The notes beneath the pieces are model-generated. The model was not told where the DNA came from. It saw nothing but the letters and a program-made list of their open reading frames with translations, and did no database searches. A stretch of 64,000 nt of DNA, from contig JAFSOU010000041.1 of assembly GCA_017443265.1 (NCBI GenBank), forward strand, positions 1-64,000, read 5' to 3'. A program made the position numbers and the translations under genes. Below are positions 1 to 64,000 of this stretch, piece by piece; position 1 is the stretch's first letter, and each line of letters starts with the position of its first letter. The DNA comes from Bacteroidales bacterium. Lineage in GTDB: Bacteria; Bacteroidota; Bacteroidia; Bacteroidales; P3.

Positions 1-74
1 TCTCCATCGATTTCCTTGATGAAATATAAGATGAGGGGCTTGCTTTTCAAAAAACATCATTCCGTCTGTCAACG

Positions 75-320
75 TTGATAGATTATCAACAAGTTACAAT
101 CACAAAGATCACGGCTGTCGATTTTTATCGGACACCAATAGTAATTATCTATCCCCAGCCAGAAGTCCTTCGTTCAGAAGACGATTGGGATCCAAATGAT
201 GATTGCAAAGAGATTGCAGATTTTGCATGTGGTGATTTAATCCCTCAATGTTCACCAATTACATGGTTTCGCAATGTCTACAAGATTAGCATTCCTTTAC
301 CGACTATGAATGCCGAATAA
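75..320 (+). CDS. hypothetical protein, possibly a gene remnant
   Basis: Open frame of 81 codons with a TTG as first possible start. The same frame has a stop at 27-29, and no ATG lies between that stop and position 75. The product is acidic and proline-rich in the middle, has no signal peptide or membrane segment, and I do not recognise it. The lack of an ATG and of a visible promoter makes a decayed fragment as likely as a functional small gene. It converges on purM, which ends 24 bases away. Confidence 0.3.
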   Translation: MIDYQQVTITKITAVDFYRTPIVIIYPQPEVLRSEDDWDPNDDCKEIADFACGDLIPQCSPITWFRNVYKISIPLPTMNAE

Positions 321-343
321 GGCCACGATGCAAAACTTCCTAA

Positions 344-1510
344 TTAATATTCAAAAACCCCGTGTTTCGATTTCACGGTAACCTTTTTGCCGTTGTAAGC
401 CTCGCAGTGGCCGATGATTTGGGCATCCACGTTGAAGGATTTCGAGATGGCAATGATGTCCTCGGCAGTTTTCTCGTCGGTGTATATCTCCATGCGGTGC
501 CCCATGTTGAACACCTTGTACATCTCCGCCCAGTCGGTCTGGCTCTGCTCGTGAATCATGCGGAAAAGGGGAGGAGTGTCGAAAAGGTTGTCCTTAACCA
601 CGTGCAGGTTGTCGATGACATGCAGCACTTTGGTCTGTGCGCCGCCGCTGCAGTGCACCATGCCGCAGATCTCCTTGCGGTGGTTTTTCAGTATCTCGGC
701 AACGATGGGTGCGTAGGTCCTTGTGGGCGAAAGCACCATCTTTCCAGCATCGACGCCGGGCACTTCGGTGGGCGAAGTGAGCATCAGTTTTCCGCAATAC
801 ACCACATCGTCGGGCAGGTGGTTGTCGTAGCTTTCGGGATATTTCTCGGCATAGACTTTGCTGAAAACGTCGTGGCGTGCCGAGGTAAGGCCGTTGCTAC
901 CCATGCCGCCGTTGTAAGCTGTTTCGTAAGTGGCTTGGCCGTACGACGCCAGACCCACTATTACGTTCCCCGCCTTGATGTTGTGGTTGCTGATGACGTT
1001 GCAGCGGCGGATACGTGCCGTAACGGTGGAGTCCACCACAATGGTACGGGCAAGGTCTCCGATGTCGGCAGTCTCGCCGCCGGTGGAGTAGATGCCCACG
1101 CCCAGAGCGCGCATCTCTTCGAGGAAACTCTCCGTGCCGTTGATGACGGCGGCAATCACCTCGCCGGGGATAAGACGTTTGTTGCGGCCTATGGTCGATG
1201 AGAGCAGTATGTTGTCCGTGATGCCCACGCACAGCAGGTCGTCGAGGTTCATCACAATGGCGTCGATGGCGATGCCTTTCCACACCGACAGGTCGCCCGT
1301 CTCGCGCCAGTACATGTATGCTAGCGACGATTTTGTTCCCGCGCCGTCGGCGTGCATCACCGTGCAGTAGTCGGGGTCGCCGGCCAATATGTCGGGTACT
1401 ATCTTGCAGAAAGCCTTGGGATACAGGCCTTTGTCGATGTTCTTGATGGCGTTGTGCACATCCTCTTTCGATGCCGAAACGCCTCTTTGATTGTATTTTA
1501 AATTGTCCAC
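344..1510 (-). CDS. purM: phosphoribosylformylglycinamidine cyclo-ligase (AIR synthase), Bacteroidota type
   Basis: PurM closes the imidazole ring of FGAM with ATP to give AIR, step five of cytosolic purine synthesis. The protein shows the conserved N-terminal RGVSASKEDVHNAIKNIDKG, HADGAGTKSSLAYMYW, NLDDLLCVG, STGGETADIGDLARTI and GMGSNGLTSARHDVF segments, and full family length of about 388 residues. The longest frame begins at a GTG at 1561. I prefer the GTG at 1510, because a TACTTTTG promoter-like box lies inside the extra 17 codons and homologues I recall start a few residues before the RGVSAS motif. It stands alone, with no other purine gene next to it. Confidence 0.93.
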   Translation of the reverse strand: MDNLKYNQRGVSASKEDVHNAIKNIDKGLYPKAFCKIVPDILAGDPDYCTVMHADGAGTKSSLAYMYWRETGDLSVWKGIAIDAIVMNLDDLLCVGITDNILLSSTIGRNKRLIPGEVIAAVINGTESFLEEMRALGVGIYSTGGETADIGDLARTIVVDSTVTARIRRCNVISNHNIKAGNVIVGLASYGQATYETAYNGGMGSNGLTSARHDVFSKVYAEKYPESYDNHLPDDVVYCGKLMLTSPTEVPGVDAGKMVLSPTRTYAPIVAEILKNHRKEICGMVHCSGGAQTKVLHVIDNLHVVKDNLFDTPPLFRMIHEQSQTDWAEMYKVFNMGHRMEIYTDEKTAEDIIAISKSFNVDAQIIGHCEAYNGKKVTVKSKHGVFEY

Positions 1511-1530
1511 TGTTGCTTGTAAATTTTTTG

Positions 1531-1538
1531 CAAAAGTA
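1531..1538 (-). promoter_or_regulatory. putative -7 box (TACTTTTG) for purM
   Basis: Matches the Bacteroidota -7 consensus TAnnTTTG and is followed by an A-rich stretch leading to the GTG at 1510. No clear TTG -33 element stands 19-21 nt upstream, so this is a weak call. It matters because it favours the internal start of purM. Confidence 0.4.
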
Positions 1539-1561
1539 CATAAATTTTCCGACATATACAC

Positions 1562-1819
1562 ATATACATGTAACTTTTTTATTAAACACGAATTGCCAAA
1601 AATTTACCATTAATTATTAAGTGGTCGGTGTTTTCGGCGTGCTCTGCAGCTATAAATGGTGGCTGAGCTTGTCGAAGCCCCACGCATTCGCATCTTCACA
1701 CCTTCACATCTTAACTTAAAAAAATCTTCCTCCGTGCAATATTTCCGAAAGCTTTGCGTTAATAACCGTTGTCGTTGGCAAACGGCACGTTTTTATTTTA
1801 TCAAACAACAGACATACAG
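1562..1819. other. intergenic region with dispersed short repeat
   Basis: No gene seen. At about 1655-1720 it holds the sequence GAGCTTGTCGAAG followed by CTTCACACCTTCACATCTTAA. Related text, partly inverted, recurs at 53485-53605, so this is a dispersed intergenic repeat of the genome. The divergent promoters of purM and the Wzz-like gene should lie here, but only the purM -7 box is recognisable. Confidence 0.5.
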
Positions 1820-2665
1820 ATGGAACAAAATTTTTATGACAGCGGATTCTCTTTGAAAAACTCGTTGAAATTCTTTTATCGGCATCGTGTGGTGCTTTTG
1901 GTGGTGTTTGTGGCGGCGTTGGTGGCCTCCACAGTGGTGGCTTTCCTTTTGCAGGAACGTTTCGACGCCAAGGCGGTGATGTTCCCCACCAGCTCAAACC
2001 GCGTTTCCAAATCCATTGTTAACGACCGTTACAGCCTCGACATTACCGACTACGGCATAGAACGCGACTGCGAGTACGCCCTTCAGGTGCTCTCCTCCGA
2101 CGCCATGATGCGCGATGTGTGCGAACATTTCGACCTTATGGGCCACTATGGCATCAACAAAAACGCCAAGGACAAATACTACCGTTTGTACGAGATGTAC
2201 CGCGCCTACGTCACCGTGAAACGCACCGAGTACCTCGGCATCGAGATTAAGGTAACCGATTTCGACCCGCAAACTGCCGCCGACATAGCCAACTATATCA
2301 CAGCCAATTACGACAGTCTCAGCACCCGAATCCTCGCCCCCCGCACCGACGGAGCCATCCGCGTGATGGAGAGCGTAAGCCAGCAGCTGCAGGAGGAGAT
2401 GAAAACCGTCTCCGACCCCATGTTGCTGAAATACAAGAGCAAAGAGCTTGCTTCGATACAGACGCAGCTTGCCGAGCGTCGTGCCGATTCGGCCAATTTC
2501 ATGCCCCGCAAATTCTGGGTCGACGAGGCAGTGCCCTCCGACCACAAGTCGTTCCCAAAACGTCTGGTGATAATACTCCTCGGCACCATCGCCGCCGAGC
2601 TGCTGTGCATCCTTGTGCTGCTTGTGGCCGAACGCTGGTCCTCGATGAAAAAAGAGCTGCAGTAG
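1820..2665 (+). CDS. Wzz/chain-length-determinant-like inner membrane protein
   Basis: About 281 residues. A short cytosolic N-terminus (MEQNFYDSGFSLKNSLKFFYRHR) precedes a first membrane segment at about residues 24-46, a periplasmic part with predicted helices, a PRKFWVDEAVPSDHKSFPKR segment and a second membrane segment near the C-terminus. The PxxP-like element before the last helix and the two-helix topology are typical of the Wzz family (PF02706), which sets polysaccharide chain length. The start is the ATG after an A-rich leader; the longer frame from 1769 runs through promoter-like sequence. The next gene is an O-antigen ligase/polymerase-like protein, which supports a role in surface polysaccharide. 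Confidence 0.75.
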   Translation: MEQNFYDSGFSLKNSLKFFYRHRVVLLVVFVAALVASTVVAFLLQERFDAKAVMFPTSSNRVSKSIVNDRYSLDITDYGIERDCEYALQVLSSDAMMRDVCEHFDLMGHYGINKNAKDKYYRLYEMYRAYVTVKRTEYLGIEIKVTDFDPQTAADIANYITANYDSLSTRILAPRTDGAIRVMESVSQQLQEEMKTVSDPMLLKYKSKELASIQTQLAERRADSANFMPRKFWVDEAVPSDHKSFPKRLVIILLGTIAAELLCILVLLVAERWSSMKKELQ

Positions 2666-2716
2666 CATCTGCAACTGTCCGACTTTTATTTATTCCCAAA
2701 CCACTCTTGGCGACCG

Positions 2717-4213
2717 ATGCGTGATTTTTGGCAAAAGACAAAACGCTGGTTTTCAGAAAACAAGCTTCCGGTGATTGTTTTGCTGGTAACGCTTGTGTTT
2801 CTTTTCGTCAACAGTTACGCCCTGCGCAGGGAGTTCTACTACCTCAGTCTTGTGCCTTTGGCAGGACTTGCCATATTGCTGTTTGTCAGAAGGTTGGAGT
2901 TCGGGCTTTTGGCCATAGCCCTGCTTACGCCTTTTGCCATCAACTACGACATAGTGAAAGGCTCGCAGCTTTCCATGCCCACCGAGCCGCTGCTGTTGCT
3001 TTTTATGCTGATTTTCCTTTTCAGGGTGTTGCTCAGCCGCAGCTACGACAGAAAGATAATAAGTCATCCCGTTACGTTGGCGGTGCTTTTCTCGTTACTG
3101 TGGATGCTTATAACGTCGGCCACGTCGGAGCTGCCGGGCGTTTCGTTCAAATACCTGCTGGCAAGGCTGTGGTTCGTCATCCCCTGTTTCTTCGCTGCGG
3201 CGCAGATTTTCAAAAATCCCAAACGTATAACGCAGTTCTACTGGTGTTACGCCGTCTCGTTGCTCATAATCATCTTTATGACAACGCTTAAGACTTTCTC
3301 CAATTTCTCCGACCTGCAGACCATGCACCGTGTGATGAAACCTTTCTACAACGACCACACCGCCTACGGCGTAACCATAGCGATGTTTGTCCCGCCGGCG
3401 TTTCATTACATATTCGAAAACAAGCAGTTGTGGTCGTGGAAAAGACTGTTCGCCATAGCCGCCTTTGTGCTGTTGATTACAGGCTTGGTGCTGTCGTATT
3501 CGCGTGCCGCGTGGATAAGCGTGCTGGGAGCCGTGGCAGTGTATTTCGCCATCCGTTTCGGCATGAAAGTGCGTTGGATGCTGCTCTGTGGCGCCGTGGC
3601 CATAGGACTTTTCTTCGCTTATCAGGCCGATGTTATGTATAAATTGGGCAAAAACAGTCAGGACTCGTCCTACGACATCGCCGACCAGATAAAGTCCATT
3701 TCCAACATCTCCACCGACGCCTCCAATCTTGAGCGTCTCAACCGCTGGGCTTCGGCCTTGCGCATGTTCGACGAGCGTCCGGTAACGGGCTGGGGCCCCG
3801 GCACATACCAGTTTGTGTATGCCGGCTATCAACGCTCGTACCAGCTCTCCACCATCAGCACCAACGCCGGCAACCTAGGCAACGCCCACAGCGAGTACAT
3901 AGGGCCGTTGTCGGAGCAAGGGGTGTTGGGTACTGCGGCCGTGCTGCTGGTGTTCGGCATCACCTTCGCCTCCGGAGTGCGTGTGTATCGCACACTAAGG
4001 GAGAAGGACAAACGTATGGCCAACCTCGCGCTCAGTATCACCCTTGGGCTGCTCACCTATTACATCCACGGCATTTTCAACAACTTCCTCGACACCGACA
4101 AACTCTCCGTCCCATTCTGGGGCTTCACCGCCGTGGTGGTGGCGTTCGACGTGTATATGTGCCGCGAGCAGGAGAAAAATGATGCGGAAGCCGAGAAAAA
4201 AGATGCTGAATAG
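2717..4213 (+). CDS. O-antigen ligase / Wzy polymerase-like membrane protein
   Basis: 498 residues with about ten to twelve hydrophobic segments and a large periplasmic loop at roughly residues 310-400. That loop holds RLNRWASALRMFDERPVTGWGPGTYQ and, after it, NAHSEYIGPLSEQGVLG, the NxH-E signature of the O-antigen ligase superfamily (Wzy_C, PF04932). These proteins transfer or polymerise lipid-linked glycans on the periplasmic side. It follows the Wzz-like gene by 51 bases and is probably co-transcribed with it. Ligase and polymerase cannot be told apart from sequence alone. The C-terminus is highly charged (Lys/Glu-rich). Confidence 0.75.
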   Translation: MRDFWQKTKRWFSENKLPVIVLLVTLVFLFVNSYALRREFYYLSLVPLAGLAILLFVRRLEFGLLAIALLTPFAINYDIVKGSQLSMPTEPLLLLFMLIFLFRVLLSRSYDRKIISHPVTLAVLFSLLWMLITSATSELPGVSFKYLLARLWFVIPCFFAAAQIFKNPKRITQFYWCYAVSLLIIIFMTTLKTFSNFSDLQTMHRVMKPFYNDHTAYGVTIAMFVPPAFHYIFENKQLWSWKRLFAIAAFVLLITGLVLSYSRAAWISVLGAVAVYFAIRFGMKVRWMLLCGAVAIGLFFAYQADVMYKLGKNSQDSSYDIADQIKSISNISTDASNLERLNRWASALRMFDERPVTGWGPGTYQFVYAGYQRSYQLSTISTNAGNLGNAHSEYIGPLSEQGVLGTAAVLLVFGITFASGVRVYRTLREKDKRMANLALSITLGLLTYYIHGIFNNFLDTDKLSVPFWGFTAVVVAFDVYMCREQEKNDAEAEKKDAE

Positions 4214-4257
4214 GCAAAAGACGGTAAGTCATAAAAAATCCCTCATTTTTAAATAAA

Positions 4258-4289
4258 TTTTGCAGATTGTAAAAAAAATCGTATCTTTG
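4258..4289 (+). promoter_or_regulatory. Bacteroidota sigma promoter of the thrS-infC-rpmI-rplT-rplS operon
   Basis: TTTTG at 4258-4262 is followed 19 bases later by TATCTTTG at 4282-4289, a textbook -33/-7 pair for the Bacteroidota primary sigma factor. Transcription should begin near 4296, leaving a leader of about 80 nt before thrS. I see no clear T-box or L20-type structure in that leader. Confidence 0.85.
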
Positions 4290-4377
4290 CAGTCCGATGA
4301 TATTCGATGGGATAATTATAACCTATTGAATACCATTGTTTTAAGTTGTTAAACAAGCGTAAGAGCATAAAAATATA

Positions 4378-6315
4378 ATGGTAAATATCACATTACCCGA
4401 CGGTTCGGTCCGTCAATACGAACAAGGAATTACTCCGCTGGACATAGCAAAAAGCATCAGCGAGGGGCTGGCCCGCAACGTGCTTGCCGCAAAAGTGAAC
4501 GGCAAAGTTGTGGAGCTGTACCGCCCTATTAGTCAAGATGCTACCGTTCAGCTGCTTACATGGAACGACGAAGAAGGCAAAGAGGTGTTCTGGCATACCT
4601 CGGCACACCTGCTAGCATCGGCCATAGAGCTGCTTTACCCTGGTGTTAAGTTCGGTTTCGGACCCGCCATCGAAAACGGCTTCTACTACGACATCGACTT
4701 TATGGACTACCAGATTTCTAGCGACGATTTCCCGAAAATAGAGAAAAAGATGATGGAGCTGGTGCAGGCCAAAGTGCCCGTAGTGCGCCGCGAAGTGTCC
4801 AAAGCCGAAGCCCTCGACTTCTTCCAGAAGAAAGGCGACGAATACAAACTCGAACGCATAGGCGAACTCAACGACGGCGAAATATCTTTCTACCAGTCGG
4901 GCGAATTCACCGACCTCTGCCGCGGTCCGCACCTTGTAGATTTTAGCCCCATCAAAGCTCTGAAAATCATAAACTTGGCTGGTGCTTATTGGCGCGGCGA
5001 CGAAAAACGCAAACAGCTTACCCGCATATACGCCGTTTCCTTCCCCAAAAAGAAAGAGCTCGACGAGTACCTCGCACTGCTCGAGGAGGCCAAGAAACGC
5101 GACCACCGCAAACTGGGCAAAGAGTTGGAACTCTTTATGTTCAACGAAATGGTGGGCAAAGGTCTGCCTATATGGCTGCCCAAAGGCACGGAGTTGCGCC
5201 TGCGTTTGCAGAATTTCCTTACCAAGATACAGAAACAATATGGTTACCAGCAGGTTATAACACCGCACATTGGCGGCAAACAGCTGTATGTAACCTCCGG
5301 CCACTGGGATCACTACGGAGCCGACAGCTTCCGTCCCATCACCACCCCCGAAGAGGGCGAGGAATACCTGCTCAAACCTATGAACTGCCCGCACCACTGC
5401 ATGGTGTATAAAGAAAGTCCCCGCTCGTACAAAGAGCTGCCGTTGCGTTTCGCCGAATTCGGTACTGTATATCGTTACGAGCAGAGCGGCGAGCTGCACG
5501 GACTTACACGTGTGCGCTCCTTTACACAGGACGACGCCCATATCTTCTGCCGTCCCGATCAGGTGAAACAGGAGTTCATCCGTGTTATGGAGATTATCGA
5601 GATAATTTTCAAAGCACTGAGTTTCGAGAAATTCGAGGCACAGATTTCGCTCCGCGACCCCAACAACAAAACCAAATACGTGGGCACCGACGAAAACTGG
5701 GCCAAAGCCGAGCAGTCCATCATCGAAGCCTGCAAGGAGAAAAACCTTCCCGCCAAGGTGGAATACGGCGAAGCCGCTTTCTACGGCCCCAAACTCGACT
5801 TTATGGTGAAGGACGCCATCGGCCGCCGCTGGCAGCTGGGCACCATACAGGTGGACTACAACCTGCCCGAACGTTTCGGCCTGGAATATATAGGTAGCGA
5901 CAACCAGAAACACCGTCCGGTGATGATACACCGTGCGCCTTTCGGCTCGATGGAGCGTTTCGTGGCTGTGCTTATCGAACACACCGGCGGAAAATTCCCG
6001 CTGTGGCTCACCCCCGAACAGTTTGTCATACTGCCCGTTAGCGAGAAATTCGAGGACAAGGCACAGGAACTGCTCGCCAAACTCGACAGTATGGACCTGC
6101 GCGGCTCCATCGACCTGCGCAGCGAGAAGATAGGCCGCAAGATTCGCGACGCCGAACTGAAAAAGACCCCCTTCATGCTCATCGTGGGCGAGAAGGAAGT
6201 GGCCGAAGGCACCGTGTCGGTGCGCCGCCACGGCGTTGGCGACCTCGGCAGCATGACAGTGGAGGCTTTCGCCGAAACCATCAACAACGAAATCAAATCA
6301 TTATTGGAAAAATAA
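4378..6315 (+). CDS. thrS: threonine--tRNA ligase
   Basis: 645 residues, normal length. Order of parts: TGS domain (1-60, [19 protein letters not shown]), editing domain with HTSAH at 73-77, class II catalytic core with MNCPHH (zinc cysteine) and the motif 2 region [24 protein letters not shown], motif 3 ([16 protein letters not shown]), and a C-terminal anticodon-binding domain. It charges tRNA-Thr and hydrolyses Ser-tRNA-Thr in the cytosol. It is the first gene after the strong promoter at 4258-4289; infC begins 39 bases downstream. The Met start is the first after the leader. Confidence 0.97.
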
Positions 6316-6354
6316 ATAAATCAAAGTATTAACTAAAAATAGGAGAACCAAGTT

Positions 6355-6915
6355 ATAGCATTACCCAACAAACCTAGGAAACCGATAAGAGGCCGTGGTC
6401 CTGTAAAGAAGGAAGCCCAGCATCGGATCAACGAGTTTATCAACGAACCCGTAGTGCGTGTCGTTGGTGAGGACGTAGAAAACAAGATTTACAACATCAA
6501 AGAGGCTTTGTCAATGGCCTACGACCGTGGCCTCGACCTTGTGGAGATTTCGCCCAACGCGCAGCCTCCTGTTTGTAAAATCGTTGATTATCAGAAGTTT
6601 TTGTACGAGCTGAAGAAAAAACAGAAAGACCAGAAAGCCAATTCGCAGAAAGTGGTGGTGAAAGAAATCCGTCTGGGACCGCAAACCGACGATCACGACT
6701 TCAATTTCAAGCTCAACCACGCGATAAAATTCCTCAAGGAAGGCTCGAAGGTGAAAGTTGACGTGTATTTCAAAGGACGTACCATCATATACAAAGAACA
6801 GGGCGAGAAGATACTGCTCAAATTTGCCGAAGCTCTGCTGGAATACGGCAAGCCCGAAAAAATGCCACAGATGGAAGGCAAGCGTATGCTGATGGTGATT
6901 TCGCCCAAGAAATAA
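6355..6915 (+). CDS. infC: translation initiation factor IF-3, predicted ATA start codon
   Basis: IF-3 binds the 30S subunit, keeps it free of 50S and proofreads start codon choice. The frame encodes the complete factor: [20 protein letters not shown], the conserved QHRINEFI helix, [17 protein letters not shown], the linker, and the C-terminal domain with [15 protein letters not shown] and [12 protein letters not shown]. No ATG, GTG or TTG lies between the in-frame TAG at 6340-6342 and GTG 6454, and GTG 6454 would remove the conserved RIN helix. The ATA at 6355 has AGGAG at 6341-6345, 9 nt upstream, which is strong for this phylum. A rare AUH start on infC is known in E. coli (AUU) and gives autoregulation by IF-3. 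Product 186 residues. Confidence 0.9.
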
Positions 6916-6978
6916 TAAAAAAGAAATCTTATATATCTTAAACATAAGTAGTTATTAACCATTAAAACAGTAAAGACA

Positions 6979-7173
6979 ATGCCTAGATTAAAAACAAAGT
7001 CCGCTGCCAAAAAGAGATTCGCTCTCACCGGCACCGGTAGAATCAAACGGAAGCATGCCTATCACAGCCACATTCTGACCAAGAAAGAGACTTGCCAGAA
7101 ACGTAACCTTACACACACCGACCTGGTAAGCCGCGACGACGAAAAACGCGTGAAAGAAATGCTTTTAGCATAA
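6979..7173 (+). CDS. rpmI: 50S ribosomal protein L35
   Basis: 64 residues, very basic, with the family pattern [20 protein letters not shown] at the N-terminus and [14 protein letters not shown] in the middle. It is part of the large subunit. The position between infC and rplT is the classic infC-rpmI-rplT order. It lies 63 bases after infC without a recognisable terminator. Confidence 0.97.
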
Positions 7174-7298
7174 GGAAAACCGTTTTCCTTGTGAAACAAA
7201 CAGGAGTTATTAACCATTGTTCCGCGCCGAATTAAAAAAATAGAGAAAACAAGTATCTGCCTGTGGCAGGTCGCCGGAACGAAAAACAATTAGAAATT

Positions 7299-7646
7299 AT
7301 GCCAAGATCAGTAAACGCAGTTGCTTCAAGAGCACGCAGAAAAAAAATCCTCAACCGCACCAAAGGATATTGGGGCAGAGGTAAAAACGTTTGGACAGTA
7401 GCCAAAAACAAATGGGAAAAAGGCCAGCAATACGCATATCGTGACAGAAAATGCAAGAAAAGAGAGTTCCGCTCGCTGTGGATCAACCGTATCAACGCCG
7501 GTTGCCGCCTCAACGGTGTGTCGTACTCGGTATTTATGGGCCAGGTGCACAAAGCTAACGTTGGTTTGAACCGCAAAGTTCTCGCCGACTTGGCCATGAA
7601 CCACCCCGAAGCTTTCACCGCCGTTGTAAAGATGGTGAAAAAGTAA
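7299..7646 (+). CDS. rplT: 50S ribosomal protein L20
   Basis: 115 residues beginning [19 protein letters not shown], followed by the conserved [29 protein letters not shown] and [10 protein letters not shown] segments. I start at the ATG at 7299; an upstream in-frame GTG at 7263 would add 12 non-conserved residues. L20 binds 23S rRNA during early 50S assembly and in several bacteria represses its own operon. The 125-base gap after rpmI is long for this operon and could hold an internal regulatory structure, but I cannot identify one. Confidence 0.97.
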
Positions 7647-7683
7647 ATAAACACTAAGTAGAACTTTTCAAACACTTTAAGTC

Positions 7684-8037
7684 ATGGGAAAAACAGAATT
7701 ACTGCAATTTGTTGAAGACCAGGTAGAACGCAAGGCGTTCCCCGAGTTCAAGGCCGGCGATACCATCACTGTCCACTATAAAATCCGTGAAGGAAACAAA
7801 GAACGTATCCAGCAGTTCCAGGGAGTTGTTCTGCAGCTCGCCGGCACAGGATGCACCAAGACCTTTACTGTTCGTAAGATATCGAGTGGCATAGGTGTGG
7901 AAAGAATTTTCCCCTTCGCCTCCCCGTTCATCGAACAAATCGATGTGAACAAACACGGCGTGGTGCGCAGAGCACGCATCTTCTACCTCCGTAACCTTAC
8001 AGGTAAAAAAGCTCGTATTAAAGAAAGAAGGAAATAA
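7684..8037 (+). CDS. rplS: 50S ribosomal protein L19
   Basis: 117 residues with the L19 core: [58 protein letters not shown] and [20 protein letters not shown]. It sits at the 30S-50S interface. It is the last gene of the translation operon, 37 bases after rplT, and is followed by a strong terminator. rplS at this place is not the E. coli arrangement, where it follows rpsP-rimM-trmD. Confidence 0.97.
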
Positions 8038-8078
8038 AACGCCCGACAGCTTTAATAAGTTTAAGGTATATAAGACTA

Positions 8079-8115
8079 AAGGACGGAAATCCGCAAGGAC
8101 TTCCGTCTTTTTTTA
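8079..8115 (+). terminator. intrinsic terminator after rplS
   Basis: GACGGAAATCC and GGACTTCCGTC pair across a GCAA tetraloop with a single A-C mismatch, followed by a run of seven T. It closes the thrS-rplS operon. Confidence 0.85.
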
Positions 8116-8176
8116 TACGTGTAAAATGTTGTAAATTAGTAAATTAAAAAAAAGTCCCGGCCGACGGCAATTTGTT

Positions 8177-8207
8177 TTGTTTTTTCAATAAAATAGTCGT
8201 AACTTTG
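8177..8207 (+). promoter_or_regulatory. Bacteroidota-type promoter
   Basis: TTG at 8177-8179, 20 bases, then TAACTTTG at 8200-8207. Transcription should start near 8213, giving a leader of under 20 nt for the gene at 8231. Confidence 0.8.
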
Positions 8208-8230
8208 CAGAACGAAAAAACAGTTGTGTT

Positions 8231-8905
8231 ATGAACAAGATTTTTAAACTGTTAGGTGTTATTTTAGCGGTGTGCTATTGCCAAGCTGCTGTTTGTCAGG
8301 ACAGCGTGAAGGTGTATCTTAAGGTAGGTGGTGCTTGCGACATACTGCCTTCGGAGAAACTGCAATACACTTCGTTTCAATCGATTAGAGGTGCTCATTC
8401 CAATAATAAGGATTATAGTGACTTGTCGGCCAGTGCGTTAGGTGGAGTGGAGTTCGGAATGTGCCGCTTGGAAGCAGGAGCGGCCTACTCGTGGATAGAG
8501 GATAAGCATAATGGAGTAACTGCCAAAGATGTGGCTATTCCTATGTCTTTTTCCGTTAGGCTGTTTCGTGTGTCCGGTTTCGGTTTTTACCTTGGTGCAA
8601 GGTTTGTTCCATACAGAGTTGTCTGTCATCAATATAGAATACCCGAAGTTATTTCTGACATATCGTGGGGAAGAAAATCGGGTATGTTTCTGGAATTGGA
8701 CAAAAATATCACTCGCAACCTGTCCATTTTTGCCGCTGTTGGATTTACGCAGGTGCATAAGAAATCCATTGTCGATTTTTATGCAGATGATCATGGGGAT
8801 ATTTATCAGTCGCCAATGTACTATGGCAACACTATCAACGTGGGAATAGGCGTTTTGTGGAATATTGTGCAGACTGAGTATAAACATAAAAAAAGCGGTG
8901 AGTGA
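8231..8905 (+). CDS. hypothetical outer-membrane beta-barrel-like protein
   Basis: 224 residues. A signal peptide (MNKIFKLLGVILAVCYCQAAVC) ends near residue 22-23. The remainder alternates polar and hydrophobic residues with many Gly and aromatic residues (LGGVEFGMCRLEAGAAYSW, FYLGARFVPYRVV, LSIFAAVGFTQV, INVGIGVLWNIV), as expected for a small eight-strand porin-like barrel. No specific family is recognised. It is monocistronic: its own promoter lies just upstream and a terminator overlaps the stop codon. Confidence 0.65.
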   Translation: MNKIFKLLGVILAVCYCQAAVCQDSVKVYLKVGGACDILPSEKLQYTSFQSIRGAHSNNKDYSDLSASALGGVEFGMCRLEAGAAYSWIEDKHNGVTAKDVAIPMSFSVRLFRVSGFGFYLGARFVPYRVVCHQYRIPEVISDISWGRKSGMFLELDKNITRNLSIFAAVGFTQVHKKSIVDFYADDHGDIYQSPMYYGNTINVGIGVLWNIVQTEYKHKKSGE

Positions 8906-8922
8906 TTTCACCGCTTTTTTGT
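8889..8922 (+). terminator. intrinsic terminator overlapping a stop codon
   Basis: AAAAGCGGTGA pairs with TCACCGCTTTT around a short loop that contains the TGA stop of the preceding gene, followed by T residues. The A-tract in front of the stem may make it work in both directions, which would also serve the convergent gene ending at 8947. Confidence 0.8.
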
Positions 8923-8946
8923 GTTCATCGGGATTAGTTATTTCAT

Positions 8947-9708
8947 TCAGTTTCCGAACAGTTTGTTTAAGGATTGCATGCAAACTGTGATGTCGAAATA
9001 CAATTGTTCCACTCCGTATTTGTTGTCACGAAGTTTCATAACATCGTAGCTTCGCCCGTTTTTAGAAATTAGTGACTGGCCTTTCATCTCCATTCCAAAC
9101 AAATTCATTAAGGCGTATTCGTCCGAGACCGAGATCACATGGAATGCCGACTCGCTTGTAAGTCCGTCGCCAGTGGCGCTGATGGCCGCGAAGAGCATAT
9201 CCATCTGGGCGAATGCATTGCGTGTGCGCTCGTCATCTCTGCCATAAAGGTTTGAGTACGATATTAGCTTATAATAGTGGTATTTGAGATTCATCGGGTC
9301 TTTTTTCAGATGCTCATCAATAGCTTGAGCGGCCTTTTGCCAATTGGCTTCTGTAAGGGTGTCGCCGTCCAGAGCCTCTTTCACCTCCGAAAAATTGTCC
9401 GATTTATACGGATCATAGTCGGACCGGGTGGCAGCTCCATAATAAAGATGATGCAACTGCTCTGCAGTAAGCGTGGTGTCGGCGGCTTCGAAACGTCGTA
9501 GCAATTCAGAATAATAATATATGCCGTTCTTGTCTTCGACATTCTTTTTGATTTGATTGTAGTCGGGAGCGTAGACGTCCGATGTCGTCGTTTTTTCATC
9601 GTTAGGCTTTGCTACAGCAGATTTGCTGGACGAGCATGAGGGCATGATTAGCGATGCTGTTGCTGTTAGAAAAAGGACTGAACAAAATGCGAAAAATGAT
9701 TTTTTCAT
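8947..9708 (-). CDS. DUF4919-like lipoprotein
   Basis: 253 residues. An N-terminal signal (MKKSFFAFCSVLFLTATASLIMPSC) ends in a lipobox-like cysteine. The body holds YYSELLRRFEAADTTLTAEQLHHLYYG and DYDPY, which I recall as the signature of DUF4919 proteins of Bacteroidota; their function is unknown. The start at 9708 is chosen for the signal peptide; the longer frame runs into aspS. It begins 11 bases after the end of aspS, so it is probably co-transcribed, although no functional link is known. Confidence 0.7.
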   Translation of the reverse strand: MKKSFFAFCSVLFLTATASLIMPSCSSSKSAVAKPNDEKTTTSDVYAPDYNQIKKNVEDKNGIYYYSELLRRFEAADTTLTAEQLHHLYYGAATRSDYDPYKSDNFSEVKEALDGDTLTEANWQKAAQAIDEHLKKDPMNLKYHYYKLISYSNLYGRDDERTRNAFAQMDMLFAAISATGDGLTSESAFHVISVSDEYALMNLFGMEMKGQSLISKNGRSYDVMKLRDNKYGVEQLYFDITVCMQSLNKLFGN

Positions 9709-9719
9709 TGTCTGAGATG

Positions 9720-11474
9720 TTATTTCAAATCTACTTTTATCTGAAGTTCGTCGAGCTGGGCGTCGGAGATAGGCGAGGGGCTTCCGCTCATCACGTCGCG
9801 TCCGGCGTTGTTCTTGGGGAAGGCTATGAAGTCGCGGATGCTGTCGCAGCCACCAAAGAGCGAGCACAGGCGGTCGAAACCGAAGGCCAGTCCTGCGTGT
9901 GGCGGTGCGCCGTACTCGAAAGCTCCCATCAGGAAACCGAACTGCTCCTGCGCCGACTCGTCGGTGAAACCGAGGGTGTGGAACATCTTGTTCTGCAAGG
10001 TGCGGTTGTGGATACGTATGGAGCCGCCGCCAACCTCAACGCCGTTCATCACTATGTCGTAGGCGTTGGCGCGTATGTCGCCCCAGCGCGACGGGTCGTC
10101 CAGAAGTGCTTCGTCTTCGGGCTTGGGCGCGGTGAAGGGGTGGTGCATGGCGTAGTAGCGTTGCGTCTCGTCGTCCCATTCCAGCAAGGGGAAATCGACA
10201 ACCCACAGAGGGGCGTACAGGTCGGGGTTGCGCAGACCGAGCTGGCTGCCCATCTCCAGACGCAGGGCGCAGAGCTGCACACGGGTTTTCATGGCAGGGC
10301 CGCAGAGTATCAGCATCAGGTCGCCGGGCTTGGCGCCGAAACGGTCGGCAAAGGCCTTGAGGTCGTCCTGAGTGTAGAACTTGTCCACCGACGATTTGAA
10401 AGTGCCGTCGGCGTTGTATTTGATGTAAACCATACCGCCGGCTCCTACCTGCGGACGTTTCACGAAGTCGGTGAGTGCGTCGAGCTGCTTGCGCGAGTAT
10501 TCAGCACAGCCTTGTGCGCAGATGCCCACCACAAGCTCGGCACCGTCGAATAGGCCGAAGCCATGACCTTTGGCCACGTCGTTGAGCTCCACAAACTGCA
10601 TTCCGAAACGGATGTCGGGCTTGTCGCTGCCGTAGAGCCGCATGGCGTCGTGCCATGTCATACGCGGGAAATCGCCGAATTCCAAGCCTTTAACCTCCTT
10701 GAAGAGGTGTTTTGCCAATCCTTCGAAGGTGTTGAGCACGTCCTCCTGTTCCACAAACGACATCTCGCAGTCGATCTGCGTGAATTCCGGCTGACGGTCG
10801 GCGCGCAGGTCCTCGTCGCGGAAACAGCGCACTATCTGGAAATAGCGGTCCATGCCGGCCACCATAAGCAACTGCTTGTACTGTTGCGGACTCTGCGGCA
10901 GGGCGTAGAACTCGCCGGGGTTCATACGGCTGGGCACCACAAAATCGCGGGCTCCTTCGGGGGTGGATTTGATGAGCATGGGGGTCTCTATCTCGAGGAA
11001 CCCTAGGTTGTTCAGGTAGTTGCGTGTGAGCATGGCCATGCGGTGGCGCAACTCGAGGTTGCGGCGTACGGGGTTGCGGCGGATGTCGAGGTAACGGTAT
11101 TTCATGCGCAGGTCGTCGCCGCCGTCGCTGTTGTCTTCGATGGTGAAGGGCGGCAGTTTCGACTCGTTGAGCACCGTCAGTTTCTCGACGATAAGCTCTA
11201 TCTCGCCGGTGGGTATTTTGTTGTTTTTGCTGGAGCGTTCGGCTACGGTGCCTTCGGCCTGAAGCACGAACTCACGTCCCAAACGGCGAGCCTGTTCGCA
11301 GAGTTCGGCGTTGGTTTCCATGTTGAACGCCAGCTGTGTGATGCCGTAGCGGTCGCGCAGGTCGATGAAGGTCATCCCGCCAAGGTCGCGGGAGCGCTGC
11401 AGCCAGCCACTGAGGGTTACGTGCTGGCCTACGTTGCTGATTGTCAATTCTCCACAAGTATGTGTCCTGTACAT
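9720..11474 (-). CDS. aspS: aspartate--tRNA ligase, bacterial type
   Basis: 584 residues. An N-terminal OB-fold anticodon domain ([25 protein letters not shown]), class II motif 1 region, motif 2 ([19 protein letters not shown]), an inserted GAD domain (about 290-400) and motif 3 ([15 protein letters not shown]) are all present. It activates aspartate and charges tRNA-Asp in the cytosol. The GAD insertion marks it as the bacterial AspRS family. Upstream lies a 370-base block of hairpin repeats in which no promoter could be picked out. Confidence 0.97.
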
Positions 11475-11495
11475 TGTATTATGTTTTTTTTATTT

Positions 11496-11830
11496 GTTTC
11501 TCCCCACACTGCGCTTCGCTTGTATGGGGTTATTAATAGTGTAGTGCCTCCGGCACATTTTTGTTTTTTTTTTTTATCCTTTTTTCTTCTCTTCCCCAGA
11601 CTGCGCTTTGCTTGTCTGGTCCCCAGACTTTCAGTCAGGGGTTAATAGAATGATGTGCCTTCGGCACATTGTTGTTTTTTTTCTCTCTGTCCCCAGACTG
11701 CGCTTTGCTTGTGCGAGGGCTCTACACAGCACTTCGTTCGTGTGAGCCACCCAGACTGCGCTTTGCTTGTCTGGTCCCCAGACTTTCAGTCAGGGGTTAA
11801 TGGAATGATGTGCCTTCGGCACATTGTTTG
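11496..11830. repeat. cluster of two-hairpin intergenic repeat units
   Basis: Contains units built from a first hairpin (CCCCA(C/G)ACT... to ...GGGG), the linker TTAATRGAATGAT and a second hairpin GTGCCTTCGGCAC. Nearly identical copies lie at about 11596-11673 and 11749-11826; a diverged copy is at 11503-11567, and a partial copy (CCCCAGACTGCGCTTTGC) near 11690. T- and C-rich stretches separate them. Related units with another second hairpin occur at 14728-14832 and 43262-43321. No gene is present. Confidence 0.7.
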
Positions 11831-11846
11831 TATCTGTTTCTTTTTT

Positions 11847-12431
11847 TTATTGTTTTTGGGCGTCGTTATCCCAATACATTCGGCTCATGTTGAAGTTTTC
11901 GGGATATTTGGCTCCGATATTTTTGTAATGGTTTTGAATTTCTATTATGTCTTGTTCGTAATTGCCTGAGGGGATGAACGATTCCCAAACCCCCGACTGT
12001 TTTTTGGGGTAGTCGATGTAGGTTAGGACTATGGGCACGCCAGCCCCCATGGCGATGTCGTAAAATCCGCGTTTCCAGCGTTTTGTGTATTTGCGGGTGC
12101 CTTCGGGGGTTACCACAAGGGTGAAATGCTCGTTGTCGTGGAACTGTTGCACCACCTGCTGCACCACGTTGTTGTGGCGGTTTCCGCGGTCGATGGACAC
12201 GCCGCCCATGTGCCTGAGCAGGGGTCCCATGGGGCCTTTGAAGAACTCTTTTTTGATGAGTATGCGCGACTTGACGCCCAGTATCCACAGCGAGATGCGT
12301 CCGATAACGAAGTCCCACACGCTGGTGTGCGGAGCCATTATCAGCACGCAGCGGCGGATGTCGAGGTTGTTGCCCTCGTCGAACCGCCAGCCGAAGATTT
12401 TAAGTACAAAACGCCAAAAACGTGCTTTCAT
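11847..12431 (-). CDS. lysophospholipid acyltransferase family protein (PlsC-like)
   Basis: 194 residues. Block I HTSVWD (the catalytic HX4D), block II RILIKKEFFKGPMGPLLRHMGGVSIDRG and block III VVTPEGTRK are all present, which defines the PlsC/LPLAT superfamily. Members acylate lysophosphatidate or related lipids at the inner membrane. It is shorter than true PlsC and without long membrane helices, like the small acyltransferases common in Bacteroidota. Its ATG lies 6 bases after the stop of the upstream glycosyltransferase, so the two are probably co-transcribed. The exact acyl acceptor is not evident. Confidence 0.8.
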   Translation of the reverse strand: MKARFWRFVLKIFGWRFDEGNNLDIRRCVLIMAPHTSVWDFVIGRISLWILGVKSRILIKKEFFKGPMGPLLRHMGGVSIDRGNRHNNVVQQVVQQFHDNEHFTLVVTPEGTRKYTKRWKRGFYDIAMGAGVPIVLTYIDYPKKQSGVWESFIPSGNYEQDIIEIQNHYKNIGAKYPENFNMSRMYWDNDAQKQ

Positions 12432-12437
12432 GGTTGT

Positions 12438-14663
12438 TTACATTTTGTCGAGAGCTTCCTTGTACATGGCGGCCTCTTTCTTTTTGCCACGCTTGGTGTA
12501 GCTGTCCAACAAAGCCTGATACAGCTTGCGGTAGGCGCCGCGCTCGTCGAGGCCTTGGGCTTTGTTGAGGGCCACCCAAGTGGCTACAAAGTTGTTGTCC
12601 ACAAGGTCCACGTCGATCATCCTTATCATGGTCTGTTCGGCGTTGAACAGGTTGTTGCTTTGCAGATAGATTTGCAGCTGCAGCTGGTAGGCGCCGCCGT
12701 ATTTGTAGTTGTGTTTCAGTATTCCTTCGGTTATCTCCACGGCTTTCTGCGGGTTGCCTTTCATAAGGTGTGCGTAGGCCGCGAAATAGCTGGCCTCGTC
12801 GTTGTTGGGCTCAATCTCGTTGAGGTATTTGTCGGTCATCATCAGGCAGCTGTCGGGCTGCTGTTTGTTCAGGTATATCTCCGCAAGGTTGATGATGGCT
12901 GTCTCGTCAAGCGGGTTGTTTTCCAACGATTTGAGATATAGTGTTTTGGCGGTGTCGAGCTGTCCGGCCTTTTTCAGACGTGTGGCGTCGAGGTCGTAGG
13001 TATTGTCGCGTTTCAGCACAAGGGCGATGGGCACTCCGTCCACATCCACGGTATGCACGCAGTTCTTTGGCGGGAACACCTTGGGGTTGCGCAGCTGCTC
13101 GGGGGCGATGCCCGTTACAGCGAACACCGCGTAGTCCCATTCGTACTCGCCGCGACGGTACCAGCGCACGAAACGCGGTTTGAAATGCGTGGTGTCGTTA
13201 CGAAGGAAATATTTGGTGGAGTTGAAATGCCACGACCCCACCTGAATTTTCTCGTCGGAGGGTTCGGCGTTGGCCACCACCCATTCCGTGGCCTCGCGCA
13301 CCGAGTGGTAGTAGTAGTCGAGCTCGTAGTTGCCGAAAGCCTTTTTGGCACCGCCTTCGAACTCGTTGAAATATACATATTCGTAAGGATGGTTTTTAGC
13401 TATATGGATGGCGGGGGTGATGAGCAGCACAAACGGCAGCACGTTGCCCACAATGCCCAGCACTTTCTTTTTGCTGCCGAGGAAATCGGCCAGAGCCGCA
13501 AATCCCAGACCTGCCGCTATTGCCATGGAAGGATAGGCGAACAGCGAGTGCCGCCAGCCGCCGTAAACGTTGGCTCCGGTATATACAATCCAGAACACGG
13601 GGAACAGGAAAGTGAAATATACAATTATGGTTTCCAGACGTTTCTCCTTTGCCCAGCCGCCGAAGAAGGGGTATAGCAAAAAGCCTATTATCACGGCGAT
13701 GGGGATGGTCATAAGGATGAACTTGGGGGTGTAGTACCAAGGCAGAGCGTCGGACCAAAGCATCTCGCCTTCAAACACTTGACGTATGGCTATGGCAAAC
13801 TGCGACATGGCGTCGTACGACTCCGACACATGGCTTATCGGCGACTGCCATGCGTAAGGCCAAATCAGAAGTCCTGCAAAGAATCCCACAATGCTCACCA
13901 CTGCGGCCCAGAGTATGGTAGTGAACACTGTCTTGCCGACGGGCTGCGGTTTGTTTTTGGGGTTGGCTTTTGCGGCGGCCTTGTTGTCGCGCACCAGCTT
14001 GATGAGCCACAGCAGTCCGAAGAAACCGAAATATCCGAACAGGATAAGTCCGCCCACACGTATGCTTATGGCGAAGGCTATGCTCAGCGCCAGCATCAGC
14101 ATGATGTACCACTTGGGCTTGGGAGCCTGACGGAAGAACATTATCATATAATATAGCGACATCACCACGCCGGCGGCGAAGGGTATGTCCTTGGGGTTGT
14201 TGAACGAATGTCCGAGCAGTCGTGGCGAGAGGAACAGCAGCAGCAGGGTGAACACTCCCGCTTTCCAGCCGCCCAAGCGCCATGCTATAAGTCCTCCGAA
14301 AAGCACTATAAGCCATCCGCACAGCGAGTTGAAGATATGTCGCGACTTAGCTATGTCGTTGATGCCGAAAGTGTCGTTGAACCAAGCTGTAAGCACGTCG
14401 AAGGAGCAGCCGTAGTATTTGAGGTTCCAGCCTTGTTTGTTGCCGTCTATCTCCACCATGTCCTGCAGGCAGGTGGTGTCGGCGCCGTCGGTTTTGTAGT
14501 AGTTGAGCACAAACTCGCCCTGCGGTATCTGGAAACCGTCCTCGTCGCCGCTGTTGCCTGCGCCGGTACTCATCAGGGGCATTGCAAAGAGCAGTATGGC
14601 AGCAATGGCCACAAATGCCCAGAACCATAGGTTGTTCTTGTTTTCGGAAAAGAATTTTTTCAT
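12438..14663 (-). CDS. GT-C type membrane glycosyltransferase with C-terminal TPRs
   Basis: 741 residues. After a first membrane helix, a periplasmic loop holds SGDEDGF, placed like the acidic catalytic motif of the GT39/ArnT type of GT-C enzymes. About ten further hydrophobic helices follow to about residue 425, then a soluble part with HFNSTKYFLRNDTTHFKPRF, and finally TPR-like helical repeats (LKKAGQLDTAKTLYLKSLENNP, DETAIINLAEIYLNKQQPDSC) to the end. Such enzymes transfer a sugar from a polyprenyl-phosphate donor. The neighbouring GT2 enzyme (14845-15600) resembles polyprenyl-phosphate sugar synthases and could make the donor. The acceptor is unknown. Confidence 0.7.
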   Translation of the reverse strand: MKKFFSENKNNLWFWAFVAIAAILLFAMPLMSTGAGNSGDEDGFQIPQGEFVLNYYKTDGADTTCLQDMVEIDGNKQGWNLKYYGCSFDVLTAWFNDTFGINDIAKSRHIFNSLCGWLIVLFGGLIAWRLGGWKAGVFTLLLLFLSPRLLGHSFNNPKDIPFAAGVVMSLYYMIMFFRQAPKPKWYIMLMLALSIAFAISIRVGGLILFGYFGFFGLLWLIKLVRDNKAAAKANPKNKPQPVGKTVFTTILWAAVVSIVGFFAGLLIWPYAWQSPISHVSESYDAMSQFAIAIRQVFEGEMLWSDALPWYYTPKFILMTIPIAVIIGFLLYPFFGGWAKEKRLETIIVYFTFLFPVFWIVYTGANVYGGWRHSLFAYPSMAIAAGLGFAALADFLGSKKKVLGIVGNVLPFVLLITPAIHIAKNHPYEYVYFNEFEGGAKKAFGNYELDYYYHSVREATEWVVANAEPSDEKIQVGSWHFNSTKYFLRNDTTHFKPRFVRWYRRGEYEWDYAVFAVTGIAPEQLRNPKVFPPKNCVHTVDVDGVPIALVLKRDNTYDLDATRLKKAGQLDTAKTLYLKSLENNPLDETAIINLAEIYLNKQQPDSCLMMTDKYLNEIEPNNDEASYFAAYAHLMKGNPQKAVEITEGILKHNYKYGGAYQLQLQIYLQSNNLFNAEQTMIRMIDVDLVDNNFVATWVALNKAQGLDERGAYRKLYQALLDSYTKRGKKKEAAMYKEALDKM

Positions 14664-14727
14664 TGTCGGTTTTTATTTATATATTATGTATGTCTTTACG
14701 ATGATTTAGCGTGTCTCCGACACGAAC

Positions 14728-14832
14728 TCCCCACACTGCACTTCGGCATTCTCCGCTTCGCTATCGGAACAGCCACAGGCAGTTCCTTCATGTGGGGTTA
14801 TTAGAATTTGCTCTCTTCGAGAGCTTTTTGTA
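14728..14832. repeat. two-hairpin intergenic repeat unit
   Basis: CCCCACACTGCACTTCGG at the left pairs at its end with TGTGGGG on the right; the linker TTATTAGAAT follows, then the hairpin GCTCTCTTCGAGAGC with a TTCG tetraloop and T residues. It is the same architecture as the 11.5 kb cluster, with a different second hairpin. The T-tract lies on the plus strand, while both flanking genes run on the minus strand, so it is not a simple terminator for them. Confidence 0.65.
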
Positions 14833-14844
14833 TTTTTGATTTCA

Positions 14845-15600
14845 TTATTTTTTAATGTTCTTTCGTTTAAGGTATTTGCGTTTTATTTTCAGCATCTCCA
14901 TGGGAGCTTTGAAAAAGTCGTGGGCTTTGAGTCGCGAGCCGGCGATGTCTTCCCAAGCAAAGACGGGATGTTCGTATATCTCGTTGGTGGCGGCGGTGCG
15001 GCCGTAGGCCACTATGTAGCGGGCCAGTATCTCCACGTCGAACAGCCAGCGGGTGATGAATTTTTCGTTGAAAAGTGTGGTAACCACTTCGGTGCGGTAC
15101 AGCTTGGCGCCGCACTGGGTGTCGTACACTGGCAGTCCGAGCATGACGGAGGCGGCGGTGGCGAAACAGCGGCCGAGGTAGTGGCGCAGTTTCTTGCGTC
15201 GCACCCTAGCGCCGAGCCTGAGCAGTCGCAGGCCGGTAACCACTTTGTAGTCGTGGTCGGCGGCGATGTGTACGAAACGCGGTATCTCCGACAGTGGTGT
15301 GGCGAGGTCGGCGTCCCAGAAACCGATGAAATCGGCCTGCAGCTCCGTGGCGGCGTGCATCATACCGCGGCGCACGGCCTCGGCTTTGCCGCCGTTCTGC
15401 TCGAGGTCGAGCACCAGCAGGGCGCTGTGACGCTGGGCAAGGGCGCGTAGCACCTCAAGGGTGTTGTCGCGGCTGCCGTCGTTGACAAAGAGGAAACGTA
15501 TGCCCTCGTTTTCGTCGGCAAACCGAACGAAAGCGTCGCCGTCGATGCGCTGCGATTCGTTGTAGCAGGGCACTACTATTATGGTGTTTCTGTTGTCCAA
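14845..15600 (-). CDS. family 2 glycosyltransferase, polyprenyl-phosphate sugar synthase-like
   Basis: 251 residues of GT-A fold: VVPCYNES at the start, FVNDGSRDNT, LEQNGGKAEAVRRGM, the DxD region WDADLATP, and later VTGLRLLRLGARVRRKKLRHYLGR and TQCGAKLYR. This is close to the DPG/DPM synthase-like GT2 group (Alg5 type), which moves glucose or mannose onto a polyprenyl phosphate at the inner membrane face. There are no C-terminal membrane helices. It lies upstream of the GT-C enzyme on the same strand and may supply its donor; this pairing is inferred. Confidence 0.8.
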   Translation of the reverse strand: MDNRNTIIVVPCYNESQRIDGDAFVRFADENEGIRFLFVNDGSRDNTLEVLRALAQRHSALLVLDLEQNGGKAEAVRRGMMHAATELQADFIGFWDADLATPLSEIPRFVHIAADHDYKVVTGLRLLRLGARVRRKKLRHYLGRCFATAASVMLGLPVYDTQCGAKLYRTEVVTTLFNEKFITRWLFDVEILARYIVAYGRTAATNEIYEHPVFAWEDIAGSRLKAHDFFKAPMEMLKIKRKYLKRKNIKK

Positions 15601-16170
15601 AGTCGTTGTTTTTTATTAGTTGTATCTAAATGAAATACAATGCGTTGATAATCGTTTTTTATGCCGTTTTGACCAATGGCGCTGCATCGGAAACAAATTG
15701 CAAAGATACAAAAAAAATATGATTTTACGAAAATTTTAAATAGTTTGGAGTTTGTAGTTTGTAGTTTGTAGTTTGGGGTTTTGAGTTTTGAGTTATACCT
15801 ATATTATATATCAACAGTTCGGCAGTTGGGCACAGCGGGTTGATTTAACACTTTTTTTATCTTCCTAAATATTTGATTTCCATAAAGTTTTATTACGGTT
15901 GTGCGGTGGTGTGGAAAAAAAGAGTGAAAAATGCTTGTGTATTCAAAAATAGTTTTGTACCTTTGTGTCAACAAATGAAAAGACGATCATCTATGCAGAA
16001 TACTGTTAATGAATGTATTACGGCATTTTCTGTGTTGCACAATTGTTCTAATTGTGTGGTTTTTAGGTGTTTCGTTTTTCAGTTTTGTCATCAAGAAAAA
16101 TGATGAGAGATTGCAATTTGTGGAAAAATAAAAAAGAAAACTGATAAAAAAATTAATTAATTGACACGAA
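15601..16170. other. 570-base intergenic region
   Basis: No convincing gene. It contains a run of TTTGTAGTTTGTAG-like tetrads at about 15737-15795, a simple-sequence filler also seen (as its complement) near 27055 and 53630. It also holds the promoter of the following lipoprotein gene and a leader of about 200 nt. A frame at 15873-16103 has no coding character. Confidence 0.5.
15935..15965 (+). promoter_or_regulatory. Bacteroidota-type promoter of the first fimbrillin-like gene
   Basis: TTG at 15935-15937, 20 bases, TACCTTTG at 15958-15965. The predicted leader to the ATG at 16171 is about 200 nt, long enough for post-transcriptional control, but no known riboswitch is recognised. Confidence 0.75.
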
Positions 16171-18024
16171 ATGAAACATGCATTTAAGACGATTGGCAGC
16201 ATTGCGGCAATGAGCGCGATAATGATAATGGCTGCCTCTTGTGCAAAAGACACCCTGTCGGAAGAGACGCAGGAAATGTATTACGCCAAAGGCGAGCTGC
16301 GCCATATATCGGTCAGCACTGTGATGCCCTCGGCCAACACCAACGACAAAGCCTTTGTTGACGGCAGCAGCTATGTGCAGTGGGTAGAAGGTGATTTGTT
16401 GAATATCAACGGCACCAAACTCCCCGCCGAAGAGGTTCGCGGAGCACACAACGACACCGCATCTTTCAAAGGCGATGTGTATGCTATTCCAAGTGGCGGC
16501 AACGATATTTATTGGTCGGTTTATCCCGCAAACAAAATCGGAGAATATACCAATGCTATACCCAGCGACGTTAAGGCCACCACACTTGATGTAACTTTCC
16601 CCAAAACATACAATTATAGCGCTGCACAGCTCAACCAGCACCTTACGGGACTCAATTTGATGGTTTGCCGTTCGGAGGTAGCCAAGGGCGCCGAGCTTAA
16701 GAAAATTGCCATGAAAAACGTGGGCTCGATTATGAGAATTAATATGACAGCCGCCTCCGGAGTATCGCAAAACAAAAATGTGCAAAAAATTATACTTTCG
16801 AGCTGCGACGGTAATATCGCCGGTAAATATCGTATTAATTCCAGCTACGCTGTTTCGACAATTTCGGGCCAGACATACACCAACACCGTTACCGTTACTT
16901 TCAGCACACCGGTTGACATCACTTCGCAGAAAAGCGTTTGTGTGATGCTTCCGCCAACCCTCAACAACAACTGCCTGAACGTTACTCTGGTGAACACCGA
17001 TGGAGCTATCTACCATCTTGCTACCACCAGTGCCAAACTCGAACGCAACAAATATTACACTGCCAATATGACTTCTGTCGATTTCTCGACCGAGGCTTAC
17101 GACAACAAGCTGAACAACACTACATACTATTTTAAGGTTGGTTCTTCGAGGAATGTTGTTTTCTCGCCGGGCAACCTGCAGTACAACGCTGCCACCACAG
17201 TGGGCGGAACACATTTCCGTTTTGCACCCAACCAGTGGGACTATGTGGGCACATCGTGCAAATACGGCACAGTATATAACACTTTGGGTGATAAATCCAA
17301 GAACGAAAGTATTAGTTCATCCTACAACGGCTGGATAGACCTCTTTGGCTGGGGAACAAGCGGTTATAACAGCAAAAACCCCTATATGACCAGCACAACC
17401 AACTCCGACTATGGCAATGGGAAAAATGATATTGCAGGCACCCACTATGACTGGGGTGTACACAACAAGATTTTTAACCCCAAGACCAATGTAGCAGACG
17501 CTGCCAACACTTGGCGTTTGATGACAGGGGATGAAGTGGAATATCTGTTAGATACACGTACCACGGGAAAAACCATAAATGGTACAGCTAACGCCCGCTA
17601 CACAATGGCTACAATAAGAACCGATGCTCAAGGCGGCAGCAAAAATGTGCATGGCCTTATACTCTTCCCCGACAACTATAACGGCGGTGGCACTGTTAGC
17701 GGAGTTACCTGGGGTAAAATTAACACCCATAGCTCCTCTTGGAATACAAAGTGTACCAAAGCAGGCTGGACTGCCTTGGAGCAACACGGCTGCGTATTTA
17801 TCCCCGCTTCCGGTTGGCGTTCAGGTACAACAATAGGTAGCTGTGGCAATGACCCGAACGCAGATCACCCATACCAAGTTTACTGCTGGTCTTCGTCTGA
17901 CGTAGATGGTGAACATTCTGGATCTTATGCCGAACACCTGCTTGCCAATAAAAACGAAGTGAAAAAAGCAGTTGGTCCTGCGCGTAAAAATGGCTATGGT
18001 GTGCGTCTTGTGAAGAATAAATAA
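16171..18024 (+). CDS. fimbrillin-like surface lipoprotein with FSPGNLQY C-terminal module (copy 1)
   Basis: 617 residues. A lipoprotein signal ends at SCAKD (Cys about 24). Residues about 30-310 have the organisation of fimbrillin/Mfa-like proteins (VQWVEGDLLNINGT, YWSVYPANKIG, MKNVGSIMRINMTA, VCVMLPPT). From about residue 325 a different module begins: VVFSPGNLQY, HFRFAPNQWDYVG, WIDLFGWGTSGYNSKNPYM, HYDWGVHN and a C-terminal GYGVRLVKNK, a module that recurs in Bacteroidales surface proteins and has a formylglycine-enzyme/lectin-like look. Probably exported to the cell surface. A paralogue follows directly. Confidence 0.7.
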   Translation: MKHAFKTIGSIAAMSAIMIMAASCAKDTLSEETQEMYYAKGELRHISVSTVMPSANTNDKAFVDGSSYVQWVEGDLLNINGTKLPAEEVRGAHNDTASFKGDVYAIPSGGNDIYWSVYPANKIGEYTNAIPSDVKATTLDVTFPKTYNYSAAQLNQHLTGLNLMVCRSEVAKGAELKKIAMKNVGSIMRINMTAASGVSQNKNVQKIILSSCDGNIAGKYRINSSYAVSTISGQTYTNTVTVTFSTPVDITSQKSVCVMLPPTLNNNCLNVTLVNTDGAIYHLATTSAKLERNKYYTANMTSVDFSTEAYDNKLNNTTYYFKVGSSRNVVFSPGNLQYNAATTVGGTHFRFAPNQWDYVGTSCKYGTVYNTLGDKSKNESISSSYNGWIDLFGWGTSGYNSKNPYMTSTTNSDYGNGKNDIAGTHYDWGVHNKIFNPKTNVADAANTWRLMTGDEVEYLLDTRTTGKTINGTANARYTMATIRTDAQGGSKNVHGLILFPDNYNGGGTVSGVTWGKINTHSSSWNTKCTKAGWTALEQHGCVFIPASGWRSGTTIGSCGNDPNADHPYQVYCWSSSDVDGEHSGSYAEHLLANKNEVKKAVGPARKNGYGVRLVKNK

Positions 18025-18060
18025 TAGATGCATAACATACTGATATAAAACAAACTACAT

Positions 18061-18090
18061 TTAACAGGTGCTTTTCCGGGCACCTGTTAA
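18061..18090 (+). terminator. hairpin between the two fimbrillin-like genes
   Basis: TTAACAGGTGC and GCACCTGTTAA form a perfect 11-bp stem with an eight-base loop. The T-rich tail is interrupted (GTGTTTGTTTTTG), so termination may be partial. The intergenic gap to the next gene (about 270 bases) has no clear promoter of its own. Confidence 0.65.
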
Positions 18091-18298
18091 GTGTTTGTTT
18101 TTGAGGCTATAGCAACACCATTTACCGCACAACATAACCGTTCCGAAAAAAGAATAGTGCTTTTACAAGTGCAATAATCTTTTTGTGTAAAAAAAACAAC
18201 AGCGGATTTATTTCGCACAGTTCCCGCAAACATCCCTAAATCCACGGCAAACCACCGTTGAAACAATTGAGAACTTGTGCCCTTTTCAAGACAATACT

Positions 18299-20044
18299 AT
18301 GAAACATCAGAATAAAGTGTTCCGCACTATAATGGCTCTGGCGGCAACGGCAATACTCGCCGCCTCGTGCGCCAAGGAGATGATGACCAAAGACGCTTTT
18401 GAGCAAGGCGTGTTTGTGAAACGTACTATCACCGCCGATGCCGGTTTGCCCGGAGCAGATAATACCGACAAGGCATATATTGATATTAACGATGGCAAAA
18501 AGGTAAAATGGGAAGCCAATGATGAACTGAGAATCAACGGCACCGACCTCCGTGTTTACTCGAGAGATAGCGGCAATGTGCGCGCCAAGTTCTACGGCGA
18601 GGTGACAGCACCCAATATACCCGGCGGCAGGGCTCATTACTGGGCCGTGTACCCCAAAAGCATAGCTCCGGCTTACAGCGGATCGGGTAATCTGCCAACA
18701 GCTTACAATAACGCTTCCCAGCTTACTTTTACTCTGCCAGATGTACTGACAATAGATACCACCGTAAACACAATTATGAAAGGCAAGACCTATATGGCAG
18801 CTCACGCCTCGGTGCCGCAAAACCAGGACCGTATTGATTTCCAGATGCGCAACCTCGGCGCGGTGCTGGGGATTACCCTCTCGCCAAGAGCGGGAAACTA
18901 TAGCAATAGAGTGGACAGCGTAGTGATTACAAGCAACACAAATCTAACCGGTACTTTTACTGTGGACACCAATGCCAACCCAACTATTACAGCAGGTTCA
19001 GGGGACAAAAAAAAGCTCCTTATAAAGTTCCAAGCTGGAACCCAAAAAGACATAAACATAACAAGCAACAAAACCATTTATGTATTTCTGCCACCGCTGT
19101 CGGGCAAACAGCTAAACATTAAAGTGTATCGTGGTACGGGCTATTACGAAACCGTTAAAAACAATGTTACTTTAAACCGCAGCACATATTACACTACTAC
19201 TATAAGCAATGTTACGTTCAATAACGATCTGTTTACTGTTGCTGCTGGCAAACAAGTTGTTTTCTCGCCAGGCAATTTGCGCTACCAAGGTTCTACTAAA
19301 AAATGGCAGTTTGCGACTAACCAATACGACAGAGTAGGAAATACGTCAGGTAATACTAGTCCGAATGCAAACCAATCCGGTTGGATAGACCTCTTCGGGT
19401 GGGGGACGAGCGGATACAACAAAAAGTACCCTTATATGACAAGTACCACCAATACCGACTACGGCAACGGCACGGGGAATCTCAATAGCACCAACTACGA
19501 CTGGGGCAGAAACGCCATATACAACCCCAGAACAGGCCAAACCGACGCTGCTGGTACTTGGTACACACTCACTCAAGGGCAATGGAATTATCTTCTCAAA
19601 ACACGTTCCTGCAAAAAAATAAATTCAACAAACAACGCCCGCTTTACCAAGGCTACAATTACTTACAATACCAGCGGTACAACAATAAAAGGTCTCATCA
19701 TTTTCCCGGACAATTATTCTGGTCCAACTTCGAATGTTAGTGGTGTTATTACTTGGAGTACTATAAACCCAACAGCAACTAATACAAATTATGGTTGGTC
19801 CACAACGTGCACAAAAGCAGGCTGGGACCAATTAGAGAGTGTCGGATGTGTTTTTCTACCAGTCTGTGGATACCGTAACGGCACAACGGTGTCACAACAT
19901 AATGATATATGCTATTACTGGACAGCCACTCACTATTCATCAGGCAATGCGTACCATTTGATGTGCTATAAGGTGGGGGCGGCAATTTCCGAAAATGCTG
20001 AACGCCACTGGGGGTTGGGTGTGCGTTTGGTAAAAGACAAATAA
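18299..20044 (+). CDS. fimbrillin-like surface lipoprotein with FSPGNLQY C-terminal module (copy 2)
   Basis: 581 residues from MKHQNKVFRTIMALAATAILAASC, a lipoprotein signal that supports this ATG over one 24 bases upstream. Same two-part structure as the preceding gene: fimbrillin-like part (VKWEANDELRINGT, YWAVYPKS, MRNLGAVLGITLS, IYVFLPPLSG), then VVFSPGNLRYQ, WQFATNQYDRVG, WIDLFGWGTSGYNKKYPYM, NYDWGRNA and GLGVRLVKDK at the end. The two are clearly a tandem duplication that has diverged most in the N-terminal part. Likely cell-surface adhesin or pilus component; no assembly gene is adjacent. Confidence 0.7.
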   Translation: MKHQNKVFRTIMALAATAILAASCAKEMMTKDAFEQGVFVKRTITADAGLPGADNTDKAYIDINDGKKVKWEANDELRINGTDLRVYSRDSGNVRAKFYGEVTAPNIPGGRAHYWAVYPKSIAPAYSGSGNLPTAYNNASQLTFTLPDVLTIDTTVNTIMKGKTYMAAHASVPQNQDRIDFQMRNLGAVLGITLSPRAGNYSNRVDSVVITSNTNLTGTFTVDTNANPTITAGSGDKKKLLIKFQAGTQKDINITSNKTIYVFLPPLSGKQLNIKVYRGTGYYETVKNNVTLNRSTYYTTTISNVTFNNDLFTVAAGKQVVFSPGNLRYQGSTKKWQFATNQYDRVGNTSGNTSPNANQSGWIDLFGWGTSGYNKKYPYMTSTTNTDYGNGTGNLNSTNYDWGRNAIYNPRTGQTDAAGTWYTLTQGQWNYLLKTRSCKKINSTNNARFTKATITYNTSGTTIKGLIIFPDNYSGPTSNVSGVITWSTINPTATNTNYGWSTTCTKAGWDQLESVGCVFLPVCGYRNGTTVSQHNDICYYWTATHYSSGNAYHLMCYKVGAAISENAERHWGLGVRLVKDK

Positions 20045-20065
20045 TAACGGAAAATAATTATAATG

Positions 20066-20098
20066 GCAAAAACGGGTGCGGTAACGTGCCCGTTTTTT
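20066..20098 (+). terminator. intrinsic terminator after the second fimbrillin-like gene
   Basis: AAAAACGGG and CCCGTTTTTT form the stem around a loop that can pair a little further, ending in eight T. Confidence 0.7.
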
Positions 20099-20126
20099 TT
20101 GTGTTGGGGGCGGTGCGGGCAAAATT

Positions 20127-20372
20127 AAAATGCCACCCCTGCGGGGTTCTGAATGGAAAATGCAACGTTTATGCGGTGTTTACACCACGTGCAGGGGTTC
20201 ACACCGCGCGCAGGGGCTTACGCCGCCTGCCTATGGTATGCCACCCCTACGGGGCTGGTATGTGCCACGCTAAAGTCCGTAGGACTGATATACCACAGGC
20301 AGGCGGCGTAAGCCCCTGCAAACGAAACAGCGTATGCGAAATGAACCCCCAACGGGGGTGGCATAAAATAAC
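20127..20372. repeat. left flank of REP-like palindromes next to the Y1 transposase
   Basis: Carries CCACCCCTGCGGGGTTCTGA, CAGGGGTTCACAC, and a long inverted repeat: CAGGGGCTTACGCCGCCTGC at about 20210-20229 against its complement at about 20298-20318. It ends with AACCCCCAACGGGGGTGGCA. The same modules, partly inverted, lie right of the transposase and, reduced, at 63067-63160 and near 28080-28120. Confidence 0.75.
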
Positions 20373-20405
20373 GCAATAAATAATGTAAACCGCCGTTATA
20401 CAATT

Positions 20406-20861
20406 ATGGCAAACACATTGGTAAAAATCGACATCCACCTGATTTTTCACGTAAAAAGTTCAGGTGTGTTATTGGAAAAGGAGACGCTGCCAGAATTGTT
20501 CCGTTATATTGGCGGTGTTATTTCAAACATTGGCGGCATGTCAATAGAGATTGGCGGCATGCCCGACCACATACATATATTGTCATCGTTGCCCAAAACA
20601 ATGTCGTTGGCGGATTTCGCAAGGGCAGTGAAAGCCAACAGCAGCCGTTGGATAAATCAACAAACACAATATCAGGGTCGTTTTAAATGGCAGGAGGGTT
20701 ACGGCGCATTTTCTGTAAGTCCGTCGTTGATGGAAAAAACGGTCAATTATATTCGTACCCAAGAAGAACATCACCGTGTACGCACATTTCGGGAAGAATA
20801 TATATCGTTTTTGCAACATTATAACATCGAATTTGATGAAAAATTTTTGTTGAACGATTGA
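20406..20861 (+). CDS. REP-associated tyrosine (Y1/HUH) transposase, IS200-like
   Basis: 151 residues. The HUH motif is HIH at residues 55-57 (GMPDHIHILSSLPKT), followed by FKWQEGYGAFSVS at about 93-105 and the nucleophile region VNYIRTQEEHH with Tyr115. These are the hallmarks of Y1 transposases of the IS200/RAYT group, which cut and join single-stranded DNA next to small palindromes. It begins MANTLVKIDIHLIFHVK. Complete and apparently intact. Palindromic repeats flank it on both sides within 300 bases, the usual RAYT setting; a mobile IS200-like element is the alternative. Confidence 0.85.
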   Translation: MANTLVKIDIHLIFHVKSSGVLLEKETLPELFRYIGGVISNIGGMSIEIGGMPDHIHILSSLPKTMSLADFARAVKANSSRWINQQTQYQGRFKWQEGYGAFSVSPSLMEKTVNYIRTQEEHHRVRTFREEYISFLQHYNIEFDEKFLLND

Positions 20862-21105
20862 TGTATGCCACCCCTACGGGGTTCTGATTGGAATTAATTG
20901 CGTTTTATGCAGGGGTTCACACCCCGTGCAGGGGCTTACGCCGCCTGCCTGAATTATTGCACCCCTACGGGGTTTTGTTCTCCGCCCTGCGGGCTATCGA
21001 AAGGTTCACTGAACCTTTCTTCACCCCTGCAAATGGGGCGTGTGCCCTGCAAAATGAATGGCACAATACATTTTGAACCCCGTAGGGGTGACATAAATAC
21101 AATAC
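20862..21105. repeat. right flank of REP-like palindromes
   Basis: Starts with CCACCCCTACGGGGTTCTGA right after the transposase stop, then CAGGGGTTCACACC, CAGGGGCTTACGCCGCCTGC, a second CACCCCTACGGGG, the palindrome AAAGGTTCACTGAACCTTT, and an inverted copy GAACCCCGTAGGGGTG. The outer copies (20874 and 21080) are inverted relative to each other, as in a RAYT repeat pair. No gene is seen from here to ftcD. Confidence 0.75.
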
Positions 21106-21286
21106 ATGCGGTGCGGCAAAAAAAATAGGGGCGAAAAAAATGGGTAAAAAAATAGGGGCGAAAAATTTTTCGCCCCTACATATTCATGACTCCCAAATTC
21201 CGAAATCCGAAATCCGAACTATTTCTGTGTTTTCCGCGCTTTCTGCGAGACAATCCAAGTTCCAAACTCCCAACTCCCAACTCCCT

Positions 21287-22984
21287 CTATCCGTTTATTT
21301 TTTTGTTCACTTCGGCAAGCAGGCGTTGTTCTTCGGCAATGGCCTTGGCCTCTATTGCGGCGGCGTCGGCCAGTATTTTGGTTTTGAACTCCTCGTCCTT
21401 GAGGCTGGCGGCGTTTATCTTAACGTTGAGTCCTGCGCCAATGACGGCTGAGCGAGCGCAGAGTGCACCCACGCCGGCGTCGGTAACGGAGTTGGGGTTG
21501 CCAATCTCCACCATGGCGTTTATCACCTCAAAAGCCTCAAAAGCCTTCTGCATGGTGCGGAAAGGCACCTCGGTGGCGTATTTGGTGGCCTCCTGTATGG
21601 CGGCGGTGCGGGCTTTCTTCTCGTCGTCGGTCTTTTTGGGCAGGCCGAAAGCGTCCATAATTTTGTTGAAAGCGTTGGTGTCCTCGTCAACAAGGTGCAG
21701 CAGTTCGTCTTTTATGCGCTGTCCTTTCACGGCCCAGTTGGAGAATTCTTCCCAGCGTTCGTCCCAGCCAGCTTTGTGCGACGACAGGTTGGCCACCATG
21801 GTAGCCAGCGAAGCTGCCAGAGCTCCCATATAGGCTGAGATGGAGCCGCCTCCCGGGGCGGGGCTCTCGCTTGCCGTCTCGTCGGCGAAAGCTGTGCAGG
21901 TCATATCCACCAGACGTTTGGCGCTGTGGTCCTCCAGCAGGTATTCTATCACTTTTTCCTTGGCGTCGAAAGGTTTGAGGTCATCCAGGCCCATGGATTT
22001 CACGGCAATTTTGATTTTCTCGTCCTCGCTAACGCCCAGCGAGCGTTGCTGTTTGGCGAGGTAGTAGTTGCCGGCGTCGATAAGCACTTTTTTCGGTATC
22101 AGACCCACTATTTCGCAGCCGCTCACACGCACGCCGCGGGCGGCGGCTTTGGCGCACACCTCCTCGAAAGCCACGTGCACGGGAGTAACGGCGATGTTGG
22201 TAATGTTCATGGAAACCTGAGCTATGCCGTATTCCTCAATAAACCAGCCGATAGCCTTGGTGCATTTGAGAGTGCCGGGAATCATGATGGGGTTGCCGTC
22301 GGCGTCTTTCATGGGTTTTCCGGTAACTTTGCCGCCTTCGCGTTGTGGACGGCCTTTTTCGCGCACGTCGAAAGCTATGGCGTTGGCGCGGCGTGTGGAG
22401 GTGGTGTTGAGGTTGTAGTTGATGGCCACGAGGAAATCGCGGGCGCCCACCTGTGTGGCTCCGGTGTGTGCCACGTGGTCGTTCCATGCGTTGGGGCCGA
22501 AGTCGGGTTTCCACTGTTCGGTGCCGAGGCGCGACGAGAGCGACTCGTATTCGCCGGTGCGGCAGTAGGCCAGGTTGCGGCGTTCGGGCACCTGAGCGGC
22601 CTCCTCGTAGCAGTAGATGGGGATATTCAGCTCCGTGCCGATGCGTTGTGCCAGCTTGTGGGCGTAGCCTACCACTTCGTCCATGGTGATGTTGGAAACG
22701 GGGATGAGGGGGCATACGTCGGTGGCACCTTGGCGCGGGTGGTCGCCGTGGTGGTTGCGCATGTCGATAAGTTCGGCGGCTTTCTTCACCACACGGTAGG
22801 CGGCTTCGCACACGGGCTCCGGCTCGCCTACAAAAGTGATAACGGTGCGGTTGGTGGTGGCACCCGGATCCACGTCCAGAAGTTTAACGCCTTCAACCTT
22901 CTCTATCTCGGCAGTTACCTGATTGATGATGTTTATGTCGCGTCCTTCGCTGATATTGGGGACGCATTCGATTATTTTTTTCAT
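21287..22984 (-). CDS. ftcD: glutamate formimidoyltransferase / formimidoyl-THF cyclodeaminase fusion
   Basis: 565 residues, the usual length of the bifunctional enzyme. The N-terminal half (IIECVPNISEGRD, DVDPGATTNRTVITFVG, MRNHHGDHPRQGATDVCPLIP) is the formiminotransferase that moves the formimino group of formiminoglutamate to tetrahydrofolate in histidine breakdown. The C-terminal half (about 350-560, SPAPGGGSISAYMGALAASLATMVANL) is the cyclodeaminase that yields methenyl-THF and ammonia. No other hut gene is in the window. Transcription probably starts from the box at 23052-23059. Confidence 0.95.
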   Translation of the reverse strand: MKKIIECVPNISEGRDINIINQVTAEIEKVEGVKLLDVDPGATTNRTVITFVGEPEPVCEAAYRVVKKAAELIDMRNHHGDHPRQGATDVCPLIPVSNITMDEVVGYAHKLAQRIGTELNIPIYCYEEAAQVPERRNLAYCRTGEYESLSSRLGTEQWKPDFGPNAWNDHVAHTGATQVGARDFLVAINYNLNTTSTRRANAIAFDVREKGRPQREGGKVTGKPMKDADGNPIMIPGTLKCTKAIGWFIEEYGIAQVSMNITNIAVTPVHVAFEEVCAKAAARGVRVSGCEIVGLIPKKVLIDAGNYYLAKQQRSLGVSEDEKIKIAVKSMGLDDLKPFDAKEKVIEYLLEDHSAKRLVDMTCTAFADETASESPAPGGGSISAYMGALAASLATMVANLSSHKAGWDERWEEFSNWAVKGQRIKDELLHLVDEDTNAFNKIMDAFGLPKKTDDEKKARTAAIQEATKYATEVPFRTMQKAFEAFEVINAMVEIGNPNSVTDAGVGALCARSAVIGAGLNVKINAASLKDEEFKTKILADAAAIEAKAIAEEQRLLAEVNKKING

Positions 22985-23051
22985 TTTGTGTTTTGGTTTA
23001 TATTTCTGTTATTCAAATATTTATGACAAAAAGCCAAAAATGGCGGTTATG

Positions 23052-23059
23052 CAAATTTA
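23052..23059 (-). promoter_or_regulatory. putative -7 box (TAAATTTG) for ftcD
   Basis: TAAATTTG on the minus strand, about 70 bases before the ftcD start. The nearest TTTG upstream is 23 bases away, longer than usual. Confidence 0.5.
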
Positions 23060-23112
23060 CGTTTTTTTCCCGAACTTTCGGACAAAGTGCGGTGTGTGTG
23101 AAAAAAAAATAG

Positions 23113-23120
23113 TACCTTTG
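23113..23120 (+). promoter_or_regulatory. putative -7 box (TACCTTTG) for the SUMF1-like lipoprotein
   Basis: TACCTTTG lies 64 bases before the ATG. The -33 position shows TGTGTG rather than TTG. Confidence 0.6.
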
Positions 23121-23184
23121 TTTCGATGTATTGCGATACATCGCTTTTTGAACAGTGTTGTAATTTATTGAAATATCGATTGTT

Positions 23185-23994
23185 ATGAAAAATACTTTTG
23201 TGCTTTTGACATTGGTTTCGGCAATATTTCTTTTGCTTTTTCAGGTTTCGTGCAAGAAAGATGAGCCGGAAGAGGTTGTAATTAAGACAGGCAGTGAGAC
23301 AATTACGGCGCGTGGCGCAACTTTCAACATGATTTTTGTGCAGGGCGGCACATTCACCATGGGAGCCACATCGGAGCAGGGCACTGAAGACCCTGGCTCC
23401 AACGAATATCCCACGCACAAGGTAACCCTTTCGGACTACTACATAGGCGAAACGGAAGTAACGCAGGATTTGTGGATTTCCGTGATGGGCGGCAACGACC
23501 CAGCCGTGCATCAATCCCTTCCAAATCCTGTAGAAAATGTAAGTTGGAACGATTGTCAAGAGTTTATAGCACGTCTCAACCAAATAACAGGCAAGCATTT
23601 CCGGTTGCCCACCGAGGCCGAGTGGGAATACGCCGCACGTGGGGGCGCATATCAAAGCGATTATAAATACTCGGGCAGCAACAATTATGCCGATGTGGCA
23701 TGGTATTGCGAAAACAGTAACTACACTACGCATCCCGTGAAACAGAAACAGCCCAACAAGCTGGGAATATACGACATGAGCGGCAATGTGCACGAGTGGT
23801 GCTACGATGTGTACGGACTATACACTGCAGAGGCGCAGACCAATCCGCAGGGTTCCAATTCCAGCTCCGACCATGTGATTCGTGGCGGCGCATGGCTCAA
23901 CACCTCCAACTACTGCCGCGTGTCGTACCGCTATTGTTATTGCGTTAGCCAAAAGAACCAATATCTCGGACTGCGTCTGGCAATGTCGGAATGA
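23185..23994 (+). CDS. SUMF1/formylglycine-generating-enzyme-like lipoprotein
   Basis: 269 residues. A lipoprotein signal ends at QVSCKK. The body carries the family landmarks MIFVQGGTFTMGATSEQGTEDPGSNEYPTHKVTLSDYYIGETEVTQ, VSWNDCQEFIARLNQ, RLPTEAEWEYAARGG, GIYDMSGNVHEWCYDVYG and VIRGGAW, ending RYCYCVSQKNQYLGLRLAMSE. True enzymes need particular active-site cysteines; the C-terminal YCYCVS could be that site, but Bacteroidota have many non-enzymatic surface members, so activity is open. Monocistronic. Confidence 0.85.
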   Translation: MKNTFVLLTLVSAIFLLLFQVSCKKDEPEEVVIKTGSETITARGATFNMIFVQGGTFTMGATSEQGTEDPGSNEYPTHKVTLSDYYIGETEVTQDLWISVMGGNDPAVHQSLPNPVENVSWNDCQEFIARLNQITGKHFRLPTEAEWEYAARGGAYQSDYKYSGSNNYADVAWYCENSNYTTHPVKQKQPNKLGIYDMSGNVHEWCYDVYGLYTAEAQTNPQGSNSSSDHVIRGGAWLNTSNYCRVSYRYCYCVSQKNQYLGLRLAMSE

Positions 23995-24093
23995 CGTGTC
24001 GGCGCAAAGGGCCGGAAGCATTCCGACCTTGGGATAATCAAAAAAAATATGCCATTATAAGGCGGAAAAGACAATATTTTCAAACTTTTTTCG

Positions 24094-24101
24094 TATCTTT
24101 G
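24094..24101 (+). promoter_or_regulatory. putative -7 box (TATCTTTG)
   Basis: TATCTTTG 64 bases before the ATG at 24166. A T-rich segment stands at the -33 place, but no exact TTG. Confidence 0.6.
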
Positions 24102-24165
24102 CAAGGTCCATATTGTATGGACAGAGTATTGAAAAATAGTCTAAGATTCTTATATGCAGATAGAT

Positions 24166-24945
24166 ATGAAACGTAATATAGCTGTTTTGTTGATAGCTTT
24201 TGCCGCTGTAACATTGTCGGCCAACGCCCAAAAAATCCCTTCCGACGTGCAAAACGACGGTTTCCGCGGGGCAGTGAAAAAGGTGTCGGAATATATCTAC
24301 GACGCCGAAGGCACCGCCAAGGACCCGCACAAAGGTATGTCGCTGCAGATTACCGAGACCAAGTACGACAACTACGGTAACAAAAAGGTGATAACCTTCT
24401 TTGCCGACGACAACAACGTCATTTTCAAAACCCGTTACAAACGCGACGCCATAGGCAACCTCATCCTCGAGCAGTTTATCGACCCCGACGGCGATGTGAT
24501 AGGCCGCACCTACTACTCGTACGACCCCAACAACGTGCTCACTCAGATGTATGTGTTCGACGGCGAGACACAGCTCGAAAACCGCACCCTGTTTGTGTAC
24601 GACGGACAAGGCCGTTTGATAGGCAAAAACCTGTGCGACAACTACAACGACATCCTCGACCGCGAGGTTTACGAGCTGGGATACAACGGCCTGCCACAGA
24701 AAAAATCCATCTTCAACCGTCAGAAAAAACTTGTCGACGAGACCCTCTACGAATACGACGACCACGACCAGGTGATAACCGCCACCCATTTCGACTACAA
24801 CGGCAAGGACGCCGAGGTGGGCACCACTCTGTACGAATACAGCTACGACGACCACGGCAACTGGGTGGAACGCTACGAGTACGCCGTTGACGGCGACAAG
24901 ATAGAACCCGTTACCATAATAGAAAGAACCATCGAATATTATTGA
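24166..24945 (+). CDS. secreted protein with YD/RHS-like repeats, unknown function
   Basis: 259 residues. The signal peptide MKRNIAVLLIAFAAVTLSANA is followed by Gln, a typical cleavage site. The rest is made of short repeated beta units of the type YDNYGNKKVITFFADDNNV, YSYDPNNVLTQMYVFDG, YDGQGRLIGKN, YEYDDHDQVITATHFDYNG and YSYDDHGNWVERYEY, like RHS/YD repeats. It is probably periplasmic or surface exposed. No toxin tip or shell-closing domain is present, so it is not a full RHS polymorphic toxin. The start is chosen at MKRN because of the signal peptide. Confidence 0.65.
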   Translation: MKRNIAVLLIAFAAVTLSANAQKIPSDVQNDGFRGAVKKVSEYIYDAEGTAKDPHKGMSLQITETKYDNYGNKKVITFFADDNNVIFKTRYKRDAIGNLILEQFIDPDGDVIGRTYYSYDPNNVLTQMYVFDGETQLENRTLFVYDGQGRLIGKNLCDNYNDILDREVYELGYNGLPQKKSIFNRQKKLVDETLYEYDDHDQVITATHFDYNGKDAEVGTTLYEYSYDDHGNWVERYEYAVDGDKIEPVTIIERTIEYY

Positions 24946-24968
24946 TTGACAAGGATACGAGATAAATG

Positions 24969-25006
24969 CCGACAGGATGCGAAACACCGTCTTGTCGGTT
25001 TTTTTT
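24969..25006 (+). terminator. intrinsic terminator
   Basis: CCGACAGGATG pairs with C-G-TCTTGTCGG (two G-U pairs) and is followed by eight T. It ends the YD-repeat gene; the amidase begins only 19 bases later, so that gene needs read-through or a promoter inside this stretch. Confidence 0.75.
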
Positions 25007-25024
25007 CGACAAAAAAACAGCAAT

Positions 25025-25897
25025 ATGAGCCAACGCAAAGTGAAAGTGGGCATAGCCCAGCTTAGATGTGCGGCCGACAAGCAGGCCAACATAAACAACG
25101 CCGTGGAAAAGATTCGCGCCTTGGCGTCGCAGGGAGCCAATATAATATGTCTGCAGGAGCTTTTCGCCTCGCTGTATTTCTGCGATGTGGAGGACTACCA
25201 CAATTTCCGTCTGGCGGAGAGCATCCCCGGTCCCACCACCGAGCTTTTCTCGGCTTTGGCCAAAGAGCTGGGCGTGGTGATAGTGGCCTCGCTGTTCGAG
25301 AAACGTGCCGAAGGGCTGTACCACAACACAGCCGCCGTTATCGACGCCGACGGCACCTATCTGGGCAAGTACCGCAAGATGCACATCCCCGACGACCCGG
25401 GCTACTACGAGAAATTTTATTTCACACCCGGCGACTTGGGCTACAAGGTGTTCAAGACCCGTTTCGCCACCATAGGTGTGCTTATCTGCTGGGACCAGTG
25501 GTACCCCGAAGCCTCGCGCATCACCGCCTTGAAAGGAGCCGAGATACTTTTCTACCCCACCGCCATAGGCTGGGCCACCTCGCAGGACGAGGCCACCAAC
25601 GACGAGCAGTATCAGGCATGGCAGACCATACAGCGTGCCCACAGCGTGGCCAACGGAGTTCCCGTGGTGTCGGTGAACCGCACCGGCATGGAGGGCGACA
25701 TGCAGTTCTGGGGCGGGTCGTTCATCACCAACGCCTTCGGACGCGTGAAATATCAGGCACCCCACCTCGAAGAGGCTCTGCACGTGGAGGAGATAGACCT
25801 TGCCGAAAGCGACCACTACCGCATGCACTGGCCTTACCTCCGCGACCGTCGCATCGACAGCTACGAGCCTATCCTGAAGCGTTTTATCGACGAATAA
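25025..25897 (+). CDS. aguB: N-carbamoylputrescine amidase
   Basis: 290 residues of the carbon-nitrogen hydrolase (nitrilase) superfamily. Catalytic Glu in IICLQELFASLYFC, Lys in GKYRKMHIPDDPGYYEK, Cys in IGVLICWDQWYPEASR. The LFASLYFC and HIPDDPGYYEKFYF elements are those of AguB, which hydrolyses N-carbamoylputrescine to putrescine, CO2 and ammonia. The start at MSQRKVKVGIAQ fits the family; a frame from 24977 would cross the terminator. The expected partner aguA (agmatine deiminase) is not in the window, although in many Bacteroidota it is adjacent. Confidence 0.9.
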   Translation: MSQRKVKVGIAQLRCAADKQANINNAVEKIRALASQGANIICLQELFASLYFCDVEDYHNFRLAESIPGPTTELFSALAKELGVVIVASLFEKRAEGLYHNTAAVIDADGTYLGKYRKMHIPDDPGYYEKFYFTPGDLGYKVFKTRFATIGVLICWDQWYPEASRITALKGAEILFYPTAIGWATSQDEATNDEQYQAWQTIQRAHSVANGVPVVSVNRTGMEGDMQFWGGSFITNAFGRVKYQAPHLEEALHVEEIDLAESDHYRMHWPYLRDRRIDSYEPILKRFIDE

Positions 25898-25930
25898 ACC
25901 ATTGGCAAAACGCCTTTTTCCACCGCCGGT

Positions 25931-27007
25931 ATGGAGAAAATCCGCAAGATAGTGCATATCGACATGGATGCCTTTTTCGCTTCGGTGGAGGAGCGCGATT
26001 TCCCCGAGCTGAAAGGCCGTCCCGTGGCTGTGGGCCGTTCGGCGGAACGCGGCGTGGTGGCCACGGCCAACTACGAGGCGCGCAAATACGGGGTGCATTC
26101 CGCCATGTCGTCGAAAGTGGCGCTGCAACGCTGTCCCCACCTTATTTTCCAGCCTCCAAGGTTCGACGTGTATAAAGCCGTTTCGAGGCAGGTGCACGAA
26201 ATATTTGCCCAGTTTACCGACCTTATCGAGCCGCTCTCCATCGACGAAGCCTATCTTGACGTTACCGACAACAAGAAAGGCATCCGCTCGGCTACCATTG
26301 TGGCAGAAGAGATAAAACGCATGATACGCGAGACCACACTGCTGACGGCCTCGGCGGGAGTTTCGTACAACAAATTTCTGGCCAAGATAGCCTCCGACTA
26401 CGACAAACCCGACGGACTTTTCGTGATAGAACCCAAGGACGCAGTGGCGTTTATAGCGCAGCTGCCGGTGGGCAAATTCTACGGCATCGGCCCCGTTACC
26501 GAACAGTATCTGGGCAAGATGGGCATACGCACCGGCGCCGACTTGCAACGCTTTTCGCTTGCCGAGATGAGCAATATTTTCGGCAAGAACGGGCAGTTTT
26601 TCTACGACATTGTGCGTGGCGTGGACAACCGCGAGGTTGTGGTGGACCGCAAACGGAAGTCGTACAGCGCCGAAAGTACCTTTGAGAAAGACTTGAACGG
26701 CAGTTTTGCCGTGGTTACAGAGCTTTACCGTCTAGAGCAGCGCGTGTGGAACGAGGTGACGCAGGCAGGGAAATATGCCAAGACTGTTACTTTGAAACTG
26801 CGTTTTGCCGATTTCACCACCATTACTCGCAGCTACTCGTCGGAAGACTATATATGTGGTTTTGCCGAATTCCATGCCATTGCCAAAAGCCTGCTCACGA
26901 AAATTGATTACAGTGGCAGTGGAGTGCGGCTGCTGGGGGTGGGTGTGAGCAACCTTACCGATGTGGAGAGCGAGTGCGGACGGCAACTCTCGTTGAAATT
27001 CAAGTAG
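25931..27007 (+). CDS. dinB: DNA polymerase IV (Y family)
   Basis: 358 residues. Palm motifs HIDMDAFFASVEERD (Asp11) and PLSIDEAYLDVT (Asp105, Glu106) give the metal-binding triad. ASAGVSYNKFLAKIASDYDKPDGL, the HhH-containing GIGPVTEQYLGKMGI and a C-terminal little-finger domain follow. It carries out translesion synthesis. It begins 33 bases after aguB and might be read from the same transcript. No LexA-like box is evident. Confidence 0.95.
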   Translation: MEKIRKIVHIDMDAFFASVEERDFPELKGRPVAVGRSAERGVVATANYEARKYGVHSAMSSKVALQRCPHLIFQPPRFDVYKAVSRQVHEIFAQFTDLIEPLSIDEAYLDVTDNKKGIRSATIVAEEIKRMIRETTLLTASAGVSYNKFLAKIASDYDKPDGLFVIEPKDAVAFIAQLPVGKFYGIGPVTEQYLGKMGIRTGADLQRFSLAEMSNIFGKNGQFFYDIVRGVDNREVVVDRKRKSYSAESTFEKDLNGSFAVVTELYRLEQRVWNEVTQAGKYAKTVTLKLRFADFTTITRSYSSEDYICGFAEFHAIAKSLLTKIDYSGSGVRLLGVGVSNLTDVESECGRQLSLKFK

Positions 27008-27073
27008 ATATGTGGTTTTGAAGTAAAAAACGATTGTTGAGTTGTTTGACTAAAAACTCAAAACTGCAAACTA

Positions 27074-28054
27074 TCAAGAGAGGCATTGGTTTTCTTGGCG
27101 TGCTTCTTCGAGCACCTGTTCGTATTCGGCGGGGGTGAGGTCGTTGTAGAAGAAATATACGGGGTTCACGCGTTTGCCGTTTTGTAGCACCTCGTAGTGC
27201 AGGTGTGGAGCTTGCGACAGTCCTGTGGTGCCCACATATCCCACCAGTTCGCCGCGTTTTATCTTTTTGCCCTGCACGGCTTTCACTTCATTCATGTGTG
27301 CATAGAGAGTCTTGAAGCCGTTGCCGTGGTTGATGACGCACACTATGCCGTAGCCCGCATATCCGTCGCCACGGCCTGCCACTTCCACCACGCCGTCGCC
27401 GGTGGCGTAGATGGGGGTGCCTTTTTTGGCGGCCATGTCGATGCCGGTGTGCATACGCGAGTAGTGGAGTATGGGGTGGTATCGCATTCCGAAGCCCGAC
27501 ACTATGTGGAAAGCGTTTTTGCGCATAGGCAGGATGGCGGGCATCGAGGCCATGTACTCCACTTTGTTTTTGGCAAGTTTATACACCTCGTCGAACGAGA
27601 GCGACTGCACGTACATGCGTTTGGTTATCTCGTCGAGACGCTGGTGTGTGGCGGTTATCTCCTCGGTGTTGTCGTAGCCTTGCAGATCGTTGTAGCGTTC
27701 CACGCCGCCGATGCCTGAGTTGCGCACCTCAGGGGCGATAGGTTCTGCCTCGAAAATGGTGCGGTAGATGTTGTCGTCGCGGTTTTCGAGGTCGGCTAGT
27801 TCTTCGGAGATGAGGTCCATGCGGCGGTTTATCTCGGCAAGCTGACGTTTGTACTGGACATTTTCGCGCTTCAGCCGTTTCTCCTTAGGGGAGTCTATCA
27901 GGCTGTAGCCCAGGAAAGTGAAAATGACGGCAAGCACCACTCCCAAGGCCACCGAGAAGGAAATCATCTTCAGACGGTCCTTGATGCTTACCTTCACTTT
28001 TTCGAACGTGAGGGTGTGCGGGTTGAATTTGTAGTTGTGCTTCTTTTTTGCCAT
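27074..28054 (-). CDS. M23-family peptidoglycan endopeptidase, membrane anchored
   Basis: 326 residues. A basic cytosolic N-terminus (MAKKKHNYKF...) leads to one membrane helix at about residues 34-55, then a coiled-coil of about 45 residues (EKRLKRENVQYKRQLAEINRRMDLISEELADLE), and a C-terminal LytM domain with HTGIDMA (HxxxD) and HLHYEV (HxH), so the zinc site is complete. Probably cleaves cross-links during growth or division. The start MAKKKH is preferred to an ATG nine codons upstream. RFG/REP-like sequence CGCCCCTTCGGGG lies just before it. Confidence 0.88.
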   Translation of the reverse strand: MAKKKHNYKFNPHTLTFEKVKVSIKDRLKMISFSVALGVVLAVIFTFLGYSLIDSPKEKRLKRENVQYKRQLAEINRRMDLISEELADLENRDDNIYRTIFEAEPIAPEVRNSGIGGVERYNDLQGYDNTEEITATHQRLDEITKRMYVQSLSFDEVYKLAKNKVEYMASMPAILPMRKNAFHIVSGFGMRYHPILHYSRMHTGIDMAAKKGTPIYATGDGVVEVAGRGDGYAGYGIVCVINHGNGFKTLYAHMNEVKAVQGKKIKRGELVGYVGTTGLSQAPHLHYEVLQNGKRVNPVYFFYNDLTPAEYEQVLEEARQENQCLS

Positions 28055-28183
28055 TGTTTTCTTTTTTACGGGTGCTGACACCCCCGTTTGTATTCTGTCG
28101 CCCCTTCGGGGCTAGCGACCTAAACAAAAGACTAACGACGAGTGTCGTTTTTTATTGTTTGGGAAGTGGAAAAATGGTGTTTG

Positions 28184-28675
28184 TTATTTCTCAAACTCCT
28201 GATATTCGAGGTTTTTGGGTTTGCCGTTGTCGATGTCGAAGCGCACGAGGGTGGCTTTTTGGTGGAACCCCAGATGTCCGCAGGCGCCGGGGTTTATGTG
28301 CAGCAGGTTGCGCTTTTCGTCGTACATAATGCGCAGTATGTGCGAGTGTCCGGCCACGAAGATGTTGGGTTTTTCTTTGTCGAGGAGCGGCAGCACAACA
28401 CGTTCGTAGTGGCCGGGATAGCCCCCTATGTGAGTCATCAGCACTTTGGCTCCTTCGCAGTTGAAGAGCTGGTTTTGGGGTATCTGGTAGCGCAGGTCGT
28501 AACCGTCGCAGTTGCCGTACACAGCTGTTACAGGCTTGAAATCCTGCAGGGTGTTGTAGGTTTCGAGGTTGCCGATGTCGCCGGCGTGCCAAAGCTCGTC
28601 GCAGTCCTTGAAAAAAGTGAAAACCTGTTTGGGTATAAAGCAGTGTGTGTCAGATAGTACGCCGATTTTTTTCAT
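28184..28675 (-). CDS. YfcE/MJ0936-type metallophosphodiesterase
   Basis: 163 residues. It shows the calcineurin-like metal-binding motifs: SDTH, WHAGDIGN, YGNCD, THIGGYPG and AGHSHI. The size and the lack of any extra domain match the YfcE phosphodiesterase family, which hydrolyses phosphodiester model substrates; the physiological substrate is unclear. A TATTTTTG box (28702-28709, minus strand) lies 27 bases upstream. Confidence 0.87.
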   Translation of the reverse strand: MKKIGVLSDTHCFIPKQVFTFFKDCDELWHAGDIGNLETYNTLQDFKPVTAVYGNCDGYDLRYQIPQNQLFNCEGAKVLMTHIGGYPGHYERVVLPLLDKEKPNIFVAGHSHILRIMYDEKRNLLHINPGACGHLGFHQKATLVRFDIDNGKPKNLEYQEFEK

Positions 28676-28806
28676 GGTAAATGGATGTTTGTTAGTTGGT
28701 GCAAAAATACGAAAAAGTTGGCAGAAAACGCCGATACATATAATAAAAAAGGAGTGTGAGCGTTTTTACATTTTTGCACTGATACACTTTTTATTCCTAC
28801 ACAGCG

Positions 28807-29709
28807 ATGAACGCCAAGAAAATATTGCCCTATCTGCTTGTTACCTGTGCCGTAGGCATGTGGGGCGTGTCGTTTGTGCTCACCAAGGCCATTTTCAACT
28901 CCGACGCCCACTACACCGCGTCGATCATCGTCTTTTTCCGGCTGCTGTTCTCGGTGGTGATTTTTGTCCCTATATTGTTCGTTGTCAAGAAGGTGCGAAA
29001 GATTCAGAAAGGCGACCTCAAGTATTTCCTCGGCTTGGCGCTGATGGAGCCGTTTTTGTATTTTTTGTGCGAAAACACCGGTTTGCAGTACATCTCCAGC
29101 GGCTTGGCGTCGATGATAATAGGCTTGATACCGGTGTTTGTCCCTTTCGGAATGCTGATAGCCTACAGGGAGCGCATCGCGCCGATGAACATAGTGGGTG
29201 GGCTGGTGTCGCTTTTGGGCATTGCCACTATGATTATGGGCAGCGGTGCCAGTATGGGCAGCGAGCTGAGAGGCATACTGCTGCTTTTCACGGCTGTGTT
29301 TATCACGGTGTTCTACTCGTTGATATTGAATAAGATAGTGGACAAGTACCCGCCTATGACCATCACCGTTTATCAGAACGTGATAGGCATTGTATATTTC
29401 CTTCCGCTGCTGCTATTCAACATCCCCAACCTGCAGGCAATCCATTTCACTGCAAGTGCCGTGGGCTGTATTGCAGCGCTGGGCGTGGGCTGTTCCACTT
29501 TGTCGTACGTGTTTTTCTATTACGGCATCCGCCGGATGGGGGCGTCGAGTGTGTTTGTGTTCAGCAACGCCACGCCCGTGTTTACTATGATTTTTGCCTG
29601 CGCCATAGGGCAGGAGAGCCTCACGCTGCTCAAGGTGGCGGGGATGGTGGTGGCCATAGCGGGCGTTTCCATAGCACAGATTAAAAGAAAGGGCAATGTC
29701 CCACAATAA
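28807..29709 (+). CDS. EamA/DMT-family transporter
   Basis: 300 residues with ten hydrophobic helices in two similar halves (first half GMWGVSFVLTKAIF, second half VGCSTLSYVFFYYGIRRMGASSVFVFSNATPVFTMIFA). This is the EamA drug/metabolite transporter fold, used for export of small metabolites or uptake of amino acids and nucleosides. Substrate cannot be predicted. The next gene starts 22 bases later. Confidence 0.88.
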   Translation: MNAKKILPYLLVTCAVGMWGVSFVLTKAIFNSDAHYTASIIVFFRLLFSVVIFVPILFVVKKVRKIQKGDLKYFLGLALMEPFLYFLCENTGLQYISSGLASMIIGLIPVFVPFGMLIAYRERIAPMNIVGGLVSLLGIATMIMGSGASMGSELRGILLLFTAVFITVFYSLILNKIVDKYPPMTITVYQNVIGIVYFLPLLLFNIPNLQAIHFTASAVGCIAALGVGCSTLSYVFFYYGIRRMGASSVFVFSNATPVFTMIFACAIGQESLTLLKVAGMVVAIAGVSIAQIKRKGNVPQ

Positions 29710-29731
29710 ATAAAAAAAGTCGCCGTTAATT

Positions 29732-30646
29732 ATGACTATGAACAAAAACATTATATTGACAAGTATTGCCGCACTGCTGTTGTGCTTTTCGTGCAACAAG
29801 TTCGAGGGCGACCAGACAGTGCCGGCCTTTATCTCGGTGGATGGCATCGATGTGGCCAACGACCCGCACAATTCCATATCGAACTATTCGGGCTGTTTCA
29901 CCTCCAACATCGACGCGGTGCAGATTACCGTTGGCAACTCGCAGGAGAACCACGTGCTTGGCGTTTTCACCTTGCCGTGCCGTGTGCCGGTGCTGCGCAG
30001 CGGCAAATACAACATAAAGCTGAAACCCGTGATAAAATACAACGGCATTGCCGCCACGCGCAACAGCTATCCTTTTTACCGCGACATAACGATTAAGGAC
30101 CAGACACTGGAACCCGAAAGATGCCTCGAACTCGGCAACCGCACCACCTACTACGACAGTACAGGATTTTTCCGTAAGGTGTGGGAGGAATATTTCGAAC
30201 CTGAGATACCCACCCTGTCGTTGCCCGACACCATTGTGAAACGCGTTACCTCGCCCGACACCGTGCGCAGCGACCGCGGCTGCGGGGCGGTGTACCTGAA
30301 ATCCGACCAAACTGCTGTAACCTTCATCTCCAACGAGGAATTTACAGTAAACAACAACGGGGCACTGTTTCTCGAACTCGACTACTGGACCAACGTGCCG
30401 CTGAGCGTGGGACTGTGCAGCCGCACCAGCCTCAACTCTAAATATGAGACCTACTACGCCATCCAGCTTTTTCCCAATTTCGACAAAGGTTGGAACAAAA
30501 TATACATACAGCTGGGCAAGCTGTGGAGCCAGTTCAGCTACTACAAACAATTCCACATTGCTTTCCAAGCTTTGAACAACAACGGCATCGAAGGCAAAGT
30601 GTATATCGACAACATAAAACTAACAGCATACAAAGACCTTAAATAG
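29732..30646 (+). CDS. hypothetical lipoprotein
   Basis: 304 residues (or two fewer if the second Met is used). A lipoprotein signal ends at LLCFSCNKFEGD. The mature part is beta-rich and Ser/Thr-rich and closes with a jelly-roll-like pattern (ALFLELDYWTNVPLSVGL, WNKIYIQLGKLWSQF, IEGKVYIDNIKLTAYK) as seen in carbohydrate-binding-like domains. No named family is recognised. The stop overlaps the possible GTG start of the downstream sugar transferase, so the two are translationally linked; this hints at a function at the envelope. Confidence 0.65.
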   Translation: MTMNKNIILTSIAALLLCFSCNKFEGDQTVPAFISVDGIDVANDPHNSISNYSGCFTSNIDAVQITVGNSQENHVLGVFTLPCRVPVLRSGKYNIKLKPVIKYNGIAATRNSYPFYRDITIKDQTLEPERCLELGNRTTYYDSTGFFRKVWEEYFEPEIPTLSLPDTIVKRVTSPDTVRSDRGCGAVYLKSDQTAVTFISNEEFTVNNNGALFLELDYWTNVPLSVGLCSRTSLNSKYETYYAIQLFPNFDKGWNKIYIQLGKLWSQFSYYKQFHIAFQALNNNGIEGKVYIDNIKLTAYKDLK

Positions 30647-30648
30647 TG

Positions 30649-32064
30649 ATGAACAAAAAAGTGCAGATAGCCAAGTATGTGATTGCCGATTTTATCGGAA
30701 CGGCACTGGCATGGGCGGCCTTTTTCCTTTTCCGCAAGACGGTGGTGGAAAATGTGACCTGCTCGGAGCTTGGCAATGCGCTGCACGACAGTAACTTGTG
30801 GTTGGGGCTGCTGCTTATGCCGCTTTCGTGGATAGCACTTTACGCCATACAGGGCACCTACCGCAACGTGTTCCGCAAATCGCGACTCAACGAGCTGAAA
30901 CAGACGCTGTTGGCCACCCTCATCGGCTCGGTGGTGATTTTCTTCGTGCTGCTGCTCGACGACCGCATCACTTCGTACAAATACTACTATCTGCTGTTTC
31001 TGGTACTGTTCGGACTGCAGTTTTTCTTCACCTATTTCCCACGGCTGGTCATCACCACACGCACCGTGCGCCACATACACTCGCGCAAAATCGGTTTCAA
31101 CACCCTGCTGATAGGCAACGGCGAGAAAGCTTGGAAGATTTTTCAGGAGGTTGAAAATCAGGAGATTTCGGCAGGAAACTTTTTCAAAGGCTATATCACC
31201 ATGAACGAAAGTGCCGACCCGCAGCTGGCCGAGGCGCTGCCCTGCTTGGGCAGTATGGACAACGTGGGACAGGTTATCGACGACAACGCCATAGAGGAGG
31301 TGATTATAGCCGTGGAGAAATGCGAACGGTCGATGCTCTCCACCATCATCAACCTGCTGTCCGCCAAGGAGGTGCTGATAAAGATAACCCCCGAAATACG
31401 CGACATCATCTTCGGCTCGGTAAAGATTACCTCCATTTTCCATTCGCCGCTCATCATTATCGACACCCGATTGATGAAGGAGTGGCAGTACAGTGTGAAA
31501 CGTATTATGGATGTGGTGATTGCGGCTTTGGCAATGATACTGCTCTCGCCGGTGTATCTTATTACCGCCCTGATAGTCAAGACCACTTCGAAAGGCAGTG
31601 TGTTCTACTCGCAGGAGCGTATCGGACTGGGCGGCAAGCCGTTCCGTATGCACAAATTCCGTTCGATGTACACCGACGCCGAAAAAGCCGGACCTATGCT
31701 TTCGAGCGACAACGACCCGCGTATCACTCCTTTCGGACGTTTTATGCGCAAGGTGCGATTGGACGAGATTCCGCAGTTCTACAACGTGCTGAAAGGCACC
31801 ATGTCGCTGGTGGGGCCGCGTCCCGAACGGCAATACTACATCGACCAGATTGTGCAACGCGCCCCCGAATATCTGCTTCTGCACAAGGTGAAACCCGGCA
31901 TCACGTCGTGGGGACAGGTGAAATACGGCTACGCCGAGAATGTGGACCAGATGGTGGAACGTATGCGCTACGACCTGCTCTACCTCGAAAATATGTCCAT
32001 CACCACCGACATCAAAATTCTGCTCTATACCGCCATTATCATAGTGCAGGGGAGAGGGAAGTGA
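30649..32064 (+). CDS. polyprenyl-phosphate sugar-1-phosphate transferase (WcaJ/PglC-like, long form)
   Basis: 471 residues. Four N-terminal membrane helices, a Rossmann-like CoA-binding-type domain (IGFNTLLIGNGEKAWKIFQEV), and a C-terminal bacterial sugar transferase domain from about residue 280: VKRIMDVVIAALAMILLSPVYL, KGSVFYSQERIG, FRMHKFRSMYTDAE, VRLDEIPQFYNVLKGTMSLVGPRPE and KPGITSWGQVKYGY. It transfers a sugar phosphate from UDP-sugar to undecaprenyl phosphate, the first membrane step of capsule, exopolysaccharide or O-antigen. The ATG follows an adjacent GTG. No other glycan gene follows. Confidence 0.9.
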   Translation: MNKKVQIAKYVIADFIGTALAWAAFFLFRKTVVENVTCSELGNALHDSNLWLGLLLMPLSWIALYAIQGTYRNVFRKSRLNELKQTLLATLIGSVVIFFVLLLDDRITSYKYYYLLFLVLFGLQFFFTYFPRLVITTRTVRHIHSRKIGFNTLLIGNGEKAWKIFQEVENQEISAGNFFKGYITMNESADPQLAEALPCLGSMDNVGQVIDDNAIEEVIIAVEKCERSMLSTIINLLSAKEVLIKITPEIRDIIFGSVKITSIFHSPLIIIDTRLMKEWQYSVKRIMDVVIAALAMILLSPVYLITALIVKTTSKGSVFYSQERIGLGGKPFRMHKFRSMYTDAEKAGPMLSSDNDPRITPFGRFMRKVRLDEIPQFYNVLKGTMSLVGPRPERQYYIDQIVQRAPEYLLLHKVKPGITSWGQVKYGYAENVDQMVERMRYDLLYLENMSITTDIKILLYTAIIIVQGRGK

Positions 32065-32157
32065 GTTGGGAGTTAGGAGTTAGGAGTTAGGAATTAGTAA
32101 TTTTTTTCAGAAAGTCTGTCAATCCGAAAATCTGAAAATCTGAAAGTCCGAAAGTCT

Positions 32158-32637
32158 TCACTTCACATCGGTTTCCACGGCTTTTTTCGACCATAGGCGT
32201 AGGAATTTGGCCACGCGTTTGGGGTTGTAGCCTTTGCCCTCCTCCAGCGACTCCGACTCCTGTATGTGGATAGGCCGTCCCTCGCTGTTGAGCACCACGA
32301 ACACGGGGTAGCCGAAGCGTCCGGGGTTGCCAAGAAAACGCATGGCCTCGAGGTTTTTGTTGGCTTTGGAGTAGTTTACGTGTATATAAATGTAGTTTTC
32401 GGCCATGAGCGGGGCCACAAGGCTGTCGTTGACGGCGAACTGCGCAAACCGCAGGCACCACGGACACCAGTTGCCTCCCACCTGACACATCACATATCGG
32501 TTGCTCGTTTTTGCCTCGGCCACGGCGGAGCGTATCTGCTCCATGGCGTCGATGGTTTCGTCGTAGGGTTTTTGCTGGGCAGTGGCCGCACTTGCAGCAC
32601 AGAGGATGATGGCTATTGTTATGAGCGCTTTTTTCAT
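32158..32637 (-). CDS. periplasmic thioredoxin-fold protein
   Basis: 159 residues. A signal peptide (MKKALITIAIILCAASAATA) is followed by a thioredoxin-like domain with the active site WCPWC in MCQVGGNWCPWCLRFAQF, and a cis-proline segment FGYPVFVVLN. It is of the small DUF255/thioredoxin_7-like sort and may reduce or chaperone exported proteins. It is preceded by a TATATTTG promoter box and by one copy of the 75-base palindromic repeat. Confidence 0.82.
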   Translation of the reverse strand: MKKALITIAIILCAASAATAQQKPYDETIDAMEQIRSAVAEAKTSNRYVMCQVGGNWCPWCLRFAQFAVNDSLVAPLMAENYIYIHVNYSKANKNLEAMRFLGNPGRFGYPVFVVLNSEGRPIHIQESESLEEGKGYNPKRVAKFLRLWSKKAVETDVK

Positions 32638-32702
32638 TGATTTGAGGGTTAATTTGTTGGTATATAAATAATTGTGTTGTGTCTTGACCGTTTTTTCAAC
32701 TG

Positions 32703-32710
32703 CAAATATA
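32703..32710 (-). promoter_or_regulatory. putative -7 box (TATATTTG) of the thioredoxin-like gene
   Basis: TATATTTG on the minus strand; an upstream TTG is 18 bases away, at the edge of the palindromic repeat. Confidence 0.65.
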
Positions 32711-32726
32711 CGATTTTTTTTGCCAT

Positions 32727-32800
32727 TTCAATTCGCCAAATTTATATGAACTCGGGGAATACAATCGCCAAATTTATACGAATTTGGGGATTTAGGGTAA
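32727..32800. repeat. palindromic repeat unit, left copy
   Basis: Contains two imperfect palindromes of the form CCAAATTTATRYGAATTTGG, each followed by GGGA(A/T). It matches the unit at 33986-34056 in the same orientation over about 75 bases. It lies between the AAA_14 stop and the thioredoxin promoter. Confidence 0.75.
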
Positions 32801-32824
32801 AAGGGATGTGTTTTTTTCCATGTG

Positions 32825-33943
32825 CTACGATACAAAATCGACATAGTTTTCGGGGGAAATAATCTTAAAATCGGCATCGGGATAGTTTTCTGAAAAAGAT
32901 TTTGGCAGCTTAGGCTTTTTGTTTCCCATTTTGAACTCGAAAGCAGTGAGTTTACCATCCATTTCCTCTACAAGGTCTATTTCCTGTTGTTGCAATGTGC
33001 GCCAGAAATACATCTGTGCATAGCTTTGGCGGAAAGCGTTGCGTTTTACACGTTCGCTTATCATCATATTTTCCCACAGGGCGCCTGCATCGTTGCGGAG
33101 CTCCAGCGGGGCGAAATTGGATATCAGTGCGTTGCGGATGCCATTGTCGTAAAAATATATCTTGCGACCGCGTTTGAGCTCGGTGCGCATATTGCGGTTG
33201 TAGGCTCTGAGGCGGAACACCACATAGCATTTTTCAAGCATGTCGATATAACTTTCCACCGTTGCTTTGTCAACGCCAATCAGCCGCGAAAGCTCGTTGT
33301 ACGACACTTCGCTGCCTATCTGCAGTGCCAGAGCCTGAACCAGTTTCTGTAATATTTCGGGTTTCTTTACGCCTCGGTACTCAAGCAGGTCGCGGTACAG
33401 ATAGTTGTTGGCAAGATTTAGGAGTGTTTTTTTTGCGTCGTTCGGACGTGTTACCACTTCGGGATACATCCCGTATATCATTCTTTGTTTAAGCAGACGG
33501 TTTTCCTCGAGTTGCGAAGTGTCAATAATCAGTTCGTGAATTGATAGCGGAAACAGCTGATACTCAAACAATCGTCCTGTGGCAGGCTCGTTAATCTCGT
33601 TGGCAAGAGCAAAGGATGCCGAGCCGGTAACAAGAACTTGGACAGACAAGTTCAAATCGGCAATCATTTTCAGGGACAGACCGATGTTTTTGACTTTTTG
33701 AGCCTCGTCAATTACCACTATTTTGTGATTGTCGATCAGTTGCTTTAGCTCCGTCGAAGTTTTGTTTTCGAGCAAGTTGCGGGCATCGTAGTTGTCGCAA
33801 TTTAGGACAAGAGCATTATTAAATTCGCTGGTTAGTTCGCGAAACAGTGTGGTTTTCCCCACCTGTCGCGCACCCATAAGAACTAGTATTTTGCCTTTGT
33901 AAAAGTCGTTTTTGATTATTTGTCCAATGTCTCGTTGTATCAT
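32825..33943 (-). CDS. AAA_14/DUF4143 ATPase
   Basis: 372 residues. Walker A GARQVGKTT near residue 28-36, Walker B KIVVIDEAQKVK, sensor VLVTGSASFAL, then a winged-helix-like part (SEVSYNELSRLIGVDKATVESYIDMLEKCYVVFRL) and a C-terminal DUF4143 domain ending in a nuclease-like fold (QQQEIDLVEEMDGKLTAFEFKMGNKK) with the E-D-ExK spacing of PD-(D/E)XK proteins. This very common family has no settled role. It is flanked by two direct copies of a palindromic repeat, the right copy overlapping its own -33 region. Confidence 0.88.
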   Translation of the reverse strand: MIQRDIGQIIKNDFYKGKILVLMGARQVGKTTLFRELTSEFNNALVLNCDNYDARNLLENKTSTELKQLIDNHKIVVIDEAQKVKNIGLSLKMIADLNLSVQVLVTGSASFALANEINEPATGRLFEYQLFPLSIHELIIDTSQLEENRLLKQRMIYGMYPEVVTRPNDAKKTLLNLANNYLYRDLLEYRGVKKPEILQKLVQALALQIGSEVSYNELSRLIGVDKATVESYIDMLEKCYVVFRLRAYNRNMRTELKRGRKIYFYDNGIRNALISNFAPLELRNDAGALWENMMISERVKRNAFRQSYAQMYFWRTLQQQEIDLVEEMDGKLTAFEFKMGNKKPKLPKSFSENYPDADFKIISPENYVDFVS

Positions 33944-33966
33944 AATTGAAGTATTTTTTTACGCTG

Positions 33967-33998
33967 CAAAGTTACGACTTTTTTTTCAATTCGCCAAA
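33967..33998 (-). promoter_or_regulatory. promoter of the AAA_14 gene with overlapping palindrome
   Basis: TTTG at 33998-33995 (minus strand), 20 bases, TAACTTTG at 33974-33967. The -33 TTTG is part of the palindrome CCAAATTTATGCGAATTTGG, so a protein bound there would directly block or contact RNA polymerase. Confidence 0.75.
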
Positions 33999-34056
33999 TT
34001 TATGCGAATTTGGGGAATGCAATCTCCAAATTTATGCGAATTTGGGGATTTGGGTG
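33986..34056. repeat. palindromic repeat unit, right copy
   Basis: Two palindromes CCAAATTTATGCGAATTTGG about 36 bases apart, each followed by GGGA(A/T). It is the better conserved of the two copies that bracket the AAA_14 gene. Confidence 0.78.
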
Positions 34057-34119
34057 TGGAAATTGTGTGAAAAGACAATTTCGTTGGCCAGTTTGAGGAT
34101 TTTTTTATGAAAAAACCAG

Positions 34120-34260
34120 GGCGACACCTTCCACTGCGACCGTTTTATCCTCAACCAACCGCTGTATATCGACAACATGGTCCATAACGGCATGCCCCCT
34201 GTTATGTTTGTGGTGGGCAAAAAAGGCGGACTTACCAAGATAGAGATATCGCAGAAATAG
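34120..34260 (+). pseudogene. 3' fragment of a regulator-like gene related to the one at 55305-55886
   Basis: The frame reads GDTFHCDRFILNQPLYIDNM, then a V-H-N-G-M-P-P segment and GKKGGLTKIEISQK, ending at the TAG 34258-34260. It aligns residue for residue with the last 46 residues of the intact protein at 55305-55886 (GDTFRCERFIIGEPLYINNL...GKKGGLTQVELNSG). An in-frame TGA at 34108-34110 and the lack of any upstream part show that it is a remnant. It marks the left edge of the accessory region, as the intact copy marks the right. Confidence 0.85.
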
Positions 34261-34298
34261 TCTGTTGCAATATTTTCAGCACATTTTAGTTATTGTGG

Positions 34299-34538
34299 TT
34301 ATGGAAGATTTCTTGCATACCACGCCCGTACTGTGAAAGCACCTCCGCCGAGCCTCTTTATGCCCGTGTTCCTGTCCGCTATCTCCCCCATAGTGTCCAC
34401 TATGGTCGCACGGAGTTTGTCATCAAGTTCCGCACGGCGGATTTTAAGACGTTCCATCTCGTCACGTATATCCTCAACGACGGACGCCGAGTCCCGCCCA
34501 CTGCAAAAGTTTTCAAACGAATCCTTATTATTTGTCAT
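34299..34538 (-). CDS. small hypothetical protein, helical
   Basis: 79 residues, charged and helical (SVVEDIRDEMERLKIRRAELDDKLRATIVDTMGEIADRN looks like a coiled coil), ending in GIKRLGGGAFTVRAWYARNLP. It has no shared N-terminal motif. Its ATG overlaps the stop of the upstream gene by four bases, so it is translationally coupled and is the last gene of the minus-strand array. Confidence 0.6.
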   Translation of the reverse strand: MTNNKDSFENFCSGRDSASVVEDIRDEMERLKIRRAELDDKLRATIVDTMGEIADRNTGIKRLGGGAFTVRAWYARNLP

Positions 34539-35044
34539 CTCTCAATTTTTGTATCTACAAAAGTGTTTTTCAAATACTCGTCAATCGACAACGTATTGTC
34601 ACAAATCAGTTCTATAAGACTATGAATGCCTTTGGCAAAGCCCCCCACCACCTCTTCTCTTTGTACGACGTCGTCTATCCCTTCGGCAGAGAACTTGTCC
34701 GCAATTATCCTCAATATCATTTCGGGCTTGTCGTAGTCGTAGTCTTGGACAAACATCCTTTCGAGTGTCTGCCTCTTGTCCCCGCCCTTTACGTCAAGCA
34801 TCTTGAGGTTTTTTATCACCGCCGACAACTCTATCTGCCAATGTATGAAATTCTCCGACTCCCCGTCAAACAAACGGCAATATTCACATAGGCACCAGTT
34901 TTCCACAAGCACGAAACGCAAGGCATCCGCTCTCTCACGATACCTTTTGAGAGGGATTGCCATCTCATTAGGACTTGCAAAATCCCCTACTAAACCCTCC
35001 GTATTCCCGTGTAATAGTTTGCGGTACTCCTCAAACGTAACCAT
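34535..35044 (-). CDS. array protein with MxTFEEY N-terminus, unknown function
   Basis: 169 residues. Begins MVTFEEYRKLLHGNTEG, a variant of the array signature. The body is mostly helical and acidic (PLKRYRERADALRFVLVENWCLCEYCRLFDGESENFIHWQIELSAVIKNLKML), with a CxxxC pair, and is not recognised. The leader ACAAATATTATG is shared with other members of the array. It is followed by the small coupled gene at 34299. Confidence 0.65.
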   Translation of the reverse strand: MVTFEEYRKLLHGNTEGLVGDFASPNEMAIPLKRYRERADALRFVLVENWCLCEYCRLFDGESENFIHWQIELSAVIKNLKMLDVKGGDKRQTLERMFVQDYDYDKPEMILRIIADKFSAEGIDDVVQREEVVGGFAKGIHSLIELICDNTLSIDEYLKNTFVDTKIER

Positions 35045-35060
35045 AATATTTGTTTTTTAG

Positions 35061-35531
35061 TTAGATATTCCTACTTATCCCCCCCTGTGCGTTCACGCCA
35101 GGTCTTTTAAATGCCCGTTTGAGCCTCGTCCAAAGGGAGATTTTCTTCTCGAAGGAAACGCAGGTCTCCGAGTTGGGCGTGCCGTTGAGTATTTCACGGG
35201 CGTCCTTGCAATATTCATACTGCGTCTCGCCCGTCTCGTAATTCGTGCAGCCGACACGCCTGCACCTCAAGACCTCGAACGGACCGCCTATCGGGGCAGC
35301 CTCCACCTTACAATGCCTGCAACGGACGCAGAATTGTCTCTCTTGAGGTTTCGGCTCGTCGGGGAGGGACTTCACAAAAACCAGGAAATCTATGAGACAC
35401 CACTTCTTCAGACCTGCCTCCCTTCTGAAACCCGTACCATAACGAAGGCGGTCTTCACTTATTCCGTCATATATCTCAATGAGTCTGTCCAACTCGTTCT
35501 TTATCGCTGATAATTTTTCCTTGTCAGTCAT
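35061..35531 (-). CDS. hypothetical protein with cysteine-rich (zinc-ribbon-like) centre
   Basis: 156 residues from MTDKEKLSAIKNELDRLIEIYDG. The N-terminal half is helical and resembles small Bacteroides phage/plasmid proteins. The centre has CVRCRHC, then CRRVGC, later EYC and SETC, and could bind zinc. It lacks the MITF signature. The conserved box TTTTTGCTATATTATA lies 23-38 bases upstream. I chose the ATG at 35531, since the longer frame reads through that box region. Confidence 0.55.
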   Translation of the reverse strand: MTDKEKLSAIKNELDRLIEIYDGISEDRLRYGTGFRREAGLKKWCLIDFLVFVKSLPDEPKPQERQFCVRCRHCKVEAAPIGGPFEVLRCRRVGCTNYETGETQYEYCKDAREILNGTPNSETCVSFEKKISLWTRLKRAFKRPGVNAQGGISRNI

Positions 35532-35579
35532 ATCTGATGTTTTTCGATACAACTATAATATAGCAAAAAACGAATTGTT

Positions 35580-36476
35580 TCACCATTCCTTGATTACTTG
35601 AAAGCCCCTTTCGGTAAGTCTGCCCTCACGATAAAGACCAACGCAGAAGGCTGGAATAACACGTACGGAGAACACGCTGTCGGGAGCCATAGCGTCATAG
35701 TACAACCCCGTCTCAATGGGGATTTTCTGGACATCTATACGGAAGAGAGCGTAGTGTTCGCCGAAACCGCCCTCCTGCCTCAACACGATTGCAAGTCTCT
35801 CGTCCTCAAAGATTGACATATACGCCCTGCCTTGCGGGTATTTAAGATAGATGTTCTTGTTGTAGGGAAGCAACCCCGACGACTTTATCGACTCCACGTT
35901 CTCGGACGGGGTATAGTGATACAGATACCTGCATCTGCTCCTTATATCGGCACTCACCTCGTTCGGGAGATAAGGCTCGAACTGAAGGTAATACCCTCCT
36001 GCGTCGGACTCGCAATAGTTGCAGAAGTATCCGCCTTTGTGCATATCTTGTATCACCTCGTTCTTTATGAAGTCATCGGGCGGAAGTGCGATATAGACAT
36101 CCACCCCGTTGTAGGACTCGATTTTCTCAATCTGCCCGTCACGGAACTTGTATTTGCTCTTGATGACTTCGGCAAAGTCGTCCAACTCCTTGATGTCCCC
36201 GAGGGATTCTTTCAAGTCGGGCAGAGGAGGCAGAAACACCCTCTGCAACAAATTCCGATGGGTGACGGGTTCCAAGGCATCGTTGCGGGCTTCTTTGCGG
36301 GAACGCAGGTATTCGTCACGCCACCCGTCCAACTCTCCCCTGCCGACGGTCAAACAACTGAAATCGGGTTTTGGTTTGTGCAGTTTCTTCGACAATGCGG
36401 AAAGTCCCGCCCCGTCACGCCCCATACGCTCGTCGGGCCTGCCACGCCCGTTGCAGTATTCATTGAATGTAATCAC
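35580..36476 (-). CDS. array protein: MITFNEY N-terminus fused to an ADP-ribosyltransferase-like domain
   Basis: 298 residues, GTG start. Residues 1-18 are the shared signature (MITFNEYCNGRGRPDERM). A basic linker and a helical middle part follow. The C-terminal part from about residue 185 has CRYLYHYTPSENVESIKSSGLLP, SIFEDERLAIVLRQEGG and a beta-rich end, the H-Y-T...SI...GLLP pattern found in DarT/RNA 2'-phosphotransferase-like ADP-ribosyltransferase folds. Substrate and activity are not known; a catalytic Glu cannot be assigned with certainty. It starts 5 bases after the preceding gene's stop. The T4 capsid-borne Alt protein is also an ADP-ribosyltransferase, a parallel rather than a homology claim. 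Confidence 0.7.
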   Translation of the reverse strand: MITFNEYCNGRGRPDERMGRDGAGLSALSKKLHKPKPDFSCLTVGRGELDGWRDEYLRSRKEARNDALEPVTHRNLLQRVFLPPLPDLKESLGDIKELDDFAEVIKSKYKFRDGQIEKIESYNGVDVYIALPPDDFIKNEVIQDMHKGGYFCNYCESDAGGYYLQFEPYLPNEVSADIRSRCRYLYHYTPSENVESIKSSGLLPYNKNIYLKYPQGRAYMSIFEDERLAIVLRQEGGFGEHYALFRIDVQKIPIETGLYYDAMAPDSVFSVRVIPAFCVGLYREGRLTERGFQVIKEW

Positions 36477-36481
36477 ACTCT

Positions 36482-36898
36482 CTATTTTTTTAGTTTGTCC
36501 ACAAGTTCATCTGTTGTAAGTTCGCCGTTCCAATATTTGAGCAACAAATCCTTGTGTTCCTTTACCCACGTTTTGATTGCGTTGAGTTGCTTGGAACTCA
36601 ACCGCACTGTGTTCATCTTGTCCGCCTTCAACAAAATTTCTGGCGTGTCGGAAATAGACATTGGTATACCCTCTTCAAGTTGCCCCTTGTCACTGGTGTT
36701 GTTCTGAAATTTAATTCTCGGCAAGTTATGCCTTCCCGTGGTTTGCGGATTGTTTATTTGTAGCCATATTATCACCTCAAGTCCCGTGGAACGTTTTGAG
36801 AGATGGGCCATCTCCATAAGCATATCCTCTTCGGGTCTTGTGTCCATACGCTCGTCGAGCCTGCCTTGCCCGTTGCAGTATTCATTGAATGTAATCAC
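36482..36898 (-). CDS. array protein: MITFNEY N-terminus and small PRIKFQNN-type domain
   Basis: 138 residues, GTG start at 36898, where the shared signature begins; the longer frame starts at a TTG just after the stop of the upstream gene. Residues 1-31 read as signature plus RPEEDMLMEMA, with L-M-E at 27-29. The body has LEVIIWLQINNP, LPRIKFQNN, MSISDTPEILL and a C-terminal helix pair (LNAIKTWVKEHKDLLLKYWNGELTTDELVDKL), which I have seen in small Bacteroidota and phage proteins of unknown function. It lies between two other signature genes in one operon. Confidence 0.65.
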   Translation of the reverse strand: MITFNEYCNGQGRLDERMDTRPEEDMLMEMAHLSKRSTGLEVIIWLQINNPQTTGRHNLPRIKFQNNTSDKGQLEEGIPMSISDTPEILLKADKMNTVRLSSKQLNAIKTWVKEHKDLLLKYWNGELTTDELVDKLKK

Positions 36899-36934
36899 AC
36901 CCTCTATTTTAGTCTGTTTTTTAATTCCGCTCAA

Positions 36935-37558
36935 TCATTTTTTATCGTACCACTCATCATATGTCGCAGGGTAATACCTTTTCAGATTACTTTGGAAAGT
37001 GCTCAATTGCAACAACTCCTTGTTATGTTCCGCAATGTAATCAAGAAATGGGTTGGGTGTCATTATGTTGCTCTCCTCATTATAGGATTCTATACAATAT
37101 TGTAGATTGTCAAGACATTCCACGTCGTTTTTGACACCCGGGGCATTTGCTTTGAGAAGTTGCTTCAACCCTTTCAAAATATGACGATACCCTTTCCACG
37201 AACAATCGTTGCCCTGTCGTTTATCGACAAATTTGTCTTTTGTAAAGCGGTCAACCTGACTGAGCAGATTATATTCACCTTTGGCAAAAATGTCCACAAG
37301 CGACACCTCAAAATCAAACATAGTATAGGGCTGAACATCAAGGGTAAGGTAGATGTGAATATGCGGTTCGCACCTGTCTTTCGGTGTATTGAGTTCATTT
37401 TTAAGAGGTCCGTGTACGGCAACTCTGAAATGGTCCCCTCCCCATAGATTGTCCTTTCTTATTGTGGCCATCTCCATAAGCATATCCCCTTCGGGTATTA
37501 TGTACATACGCTCGTCGAGCCTGCCTTGCCCGTTGCAGTATTCTTCGAATGTAATCAT
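36935..37558 (-). CDS. array protein: MITFEEY N-terminus and HxH-containing domain
   Basis: 207 residues. The signature is MITFEEYCNGQGRLDERM, then IIPEGDMLMEMA with L-M-E at 27-29. The body has a conserved-looking RCEPHIHIYLTLD, followed by helical segments (SWKGYRHILKGLKQLLKAN) and ends LKRYYPATYDEWYDKK. The HxHxH cluster suggests metal or nucleotide binding but no family is certain. TATAAATA lies at 37577-37584 on the minus strand, 18 bases before the ATG. It heads the operon 36935-35580. Confidence 0.65.
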   Translation of the reverse strand: MITFEEYCNGQGRLDERMYIIPEGDMLMEMATIRKDNLWGGDHFRVAVHGPLKNELNTPKDRCEPHIHIYLTLDVQPYTMFDFEVSLVDIFAKGEYNLLSQVDRFTKDKFVDKRQGNDCSWKGYRHILKGLKQLLKANAPGVKNDVECLDNLQYCIESYNEESNIMTPNPFLDYIAEHNKELLQLSTFQSNLKRYYPATYDEWYDKK

Positions 37559-37576
37559 AATATTTTTATTTTTCGG

Positions 37577-37612
37577 TATTTATAAAAGTATTCACATATA
37601 ATATAGCAAAAA
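37577..37612 (-). promoter_or_regulatory. array upstream element: TTTTTGCTATATTATA box and TATAAATA
   Basis: Reading on the minus strand: TTTTTGCTATATTATA (37612-37597), then TATAAATA (37584-37577), then an A-rich leader to the ATG. The same order recurs before 42045 (boxes at 42102-42088 and 42075-42068) and 43002 (43055-43039 and 43028-43021); before 40874 the second box is TATAAAATA. TATAAATA is the core of T4 late promoters. The host sigma consensus TAnnTTTG is not matched here. Confidence 0.55.
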
Positions 37613-38272
37613 CTATGCCCGTTGTCCGTCTTCGAGGATGGCGAGGAACTCCCCGTACTCCTCAAAAGTGAGGACGTGACGTGTCGGTACAAGCCTATCA
37701 GTCTCACTCTCATTTATATTGACCTTTGTCCCGTCGGTAAGTTCGGATACGAGGGCATCCGCCAATCTGCCAATCATTACAGGGTCTTTTATCTGCTCTG
37801 CGGACAATTCGTACACATCGTGGCTGAAGTTTACCCCGGATTGAGGGTCGTTAGCATCCAAGTCTTTATCAATCAAATCCTTGGTACTATCATTCAACAA
37901 ACGGTCAACTATTATGTGAATGGCTTTTTCTGGTGTTTTATCCGAGTATAATTTATTCATACCTTCTTTTGTAGAATAGTGGTCAGTAATTCTAAAAACC
38001 AAAACCTTCTCACCCGCCTTTGTCAAAAAAGGACGATAATAACTTTTATAATTTTCAGGCCTCTTTTGGGGCGGTTTGGTTTTCAAATTCCTTATAAACC
38101 ACCTCATAATCTCATCGCCGTCTTTAAAACGCCTGTTCCTGAAATCGTTTTGAAACATAGAGATTGCGGAATCAGTATCCGCAATGCAGGCATCGTAGCT
38201 CCTGCCTCTGCCTTGTTTCTTTTCTCGTACCCAATTAAGTATATTTTGTACGCTCGGAAATAAATTTATCAT
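37613..38272 (-). CDS. array protein with signature-like motif at the C-terminus
   Basis: 219 residues starting MINLFPSVQNILNWVREKKQGRGRSYD. The middle part (YRPFLTKAGEKVLVFRITDHYSTKEGMNKLY, KAIHIIVDRLL) looks like a compact alpha/beta domain but is not recognised. The last 20 residues are LTFEEYGEFLAILEDGQRA preceded by RHV, so the array signature TFEEY appears at the C-terminus, perhaps because a signature gene fused to this one. It starts 15 bases after the stop of the upstream gene and has no box of its own. Confidence 0.6.
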   Translation of the reverse strand: MINLFPSVQNILNWVREKKQGRGRSYDACIADTDSAISMFQNDFRNRRFKDGDEIMRWFIRNLKTKPPQKRPENYKSYYRPFLTKAGEKVLVFRITDHYSTKEGMNKLYSDKTPEKAIHIIVDRLLNDSTKDLIDKDLDANDPQSGVNFSHDVYELSAEQIKDPVMIGRLADALVSELTDGTKVNINESETDRLVPTRHVLTFEEYGEFLAILEDGQRA

Positions 38273-38287
38273 ATAAGTATTTTTTTA

Positions 38288-38785
38288 TTATTCGATTACA
38301 TTGAAAAAAGAAATGACGTTATGGAAGTTGATAAGTTTCTTTTTTATCGGCGGTACAATAAATTTGCAACAATTCTCGGCCCATATTGTCAAACCATCCA
38401 CATACGCCAAATCAAGAAAAATATGAGTTATGTCTATGAAATAATTGTCAATGTCGCCATAGTGCTTGCCGTTACAATAGGAATATATCAACTCGAATTG
38501 TTCATCTGCGGGTCTCCGTCTCAAATTTTCCCGTTCCCACGATTCTTCGCCTTCATAATCGGTGTCCAACACGTTATCGGGCGGTATTTCCCCGCCAAAG
38601 AAATCCTGAACGCTCCGGCGTTTGAGTATGATGAAAGAGGCGATGCTGTCGTCGTCATCAAAAACAACCTTGCTTTGTTCGAAGGCAATGTCCTTGCGGT
38701 CGGCGAGTTCGGGACAGCTGATGAGTTCCGCCAGACGTGGAAGGTCGGCGGGGGTTACGCTTCTTATGGTGTATTTGTTGTTCAT
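38288..38785 (-). CDS. possible GNAT-fold protein
   Basis: 165 residues. The start MNNKYTIRSVTPADLPRLAELI looks like the first strand and helix of a GNAT acetyltransferase, and DDSIASFIILKRRSVQDFFGG could be the next strands. The rest, including CKFIVPPIKKKLINFHNVISFFNVIE, departs from the family, and the acetyl-CoA loop is not evident. A broken relative with MNNEYIIRSITPADL lies at 43079-43247. The box TTTTTGCTATATTATA precedes it at 38824-38809. It lacks the MITF signature. Confidence 0.55.
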   Translation of the reverse strand: MNNKYTIRSVTPADLPRLAELISCPELADRKDIAFEQSKVVFDDDDSIASFIILKRRSVQDFFGGEIPPDNVLDTDYEGEESWERENLRRRPADEQFELIYSYCNGKHYGDIDNYFIDITHIFLDLAYVDGLTIWAENCCKFIVPPIKKKLINFHNVISFFNVIE

Positions 38786-38834
38786 TCCTTATGTTTTTTT
38801 GTTACAACTATAATATAGCAAAAATCTAATTATC

Positions 38835-38894
38835 TTACCATTCCTTGAGTACTTGAAAGCCCTGCCTATTGCAAAATTCTTCGAATGTAATCAT
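38835..38894 (-). pseudogene. 19-codon chimeric mini-gene: array N-terminus joined to the end of the ART-like gene
   Basis: Reads MITFEEFCNRQGFQVLKEW and stop. The first nine residues are the array signature; the last eight match the end of the protein at 35580-36476 (RGFQVIKEW). The bases before and after (ATCAT... and CTTACCATTCC) also match those two genes. It is best explained as a member whose whole middle was deleted. The upstream gene at 38909 and this remnant are separated by 14 bases. Confidence 0.8.
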
Positions 38895-38908
38895 ACAGCA
38901 AGATTTTG

Positions 38909-39346
38909 TCATTTATAAGGTTTTATCTCCGTGTAGTCGGGCATATTTCGCTTTGTTTCATTCGGCACTTTGGTCGAGGAATTGTTTTTATTCCAAGTCT
39001 TCACCAAATACTCCCAGTTGCTCTCTCCATCCTCGTCCGCCTGTCTCAAAAACACCATCAGTTTTTTTCGCATCTTTTCTGACAGAACATCTTTTGCCTG
39101 CCCGTGGGTAAAATATCGGTTATCAGTTATAAAAATAGCCGAATTGAATTTTTTGCCGATTGTTCGGGAATCCACCACGTGAAAATGGGGGATTTGCCCT
39201 CCGTCTCGGCTTCTTATCCAAACGCTATGCTGTCCGTCCAGGTCACCGATGGCCGCCATCTCGAACAGCATATCCTCTTCGGGTATCGTGTCCATACGCT
39301 CGTCGAGCCTGCCACGCCCGTTGCAAAATTCATCGAATGTAATCAT
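38909..39346 (-). CDS. array protein: MITFDEF N-terminus and PHFHV domain (DUF4160-like)
   Basis: 145 residues. The signature MITFDEFCNGRGRLDERM is followed by IPEEDMLFEMA with L-F-E at 27-29. The body has VWIRSRDGGQIPHFHVVD, FITDNRYFTHG and NWEYLVKTWNKNNS...MPDY, an arrangement known from small proteins of Bacteroidota and phages that resemble DUF4160 and have no assigned function. TATAAATA is at 39375-39368, 21 bases before the ATG, but the other box is missing here. Confidence 0.65.
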   Translation of the reverse strand: MITFDEFCNGRGRLDERMDTIPEEDMLFEMAAIGDLDGQHSVWIRSRDGGQIPHFHVVDSRTIGKKFNSAIFITDNRYFTHGQAKDVLSEKMRKKLMVFLRQADEDGESNWEYLVKTWNKNNSSTKVPNETKRNMPDYTEIKPYK

Positions 39347-39420
39347 ATTGTTATGTTTTTTTTTCGTTATTTATAAAAATCCCCGCCTGAATTATGGCAG
39401 AAACATAATAAATATGGTAA

Positions 39421-40281
39421 TCATAGACTTGCAAGTTTGTCTCCATCCTCACAATATAGCGGTGACAACAATGTCAATATGGTCAGACTTTTAGGTGTGT
39501 AGCATTCCGTTATGATTTTACACGTTTCCCTTATTGTGTTCCCGAGTGTGATGCTATCATCCACAATTATTATGTCCTTCCCGTTGAGGGCGTCTATGTA
39601 GTTTCCCCAATAATCATCTTGCAACTTAATGGTGTGTTCTATGACGCTTCTCATTTCCATATCGTCGATGTGGTGGAACTTGAATTTATCCCCCCCCATC
39701 TTTCTGCAACATTTTCTGAAATATGAATAAAAGTAGTTGAATTTTTTCCCGTAGTGTTTTCTGAATGCAGAATTTTCATCGAAAATATAATCATCAACCT
39801 CCTCTATCGTCATTTTCACAAGAATGTCGTCAATATGTTTTGGATTCTCACAGTGCCTTGCAACCACTTTTGCAAAATAGGAGTTCAAATCACTTGTAGA
39901 GGGAATCATTATGGTGATGTCTTTCTTTCCGTGTTTCTTAAAAAACTCACGGACTATATATTCTATTCTGCTCTTTGTTTTTGTTGCATTTGTGAGTACA
40001 TAGCCCTTTTCTTTTTTAAGGGCATACAGTAAGGGATTTCCATCACCGATGTCCCCCTCTTTTCTTTTGAACACGGAATAAACCTCGACATTTGGAACCA
40101 GCGCTGTTATAAGAGTCGGATTTTTTTCTATCGACGTATCAACAAGTTTCTCGTGCCCGTCAGTCACAAAAACCCTTCTATCCAGTTCAACATCAATCCC
40201 CTCGTTCACGAAGAAACGTTCTATGATGTCAAGAATATCATCTTGTTCCTGCCCGTTGCAAAATTCCTTGAATGTAATCAT
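39421..40281 (-). CDS. array protein: MITFKEF N-terminus and phosphoribosyltransferase-like domain (1)
   Basis: 286 residues from MITFKEFCNGQEQDDIL; a longer frame from 40389 runs into the gene upstream. A middle part with VYSVFKRKEGDIGDGNPLLYALKKEKGY and DITIMIPSTSDLNSYFAKVVAR leads to the PRPP-loop motif DIIIVDDSITLGNTIRETCKII, which fits the type I PRTase fold. It shares its whole organisation with the protein at 42148-43002. The substrate is unknown. The ATG lies 11 bases after the preceding stop, and the TATAAAAT in the last codons of that gene could act as its promoter. Confidence 0.7.
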   Translation of the reverse strand: MITFKEFCNGQEQDDILDIIERFFVNEGIDVELDRRVFVTDGHEKLVDTSIEKNPTLITALVPNVEVYSVFKRKEGDIGDGNPLLYALKKEKGYVLTNATKTKSRIEYIVREFFKKHGKKDITIMIPSTSDLNSYFAKVVARHCENPKHIDDILVKMTIEEVDDYIFDENSAFRKHYGKKFNYFYSYFRKCCRKMGGDKFKFHHIDDMEMRSVIEHTIKLQDDYWGNYIDALNGKDIIIVDDSITLGNTIRETCKIITECYTPKSLTILTLLSPLYCEDGDKLASL

Positions 40282-40292
40282 AATGTTATGTT

Positions 40293-40874
40293 TTAAAATT
40301 TTATAAATTTGAGCGGGGAAGTTTCCACAAGCAGTCGCTTCCCCTCGCGTACTGCATCCGTTGCCCTTTGAACCATTTCCGCCGGACACCTCCCCGATTT
40401 CAACTCCTCACCAACAAAAGCCACATTTTTCTCGAGTTCCCTATAAAGTTCTTCGGGGAACTCGTTATACATATAGTCGGTATGATAGGTGTAGAAATCA
40501 AAAATTATGCGTATTGACAATTCTATGGGCATCATTTTCCGATAGTAGTCGGAATGCGAGAACTTTTCGTTTATAAACCCTGCTTCTTTGTTTGAAAGGA
40601 AAGTGGTCAGCGGTTCAAATTCTTTTTCCAAGAGTTTATCGAGTGCCGATTTATCTTTGATACCGAAAAGTGTCTTGGTTTCCATCTTCCCGTGTATCCT
40701 TCTTTTATAGTAATATTCGTCAAGGATTTCCCTCGGGGCATTGCCCAAATATATATCAAGATACTCCGTTTTCACATTATACCCGCCAAGTTCCTTATAA
40801 AAATCCTCAACACGTCCGCTAACCTCCGACCATACATAATCATTCCATAGGGTAATGTTCTCTTTGATAGTCAT
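40293..40874 (-). CDS. array protein, N-terminally shortened paralogue of 40987-42045
   Basis: 193 residues beginning MTIKENITLWNDYVWSEVSGRVEDFYKELGGYNVKTEYLDIYLG. From ENI onward it aligns with the C-terminal half of the next gene (ENIQRVKDWVWIAASGSVEQLYRKHGALQIPNEYLPLYF, then KTLFGIKD / KTIFGLKD). It lacks the signature and the first 150 residues, including most of the GNAT-like part. It keeps the upstream boxes (40930-40915 and a TATAAAATA at 40902-40894). Possibly a truncated copy that is still translated. Confidence 0.55.
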   Translation of the reverse strand: MTIKENITLWNDYVWSEVSGRVEDFYKELGGYNVKTEYLDIYLGNAPREILDEYYYKRRIHGKMETKTLFGIKDKSALDKLLEKEFEPLTTFLSNKEAGFINEKFSHSDYYRKMMPIELSIRIIFDFYTYHTDYMYNEFPEELYRELEKNVAFVGEELKSGRCPAEMVQRATDAVREGKRLLVETSPLKFIKF

Positions 40875-40893
40875 TATATTTTGTTTTTTTTAG

Positions 40894-40965
40894 TATTTTA
40901 TAAAAGTATTCACATATAATATAGCAAAAACTATGCCCGTTGTCCGTCTTCGAGGATGGCGAGGA
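40894..40965. repeat. duplicated intergenic segment with the last codons of another array gene
   Basis: Nearly identical to 37577-37647: it holds the TATAAA-like box, the TTTTTGCTATATTATA box and, on the minus strand, the codons LAILEDGQRA and stop of the gene at 37613-38272. Here the codons have no gene in front of them. This is the footprint of a recombination that copied a cassette boundary. Confidence 0.8.
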
Positions 40966-40986
40966 GTCGAAAATAAATGCAATGAG

Positions 40987-42045
40987 TCAGACTTGTCCTC
41001 GTTTCAGCAACTCCAAGGGCTCAAGAACGGACACCATATTCAACGCTTCCTCTGCATTTTTAATGCACTCGTCAATATGAAGCCTCATCCTACCTTCCGG
41101 AATCCTGCCTGCACTCCGCTCACCTCGGAGGTAGTTCAGCGTTTCCTCAAATTTGTCGTAAAGATACTGTGGAAGGTCATAAAAATTCTCATTTGAAATT
41201 TTGGTGATGAATTTATCGGCAATCATCTTGGCTTTTTCAAGTCGGGTGTGTTGAACGAAATATCTGTCATATACAAGCCTTTCGTCCAAAGAATCGGCAT
41301 CGACCCTTTTTAAAAAATCAATAAGCGGACCGTATGCGTCTCTAACGAGCTCATTGTATGTTTCTTTGTCCTTTAATCCAAATATCGTTTTTAGTCTCGC
41401 TTTTTTCTCTTTTTCTGTAAGCTGGTTTTCATCTTCGCCACTGAATAAATAATGGAAGTGGAATCCGTCATCGGCCAATTTGTATTCTTCGTCAAAGTAG
41501 AGGGGCAGATATTCGTTCGGGATTTGAAGTGCCCCGTGTTTTCGATACAACTGTTCTACTGAACCGCTCGCCGCAATCCATACCCAATCCTTGACCCTTT
41601 GTATATTCTCCCTAATTATCATTTCGACAAGAAGTGCGCCTGCCTCGTGCTTGTTATTTCTAAAACAGGTTATCCCGACAGATTTGTTGCCCCCGAGATA
41701 GTCGTTGAACACATCCACTGCTATTATTTCTTCATCGTAAAAACCGAGTTTTACCATCGGGGACTTTTTAAGAAGGTCTTTTTTTGACTGGTATCCTTTA
41801 AAGCCCCCTAAATTTTCATAACCGTCTTGAAGGATGTCCCAAATTGTTCCGATATTTTGTTTGATGAAAGCAAAATCGGAAGCATCATCCATATCATAGC
41901 ATTCGATATGTATTTTATGCCCGAGGTACTCTAAACTCTCACCTTGTCTTGATTCGTTTATTGATTTGTCATTGTCGGTAAAGATTGTTTTTTGTCCGTC
42001 ACGACTGTATTCGCTTTTCTTACAATAATCGCCAAAACTAATCAT
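40987..42045 (-). CDS. array protein: MISFGDY N-terminus and GNAT-like domain
   Basis: 352 residues. The signature is diverged (MISFGDYCKKSEYS). Residues about 55-200 resemble a GNAT acetyltransferase (IDPIWD-like helix, VKLGFYDEEIIAVDVFNDYLGGNKSVGITCFRNNKHEAGALLVEMIIREN, VWIAASGSVEQLYRKHGAL), with a helical C-terminal domain (LKTIFGLKDKETYNELVRDAYGPLIDFLKRV). The acceptor is unknown. TATAAATA lies at 42075-42068, 22 bases upstream, and the first box at 42102-42088. It contains no clear L-x-E site near the N-terminus other than SLEY. Confidence 0.62.
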   Translation of the reverse strand: MISFGDYCKKSEYSRDGQKTIFTDNDKSINESRQGESLEYLGHKIHIECYDMDDASDFAFIKQNIGTIWDILQDGYENLGGFKGYQSKKDLLKKSPMVKLGFYDEEIIAVDVFNDYLGGNKSVGITCFRNNKHEAGALLVEMIIRENIQRVKDWVWIAASGSVEQLYRKHGALQIPNEYLPLYFDEEYKLADDGFHFHYLFSGEDENQLTEKEKKARLKTIFGLKDKETYNELVRDAYGPLIDFLKRVDADSLDERLVYDRYFVQHTRLEKAKMIADKFITKISNENFYDLPQYLYDKFEETLNYLRGERSAGRIPEGRMRLHIDECIKNAEEALNMVSVLEPLELLKRGQV

Positions 42046-42147
42046 AATATTTTGTTTTTTTTTTTAGTATTTATAAAAGTATTCACATATAATATAGCAA
42101 AGAATCCCGAAAAACAAAATCCTTGCCGTCAAAAATCTGGATACCCG

Positions 42148-43002
42148 CTATTTCTTGTATCTTTTAGACAGAAGCGTTATCACATCTATGGAGGTGGGGG
42201 CGTATTGCTGTATTACTCTGACGCACTCCGAGACCGTGGCTCCCGATGACAATACGTCGTCGAGTACAAGCACCCTCTTTCCACCAAACAATTCAAGAGC
42301 GTCCTTCTCGGTGTATTTTCCCGATAGCGACACTATGTTTTTGATGTATTTCAAATACTTCTTGTTCATCTTTCCTGCCTCGAAATACTTTCCCATCTTC
42401 ATAATGTCGGCGTATATCTGTTGTTCCACTTTTTCATAGGTGTCGGGGTGGTCTTTCCTTATCTGCTCGAAATCCCTGCCAAAGTCAAGAATATACTGCT
42501 TTTCGGTTTTTTTGAAATAGTCTTCAATAATCTTGTCGGCGTGTACCCTTTTTGCTAACACTCTCATAAAACGCTTGTTTACATCGCTGTGGGAAGGGCA
42601 GGAAACAATTATGTCGTAATGCAGGTTCAAAGAGTTACAGGCCGAAAGAAATTTCTTCACATATTTGTTGATTTCAGCTTGTGTAATTTTGAAAGTCCAC
42701 CCGTACTTTTTTTTCAAAGCGTGTGTGAAAGGGTTTCCGTCGATATTCTTGCCAATCTCGTTTTTTAAGGGCGTACGTTTCAGTAAAGAGTACACTTTCA
42801 AATTCTTGTACCTATAAACCAAATGTTCATTTTCAAGAAACACCACGCCGTCGTCGGTGTCATTTAAACTAACGGTATTGTCGACGTAATTCACCACGAT
42901 TCCCTCTGCGATATAGTCGGCGAAACAACTATGCGGATTACCATCCATAAACATTCTGTTTATCTCCCTCATCCGCTTGCTATATTCTTCGAATGTAATC
43001 AT
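42148..43002 (-). CDS. array protein: MITFEEY N-terminus and phosphoribosyltransferase-like domain (2)
   Basis: 284 residues from MITFEEYSKRMREINRMF. The middle part YSLLKRTPLKNEIGKNIDGNPFTHALKKKYGW and YDIIVSCPSHSDVNKRFMRVLAKR leads to KRVLVLDDVLSSGATVSECVRVI, the PRPP-binding loop of type I PRTases. Clearly a paralogue of 39421-40281, but the two are strongly diverged outside these blocks. The boxes are at 43055-43039 and 43028-43021. It is the first intact gene of the array in the direction of transcription. Confidence 0.7.
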   Translation of the reverse strand: MITFEEYSKRMREINRMFMDGNPHSCFADYIAEGIVVNYVDNTVSLNDTDDGVVFLENEHLVYRYKNLKVYSLLKRTPLKNEIGKNIDGNPFTHALKKKYGWTFKITQAEINKYVKKFLSACNSLNLHYDIIVSCPSHSDVNKRFMRVLAKRVHADKIIEDYFKKTEKQYILDFGRDFEQIRKDHPDTYEKVEQQIYADIMKMGKYFEAGKMNKKYLKYIKNIVSLSGKYTEKDALELFGGKRVLVLDDVLSSGATVSECVRVIQQYAPTSIDVITLLSKRYKK

Positions 43003-43078
43003 AATATCTTGTTTTTTCTCTATTTATAGTTCTTTACCTATAATATAGCAAAAAACAACGAAAAAAACGTTGGGGCTC

Positions 43079-43247
43079 TCATTCGCTGAAAGCGGAGAGG
43101 GGTATGGTCACGAAACGCTCGCCCTTGTGGGAGGCTTTCACACCCTTGAGGGTGTTCCACTGCTGGGCGGTGGCGGTGACTATGACGGAGGTGAAATAGG
43201 CGAAGGTCTGCTGGTGTTATGCTTCTTATAATGTATTCGTTGTTCAT
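43079..43247 (-). pseudogene. chimeric remnant: GNAT-like N-terminus joined out of frame to another C-terminus
   Basis: Codons for MNNEYIIRSITPADL match the start of the gene at 38288-38785. Right after this point a different reading frame continues with QTFAYFTSVIVTATAQQWNT, LKGVKASHKGERFVTIPLSA and the stop at 43079-43081. The second part is of an unknown protein. The frame change shows that the gene is dead. A CAACG/CGTTG hairpin with a T run follows it, then the TTTTTGCTATATTATA box. Confidence 0.7.
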
Positions 43248-43261
43248 TTTTTACTTTATTT

Positions 43262-43321
43262 ATCTTCCCACACTTCCTTGTGTGGTTACTAGTGGGGGCT
43301 CTCTTCGAGAGCATTTTTTTT
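43262..43321. repeat. two-hairpin intergenic repeat unit
   Basis: CCCACACTTCCTTGTGTGG, the linker TTACTAGTGG and GCTCTCTTCGAGAGC followed by T residues. It is the same type as at 14728-14832 and is the short form, with nothing inserted in the first hairpin. Confidence 0.65.
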
Positions 43322-43328
43322 GTAATTT

Positions 43329-43505
43329 CTATTGTTTTTTATTGTACTTGAATTGTCGAAGCATCGCTTCCTCTTGACTGCCGATTTCGAAGCCGAGGGC
43401 ACGGGCTTTGTTCAGGAACAGCTCCGGCTCTTGACCGGTTGCAAGTCCTTGTCTTACATCGTTTTCTATTGCCTTGGTTAAAATGATAAGTTCGTCGGGT
43501 GTCAT
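43329..43505 (-). CDS. small hypothetical protein, 58 residues
   Basis: Begins MTPDELIILTKAIENDVRQG and continues LATGQEPELFLNKARALGFE to the end FKYNKKQ. The amphipathic helical pattern and the absence of rare codons suggest a real small gene, but I know no family. It is separated from both neighbours by intergenic repeat or A+T-rich sequence, and no host-type promoter was found upstream. Confidence 0.5.
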   Translation of the reverse strand: MTPDELIILTKAIENDVRQGLATGQEPELFLNKARALGFEIGSQEEAMLRQFKYNKKQ

Positions 43506-43639
43506 GGTTTTGATTTTTAGTGAACTGTGATCAGTGAACTGTGAACTGTGTTTTTGTTTATTTTAGATATCATGCCAATTATAATGTTTTTTTTGTTTGT
43601 TGTCAATAGTGTTGACCTTTTTTTTTTCTGAAAAAAGAT

Positions 43640-43712
43640 TCAATCCAACCTCCTGCCGTCGGCGACGAGTTCCTCGATGCTGTTGTACTGGGCCACTACA
43701 TGGTTTTTCAGA
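43640..43712 (-). pseudogene. 3' fragment related to the gene at 45181-45471
   Basis: Reads LKNHVVAQYNSIEELVADGRRLD and stop, which corresponds to DIVVAEYSSLDEMVLDGWRMGT at the end of the intact gene. Nothing upstream continues the frame as coding sequence; instead an ATCTGA-type simple repeat follows at 43715-43770. Confidence 0.65.
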
Positions 43713-43775
43713 TTGACAGATTAACCGATTTTCAGATTATCTGACTATCCGAATATCTGAACATCTGAGTATCTA

Positions 43776-44963
43776 TTATGATAGCACTATTATTCTAACA
43801 GATTCGTCGTCGGTGAAGCGGAACAGGTCGGATTTTCCCGATTTCGGCTGGTAAAGCCATTCTATCTCGTTCCACTGGCAGGGCGATATTATTTGGCCGT
43901 CGAGGTCGATAAGTCCGTACTTGCCGTCGGTGTCGGTAACGCGGACAAGATGGCACTCCACGCAGTTGTCGAAATCCGTGTCTTCGGGCTTGTGCCAGAC
44001 GAAGCCTTCGATGTCCTTCCACAGACATTCGGTTCGTATCTCGCCCGATTTCTCGAATCCCCACAGTCCGTCGCCGAAGGTTACTTTGCGGTAGTCGCCG
44101 AAAAGGAAACAATCCGCTGGCTGTCCGTCGGTTATGTCGATGCACCGTATCGCCTCGCTCCTGCGGTCCTGCCACTGGGTTTCGGGCAGCAGGTTGCCGC
44201 CCCAGTCGATGAGGTGTGTGTTGCCCGAAGCGTCCCACACCTTATAGCCGCAGAAGACCTCCATCGTGGGACTGGGCTCGTAACGCCGTGTGGCGCGGTT
44301 CTGGCGGTAGGGTATGCGTCCGTTGAAGACATCCACGTCCTGCCACTGGCAGTCCACCCGCATCTCGCCTTTCCTGCCGACGACACCCCACAAGCCGTCG
44401 GTGTTTTCTATCTTGTATTGGTCGCTGTAGAGGTATTGCACGGCGATGCCCTCGTATTCGGCCACGGCACGGCCGTTGGGGTCGATCACCGTCACACGTC
44501 CTTTCGCCAAGTCGGTGAGGGCGAAACAGTTATACCTGTCGCCCACGGGTGCCACGGCATCCCAACAGCATGGGGTGACCATCTCGCCGGTGGTTACCAT
44601 TATGCCCTGCTTTCCGGCTTTGTCGCAAACTTGGAAAAGCAGCTGTCCTAGGTAGCGCATCTCCGTCCACCGGCAGGGTGCGACTAGGTTGCCCGTGCGG
44701 TCGGCGAGGCCCCAGAGACCGCGGGAGTTCTTCACTTCCACGACGTTGTGGAAACGCACTGCGACCTCCTTCCATTGGCACGGCAACAGCGTTGCGCCAT
44801 TTTCGTCGCACACTCCCCATAGTCCGTCGGTATTCTGCACGGCATAACTACCGTTCACCTCCTTCACCGCAGCGTATCGGCAGGGGATGATGTTGCAGCC
44901 TTTGGCATCGCTCACGCCCCAAAGACCATCCTTTTCTACGATTTTTGTTTTGTTTGCTTTCAT
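43776..44963 (-). CDS. WG-repeat protein
   Basis: 395 residues built of WG beta-rich repeats: DGLWGVSDAKGCNIIPCRY, DGLWGVCDENGATLLPCQW, RGLWGLADRTGNLVAPCRW, DGLWGVVGRKGEMRVDCQW, DGLWGFEKSGEIRTECLW and KYGLIDLDGQIISPCQW. No signal peptide or membrane helix follows the ATG at 44963, so it is probably cytosolic. A -7 box TATCTTTG lies at 45037-45030. The frame open from 45245 crosses that promoter. The same repeats are fused to a protein kinase at 53689-55185. The function of WG repeats is unknown; a binding scaffold is likely. Confidence 0.82.
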   Translation of the reverse strand: MKANKTKIVEKDGLWGVSDAKGCNIIPCRYAAVKEVNGSYAVQNTDGLWGVCDENGATLLPCQWKEVAVRFHNVVEVKNSRGLWGLADRTGNLVAPCRWTEMRYLGQLLFQVCDKAGKQGIMVTTGEMVTPCCWDAVAPVGDRYNCFALTDLAKGRVTVIDPNGRAVAEYEGIAVQYLYSDQYKIENTDGLWGVVGRKGEMRVDCQWQDVDVFNGRIPYRQNRATRRYEPSPTMEVFCGYKVWDASGNTHLIDWGGNLLPETQWQDRRSEAIRCIDITDGQPADCFLFGDYRKVTFGDGLWGFEKSGEIRTECLWKDIEGFVWHKPEDTDFDNCVECHLVRVTDTDGKYGLIDLDGQIISPCQWNEIEWLYQPKSGKSDLFRFTDDESVRIIVLS

Positions 44964-45029
44964 ATTGTTTTGCGTAAAATATTGATAATCAAATTGTAAA
45001 ACATTTGTGTCTTTCGTCGTTCGACACCA

Positions 45030-45037
45030 CAAAGATA
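45030..45037 (-). promoter_or_regulatory. putative -7 box (TATCTTTG) of the WG-repeat gene
   Basis: Minus-strand TATCTTTG, 67 bases before the ATG; no TTG at the expected -33 distance. Confidence 0.5.
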
Positions 45038-45116
45038 CTACGGAAAAAGCCCCGCTCGTCGTTCTTTTTTGGTCCTTTTTTGGGGGTAGAGAACGGGGGC
45101 CTAATTGATAATATAG

Positions 45117-45157
45117 CAAAAAACCTCCCCGTTCCGAAAAGGGAGGGGGAGGTTTTG
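45117..45157. terminator. strong hairpin, probably bidirectional terminator
   Basis: AAAACCTCCCC pairs with GGGGGAGGTTTT. On the minus strand it is followed by TTTTTTGCTATATTATC, the same box as in the array, so that box can follow a terminator as well as precede a gene. It ends the minus-strand unit 51218-45181. Confidence 0.75.
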
Positions 45158-45180
45158 TATTTGAGGGATTGTTGGACGGT

Positions 45181-45471
45181 TCAAGTGCCCATACGCCAGC
45201 CGTCAAGCACCATCTCGTCGAGTGATGAATATTCGGCCACCACAATGTCGGTGCGGCTCATTTGCATCAGCATGAATTTCACCTTCTCTTTCGGAATGGC
45301 GCACACTACATATTTACGGTTCACCAAATCGTTGATGGCAATGATTGTATTGTATTCCTCAAGTTCAGGGGTGAGATATTTTTCGTTCCAGCGCAGCTGG
45401 GGCGAAAACATCGGAGAATCGTAATGCTCGGCAAACATCGCACGTTGTCTTTTAAATTCTGTATTATCCAT
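45181..45471 (-). CDS. small hypothetical protein
   Basis: 96 residues from MDNTEFKRQRAMFAEHYDSP. The C-terminal part VVCAIPKEKVKFMLMQMSRTDIVVAEYSSLDEMVLDGWRMGT looks like a small alpha/beta unit. A remnant of a relative is at 43640-43712. It starts 40 bases after the AddA-like gene, on the same strand. No known function. Confidence 0.55.
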   Translation of the reverse strand: MDNTEFKRQRAMFAEHYDSPMFSPQLRWNEKYLTPELEEYNTIIAINDLVNRKYVVCAIPKEKVKFMLMQMSRTDIVVAEYSSLDEMVLDGWRMGT

Positions 45472-45510
45472 AATAATCGTTTTATGATAACATTTGCAAT
45501 AAATCATATT

Positions 45511-48500
45511 TTAAAAATTCAACTCCACCAAGCACCCGAGTACGGAGTAATATATCAGCTTGGTCTTGACATTGATTCCGGCTGCCACCAATGCTTCTTG
45601 GTAAGCTGTGAGCTGCGCAGCATACTTACCGACAAATTCTTTACTCGAGCTATCCAAAACATTTTTCAAAATTCCCGGGTAATTCTTGAAGTCAATAAGG
45701 ATGCACTCTTTCTCTGCCGTGTACCACAGCAAGTCCATTTCGCCAGCGATGACCTGGCCGTTATTTTCATGACGGAATGGCACCTCGTGCTGAATCTTGA
45801 CGGCTTTTCCATATTTTTCTTCCAAAAATTGGTAAAGAGCGGCTATGGAATCGATGATACCTTCTGCATCGGGCAACATCCGATCCATACCAAAGGACTT
45901 CACCGTCTGTTTAGCCTTGCTGATCATCTCTTGTCTGTCAGCCTCGGGGCGATAGATGGCAAAAATGTTGTGAATGCAGGTGCCCATTATGTCGTATTCT
46001 TCACCATGACCAACCGTGATAGGACGAGGCACTTGGTTCTGAACGGGATAAAGCACCTTGGGTTTTGTTTGCTTGGCCAAAGTGTCATCGTCTATCTTGC
46101 TTGGAGAAAGATATTTCACATCAAAATCCGTGGCAGATATTTTTTCCTTGCGACAGCAATAATCCGACGGCTCTGGTTTGCCAACATACGTTCCATCGTC
46201 ATTTACCTGCACAAATCTCGACAGCTTAATGCCTTTATCAACGCCCCAAATAGCCTGACAATCGGCGGTGCCAGTGATAACAGGCGTAATGCCACAATCC
46301 ACTAACCACGGCATCGGGTTCGTCTTTCCTGCAAGCGAGGTGGTGATGAGATAGTCGCGAGCGCGCGTAACGCCAACGTATAGTACGCGTTGCGATTCAT
46401 AAGACAGTCGGTCTTTATATTTCCTGTATGTGTCTAACCCACTAATATCATTCATCATATCTTCTGGCAAATTGGAGTTGTTTGACGAAAAGAAAGAGGG
46501 AAGACACGTAAGATAATAATCGGAATAGAGTTGGTCGGGCTTGGGCTCGGTGGTTCTTACATAGTTGACACCAAAGACAAAGCGTTTTTTCAACTTCTTT
46601 TCGTTCAGTGAATCATTGTCCAACGAGCAGAGAATGACGATGTTCCATTGAAGGCCTTTTGACTTGTGGTAGGTCAGTACCCGAACGCCTTCGCGGAAGA
46701 AACCTTCATTCACGGTAACGCCTTCGTCGTCAAGATGTTCAAGATAATGTTCTATCGAAGAGGCTTGTCCCAAAGTGATGGCGTTGGCGTCGAACTTCTT
46801 GGCATCTTCGATAACGGCCTGCAGGGTGCGTTGGCGTTTCGCTGCATTGCCCCATTTCTGGCAACTGTTTATAATATCCAACTCAACGACCAGCGTTTTT
46901 ACTATGTCGCTCACCGGGAGTGTCTTAAGTTTCTCTTTCAAAGCCGCCAATTTACCAAAATCAGGCAACTCCAGCACTTTATCTTTGTTCTCTATCACAT
47001 CGGCAGTTTTCACTCCGAAAAGCAGATGGGCGATTTCGGCTTTCAGAAGCGGCGACTCGTCAATTATGTAGTTGAGGAGCAGACGCACAAGACGCAATTC
47101 CTTGCTGTTGACACTGATAGTACTTTCCATTACTACAGGAATATCCTTGGCTTGCAAAGCATTTGTGATATCGGCGACATCCGCATTGCTTCTGGCCAAA
47201 ACGGCGATATCCGAATATTGGGCGGGACGGAGTTTAAGGCTATCTTTGTCGAAAACTTCTTTGATTTCGCTTTTGCCGTCCACAATATCGCGTACCTGCC
47301 GTGCGACGGAATTGAAGAGTTTCTCCTTGCTTGCCGAAGCCCTTTTTTGGCCGGGTTCAAGCGTCTTTTCCTGCTCCCAATGCCACAGTGCCGGAGTGTC
47401 GTTTGGCAGCGATTCTGTACGGTGGGCTTTGAGCACCACCATATCAGGATCCAAATAGTCAAACACCTTGGTAAAAACAGCCGAAGTGGTGTCCACCAAA
47501 GGTTTCAAAGAACGGCGCGACTCTTTCAATGTGTCGAAGTCCATGTCCGGAACTTTGTTTTTCGTATCTTCGACGATTTTGTCCGTCAAGGCCTGTACAA
47601 GCACCGTGTCGCAACCGCGGAAACCGTAGATGGCCTGTTTGGGGTCGCCCACCCAGTAGCTGTGTTCCACCAAATCCGACAACAAGTCGAAAATGCGGAT
47701 TTGCTTCGGGTTGGAGTCCTGGAACTCATCCACAAACACATATTTCACCGACTGAGAGATATCTGATTGAACTTCACTATCTTGCAACAGTTGTATGAAC
47801 TTGATCTCCATGTCGTTGAATTCAATCAAGCCGTGTTCCTCCTTGAACTGTTCGAACAACTTTGACCACCCACGGGCAATTTTGAATATGCGTTCAATGC
47901 AGCCGTAATACGTGGCGCGCATATCGTTTTCGCTCTTGGTCGGGGTTGTCACAAAAGCAAAGCGTCCGTCGGCGCCTAACAGCAGTCTGGCCAATTCTTT
48001 CGATTTGCTTTCAGAAACGGACAGGTCGTTGATGCCAAAGGCGTTGGCTGTTTCCACAATATCCTGAACCAGTGGTTTCCAGAAACTGTCGCCAATTTTG
48101 GTTGAAATACTCTGTTTGATACCAAATGTCTCGGCAAAATCTCGGAACGCGGCCACATCTGCATCTGTGACAACTTTGGTCAGGGTGCGGTTGAGATAGC
48201 TGGTTTTGACATCTTCGGTGATGGTTTCTACAGAAGCGCTCAGTCCCAGCTTGTACCAGTATTTCTTGATATATCGCAACCCGATAGAATGTACAGTGCC
48301 GATGGCGGCAGAATCGAGCTCTGCTGCTTCGGAGTACAACCCGTATTTCAGAAACTTCTCACGGGCGTTTTTCTTCAAATCGGCGGCGGCGGCATCGGTG
48401 AATGTGGAAGCGATAATCTGCGAAGGTTTGCAGAGACCTGCTTTGACATTGGTAACCATTTCTTCGGTAAGACGGAAGGTCTTGCCCGAACCTGCTCCGG

Positions 48501-48525
48501 CGTTGATATATGTAATGTTTTTCAT
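45511..48525 (-). CDS. AddA/RecB-like UvrD-family helicase with C-terminal nuclease domain
   Basis: 1004 residues. Superfamily 1 helicase motifs in order: I GAGSGKT (near residue 10-16), Ia ASTFTDAAAADLK, II VFVDEFQDSNPKQ, III WVGDPKQAIYGFRG, V LTYHKSKGLQWNIVIL and VI VLYVGVTRARDYLI. The C-terminus has a PD-(D/E)XK nuclease region, GEMDLLWYTAEKECILIDFKN plus QLTAYQEAL. With its upstream partner it looks like an AddAB enzyme that unwinds and trims DNA ends. A Bacteroidota core repair complex and an accessory, defence-type copy are both possible; the location within the variable block favours the latter. Confidence 0.85.
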   Translation of the reverse strand: MKNITYINAGAGSGKTFRLTEEMVTNVKAGLCKPSQIIASTFTDAAAADLKKNAREKFLKYGLYSEAAELDSAAIGTVHSIGLRYIKKYWYKLGLSASVETITEDVKTSYLNRTLTKVVTDADVAAFRDFAETFGIKQSISTKIGDSFWKPLVQDIVETANAFGINDLSVSESKSKELARLLLGADGRFAFVTTPTKSENDMRATYYGCIERIFKIARGWSKLFEQFKEEHGLIEFNDMEIKFIQLLQDSEVQSDISQSVKYVFVDEFQDSNPKQIRIFDLLSDLVEHSYWVGDPKQAIYGFRGCDTVLVQALTDKIVEDTKNKVPDMDFDTLKESRRSLKPLVDTTSAVFTKVFDYLDPDMVVLKAHRTESLPNDTPALWHWEQEKTLEPGQKRASASKEKLFNSVARQVRDIVDGKSEIKEVFDKDSLKLRPAQYSDIAVLARSNADVADITNALQAKDIPVVMESTISVNSKELRLVRLLLNYIIDESPLLKAEIAHLLFGVKTADVIENKDKVLELPDFGKLAALKEKLKTLPVSDIVKTLVVELDIINSCQKWGNAAKRQRTLQAVIEDAKKFDANAITLGQASSIEHYLEHLDDEGVTVNEGFFREGVRVLTYHKSKGLQWNIVILCSLDNDSLNEKKLKKRFVFGVNYVRTTEPKPDQLYSDYYLTCLPSFFSSNNSNLPEDMMNDISGLDTYRKYKDRLSYESQRVLYVGVTRARDYLITTSLAGKTNPMPWLVDCGITPVITGTADCQAIWGVDKGIKLSRFVQVNDDGTYVGKPEPSDYCCRKEKISATDFDVKYLSPSKIDDDTLAKQTKPKVLYPVQNQVPRPITVGHGEEYDIMGTCIHNIFAIYRPEADRQEMISKAKQTVKSFGMDRMLPDAEGIIDSIAALYQFLEEKYGKAVKIQHEVPFRHENNGQVIAGEMDLLWYTAEKECILIDFKNYPGILKNVLDSSSKEFVGKYAAQLTAYQEALVAAGINVKTKLIYYSVLGCLVELNF

Positions 48526-51218
48526 TATTCAAGTCCTCCTTTCAATACAATATTTTGGTTGCCATAGCTGGTGGATTTCAGAGTGGCATCGTTGTATCCG
48601 CCTCTAAGCGGATAGAGTTGCTTGCTCTCAGTGTCCTTCACATACTGGAGGTTGGCGAGTTCCATGCTCTCGCCTTCTTCGATAAGGCCCGATTTCAGTT
48701 GTTTCATCCTATAAGTGTATGAATTGGCGGCAAGCGGCATCAAGTCGACGATGTTTTCTGGTGCGACTATTTCTATGTTTTTGTGTTTCAAGTTGCTGTA
48801 AACGGTGTATAGAGTGTGTCGGGGCAATGCGTAGTAGCCCATAAAGCAGACCTTGTGCGTATTGCCATTGTCTTTGTCTTTTTCTTCTATATATTTTTCC
48901 ATAACAGCCTTGTAAACCGCCAGTTGCAACGCATCGTTTTGTTCGAGTTTCTTTTTGTAAGTTGTACTCTCGTTCCATTTGAAATCGATAATCACATAAT
49001 CGCCGTTGCTGTCGGTAAGCACAAAGTCGATACGAGCGTTCATTTTTCCTATCGTAGGCACTTTGGCTTCGTAATATTGTTCCGCCCCTACAATGGTCAG
49101 ATTGTTTTGGTCTATTATTTCGAGCAAGACGCCGACACTGTTTTTCAAAAGATTTTTGAAACGCATGAATTCCAGCTCGTTCTCTTCCAAAAGCAGTATT
49201 GCACCTTGTGTTTCGGCCAGGAGGTTTATTTGTTTCTCAAAATCAGTGCCGTGCAGCTTTTTCATAGTCGCAATCACACTGTTTCCGTCTTTCGTCAGTT
49301 TTTCCACATAAGCGTGGGCCACGTTGCCTTTCACGGTGTCCATGTCGGCCATAGCCGCCGTGCCATATTGGTGTAAGTCAAGAATATAATCCATCACATA
49401 GTCGAAAGGCCTTTGGATAAGTTCGTCGAGACTGCTGTAGCTTTCCATCTCCCGTTTGAGGCCACCTTTTGTTTCTTCTTTGTCGAGCAGCTTAAATACC
49501 TTATCACCCACTTCGTACTCCCCTTGCTTGGTGGAATCGGCCGTCACCTTGTTTTTCGTCCAGCCTTTCTGGTCGGGCTCTCGGGGTTGTGTGTCAAGTC
49601 CTCCTGTGAGTCGCAACTCTGTGGCAACGGGGTCTTCAACAGGCACATTGCCTCCGATGATGTCGCATTCGAGCAGAAGAATTTGTTTCTTCACTTTCGA
49701 CAAAACGCCTAACATAACCTCGCGCCGGGCTTTCAGCACCGTTTCCCGGCAGGGCACCTCAATGCCGTTCTGTTCGAGGATGGATATCTCGTTAGGACTA
49801 AGAAATTCGAGGTCGTACCTGAAGTTGTACTCCGGAGTGGTGCATGCCCAATACAGGGTGTCGGGGGCGGTTTGGATGTCGGCCACGGAGTTTGTAACGT
49901 TGATGCATCCTATCCGCGCAGGCAGGGCAAACAACGTTACGGGACGTGTTATCTGCGAAGTCCACAGCGCAAGGTCGGCGGTGTCGATAACATCCGGTTC
50001 GTCCTCCAAAATCATTTTCATGATATCGCAGTTGTCGGCCACCGCGTTGAACTGTAGGGCTTTGCTGTCGTCGAAGAGATTCGTTTTGGCCCATTTTTTC
50101 ATAGTGTCGAGAAATTCCAAAACGGTTTCCTTCTCCACGGTGTACTTGTCTGCACTTTCTTTGACGTGTGTCCATTGGTTGATGAACAACAAAGCAGTGG
50201 TTCTTTGGGACGATTTGGACATGTCCTTCCCATCGTGGTCGAACACCGCTCCGTCGATAAGTTCGTTCCATTTATCGCCTATGCCGTTGTCTTCCAGCAA
50301 TTGGTTAAAAAGAGCACGGCGCAGCGACGGGTAATATTTTGTGCCATCCTTCTTTTCGTCTTCCACGAATATCGAGGTGAGAGGCGTTGCCGGCAGTTGC
50401 AGGTAGGCCAACAACGTGTTGAGGTTGAGGGGCTTGTTGAACAGTTGGAGTCCCAACGTAAAAATCTGCATCACGGCGCCAATGGCATTGCTTTCGTCGC
50501 CGAACTGAGGCTGTCCCTCCAGAGAGAGGTTGATGTTCAGAATAGAGGCGTCATCGCAAACCACCACATCGTTGTCGCCCAGCTTCTGCTGCACCAGCCA
50601 TTCGGCCATCTCGAGGTCGTTTTTGAACGATAAAAGTTGGGCTTTTTGTTGCAGATTGACAGCAGTGTCCATCGGAGCGTAGCTTACCGTGCAGCCGTTT
50701 TTTTCCATATTGTCGAACAGTTGCCTGTAAAGCGGTTCCAAATGCTCTTTCTTGCACTCCACCTCGATGCGGTCGGTTGCATCAAGCAGAGGAGTGGTTT
50801 TGGAGAGTTCCAGAATGGCGCGCCAGCGGTCGGCTTCGCCTTTTTCGGTGAAGAACGCTTCCACGGCAGCCAGTCCGTTGAGACGGCTACTGCCAGTGAT
50901 TGTCTTGTTCCAACCGGCTTTTACAAGGGCGTCGCGCCAGCCTAGCACCACGTTGGCCGTCCTGATTTTGTCTTTTTCGAACGACTTGGCGAAAAACAGA
51001 TTTTTGTTGCCTTCTATGGCTTTTTTTATGGCTCGTGCATAGAGGATGGTGCGTTGGAAATTGTCGGAATACCTTCCGGTGAGGCCCGCCCGCAGCTCCA
51101 GCTCGTCGAGCAGTCCGAGCGGCCCCACATACTTGGTGCCGAGTTCGCATTTTCCGTTGTCGGGATTCCCCGCATAGCAGTTCCCGTCGTAATAAGGGCT
51201 GAAAATAAGGGTAAGCAT
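48525..51218 (-). CDS. AddB-like PD-(D/E)XK nuclease/inactive helicase partner
   Basis: 897 residues. The C-terminal nuclease part reads KMNARIDFVLTDSNGDYVIIDFKWN, with ID and DFK as the acidic and lysine active-site residues, followed by LEQNDALQLAVYKAVME. The long N-terminal part is weakly helicase-like without a Walker A, as in AddB. The Fe-S cysteines of true AddB are not evident. Its stop overlaps the start of the AddA-like gene by one base (TAATG), so the two subunits are translationally coupled. Confidence 0.75.
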   Translation of the reverse strand: MLTLIFSPYYDGNCYAGNPDNGKCELGTKYVGPLGLLDELELRAGLTGRYSDNFQRTILYARAIKKAIEGNKNLFFAKSFEKDKIRTANVVLGWRDALVKAGWNKTITGSSRLNGLAAVEAFFTEKGEADRWRAILELSKTTPLLDATDRIEVECKKEHLEPLYRQLFDNMEKNGCTVSYAPMDTAVNLQQKAQLLSFKNDLEMAEWLVQQKLGDNDVVVCDDASILNINLSLEGQPQFGDESNAIGAVMQIFTLGLQLFNKPLNLNTLLAYLQLPATPLTSIFVEDEKKDGTKYYPSLRRALFNQLLEDNGIGDKWNELIDGAVFDHDGKDMSKSSQRTTALLFINQWTHVKESADKYTVEKETVLEFLDTMKKWAKTNLFDDSKALQFNAVADNCDIMKMILEDEPDVIDTADLALWTSQITRPVTLFALPARIGCINVTNSVADIQTAPDTLYWACTTPEYNFRYDLEFLSPNEISILEQNGIEVPCRETVLKARREVMLGVLSKVKKQILLLECDIIGGNVPVEDPVATELRLTGGLDTQPREPDQKGWTKNKVTADSTKQGEYEVGDKVFKLLDKEETKGGLKREMESYSSLDELIQRPFDYVMDYILDLHQYGTAAMADMDTVKGNVAHAYVEKLTKDGNSVIATMKKLHGTDFEKQINLLAETQGAILLLEENELEFMRFKNLLKNSVGVLLEIIDQNNLTIVGAEQYYEAKVPTIGKMNARIDFVLTDSNGDYVIIDFKWNESTTYKKKLEQNDALQLAVYKAVMEKYIEEKDKDNGNTHKVCFMGYYALPRHTLYTVYSNLKHKNIEIVAPENIVDLMPLAANSYTYRMKQLKSGLIEEGESMELANLQYVKDTESKQLYPLRGGYNDATLKSTSYGNQNIVLKGGLE

Positions 51219-51298
51219 ATTTTATTAATTTATTATCCAATTATTTATGTGTTCCACTATTTGATCTTGCCACGATATATATTCTATAATTAATCTTG

Positions 51299-52153
51299 CT
51301 ACTTGATTGAAACCCAGATTCTTTCTATGAAAATTCCTGCTTTATGACATATACCAACAAAAGTATCCCAATCAGTGGAGTGTTGCCCATGTTCTCGAAA
51401 TTGCGTATAAGAATATAAATCTATACCGTCTTTAGACTTTTTGTTAAGTCGTTTATATCGACTAGGACCACTTTTATCATCGACATATTTGTCAAATACT
51501 TTTTTCAATTGATTATATGTTTTGCTTTTATTATTGTTGACATAGAGATTGATGGCTGCCGAAGCACAGTCAACCATTGAGTCGTAATCGTTATTGTTAA
51601 TTCTGAACTTTCTTTTGTATGGAGTATTTTTATTAAAATCCCAAATTTCAGCATTATCGTTTGATGTGCCATTAACATTAACATAAATACCTATGGCAGC
51701 GGAATTTTTGTTAATTAGTTTAATAATACTATTGGCATAACGCACGTATTTTTCAACTGGTTTTTTGGAATATTTTTTATACAGCAATGCGACATATAGT
51801 ATCGGCTCTTTTGTTCCCCATAAAGATAAGCGAGAAAGAAATTTTGAAGCGACCTGGTCTTGTCGACATGCATCTATCTCAATAATACAATTTATATCGC
51901 TCTTGTTGATAGAATTTCCTTTAATATCTATTGAATCTTTTTCATTACGTCCTTTGGGCTTAACTTCGGTTTCCCATTTGTATTTAGGAGTTAAACATGA
52001 AAATGTTTGGTTTAAATAATCACGAATTCCTTTTTGAAATGATTCAATATTACTATGATCATTAATATTTGTACGATTATAATGATTTAATAAATGTTGT
52101 TTTTTGTCTAATGCTGCGAGACAGATTTTTTCTATAATAGTTTTGTATGGCAT
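51299..52153 (-). CDS. hypothetical protein, possible PD-(D/E)XK-like nuclease fold
   Basis: 284 residues, notably A+T-rich and Lys/Asn-rich compared with its neighbours, a sign of recent transfer. The segment WETEVKPKGRNEKDSIDIKG...CIIEIDACRQDQVASKFLSRL has the D...ExD/Q spacing of restriction-endonuclease-like folds. The C-terminus (YSYTQFREHGQHSTDWDTFVG) is not recognised. It has a good promoter at 52254-52284 and ends 81 bases before the AddB-like gene, so they could be co-transcribed. Confidence 0.5.
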   Translation of the reverse strand: MPYKTIIEKICLAALDKKQHLLNHYNRTNINDHSNIESFQKGIRDYLNQTFSCLTPKYKWETEVKPKGRNEKDSIDIKGNSINKSDINCIIEIDACRQDQVASKFLSRLSLWGTKEPILYVALLYKKYSKKPVEKYVRYANSIIKLINKNSAAIGIYVNVNGTSNDNAEIWDFNKNTPYKRKFRINNNDYDSMVDCASAAINLYVNNNKSKTYNQLKKVFDKYVDDKSGPSRYKRLNKKSKDGIDLYSYTQFREHGQHSTDWDTFVGICHKAGIFIERIWVSIK

Positions 52154-52253
52154 AATAAAAAAAATATCTTCGGACCCCTAATTAACTATTATTCTTCCAT
52201 CCCCCCCCCTCCGTTGCCGAGTCTATTAAACAATGTGGAGCGGAAAGATTTTG

Positions 52254-52284
52254 CAAATTTACGAAAAAAATCTGATATTGTCAA
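52254..52284 (-). promoter_or_regulatory. Bacteroidota-type promoter for 52153
   Basis: Minus strand TTG (52284-52282), 20 bases, TAAATTTG (52261-52254). The surrounding 60 bases are nearly the same as those at 53341-53407. Confidence 0.8.
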
Positions 52285-52363
52285 GCACAAAAGCGCCCGA
52301 CAATATCAAATCAGGACAAAATGCCGCACAAGCTGTTGGCCAACAGAGCCTCAACGGACATTA

Positions 52364-53293
52364 TCAGAGAGAAAGGTGGTTCATTATATATCTTGCAAAT
52401 ACAGACTTTCCCCCTGCCGTCTCAACCATAAATTTGGACTTAATCAAACTCTCCACCTGCGGAGTAAATACACAAGTGGCAAGTTGTTCCAAAGATATAC
52501 TGTCCAAAGTGAAGGTGCTGTCGCTGATATCAACGCCACTGAAGTCGGCAAATTCGCAATTGCAGTTTATAAATGAATTGTTTTTATTGTTTCTAAAGTT
52601 AGCCCCCTTGAAACTGCTCTCTCTTAAATCGGAATTGACAAAGTCGACGATATCTATGGTTGCCCCGATAAAAGAAGCTTTCACCCTGTCGCAAGATTTA
52701 TCAGATTCTGCAATTTTTGTTTCTTGACAATTTGTAAAAACGACGCCCCCTAGATACGAGTGAGAAAAATCGGAGTCTTCCAAATCGGAATTTACAAATC
52801 TAACATCTTGCAAATCAGCTCTTTCAAAAGACGAGCCTTTCAATCCTGAATCCACCATCACAGACACTTCTCTCGTTTCCTCGTTTTCGCCGTTCTCGTC
52901 ACATTCCACAACTTCGGCAGTAGTAACTTTCCGCTGATGGCAATCTATAAAACTGACATCTCTCAATTTGGCGTTTTTGAAAGAGACCTCTCTCAGGTCG
53001 CAGTCTGAGAAAACTACTTTTTTAAGCTCTGTTTTTGCGAACGAACCGATTCTTTTTCTCCAACCATCGAATTTGGAGATTTCTCTGCCAAAAATTTGGT
53101 AGTCGATTGTCAGCCGACAGTTTTTAAATTTTACCTTTTCGAAGGTCATTCCTGAAAAGTCGGCGTATTCGAAATCCACGCCTTCAAATACGAAATCCGA
53201 TACCGTGTCGGTGATTTCCCGGCCCATAATTTCGCCTAATCTTCTTTTTGTTTCTGATTTAGGATCAATCGGTGAAGTTTTTCCCCATGTCAT
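52364..53293 (-). CDS. pentapeptide-repeat protein
   Basis: 309 residues starting MTWGKTSPIDPKSETKRRLGEIMG. Several blocks of A(D/N)LXX-type pentapeptides occur: FEGVDFEYADFSGMTFEKVKFKNC, FSDCDLREVSFKNAKLRDVSF, SSFERADLQDVRFVNSDLEDSDFSHSYLGGVVF, VDFVNSDLRESSFKGANFRNN. They should form right-handed quadrilateral beta-helices. Such proteins sometimes mimic DNA (Qnr/MfpA type) or act as scaffolds; no evidence decides. The ATG is chosen after the shared leader ACAAATATTATG. Confidence 0.82.
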   Translation of the reverse strand: MTWGKTSPIDPKSETKRRLGEIMGREITDTVSDFVFEGVDFEYADFSGMTFEKVKFKNCRLTIDYQIFGREISKFDGWRKRIGSFAKTELKKVVFSDCDLREVSFKNAKLRDVSFIDCHQRKVTTAEVVECDENGENEETREVSVMVDSGLKGSSFERADLQDVRFVNSDLEDSDFSHSYLGGVVFTNCQETKIAESDKSCDRVKASFIGATIDIVDFVNSDLRESSFKGANFRNNKNNSFINCNCEFADFSGVDISDSTFTLDSISLEQLATCVFTPQVESLIKSKFMVETAGGKSVFARYIMNHLSL

Positions 53294-53399
53294 AATATTT
53301 GTATTTTTAATGAAAGGACTCCTAATTGTCTTTTTTACTCCATCTCCCACCCACCATTGCCGGAGTCCCGATAAACAATGCAGGTCGGAAAGATTTTTG

Positions 53400-53430
53400 C
53401 AAATTTACGAAAAAAATCCCATCCCGCCAA
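53400..53430 (-). promoter_or_regulatory. Bacteroidota-type promoter of the pentapeptide-repeat gene
   Basis: Minus strand TTG (53430-53428), 20 bases, TAAATTTG (53407-53400). Confidence 0.8.
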
Positions 53431-53519
53431 GAAAAACCTGGGTCCTTTTTTGGTTCTTTTTTGGGAGTGAGCTGTGGCTTAATGAGTTGTGAAGATGTGA
53501 AGGCGTTAAGACGTGAAGG

Positions 53520-53612
53520 TGTGCCTTCGACACTTCGACAAGCTCAGTGACCTCAGGCACCGAGCGGTGGGTGAGCCTGTCGAAATGCGGTGGGTGAGCC
53601 TGTCGAACCCCC
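53520..53612. repeat. dispersed inverted repeat (GTCGAA type)
   Basis: ACTTCGACAAGCTCAGTGAC followed by two copies of GGTGGGTGAGCCTGTCGAA. The first and second motifs are inverted and can form a long hairpin. Similar text occurs at about 1655-1680. The rest, up to the kinase gene end at 53689, is simple AAACTCAAAACTACAAACTG-type filler. Confidence 0.65.
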
Positions 53613-53688
53613 GCATCGTATAACTCCAAACTCAAAACTACAAACTGCAAACTCAATTAATTGTTCATTACCAATCACTAATTGCTCA

Positions 53689-55185
53689 TCACAAATTAAA
53701 CAAAAGTGTAGGGTTGTTCCCGTTCTTGGTGTAAATGCCACAACGGCCGTCTTGCCAACTGCAGTATATTTTGTTCCACTGGCACGACTCAATGGTGTTG
53801 CCGTCGTAATCCACGATGCCCCACAATCCGTCGTCGTTCTTCACTTGGAACAAAACGGGAGTTTTTTCGTCGTATCTTTTTAAGTCAAGAAGCTGCAAAT
53901 CTCTCCAAGCGCAGGACAACACGGTTTTTCCGTCGGCGTCGAGCAATCCCCATCGCCCTTGGTAGCAGACAATTATGCGTTCCTCCTGACAACTGGTGTA
54001 AGCGTCGGCCCACAAAAAGTTGGGGTCGTCCAACAGGTCTATTGAAACGCCTTGGATTTTGTCGTACCAACAATCCGTCAGCTGTGTGCCATCCTCGTCG
54101 AGCAGACACCACTGCTCTCCGTCGTCGGATACGGCAAACAGCACGATGTCGTCGTGCCAGCCCTCTTCCCAAACGTCGGCAAGATGTTTCCACTGGCAAG
54201 GTATTGTCATTTTGCCTCTTTCAAAGTTGTAAACGCCCCATTTGCAGTTTTTGTCTTTCACCGAGAGGCATCTGCGTAAACGGTTTTTAGTCGAAATCTC
54301 TGTCCATCGGCAAGACACAGCCGTGTTGCCTTTGTTATCGACAATTCCCCATAACTCATTGTTATCCTTAACTATCACATTACCGGTGTGATGCATCTCC
54401 GCCATAATGATGGATGTAGGCAGTGCTATGCGCAGGTCGTTGTTGTCGATATCGGTATTGATAATGCCTTTCTCCACCTCCTGTGCATTGCTGTAGCGTT
54501 TGTTGGGATTGGCTTGTGTGCAACGGCGTGCCACGCGGCGGTAACGTTTTGGGAAAATCTCGGGCAGCAGCACCCCGAAAGCGTAGATGTCGGTGCGACA
54601 GTCCACCGGCTCGCCGGCCAGCTGCTCGGGGGCGGCATAGCCTTCGGTGTAGGCCGGACCTTTGGCGGTGGCGTGGTAGTCGGTGTCGGCACAGCCGAAA
54701 TCGATGAGTTTCACATCGTCACCGTTGCGGGTTATCAGTATGTTTTCGGGTTTCAGGTCGCGGTGCACCACCTGCAGGGCGTGGTAGTAGCGCATGGCCG
54801 AAAGCAGCTGCTCCACCACTTTACGTCGTTTCTCCGTCGAGGGGTTTTCTTTCAGAAACTCCGCCAGAGTACGGCCTTCCACGTAGTCCATCACAATGCA
54901 GGGACCCACGTCGGGGTTGTTCTCGCAGCCTCGCACACGCACAATGTTGGGATGGTCCAAGTCCTTGGCAATGTCGTACTCCTTCTCCAGAACGCCCATC
55001 CAGAAAGCGTCGGCGGCAAAGTCGGTCTGCAGGCCCTTCAGCACCTGCCAGCGGCCGTTGCGACACACCTTGAAAATGCGGAAATGCCTGCCCGAAGCGA
55101 TTTCCGTAAGGCCGATGCTCACTTCGCTGTCGCTAAACTTCAGTGGTTCAGCATATTTCGACGAAACTTGTGACTCGTTTTCCAT
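53689..55185 (-). CDS. Ser/Thr protein kinase with C-terminal WG repeats
   Basis: 498 residues. Kinase domain at about 25-260: VLEKEYDIAKDLDHPNIVRV, catalytic loop VVHRDLKPENIL, metal loop LIDFGCAD, APEQLAGEPVDCRTDIYAFGVLLPEIF. The glycine loop is atypical (SGRHFRIFKV), and Lys in QVLKGL is the likely ATP lysine. WG repeats follow (NELWGIVDNKGNTAVSCRW, CKWGVYNFERGKMTIPCQW, GRWGLLDADGKTVLSCAW, DGLWGIVDYDGNTIESCQW). Soluble. A -7 box lies only four bases before the ATG. It is divergent from the gene at 55305. Confidence 0.88.
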   Translation of the reverse strand: MENESQVSSKYAEPLKFSDSEVSIGLTEIASGRHFRIFKVCRNGRWQVLKGLQTDFAADAFWMGVLEKEYDIAKDLDHPNIVRVRGCENNPDVGPCIVMDYVEGRTLAEFLKENPSTEKRRKVVEQLLSAMRYYHALQVVHRDLKPENILITRNGDDVKLIDFGCADTDYHATAKGPAYTEGYAAPEQLAGEPVDCRTDIYAFGVLLPEIFPKRYRRVARRCTQANPNKRYSNAQEVEKGIINTDIDNNDLRIALPTSIIMAEMHHTGNVIVKDNNELWGIVDNKGNTAVSCRWTEISTKNRLRRCLSVKDKNCKWGVYNFERGKMTIPCQWKHLADVWEEGWHDDIVLFAVSDDGEQWCLLDEDGTQLTDCWYDKIQGVSIDLLDDPNFLWADAYTSCQEERIIVCYQGRWGLLDADGKTVLSCAWRDLQLLDLKRYDEKTPVLFQVKNDDGLWGIVDYDGNTIESCQWNKIYCSWQDGRCGIYTKNGNNPTLLFNL

Positions 55186-55189
55186 ATTG

Positions 55190-55197
55190 CAAAGTTA
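55190..55197 (-). promoter_or_regulatory. -7 box (TAACTTTG) abutting the kinase start
   Basis: Minus-strand TAACTTTG ends four bases before the ATG at 55185, so the transcript should begin at or next to the start codon (leaderless), unless translation begins further inside. Confidence 0.55.
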
Positions 55198-55275
55198 CAC
55201 AAAAAAACTGACTTTCATTTACCGAAAAAACTTCCGAACTCCTGAATCCTGAATACTAAATCCGAAATAAAATCG

Positions 55276-55283
55276 TATTTTTG
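55276..55283 (+). promoter_or_regulatory. -7 box (TATTTTTG) of the small regulator-like gene
   Basis: TATTTTTG on the plus strand, 21 bases before the ATG at 55305. The two divergent -7 boxes are about 80 bases apart. Confidence 0.6.
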
Positions 55284-55304
55284 CAAAAACAAATATCGTA
55301 CACA

Positions 55305-55886
55305 ATGAAAATAAATTCCGCTCATTTAGAGATACTTAGACACGATGTCATAGATTCGTTCGGTATGGAATTGGATACTCCCAAGAAATTCGAAATACTT
55401 TCCGAAGAAATAAGTGATAGAACGAAGAGACTCCTTAGTGTCAGCACATTGAAAAGGATTTTCGGTTACATCGAAGGTTATGAAGGAATCCGTGGGGACA
55501 GTCTCAACATACTCTCGCAATTCTTGGGTTATCCCGACTGGCGCACTTTCGAAGCCGACCGCTGTGGTGACAAGAAAGAACGTAGTTCGCATTTCATTAT
55601 CACCGACGCCCTGCTGGCCGAAAATATCGTTTCCGGCGACACCATTGAAATACGATGGAATCCCAAGCGCCGTCTGCTTCTGAAATGTGTTGGCGACGGT
55701 GAGTTCGATGTCATCGAGGCGGAAAATTCAAAAATTACCGTAGGCGATACCTTCCGCTGCGAGCGTTTTATAATTGGTGAACCGTTGTATATCAATAATT
55801 TAATTCATCAAGGCGGAGTCCCGGCACTTTTTGTCGCCGGCAAGAAAGGCGGACTAACACAGGTGGAGTTAAATAGCGGTCAGTAG
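55305..55886 (+). CDS. regulator-like protein with helical N-terminus, Bacteroidota family
   Basis: 193 residues. The N-terminal part (TPKKFEILSEEISDRTKRLLSVSTLKRIFGYIEGYEGIRGDSLNILSQFLGYPDWRTF) resembles an HTH unit followed by a dimerisation helix. The C-terminal beta domain has GDTIEIRWNPKRRLLLKCVGDGEFDVIEAENSKITVGDTF and ends FVAGKKGGLTQVELNSG. I have seen such proteins next to WG-repeat kinases but know no assigned function. The start is chosen downstream of the -7 box. A truncated relative is at 34120-34260. Confidence 0.6.
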   Translation: MKINSAHLEILRHDVIDSFGMELDTPKKFEILSEEISDRTKRLLSVSTLKRIFGYIEGYEGIRGDSLNILSQFLGYPDWRTFEADRCGDKKERSSHFIITDALLAENIVSGDTIEIRWNPKRRLLLKCVGDGEFDVIEAENSKITVGDTFRCERFIIGEPLYINNLIHQGGVPALFVAGKKGGLTQVELNSGQ

Positions 55887-55899
55887 GCAGGGGACAGTT

Positions 55900-56129
55900 G
55901 AAAATGAACAATGAACAATTGACAATGAACAATTAGTTGATAGTTTATAGTTTACAATTTATAGTTGCTACGCAATTATTTCGCCGTAGGCGAGAGTAAT
56001 TTACAAGATTTACAAGATCTCGTGAGCCGAAGGCGAACAGGAGTAAATAAAAAAGATTTACCGAAACATGCGAAACGAAGCTGAGCAGGAGACAACAAAA
56101 AACAGATTTACCGACACAAACAGACATAT
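55900..56129. repeat. intergenic repeats before mnmD
   Basis: Contains GAACAATGAACAATT filler, TTTCGCCGTAGGCGA and ACAAGATCTCGTGAGC...CAGGAG. The second motif also appears after mnmD at about 57030-57058 as ACAAGATCTCGCGAG...CAGGAG. No gene is seen here. Confidence 0.55.
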
Positions 56130-56843
56130 ATGACCCCCGATTTCTTCAACACCACACCCGAACTCGTCGTCACCGCCGACGGCTCGCACTCGCTGCGGTT
56201 CCCCGCTGTGGGCGAGGGCTACCACTCGGTGCATGGCGCTATGAGCGAAGCTGTGCATGTGTATATCGCCCCCTGTTTCGAGCCTCAGGCCAAGGCCAAT
56301 CCGTCGGTAGAAGTGCTGGAGGTGGGCTTCGGCACGGGACTCAACGCCTTTCTTACCCTTTGTAAGTCAATGGAATACGGCGTTGCCGTAAATTACACCT
56401 CGGTCGAGGCATACCCGCTGGAAGAAAACATCTGGAGCCGCCTGAACTATCCCGAAATTTATAAAAAGCTGTATGGCAATGACTTGGGTCTTGACTTGGA
56501 GGCCCTTTTCCACAGTCTGCACACTGCCGAGTGGGGCAGGGAGGTGGAGATAACGCAAGGCTTCCGTATCACCAAAATCCGTGGCATGGTGCAGGAGGTT
56601 ACTTTGCCTACCAACGCTTTTCACTGTGTGTATTACGACGCTTTTGCCCCTCAGTACCAGCCGGAGCTGTGGACTGCCGAAGTCTTTGCCCGTATCGCCG
56701 CAGCCATGCGCAAGGGTGCCATCCTCACCACCTACTGCTGCAAAGGCGATGTAAAACGTGCTGTGAAAGCCAACGGTCTGGAAATAACCAAATTACAAGG
56801 CTTCGCCAACAAGCGCGAGATGCTGAAGGCAGTTAAAAGTTGA
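56130..56843 (+). CDS. mnmD: tRNA 5-methylaminomethyl-2-thiouridine methyltransferase MnmD
   Basis: 237 residues. An SAM-binding region VLEVGFGTGLNAFLTL, then VEAYPLE, and the signature YYDAFAPQYQPELWTAEVFARIAAAMRKGAILTTYCCKGDVKRAVKANG. It methylates the wobble uridine intermediate (nm5s2U34) of some tRNAs. It lacks the C-terminal oxidase of fused MnmC, as is normal in Bacteroidota. Repeats flank it on both sides. Confidence 0.9.
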   Translation: MTPDFFNTTPELVVTADGSHSLRFPAVGEGYHSVHGAMSEAVHVYIAPCFEPQAKANPSVEVLEVGFGTGLNAFLTLCKSMEYGVAVNYTSVEAYPLEENIWSRLNYPEIYKKLYGNDLGLDLEALFHSLHTAEWGREVEITQGFRITKIRGMVQEVTLPTNAFHCVYYDAFAPQYQPELWTAEVFARIAAAMRKGAILTTYCCKGDVKRAVKANGLEITKLQGFANKREMLKAVKS

Positions 56844-56879
56844 AAATTGAAAGTTGAAAGTTGAAATTATCCTTGCCCT

Positions 56880-57060
56880 TCGGGCATTTGGAATTTTCCT
56901 TGCCACACGAATGTGGCAGAAATCTTGTAAATCTCAATAATTTTTTTTCGCCTTTGGCGAAATTAATTTACAAGATTCCCCTAATTTCGCTAGCCGTAGG
57001 CTAGCAGGAAAACAATCTACAATATCTACAAGATCTCGCGAGTGAAACGAGCAGGAGAAT
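56880..57060. repeat. intergenic repeats after mnmD
   Basis: Holds small palindromes CCTTGCCCTTCGGGCA, TTTCGCCTTTGGCGAAA, CTAGCCGTAGGCTAG and ACAAGATCTCGCGAG, each a short stem with a 3-5 base loop. These are variants of the motifs on the left side of mnmD. No gene is visible. Confidence 0.55.
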
Positions 57061-57080
57061 TCCTAATTCCGAAATCAGAA

Positions 57081-60000
57081 TTATCTCACTATCAGCACAC
57101 TGCCGTTTTGTTCGCAGCTGCTTTCGGGTAGCGATTTGGTCGTGTAGTTGATATGATAGACGTATGCCTCTGCGGGACACGGGTGTCCGTTGTAAGTGCC
57201 GTCCCAACATTCATCGGGGTCGGAGGAGTGGAAAACTCGCTGTCCGACTCTGTTGTAAATGTTTATGTCGTAGGTGTTTATGTTGTGATGCCCCACTTTC
57301 AGGACTTTGTTCTCGTTGGCGTCGGGGGTGAACACGCTGGGTACCCACACTTCGCCTTTTAGTATGGGGTAGGTGTTTTGCAAAGTGTCGGCGCAGTTGC
57401 TTTCGTTGCGCACAATCAGCCTTACGTGCAGCGAGTCGCTCTCGTAGTGCGGTGTGTAGTACACAAAACGACTGTGCAGTATCTCTTTGTCGTCGTATCT
57501 GTCGGGGATTTCGTGGAAAGTCCATTGGCGGTCGAAGACGGATCCCAACGAGTAGTCGGAGTATTTTATCTGCATATTTTTTGCCGAAATTACCTTGGGC
57601 GACATCCTGTACGATGCCTGTATATACGCCGGGGTGTCCACCATAATGGTGGCTATGGCTTTGCAGGAGAACGACCGCGGGAAGGTGTCCACCACAACGG
57701 TGTATATTGTAGGCACTTTGCGCGGCACCACAAAAGATGTGTCGTGTTGGTGGCTGGCAAGGGTGCTGTCGTAGGGATTCGATGTCCAGTTGATGTCGTT
57801 GCCGTTGGTTATAAGTGTCAGTGTTCCTATTCCCACTTTGCATTTGATGTTTTGGCCGATAATTTGTATTTCCGGTGGGTTTCGCACTTTCAGGCGCAAT
57901 TCCACCGTGGTGTCGCAGGCTGTGTCGCTGGGGAATATCCTCCTGTATGTACCTCCGACGTTAAGTCTTTCGTTGCCAAACATATAGCCACTGTCTTTGC
58001 ATACACTTGCGTTGATTGTGTGCAGCACTCCCGGGAAAAACGATATTGTATCTACGATGGTGTCGTAACATCCGATGTCTGTTCTTCCGGCGATAAGCGA
58101 CACCACATACGGCCCGAAGCCTGGGTAGTAGTGGGTTAGGGGGTTCTCGTCGGAGGAATAGGTGCTGTCGCCGAAATCCCACTCGAAGAAATCGCAGTCG
58201 TGGGCTGTGATGGTCTGGTCGTAGTTAGACGAGAAGCTGGTGTTTATCACGGAGAAACGTGGGTTGCAGCTCAGCGAGTCGGTGGTGTAGAGGAATCCCG
58301 CGTGGATGTATTTGCGTTCCACAAGGTCGGGCGAGGCCTTCACCGCTTTGGTGAATCTGCATAGCGAGTCGCCCAGAAATATGTCGCAGTAGTAAAGCTT
58401 TCTGTCGAGTGGCACCATAATGGCTTGGTCGGTTGACGAGAACGAGGTGTCGGCTGGGGTGTGCCAGTGGTAGCGGAACCCCGGCGGAGCGGTGAACAGT
58501 GCCATGTCGGTGGCTATGTCGGGTCCGCACACCTCTACTTTTATGTCCGACTTGTAGCATCGGAGGTTGAAATATCCGTATCCGAAGTGGTCGTCGGCAC
58601 CTTGTCCGCAGGCGAAGGTGGTGAGCCGCACGGTCAGCGTCTGTCCGTTGTAACGTGCCAGATTTACGCCGGCTCTCGTCCAGTCGCGCCAATAGGTGCT
58701 GCTGTCGATGCCGTAAAGCCATGCAGTGTCGGCCAGCAGGTCGTTGCCCGAAAAGTCGTAGTTCAGGCAGATGGAGTCGGTAACAATCCCATAGCGGTCC
58801 AAAATCTCCAATATGAAACGTGGTTTGCGTTCGGCGCTGTGGCCGTTGGGGTTTTGCAGCACACAGGCGTACTGTGCTATCAGCAGGTCGGCAACGCTGG
58901 TATCTACATGTATTTTGTACGATATGCTCTGGCAGATGCGTTTTCCGTACACGCATCCCAGCCTCACCGATGAGCATTCGTTCGGCGGCACCGTGCGCAG
59001 CTGGTTCCCCGTACGGTAGTCTGTCTCGTTAGGGTCGGTATGTACTGTGTGCCGACTGCCGTGCATGCCGGTCAGCGAGTCGCCGTGATGGCTCGGTCCG
59101 TAGTTTATCACGCCTGTGTCGGCGTACGGCCCCTCGTAGTAGTCTCCGTACGACATAAAAAACTCATACTGGCCGTAGGTGCAGATGACATTGGGATTTT
59201 TGATGTCGTCGAATTCGAGGCACAGGTTTTGCTCGTCGCGGTAACGCATCCTCAGCACCTCGCTGTAGAGTGTGGTGTCGTAGCTGCCACAGATGCCCCG
59301 CACATAGAAATCGTAGATGTTGTCGTCCAGAAGTCCGCAAACCGTTACTGTGTCGGTGTTGCAGAATATAGTGTTGCCGTGTCCGTGCGGAAACCCGGTC
59401 GGACCGTATTCCACCTCCCATTGTGTGCAGCGGGGCAGGTTGTAGTCGTTCCACGACAATTTTGCGCAGCCGTTAGGTAAAGTCCTCCGCGACAAAGCCT
59501 GTGGCGGGTAGCAGGTAACGGGTGTGATACAGATATTGTCGACGGCTGGCGGGTATTCCCTGATGTTGGTTAATTGCGGCCGGACGTAACAAAATACAAG
59601 GTAGTAGTTGCCAGTCCTCGGCACTTGTAAGTGAGCGTTGACAAAACGTTTCCATGTGGTGCTGCTGCCGAATTCGCTGTTCTCGTCGATGGATATGGCG
59701 CCTCTGGGCAGAGTGCGGTTCGAAAGGCCTCTCAAGAGTGTGTCGGCAGCGAATGTGGTGCCGTCGGGGATAAGAAAAACCCGAAAATAGCAAGTGGTGG
59801 CTGGAATGTTCAAATTGTCGGGCAGGTAACGCCAGTCGAAACTTATGTCGTAAAGTCCTGCGGGGATGTGTATGCGGCGGTAGGCGTACGACACGCAGGG
59901 ATACCAGTGGGCGTAGTTGTTAATGCCGTAGTTTGTCGAGATGTACATGGAGTATTGTCCTCCGCTACTTATGGCGGTGTCGATATACCAAGCGTTAAGC

Positions 60001-60179
60001 CTAACGTTGGCGAACTGCCACTGCGCGCGTTCCGTGGAGTCCTCAAAATCACAGCAGTAGGGGAGGGTGTCCACTATAGTCTGGGAGCGTGTCAACAAAG
60101 GCATTGCAAACAACAACACCAGTGCTGTCGCCAACACCCGGTGCCTTGCCTTCTCCTTTGTCGATATGTGTTTTATCAT
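57081..60179 (-). CDS. large secreted protein with PKD domain and T9SS type B sorting domain
   Basis: 1032 residues. A signal peptide (about 1-32, VLATALVLLFAMPLLTRSQ) precedes a long beta-rich ectodomain with a fibronectin-like part (CAKLSWNDYNLPRCTQWEVEYGPTG) and PKD element CDFFEWDFGDSTYSSDENPLTHYY. The C-terminus VWVPSVFTPDANENKVLKVG, YDINIYNRVGQRVFHS and CWDGTYNGHPCPAEAYVYHINY is the gliding-motility-type (CHU_C) signal for type IX secretion. It is thus exported over the outer membrane, with likely adhesive or structural function. No T9SS machinery gene is nearby. Confidence 0.88.
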   Translation of the reverse strand: MIKHISTKEKARHRVLATALVLLFAMPLLTRSQTIVDTLPYCCDFEDSTERAQWQFANVRLNAWYIDTAISSGGQYSMYISTNYGINNYAHWYPCVSYAYRRIHIPAGLYDISFDWRYLPDNLNIPATTCYFRVFLIPDGTTFAADTLLRGLSNRTLPRGAISIDENSEFGSSTTWKRFVNAHLQVPRTGNYYLVFCYVRPQLTNIREYPPAVDNICITPVTCYPPQALSRRTLPNGCAKLSWNDYNLPRCTQWEVEYGPTGFPHGHGNTIFCNTDTVTVCGLLDDNIYDFYVRGICGSYDTTLYSEVLRMRYRDEQNLCLEFDDIKNPNVICTYGQYEFFMSYGDYYEGPYADTGVINYGPSHHGDSLTGMHGSRHTVHTDPNETDYRTGNQLRTVPPNECSSVRLGCVYGKRICQSISYKIHVDTSVADLLIAQYACVLQNPNGHSAERKPRFILEILDRYGIVTDSICLNYDFSGNDLLADTAWLYGIDSSTYWRDWTRAGVNLARYNGQTLTVRLTTFACGQGADDHFGYGYFNLRCYKSDIKVEVCGPDIATDMALFTAPPGFRYHWHTPADTSFSSTDQAIMVPLDRKLYYCDIFLGDSLCRFTKAVKASPDLVERKYIHAGFLYTTDSLSCNPRFSVINTSFSSNYDQTITAHDCDFFEWDFGDSTYSSDENPLTHYYPGFGPYVVSLIAGRTDIGCYDTIVDTISFFPGVLHTINASVCKDSGYMFGNERLNVGGTYRRIFPSDTACDTTVELRLKVRNPPEIQIIGQNIKCKVGIGTLTLITNGNDINWTSNPYDSTLASHQHDTSFVVPRKVPTIYTVVVDTFPRSFSCKAIATIMVDTPAYIQASYRMSPKVISAKNMQIKYSDYSLGSVFDRQWTFHEIPDRYDDKEILHSRFVYYTPHYESDSLHVRLIVRNESNCADTLQNTYPILKGEVWVPSVFTPDANENKVLKVGHHNINTYDINIYNRVGQRVFHSSDPDECWDGTYNGHPCPAEAYVYHINYTTKSLPESSCEQNGSVLIVR

Positions 60180-60229
60180 AACTCCCTTGTTGTAATTTCG
60201 AGTAAATACGTTCGTAGGTTTTGCGTCTG

Positions 60230-60237
60230 CAAAGTTA
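60230..60237 (-). promoter_or_regulatory. -7 box (TAACTTTG) for the T9SS cargo gene
   Basis: TAACTTTG on the minus strand, 50 bases before the ATG, preceded by an A/T tract. No TTG is found at -33. Confidence 0.6.
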
Positions 60238-60467
60238 CGATTTTTTTTTTAAATTTTTGTAAACCGTGTTGAGATTGTTGAACTGTTGGTTTGTAATTTG
60301 GTGTTTAATGGGTAAAATTCCAATCCCCAGCCCCTGACTTTTTGTCATCGTCCGCTTTTGTTATGCTGTCAAATTGTCCTAATGGTGGTGTTGGCTCGCT
60401 TTTTGCTTCCTATTTTGTTGAAAAAACAATAAAAATAAGTACGAACCAAATAAAATGATATAACCTT
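60238..60467. other. intergenic region upstream of clpB
   Basis: A+T-rich with no gene. For clpB, a possible promoter is TTG at about 60393 with TATTTTGT 17 bases later, but this is a poor match. No CIRCE-like inverted repeat (TTAGCACTC-N9-GAGTGCTAA) is present, so HrcA control is not suggested. Confidence 0.5.
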
Positions 60468-63062
60468 ATGAATCTTAACAATTTTACAATCAAAGCACAA
60501 GAAGCTGTGCAGAAAGCACAGGAGATAGCCGTTTCGCGTCAGCATCAGGCTATCGAGACTGCGCACCTGCTCAAGGGCATACTTACCGTGGATGAGAACG
60601 TTACGCCTTTTCTGCTGAAGAAAATGGAGGTTAACGTGGTCAACCTCGGCAGGGCTGTGGACAGTGTTCTCGACTCGTTGCCCAAGGTGGCCGGCGGCTC
60701 CATGTACCTCTCCTCGGCGGCCAACACCGCCCTTGTGAAGGCCAACCAAAAGGCCACCGACATGAAAGACGAGTTTGTGTCGCTCGAGCACCTGCTTGTG
60801 GGTCTGCTCCAAGCAGGCGACAACGTTTCGCAGATGCTCAAGGACGCCGGCGTTGCCGAAAAGGACCTGATGAAAGCCATCGCCGACCTGCGGCAGGGCT
60901 CCAAAGTTACGTCGCAGAGCGCCGAGAATACCTTCAACGCCCTCAACAAATACGCCAAAAACCTCAACCAGCTGGCTCAGGCCGGCAAGCTCGACCCTGT
61001 TATCGGCCGCGACGACGAGATACGCCGTGTGCTTCAGATACTCAGCCGACGTACCAAAAACAACCCCATACTCATAGGCGAGCCTGGCGTTGGTAAGACG
61101 GCCATAGCCGAAGGCCTTGCACACCGTATCGTTAGCGGCGACGTGCCTGAAAATCTGAAAAACAAAACCCTCTACTCCCTCGACATGGGCGCACTTATCG
61201 CCGGTGCCAAGTACAAAGGCGAGTTCGAGGAGCGTCTGAAAAGCGTTATCCGCGAGATAAACGAAGCCGACGGCGACATCATTCTCTTCATCGACGAGAT
61301 ACACACCCTTGTGGGTGCCGGCGGCGGCGAAGGGGCCATGGACGCGGCCAACATACTGAAACCCGCCCTTGCACGTGGCGAGCTCCGTGCCATCGGCGCC
61401 ACCACCTTGGCGGAATACCAGAAGTATTTTGAAAAGGACAAAGCTTTGGAACGCCGTTTCCAGAGCGTGCTCATCGACGAGCCCAACGTGGCCGACACCA
61501 TCTCCATCCTGCGTGGACTGAAGGAACGCTACGAGGTGCACCACAAAGTGCGTATCAAGGACGAGGCCATTATAGCCGCCGCCGAGCTGTCGCACCGCTA
61601 CATCAGCGACCGTTTCCTTCCCGACAAGGCCATCGACCTTATCGACGAAGCCGCCGCACGTCTGCGTCTGCAGATAGACTCCGTGCCCGAGGAACTCGAC
61701 GAAATTGAGCGTAAAATACGCCAGCTGGAGATAGAACGCGAGGCCATACGCCGCGAAAACGACGAGGAAAAACTGCACAACCTCTCGATGGAGATTTCCA
61801 ACCTCTCGGAAGAACGCAACCGCCTGAAATCCAAATGGCAGTCGGAGAAAACTGTGGTGGAGAACATCCAAACGGAAGTGAAAAACATCGAGTCGTACAA
61901 GTTCGAAGCCGAACAGGCCGAACGCTCCGGCGACTACGGCAAGGTGGCCGAACTGCGCTACGGCAAGATAAAGAACGCCGAACGCCACGTGGACGAACTG
62001 AAACAGCAACTCAAGGAGCTGCAGGTGGACTCCGCCATGATAAACGAGGAGGTGGACAGCGAGCAGATTGCCGAAATAGTGTCCAAATGGACTGGCATTC
62101 CCGTAACCCGTATGCTGCAGAGCGAGCGCGAGCGTCTGCTCAACCTCGAAGCCGAGCTGCACAAACGTGTGGTGGGGCAGGACGAAGCCATCGAGGTGAT
62201 TTCCAACGCTATACGTCGTAACCGTACCGGACTTAGCGACAGCAAACGGCCTATCGGCTCCTTCATCTTCCTCGGCACCACCGGCGTGGGAAAGACGGAG
62301 CTTGCCAAATCGTTGGCCGAAGTGCTTTTCGACGATGAAAATATGATGGTGCGTATCGACATGAGCGAATACCAGGAACGTCACTCGGTGTCGCGACTCA
62401 TAGGGGCGCCTCCGGGATATGTGGGCTACGACGAAAGCGGCCAGCTTACCGAGGCCGTGCGCCGCAAACCCTACTCCATAGTGCTTTTCGACGAGATTGA
62501 GAAAGCCCATCCCGACGTGTTCAACATACTGCTGCAGGTGCTCGAGGACGGCCGACTGACCGACAACAAAGGACGTGTTGCCGATTTCAAGAACACCATC
62601 ATCATCATGACTTCCAACATGGGCTCCAACGTTATTCAGGAAAAACTTGCCAACATCGACGAGATAAACTCCGAATACATCATCGAAGAGACTAAGAACG
62701 AGGTGCTTGGACTGTTGCGGAAAAACCTCCGTCCCGAATTCCTCAACCGTATCGACGAAATAATAATGTTCCGTCCGCTTACGCAGAAACAGATAAAGGA
62801 CGTGGTGCGGATTCAGATGAACAACGTTGCCAAAACTCTGGAAGCCAACGATATACTAATCTCCACTACCGAGGAGGCCATCAGCGAGCTGGCACGTATC
62901 GGCTACGACCCCACAATGGGCGCCCGACCGGTGAAACGTGTAATACAGAAAGAGATACTCAACGAGCTTTCGCGCGAGATACTGGAGGAAAAAATCAACC
63001 GCTCCGACAATATCGTCATCGACGTTTTCGACGGCAAGTTTGTCTTCTACAACGCAAAATAG
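60468..63062 (+). CDS. clpB: ATP-dependent chaperone ClpB
   Basis: 864 residues. N-domain ([31 protein letters not shown]), first AAA+ module with [15 protein letters not shown] and [16 protein letters not shown], the coiled-coil M-domain at about 400-520 (typical of ClpB and absent in ClpA/ClpC), and the second AAA+ module with [28 protein letters not shown]-like [13 protein letters not shown]. It rescues aggregated proteins with DnaK. Complete and normal length. It is followed by REP-like repeats and two hairpins. Confidence 0.96.
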
Positions 63063-63066
63063 GAGA

Positions 63067-63160
63067 AAAAGCCCCGACGGGGCGACAGACTACAGGCAGG
63101 GGCGTAAGCCCCTGTTTTATGTAAACACGAATACATTTTGGCCCCGACGGGGCGACAGAA
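63067..63160. repeat. REP-like palindromes after clpB
   Basis: Two copies of AGCCCCGACGGGGCGACAGA-type palindromes (63070-63086, 63141-63158) surround the hairpin CAGGGGCGTAAGCCCCTG, followed by TTTT. They share CAGGGGCTTAC-type sequence with the repeats around the transposase at 20.4 kb. The central hairpin may also end clpB transcription. Confidence 0.7.
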
Positions 63161-63178
63161 AAACAATTATTTTATTCA

Positions 63179-63212
63179 CAGCCGATTCCGACATGGGATT
63201 GGCTGTGTTTTA
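63179..63212 (+). terminator. second hairpin after clpB
   Basis: CAGCCGATTCC pairs with GGGATTGGCTG (two G-U pairs), then GTGTTTTAT. It probably serves as back-up terminator. Confidence 0.55.
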
Positions 63213-63303
63213 TATTTTCGACACCCAATTGTTCCGCAACAACTAATAATATTTTTGTTCAATAATTATTTTTATTTCACTGCGTTTTTTCGATTATTTT
63301 TTG

Positions 63304-63311
63304 TAAATTTG
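63304..63311 (+). promoter_or_regulatory. -7 box (TAAATTTG) of gcvP
   Basis: TAAATTTG 47 bases before the ATG; the -33 region is T-rich without a clean TTG. No glycine riboswitch structure is recognisable in the short leader. Confidence 0.6.
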
Positions 63312-63358
63312 CACCACCGAAAAAAATAAGTTTATAAACATAAACAAAAAGTAAAATA

Positions 63359-64000
63359 ATGATTACCAATAATTTCACACCTCGTCACAACGGCGTTTCC
63401 AAGTCGGCTGACGAGCAGAAAATACTCCAGACCATCGGCGTTAAGTCCATGGACGAGCTTATCGACAAAACCGTTCCCGCAGCCATACGCCTGCCCAAAC
63501 CGCTCAACTTGCCCGACGGCATCAACGAGTACGAGTTTCTGAACCACGTAAAGGCTCTGGCAGCCAAAAACAAGATTTACAAGACTTACATCGGCATGGG
63601 TTACTACAACACCATTACCCCTGCCGTGATACTTCGCAATGTTTTCGAAAATCCGGGCTGGTACACCGCCTACACCCCTTATCAGACAGAGATTTCGCAA
63701 GGCCGTTTGGAAGCTCTTATGACTTTCCAGACCATGGTGGCCGACATGACCAAAATGCCGTTGGCCAACGCATCGCTGCTCGACGAAGCCACTGCCGGCG
63801 GCGAGTGTATGCTGATGTTCTACAACTCGCGTTCGCGTCAGGCCGTTAAGGACAACGTATGCAAAATTTTCGTTGCCGACGACGTGTTCCCCCAGACTAT
63901 CGACGTTATCCGCACCAACGCCGCTCCCCGCGGTATAGAAGTTGTTGTTGGAAAAGTCTCCGAAATACAGCTCGACGCCACTTTCTTCGGCGCCATACTG
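63359..64000 (+). CDS. gcvP: glycine dehydrogenase (decarboxylating), N-terminal part, runs off the window
   Basis: 214 codons are visible of an enzyme of about 950. The start MITNNFTPRHNGVSKSADEQ is followed by MDELIDKTVPAAIRLPKPL, YIGMGYYNTITPAVILRNVFENPGWYTAYTPYQTEISQGRLEALMTFQTMV and NASLLDEATAGGECMLMFYN, typical of the P-protein, the PLP-dependent decarboxylase of the glycine cleavage system. The similarity of its start to the array signature (MIT-F) is chance. Whether it is the single-chain or two-subunit form cannot be told from the N-terminus alone. Confidence 0.92.
   Translation, partial: MITNNFTPRHNGVSKSADEQKILQTIGVKSMDELIDKTVPAAIRLPKPLNLPDGINEYEFLNHVKALAAKNKIYKTYIGMGYYNTITPAVILRNVFENPGWYTAYTPYQTEISQGRLEALMTFQTMVADMTKMPLANASLLDEATAGGECMLMFYNSRSRQAVKDNVCKIFVADDVFPQTIDVIRTNAAPRGIEVVVGKVSEIQLDATFFGAIL

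What the first reader, a model, noticed from the sequence alone, without database searches (positions are those of the whole stretch)
34535..43002. Array of unrelated proteins sharing one N-terminus that resembles the T4 capsid-targeting sequence
Seen: eight minus-strand genes start with M-x-T/S-F-x-E/D-Y/F (MVTFEEY, MITFNEY twice, MITFEEY twice, MITFDEF, MITFKEF, MISFGDY), four of them followed by the near-identical CNG(R/Q)GR(L/P)DERM, while their bodies differ completely. At DNA level about 55 bases are nearly identical at 36423-36476, 36845-36898, 37505-37558 and 39293-39346. Known: T4 internal head proteins share the N-terminus MKTYQEFIAE, which sends them into the prohead and is cleaved by gp21. 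Inference: this is a bank of phage-capsid cargo cassettes, borne by the chromosome either as a relic of a T4-like phage of Bacteroidota or as a satellite that loads its proteins into a helper phage. I know of no described chromosomal array of this kind.
Basis: partly seen in the sequence, partly recalled or inferred. Interest (0 to 1): 0.92.

Follow-up and report, generated by a model that had tools for sequence, protein, structure and literature searches.

The report
Phage-capsid cargo genes in bacterial chromosome
A gut bacterium carries, with no phage around them, a row of unrelated genes that all begin with the same short 'load me into the phage head' tag and sit behind phage-type switches; the same cargo is found with other tags in giant T4-like phages and in other bacterial chromosomes, which suggests that bacteria keep stocks of phage head cargo.

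Summary
In detail: eight intact minus-strand genes and one remnant share the leader M-(I/V)-(T/S)-F-x-(E/D)-(Y/F). The phage reading is supported. The bodies (two phosphoribosyltransferases, ART-like, GNAT-like, DUF4160-like proteins) recur in T4-like jumbo phages and in other Bacteroidales chromosomes with different leaders. In phosphoribosyltransferase homologues the leader ends in (hydrophobic)-x-E|GI, and leaderless cellular homologues start at M-GI, so cutting after Glu, the T4 prohead-protease rule, would restore the native start. Four leader genes have the T4 late-promoter motif TATAAATA just upstream. The closest large phage record (388 kb) has about 20 genes with a similar leader, most behind TATAAATA, plus gp23-type capsid and S77 prohead-protease genes; the host genome has neither. 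The array sits at the edge of a ~21.8-kb island inserted at the 5' end of mnmC and absent from two same-genus genomes. No integrase or replication gene was recognised there, so a satellite is unlikely. Other Bacteroidales MAGs carry similar clusters. Whether this is a live cargo bank, a host weapon or a recent relic is open; no phage with exactly this leader on these cargoes was found.

The parts
42148..43002 (-). PRTase cargo, leader MITFEEY..DYIAE|GI; TATAAATA begins 26 nt upstream; 63% identical to phage contigs L077/L078
40987..42045 (-). GNAT-like cargo, leader MISFGDYC; TATAAATA upstream; 29% identical to a Tenacibaculum phage pT24 protein
40293..40874 (-). leaderless partial paralogue of the GNAT-like protein; array promoter present
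39421..40281 (-). PRTase cargo, leader MITFKEF..FVNE|GI; 75% identical to the 388-kb phage G249 and to the RUG11939 chromosome; 40% to Lak phages
38909..39346 (-). DUF4160-like cargo, leader MITFDEFCNGRGRLDERM..LFE|MA; TATAAATA upstream; 41% identical to HAN091 phage-like contig L092, 39% to UBA1215
38862..38894 (-). remnant cassette: leader MITFEEFCNRQ fused to the tail of an ART-like gene
38288..38785 (-). leaderless gene behind array promoter; homologue in phage G249 next to the homologue of the following gene, same order
37613..38272 (-). leaderless gene whose C-terminus reads LTFEEYGEFLAILEDGQRA; homologue adjacent in phage G249
36935..37558 (-). DUF4160-like (PHIHIY) cargo, leader MITFEEYCNGQGRLDERM..LME|MA; TATAAATA upstream; 35% identical to UBA1215 array
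36482..36898 (-). DUF4160-like cargo, leader (GTG)ITFNEYCNGQGRLDERM..LME|MA; 78% identical to RUG11939
35580..36476 (-). ART-like cargo, leader (GTG)ITFNEYCNGRGRPDERM; homologues in UBA1215 array and phage G249
35061..35552 (-). leaderless gene behind array promoter, no homologue found
34535..35044 (-). cargo, leader MVTFEEY..NE|MAIPLKRY; 53% identical to UBA1195, 63% over the part held from RUG11939
34299..34538 (-). last ORF of the array, runs across the island junction and is probably truncated by it
43039..43051 (-). array-private promoter-like element TTGCTATATTATA (others end at 42100, 40927, 38821, 37609, 35566); 6 exact copies in the whole genome, all here
43021..43028 (-). TATAAATA, T4 late-promoter motif (others start at 42075, 39375, 37584)
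34304..34328 (+). left island junction: copy of the first bases of mnmC
34329..56138 (.). strain-specific island carrying the array plus WG-repeat, UvrD, PDDEXK, pentapeptide and Ser/Thr-kinase genes
56130..56843 (+). intact mnmC-like gene at the right junction

Best explanation
The array is a set of capsid-cargo genes of T4-like jumbo-phage origin, held in a chromosomal island. Each leader gene joins a short capsid-targeting propeptide (aromatic residues at positions 4 and 7) to an effector body. When a compatible T4-like phage infects, its late transcription would start at the TATAAATA elements, the leader would send the proteins into the prohead core, the phage's S77-type prohead protease would cut after Glu (xxE|GI, LxE|MA) to release the native effector, and the virion would carry it into the next cell. 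Shown: shared leader, same bodies with other leaders in phages and chromosomes, the junction rule, the late-promoter motif, gp23/S77 in phages versus none in the host, the insertion. Inferred: expression on infection, packaging, cleavage, delivery, and who benefits.
For: Leader and its confinement to this locus. Same bodies with different leaders: PRTase 75% identical to phage G249 (leader MGNIKKFDEFV) and to the RUG11939 chromosome (MEKIKNFSEFI); ART body with MEKIKNFDEY in UBA1215 and MVHIKRTNE|MAG in G249; DUF4160 body with MKKFSDFV in L092. Bodies conserved while leaders change: DUF36482 vs RUG11939 body pN 0.06, leader pN 0.45, PRTase body dN/dS about 0.1. Junction: of the leader-bearing PRTase homologues that could be read, all but one fit (hydrophobic)-x-E|(M)G(I/L), while proteobacterial homologues start at MGI. 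Late promoters: TATAAATA upstream of 4 of 9 leader starts against 0 of 20,000 Markov-generated sets reaching 4; in phage G249 it occurs 127 times against about 19 expected, 87 genes having it within 60 nt upstream. gp23 and S77 present in G249, absent from the window's genome and from UBA1215; RUG11939 lacks gp23 and has only a weak S77 match below cut-off. T4 precedents: CTS residues 4 and 7 target, 8 and 10 process (PMC9026906); internal proteins are diverse behind one CTS (PMC3012670); cleavage after Glu (PMC5694885); late promoter TATAAATA (PMC1524935). Tree: PRT42148 sister to phage contig L077 (100/100), PRT39421 in a clade with G249 and RUG11939 (100/99).
Against: No phage with exactly the MITFEEYC leader on these cargoes was found; scans of viral contigs gave one real phage gene starting MITFEEYC (L019), on another body. 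The CNGQGRLDERM segment has no counterpart in T4 as I know it, and for the GNAT, ART and 35044 proteins the cut site is unclear. Some cassettes are decayed (38894 remnant, truncated 34299 ORF). Part of the TATAAATA enrichment could come from shared descent of the upstream repeats rather than selection. No virion proteomics or expression data exist.
Confidence: 0.62

Rival explanations
1. Inert relic: a cluster of internal-protein genes of a T4-like phage was captured in the island by chance and is decaying; nothing is expressed or packaged.
For: Remnant cassette at 38894 and truncated last ORF; island absent from same-genus G002 and G003; phages themselves can carry leader genes in clusters (L092, G249 77-84 kb).
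Against: Eight leader ORFs are intact; bodies show dN/dS about 0.1 against RUG11939, though this averages over any time spent in phages; similar cargo-only clusters occur in other Bacteroidales MAGs without detected gp23 and with no S77 match over cut-off.
Confidence: 0.24
2. The shared N-terminus is only a recombination handle or gene-conversion product (promoter plus first codons), with no targeting role.
For: DNA repeats run through promoter and leader, and the 38894 remnant shows deletions between units.
Against: Leaders at 42045 and 35044 keep F4 and Y7 with synonymous codon changes; other phages show the same architecture with different leader sequences; the leader-body junction obeys the Glu rule in distant homologues.
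Confidence: 0.05
3. The leader is a signal for another export system such as an extracellular contractile injection system or a T6SS.
For: ART, PRTase and GNAT domains are also typical of injected effectors (general knowledge; no tool result).
Against: No Phage_sheath_1 or VipB sheath in the window's genome or in the three other array genomes tested, by searches that do find them in control genomes; similar leaders occur in phages with capsid and prohead-protease genes.
Confidence: 0.03
4. The array is the cargo of a phage satellite that rides a helper phage and moves its own DNA.
For: Sharp insertion at mnmC with imperfect direct repeats.
Against: No integrase, primase, terminase or capsid-remodelling gene recognised in the island.
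Confidence: 0.06

Closest known systems
T4 internal head proteins IPI-IPIII with capsid-targeting sequence
   Same: Unrelated bodies behind one short N-terminal leader with aromatics at 4 and 7, late-promoter motif, predicted cut after Glu; proposed role of delivering effectors
   Different: Here in a bacterial chromosome without capsid or protease genes; leader is MITFEEYC and often longer than 10 residues; bodies include enzymes
T4 Alt (packaged ADP-ribosyltransferase)
   Same: ART-like cargo behind a candidate propeptide
   Different: No sequence relation shown; the ART assignment rests on a sub-threshold Pfam match and motifs, and the model was of low confidence
Lak megaphage and rumen jumbo-phage PRTase homologues
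   Same: Homologous bodies (40-75% identity) with leader plus xxE|GI
   Different: Other leader families (MNxNIxxxM..LFE, xIKxFxEF); genes in phage genomes
Phage-inducible chromosomal islands and other phage satellites
   Same: Chromosomal, predicted to be activated by infection
   Different: No integrase, replication or packaging functions found; would use the head for protein, not DNA

Membership tests
T4-type capsid-targeted internal proteins | Short N-terminal leader shared by unrelated proteins | tested here: met
T4-type capsid-targeted internal proteins | Aromatic residues at leader positions 4 and 7 | tested here: met
   All nine copies; importance of positions 4 and 7 in T4 from PMC9026906
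T4-type capsid-targeted internal proteins | Cleavage site after Glu between leader and mature protein | tested here: met
   By sequence rule only, for PRTases and DUF4160-like proteins; unclear for GNAT and ART proteins; cleavage itself not tested
T4-type capsid-targeted internal proteins | T4 late promoter TATAAATA upstream | tested here: met
   All 4 transcription units led by a leader gene; the unit led by 40874 has TATAAAATA
T4-type capsid-targeted internal proteins | Encoded in a phage genome with gp23-type capsid and S77 protease | tested here: not met
   Homologues are, in G249 and others; this array is chromosomal and the genome lacks both
T4-type capsid-targeted internal proteins | Present in virions | not testable with these tools
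   needs proteomics
Phage satellite | Integrase and replication or packaging-redirection genes | tested here: not met
   None recognised in 34329-56138
Contractile injection system cargo | Sheath/baseplate apparatus in the genome | tested here: not met
   Only the sheath families PF04984 and PF05943 were searched; absent

The most novel reading that the evidence does not exclude
Bacteria maintain chromosomal arrays of capsid-addressed effectors, switched on by the infecting T4-like phage's own late transcription, as a defence or counter-parasite: the phage is made to fill its own heads with host-chosen enzymes, which spoils the virions or the next infection. Leader type in each array tracks the local phage's packaging signal.
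Probability: 0.2. Interest if true: 0.97.

Novelty: new variant of a known kind. Interest (0 to 1): 0.82.

Why it matters
It extends the T4 capsid-targeting principle to unrelated enzyme cargoes in jumbo phages of gut Bacteroidota and Bacillota, gives a sequence rule (swappable leader + xxE|native start) to predict virion cargo in uncultured phages, and shows that such cargo cassettes sit in clusters in bacterial chromosomes lacking phage head genes. That makes testable whether hosts or phages use chromosomal stocks of head cargo.

Tried and rejected
Pattern scans of viral contigs for the exact MITFEEYC leader: apart from L019, the hits were internal or chance matches. Apparent leader hits in relative G148 lie in non-coding repeats. 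Single-protein queries to viral contigs found no relatives; the alignment query did. LR745208 (huge phage) shares a DUF4160-like body but no leader. Structure models of the ART-like and GNAT-like proteins were of low confidence (pLDDT 42 and 35) and were not used for fold searches. A satellite reading was rejected for lack of hallmark genes; a contractile-injection reading is disfavoured because no sheath gene was found. No paper found in the library describes such a chromosomal array; the library is partial.
Full report
Observation. Eight minus-strand ORFs start with M(I/V)(T/S)Fx(E/D)(Y/F), and four continue as CNG(R/Q)GR(L/P)DERM, exactly as reported; a ninth copy survives as a remnant at 38894. 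F at position 4 and Y/F at position 7 are invariant, and the two most diverged copies (42045, 35044) keep them through synonymous codon changes. The degenerate DNA pattern for the leader occurs five times in the genome, only here.

Genes. Pfam and PHROG searches give two phosphoribosyltransferases (42148, 39421), a DUF4160-like protein (36482, just under the curated cut-off) and a weak Tox-ART-HYD1 match for 35580. Alignment relates 40987 to a Tenacibaculum phage pT24 protein; I call it GNAT-like from its sequence, which no library confirmed. The proteins at 38909 and 36935 carry PHFHV / PHIHIY motifs and I group them with DUF4160. Leaderless genes (40293, 38288, 37613, 35061) are interspersed.

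Phage kinship. Against annotated phages, both PRTases hit the Prevotella Lak megaphages (40% identity over residues 27-276, E 2e-49 for 39421). An alignment of homologues fetched uncultivated phage contigs and bacterial genomes. The closest are a 388-kb phage contig (G249/L065, 75% identity) and a rumen Bacteroidetes MAG, RUG11939 (75%), for 39421, and phage contigs L077/L078 (63%) for 42148. A tree places 39421 in a clade with G249 and RUG11939 (100/99) and 42148 as sister to L077 (100/100). G249 also holds homologues of the ART-like protein, and of 38288 and 37613 next to each other in the same order as in the window.

Leader and body are separable. In RUG11939 the same bodies (PRTase 75%, DUF4160-like 78%) begin MEKIKNFSEFI and MDKIKKFDEFV; in G249 the PRTase begins MGNIKKFDEFV; in UBA1215 the ART-like protein begins MEKIKNFDEY; in L092, a phage-like contig of an Erysipelotrichales bin, unrelated proteins, a PRTase and a DUF4160-like protein share MK(T/S/K)(L/F)xEF(I/V), including MKSLVQFIAEA, close to the T4 leader MKTYQEFIAE quoted in the finding. 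Comparing DUF36482 with RUG11939, the body has pN 0.06 and the leader 0.45. So within one replicon the leader is constant and bodies vary; between replicons the body is constant and leaders vary.

Cut site. In the PRTase family the shared part begins at GI or GL. Leader-bearing homologues end the leader in (hydrophobic)-x-E: FVNE, YIAE, FLNE, RIDE, RLDE, QLIE, YIVE, NIFE, FIDE, ILNE, ILRE, YIPE and so on, with one exception (L090, RCE); in L068 a Met follows the Glu (LVE|MGI). Several proteobacterial homologues have no leader and start MGI. DUF4160-like cargo has LxE|MA, where the Met looks like the ancestral start. T4 and giant-phage prohead proteases cut after Glu (PMC5694885; PMC9026906).

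Promoters. TATAAATA, the T4 late promoter (PMC1524935), stands upstream of 43002, 42045, 39346 and 37558; none of 20,000 Markov-generated sets of the nine upstream regions reached 4. The upstream regions are partly repeats of each other, so the nine are not fully independent. In G249 the motif occurs 127 times (about 19 expected), and 87 genes have it within 60 nt upstream. About 20 G249 genes share an xI(K/L/M)xFxE(F/Y)-like leader. Of 21 genes matched by a mechanical leader pattern, six of them evident chance matches, 12 have TATAAATA within 60 nt of the start, against 75 of 466 other genes. A second element, TTGCTATATTATA, occurs six times in the host genome, always upstream of array genes; it resembles the TTTCCAATATATTA element upstream of G249 genes. 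That resemblance is by eye.

Head genes. PF07068 (gp23) and PF03420 (S77 prohead protease) both match in G249, in a Lak-like contig (G251), in the 400-kb contig of a RUG13941 bin (G254) and in the Horse_feces88 bin (G259); in HAN091 (G257) gp23 matches and S77 only weakly; G252 has S77 alone. Neither is found in the window's genome, UBA1215, RUG10916 or three other Bacteroidales genomes with homologues; RUG11939 has no gp23 and only a weak S77 match below cut-off in a 3938-aa frame. MAG incompleteness limits absence claims for the other genomes.

Insertion. In same-genus G002, window 32645 and 56137 are about 250 bp apart, and in G003 the sequence joins at mnmC. The array lies at the left edge of a ~21.8-kb insertion (34329-56138) beginning in a copy of the first bases of mnmC; its last ORF runs into the junction. 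The island also carries a UvrD-PDDEXK pair, a kinase with PADLOC mads_6/PD-T4-6-type matches, pentapeptide and WG-repeat genes; the PDDEXK partner is missing from 60 family genomes at the cut-off used. I recognised no integrase or replication gene. This is reminiscent of a defence island, but that is inference.

Recurrence. UBA1215 (L088 7164-13862) has a nine-gene cluster next to aspS, with the leader xxIKNFDE(F/Y) on several genes, most behind a repeated promoter containing TATCTTTG (host-like) and ATAAATA. RUG11939 has at least four such genes at a contig end; RUG10916 and UBA1195 have two each.

Function. Following T4, where internal proteins are a diverse set delivered into the next host behind one conserved targeting sequence (PMC3012670), I read the array as head cargo that a compatible infecting phage would express and load. 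Whether this serves phage, host or nobody is not decided. Purifying selection on bodies (dN/dS about 0.1) argues against long decay, but may reflect time spent in phages. The lack of a phage with this exact leader on these cargoes and of any expression or proteomic data are the main gaps.

Noticed in passing
L088 7164-13862 (UBA1215, DBXJ01000059.1): A second chromosomal array of nine genes, several with leader xxIKNFDE(F/Y), most behind a repeated promoter of host type (TATCTTTG) plus an ATAAATA element; shares ART, PRTase and DUF4160-like bodies with the window.
   Followed up: partly
G249 (IMGVR_UViG_3300031998_000001), loci L125-L144: 388-kb phage contig with TATAAATA within 60 nt upstream of 87 genes, two leader families (xIKxFxEFI and MxHI(K/R)(R/K)(I/L)(N/D)E) and gp23/S77 genes.
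   Followed up: partly
L150 (G259 C172) and L084: A phage-like contig with S77 in a Bacteroidales bin, and another contig of that bin, share a different leader, MKKVLLTExE(Y/F)xxVxxxL, on unrelated proteins.
   Followed up: no
L058 (Lak-B2) versus L067: The Lak-B2 PRTase copy has TAA in the leader where the related contig L067 has TAG (read as Gln).
   Followed up: no
window 34100-34328 and 55281-56160: Remnant duplication of the 3' end of gene 55281 plus the start of mnmC at the left island edge, suggesting a repeated-insertion hotspot.
   Followed up: partly
window 45511-55185: UvrD-PDDEXK pair, PDDEXK-like protein, pentapeptide protein and PD-T4-6-like kinase on the same island, possibly anti-phage systems.
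   Followed up: partly
window 37613-38272 and 40941-40965: The leader-like string LTFEEYGEFLAILEDGQRA lies at the C-terminus of a protein; its end (LAILEDGQRA) is duplicated before 40874. It could be a C-terminal propeptide or a fossil.
   Followed up: no
window 43038-43247: Decayed copy of the start of gene 38288 upstream of the array.
   Followed up: no
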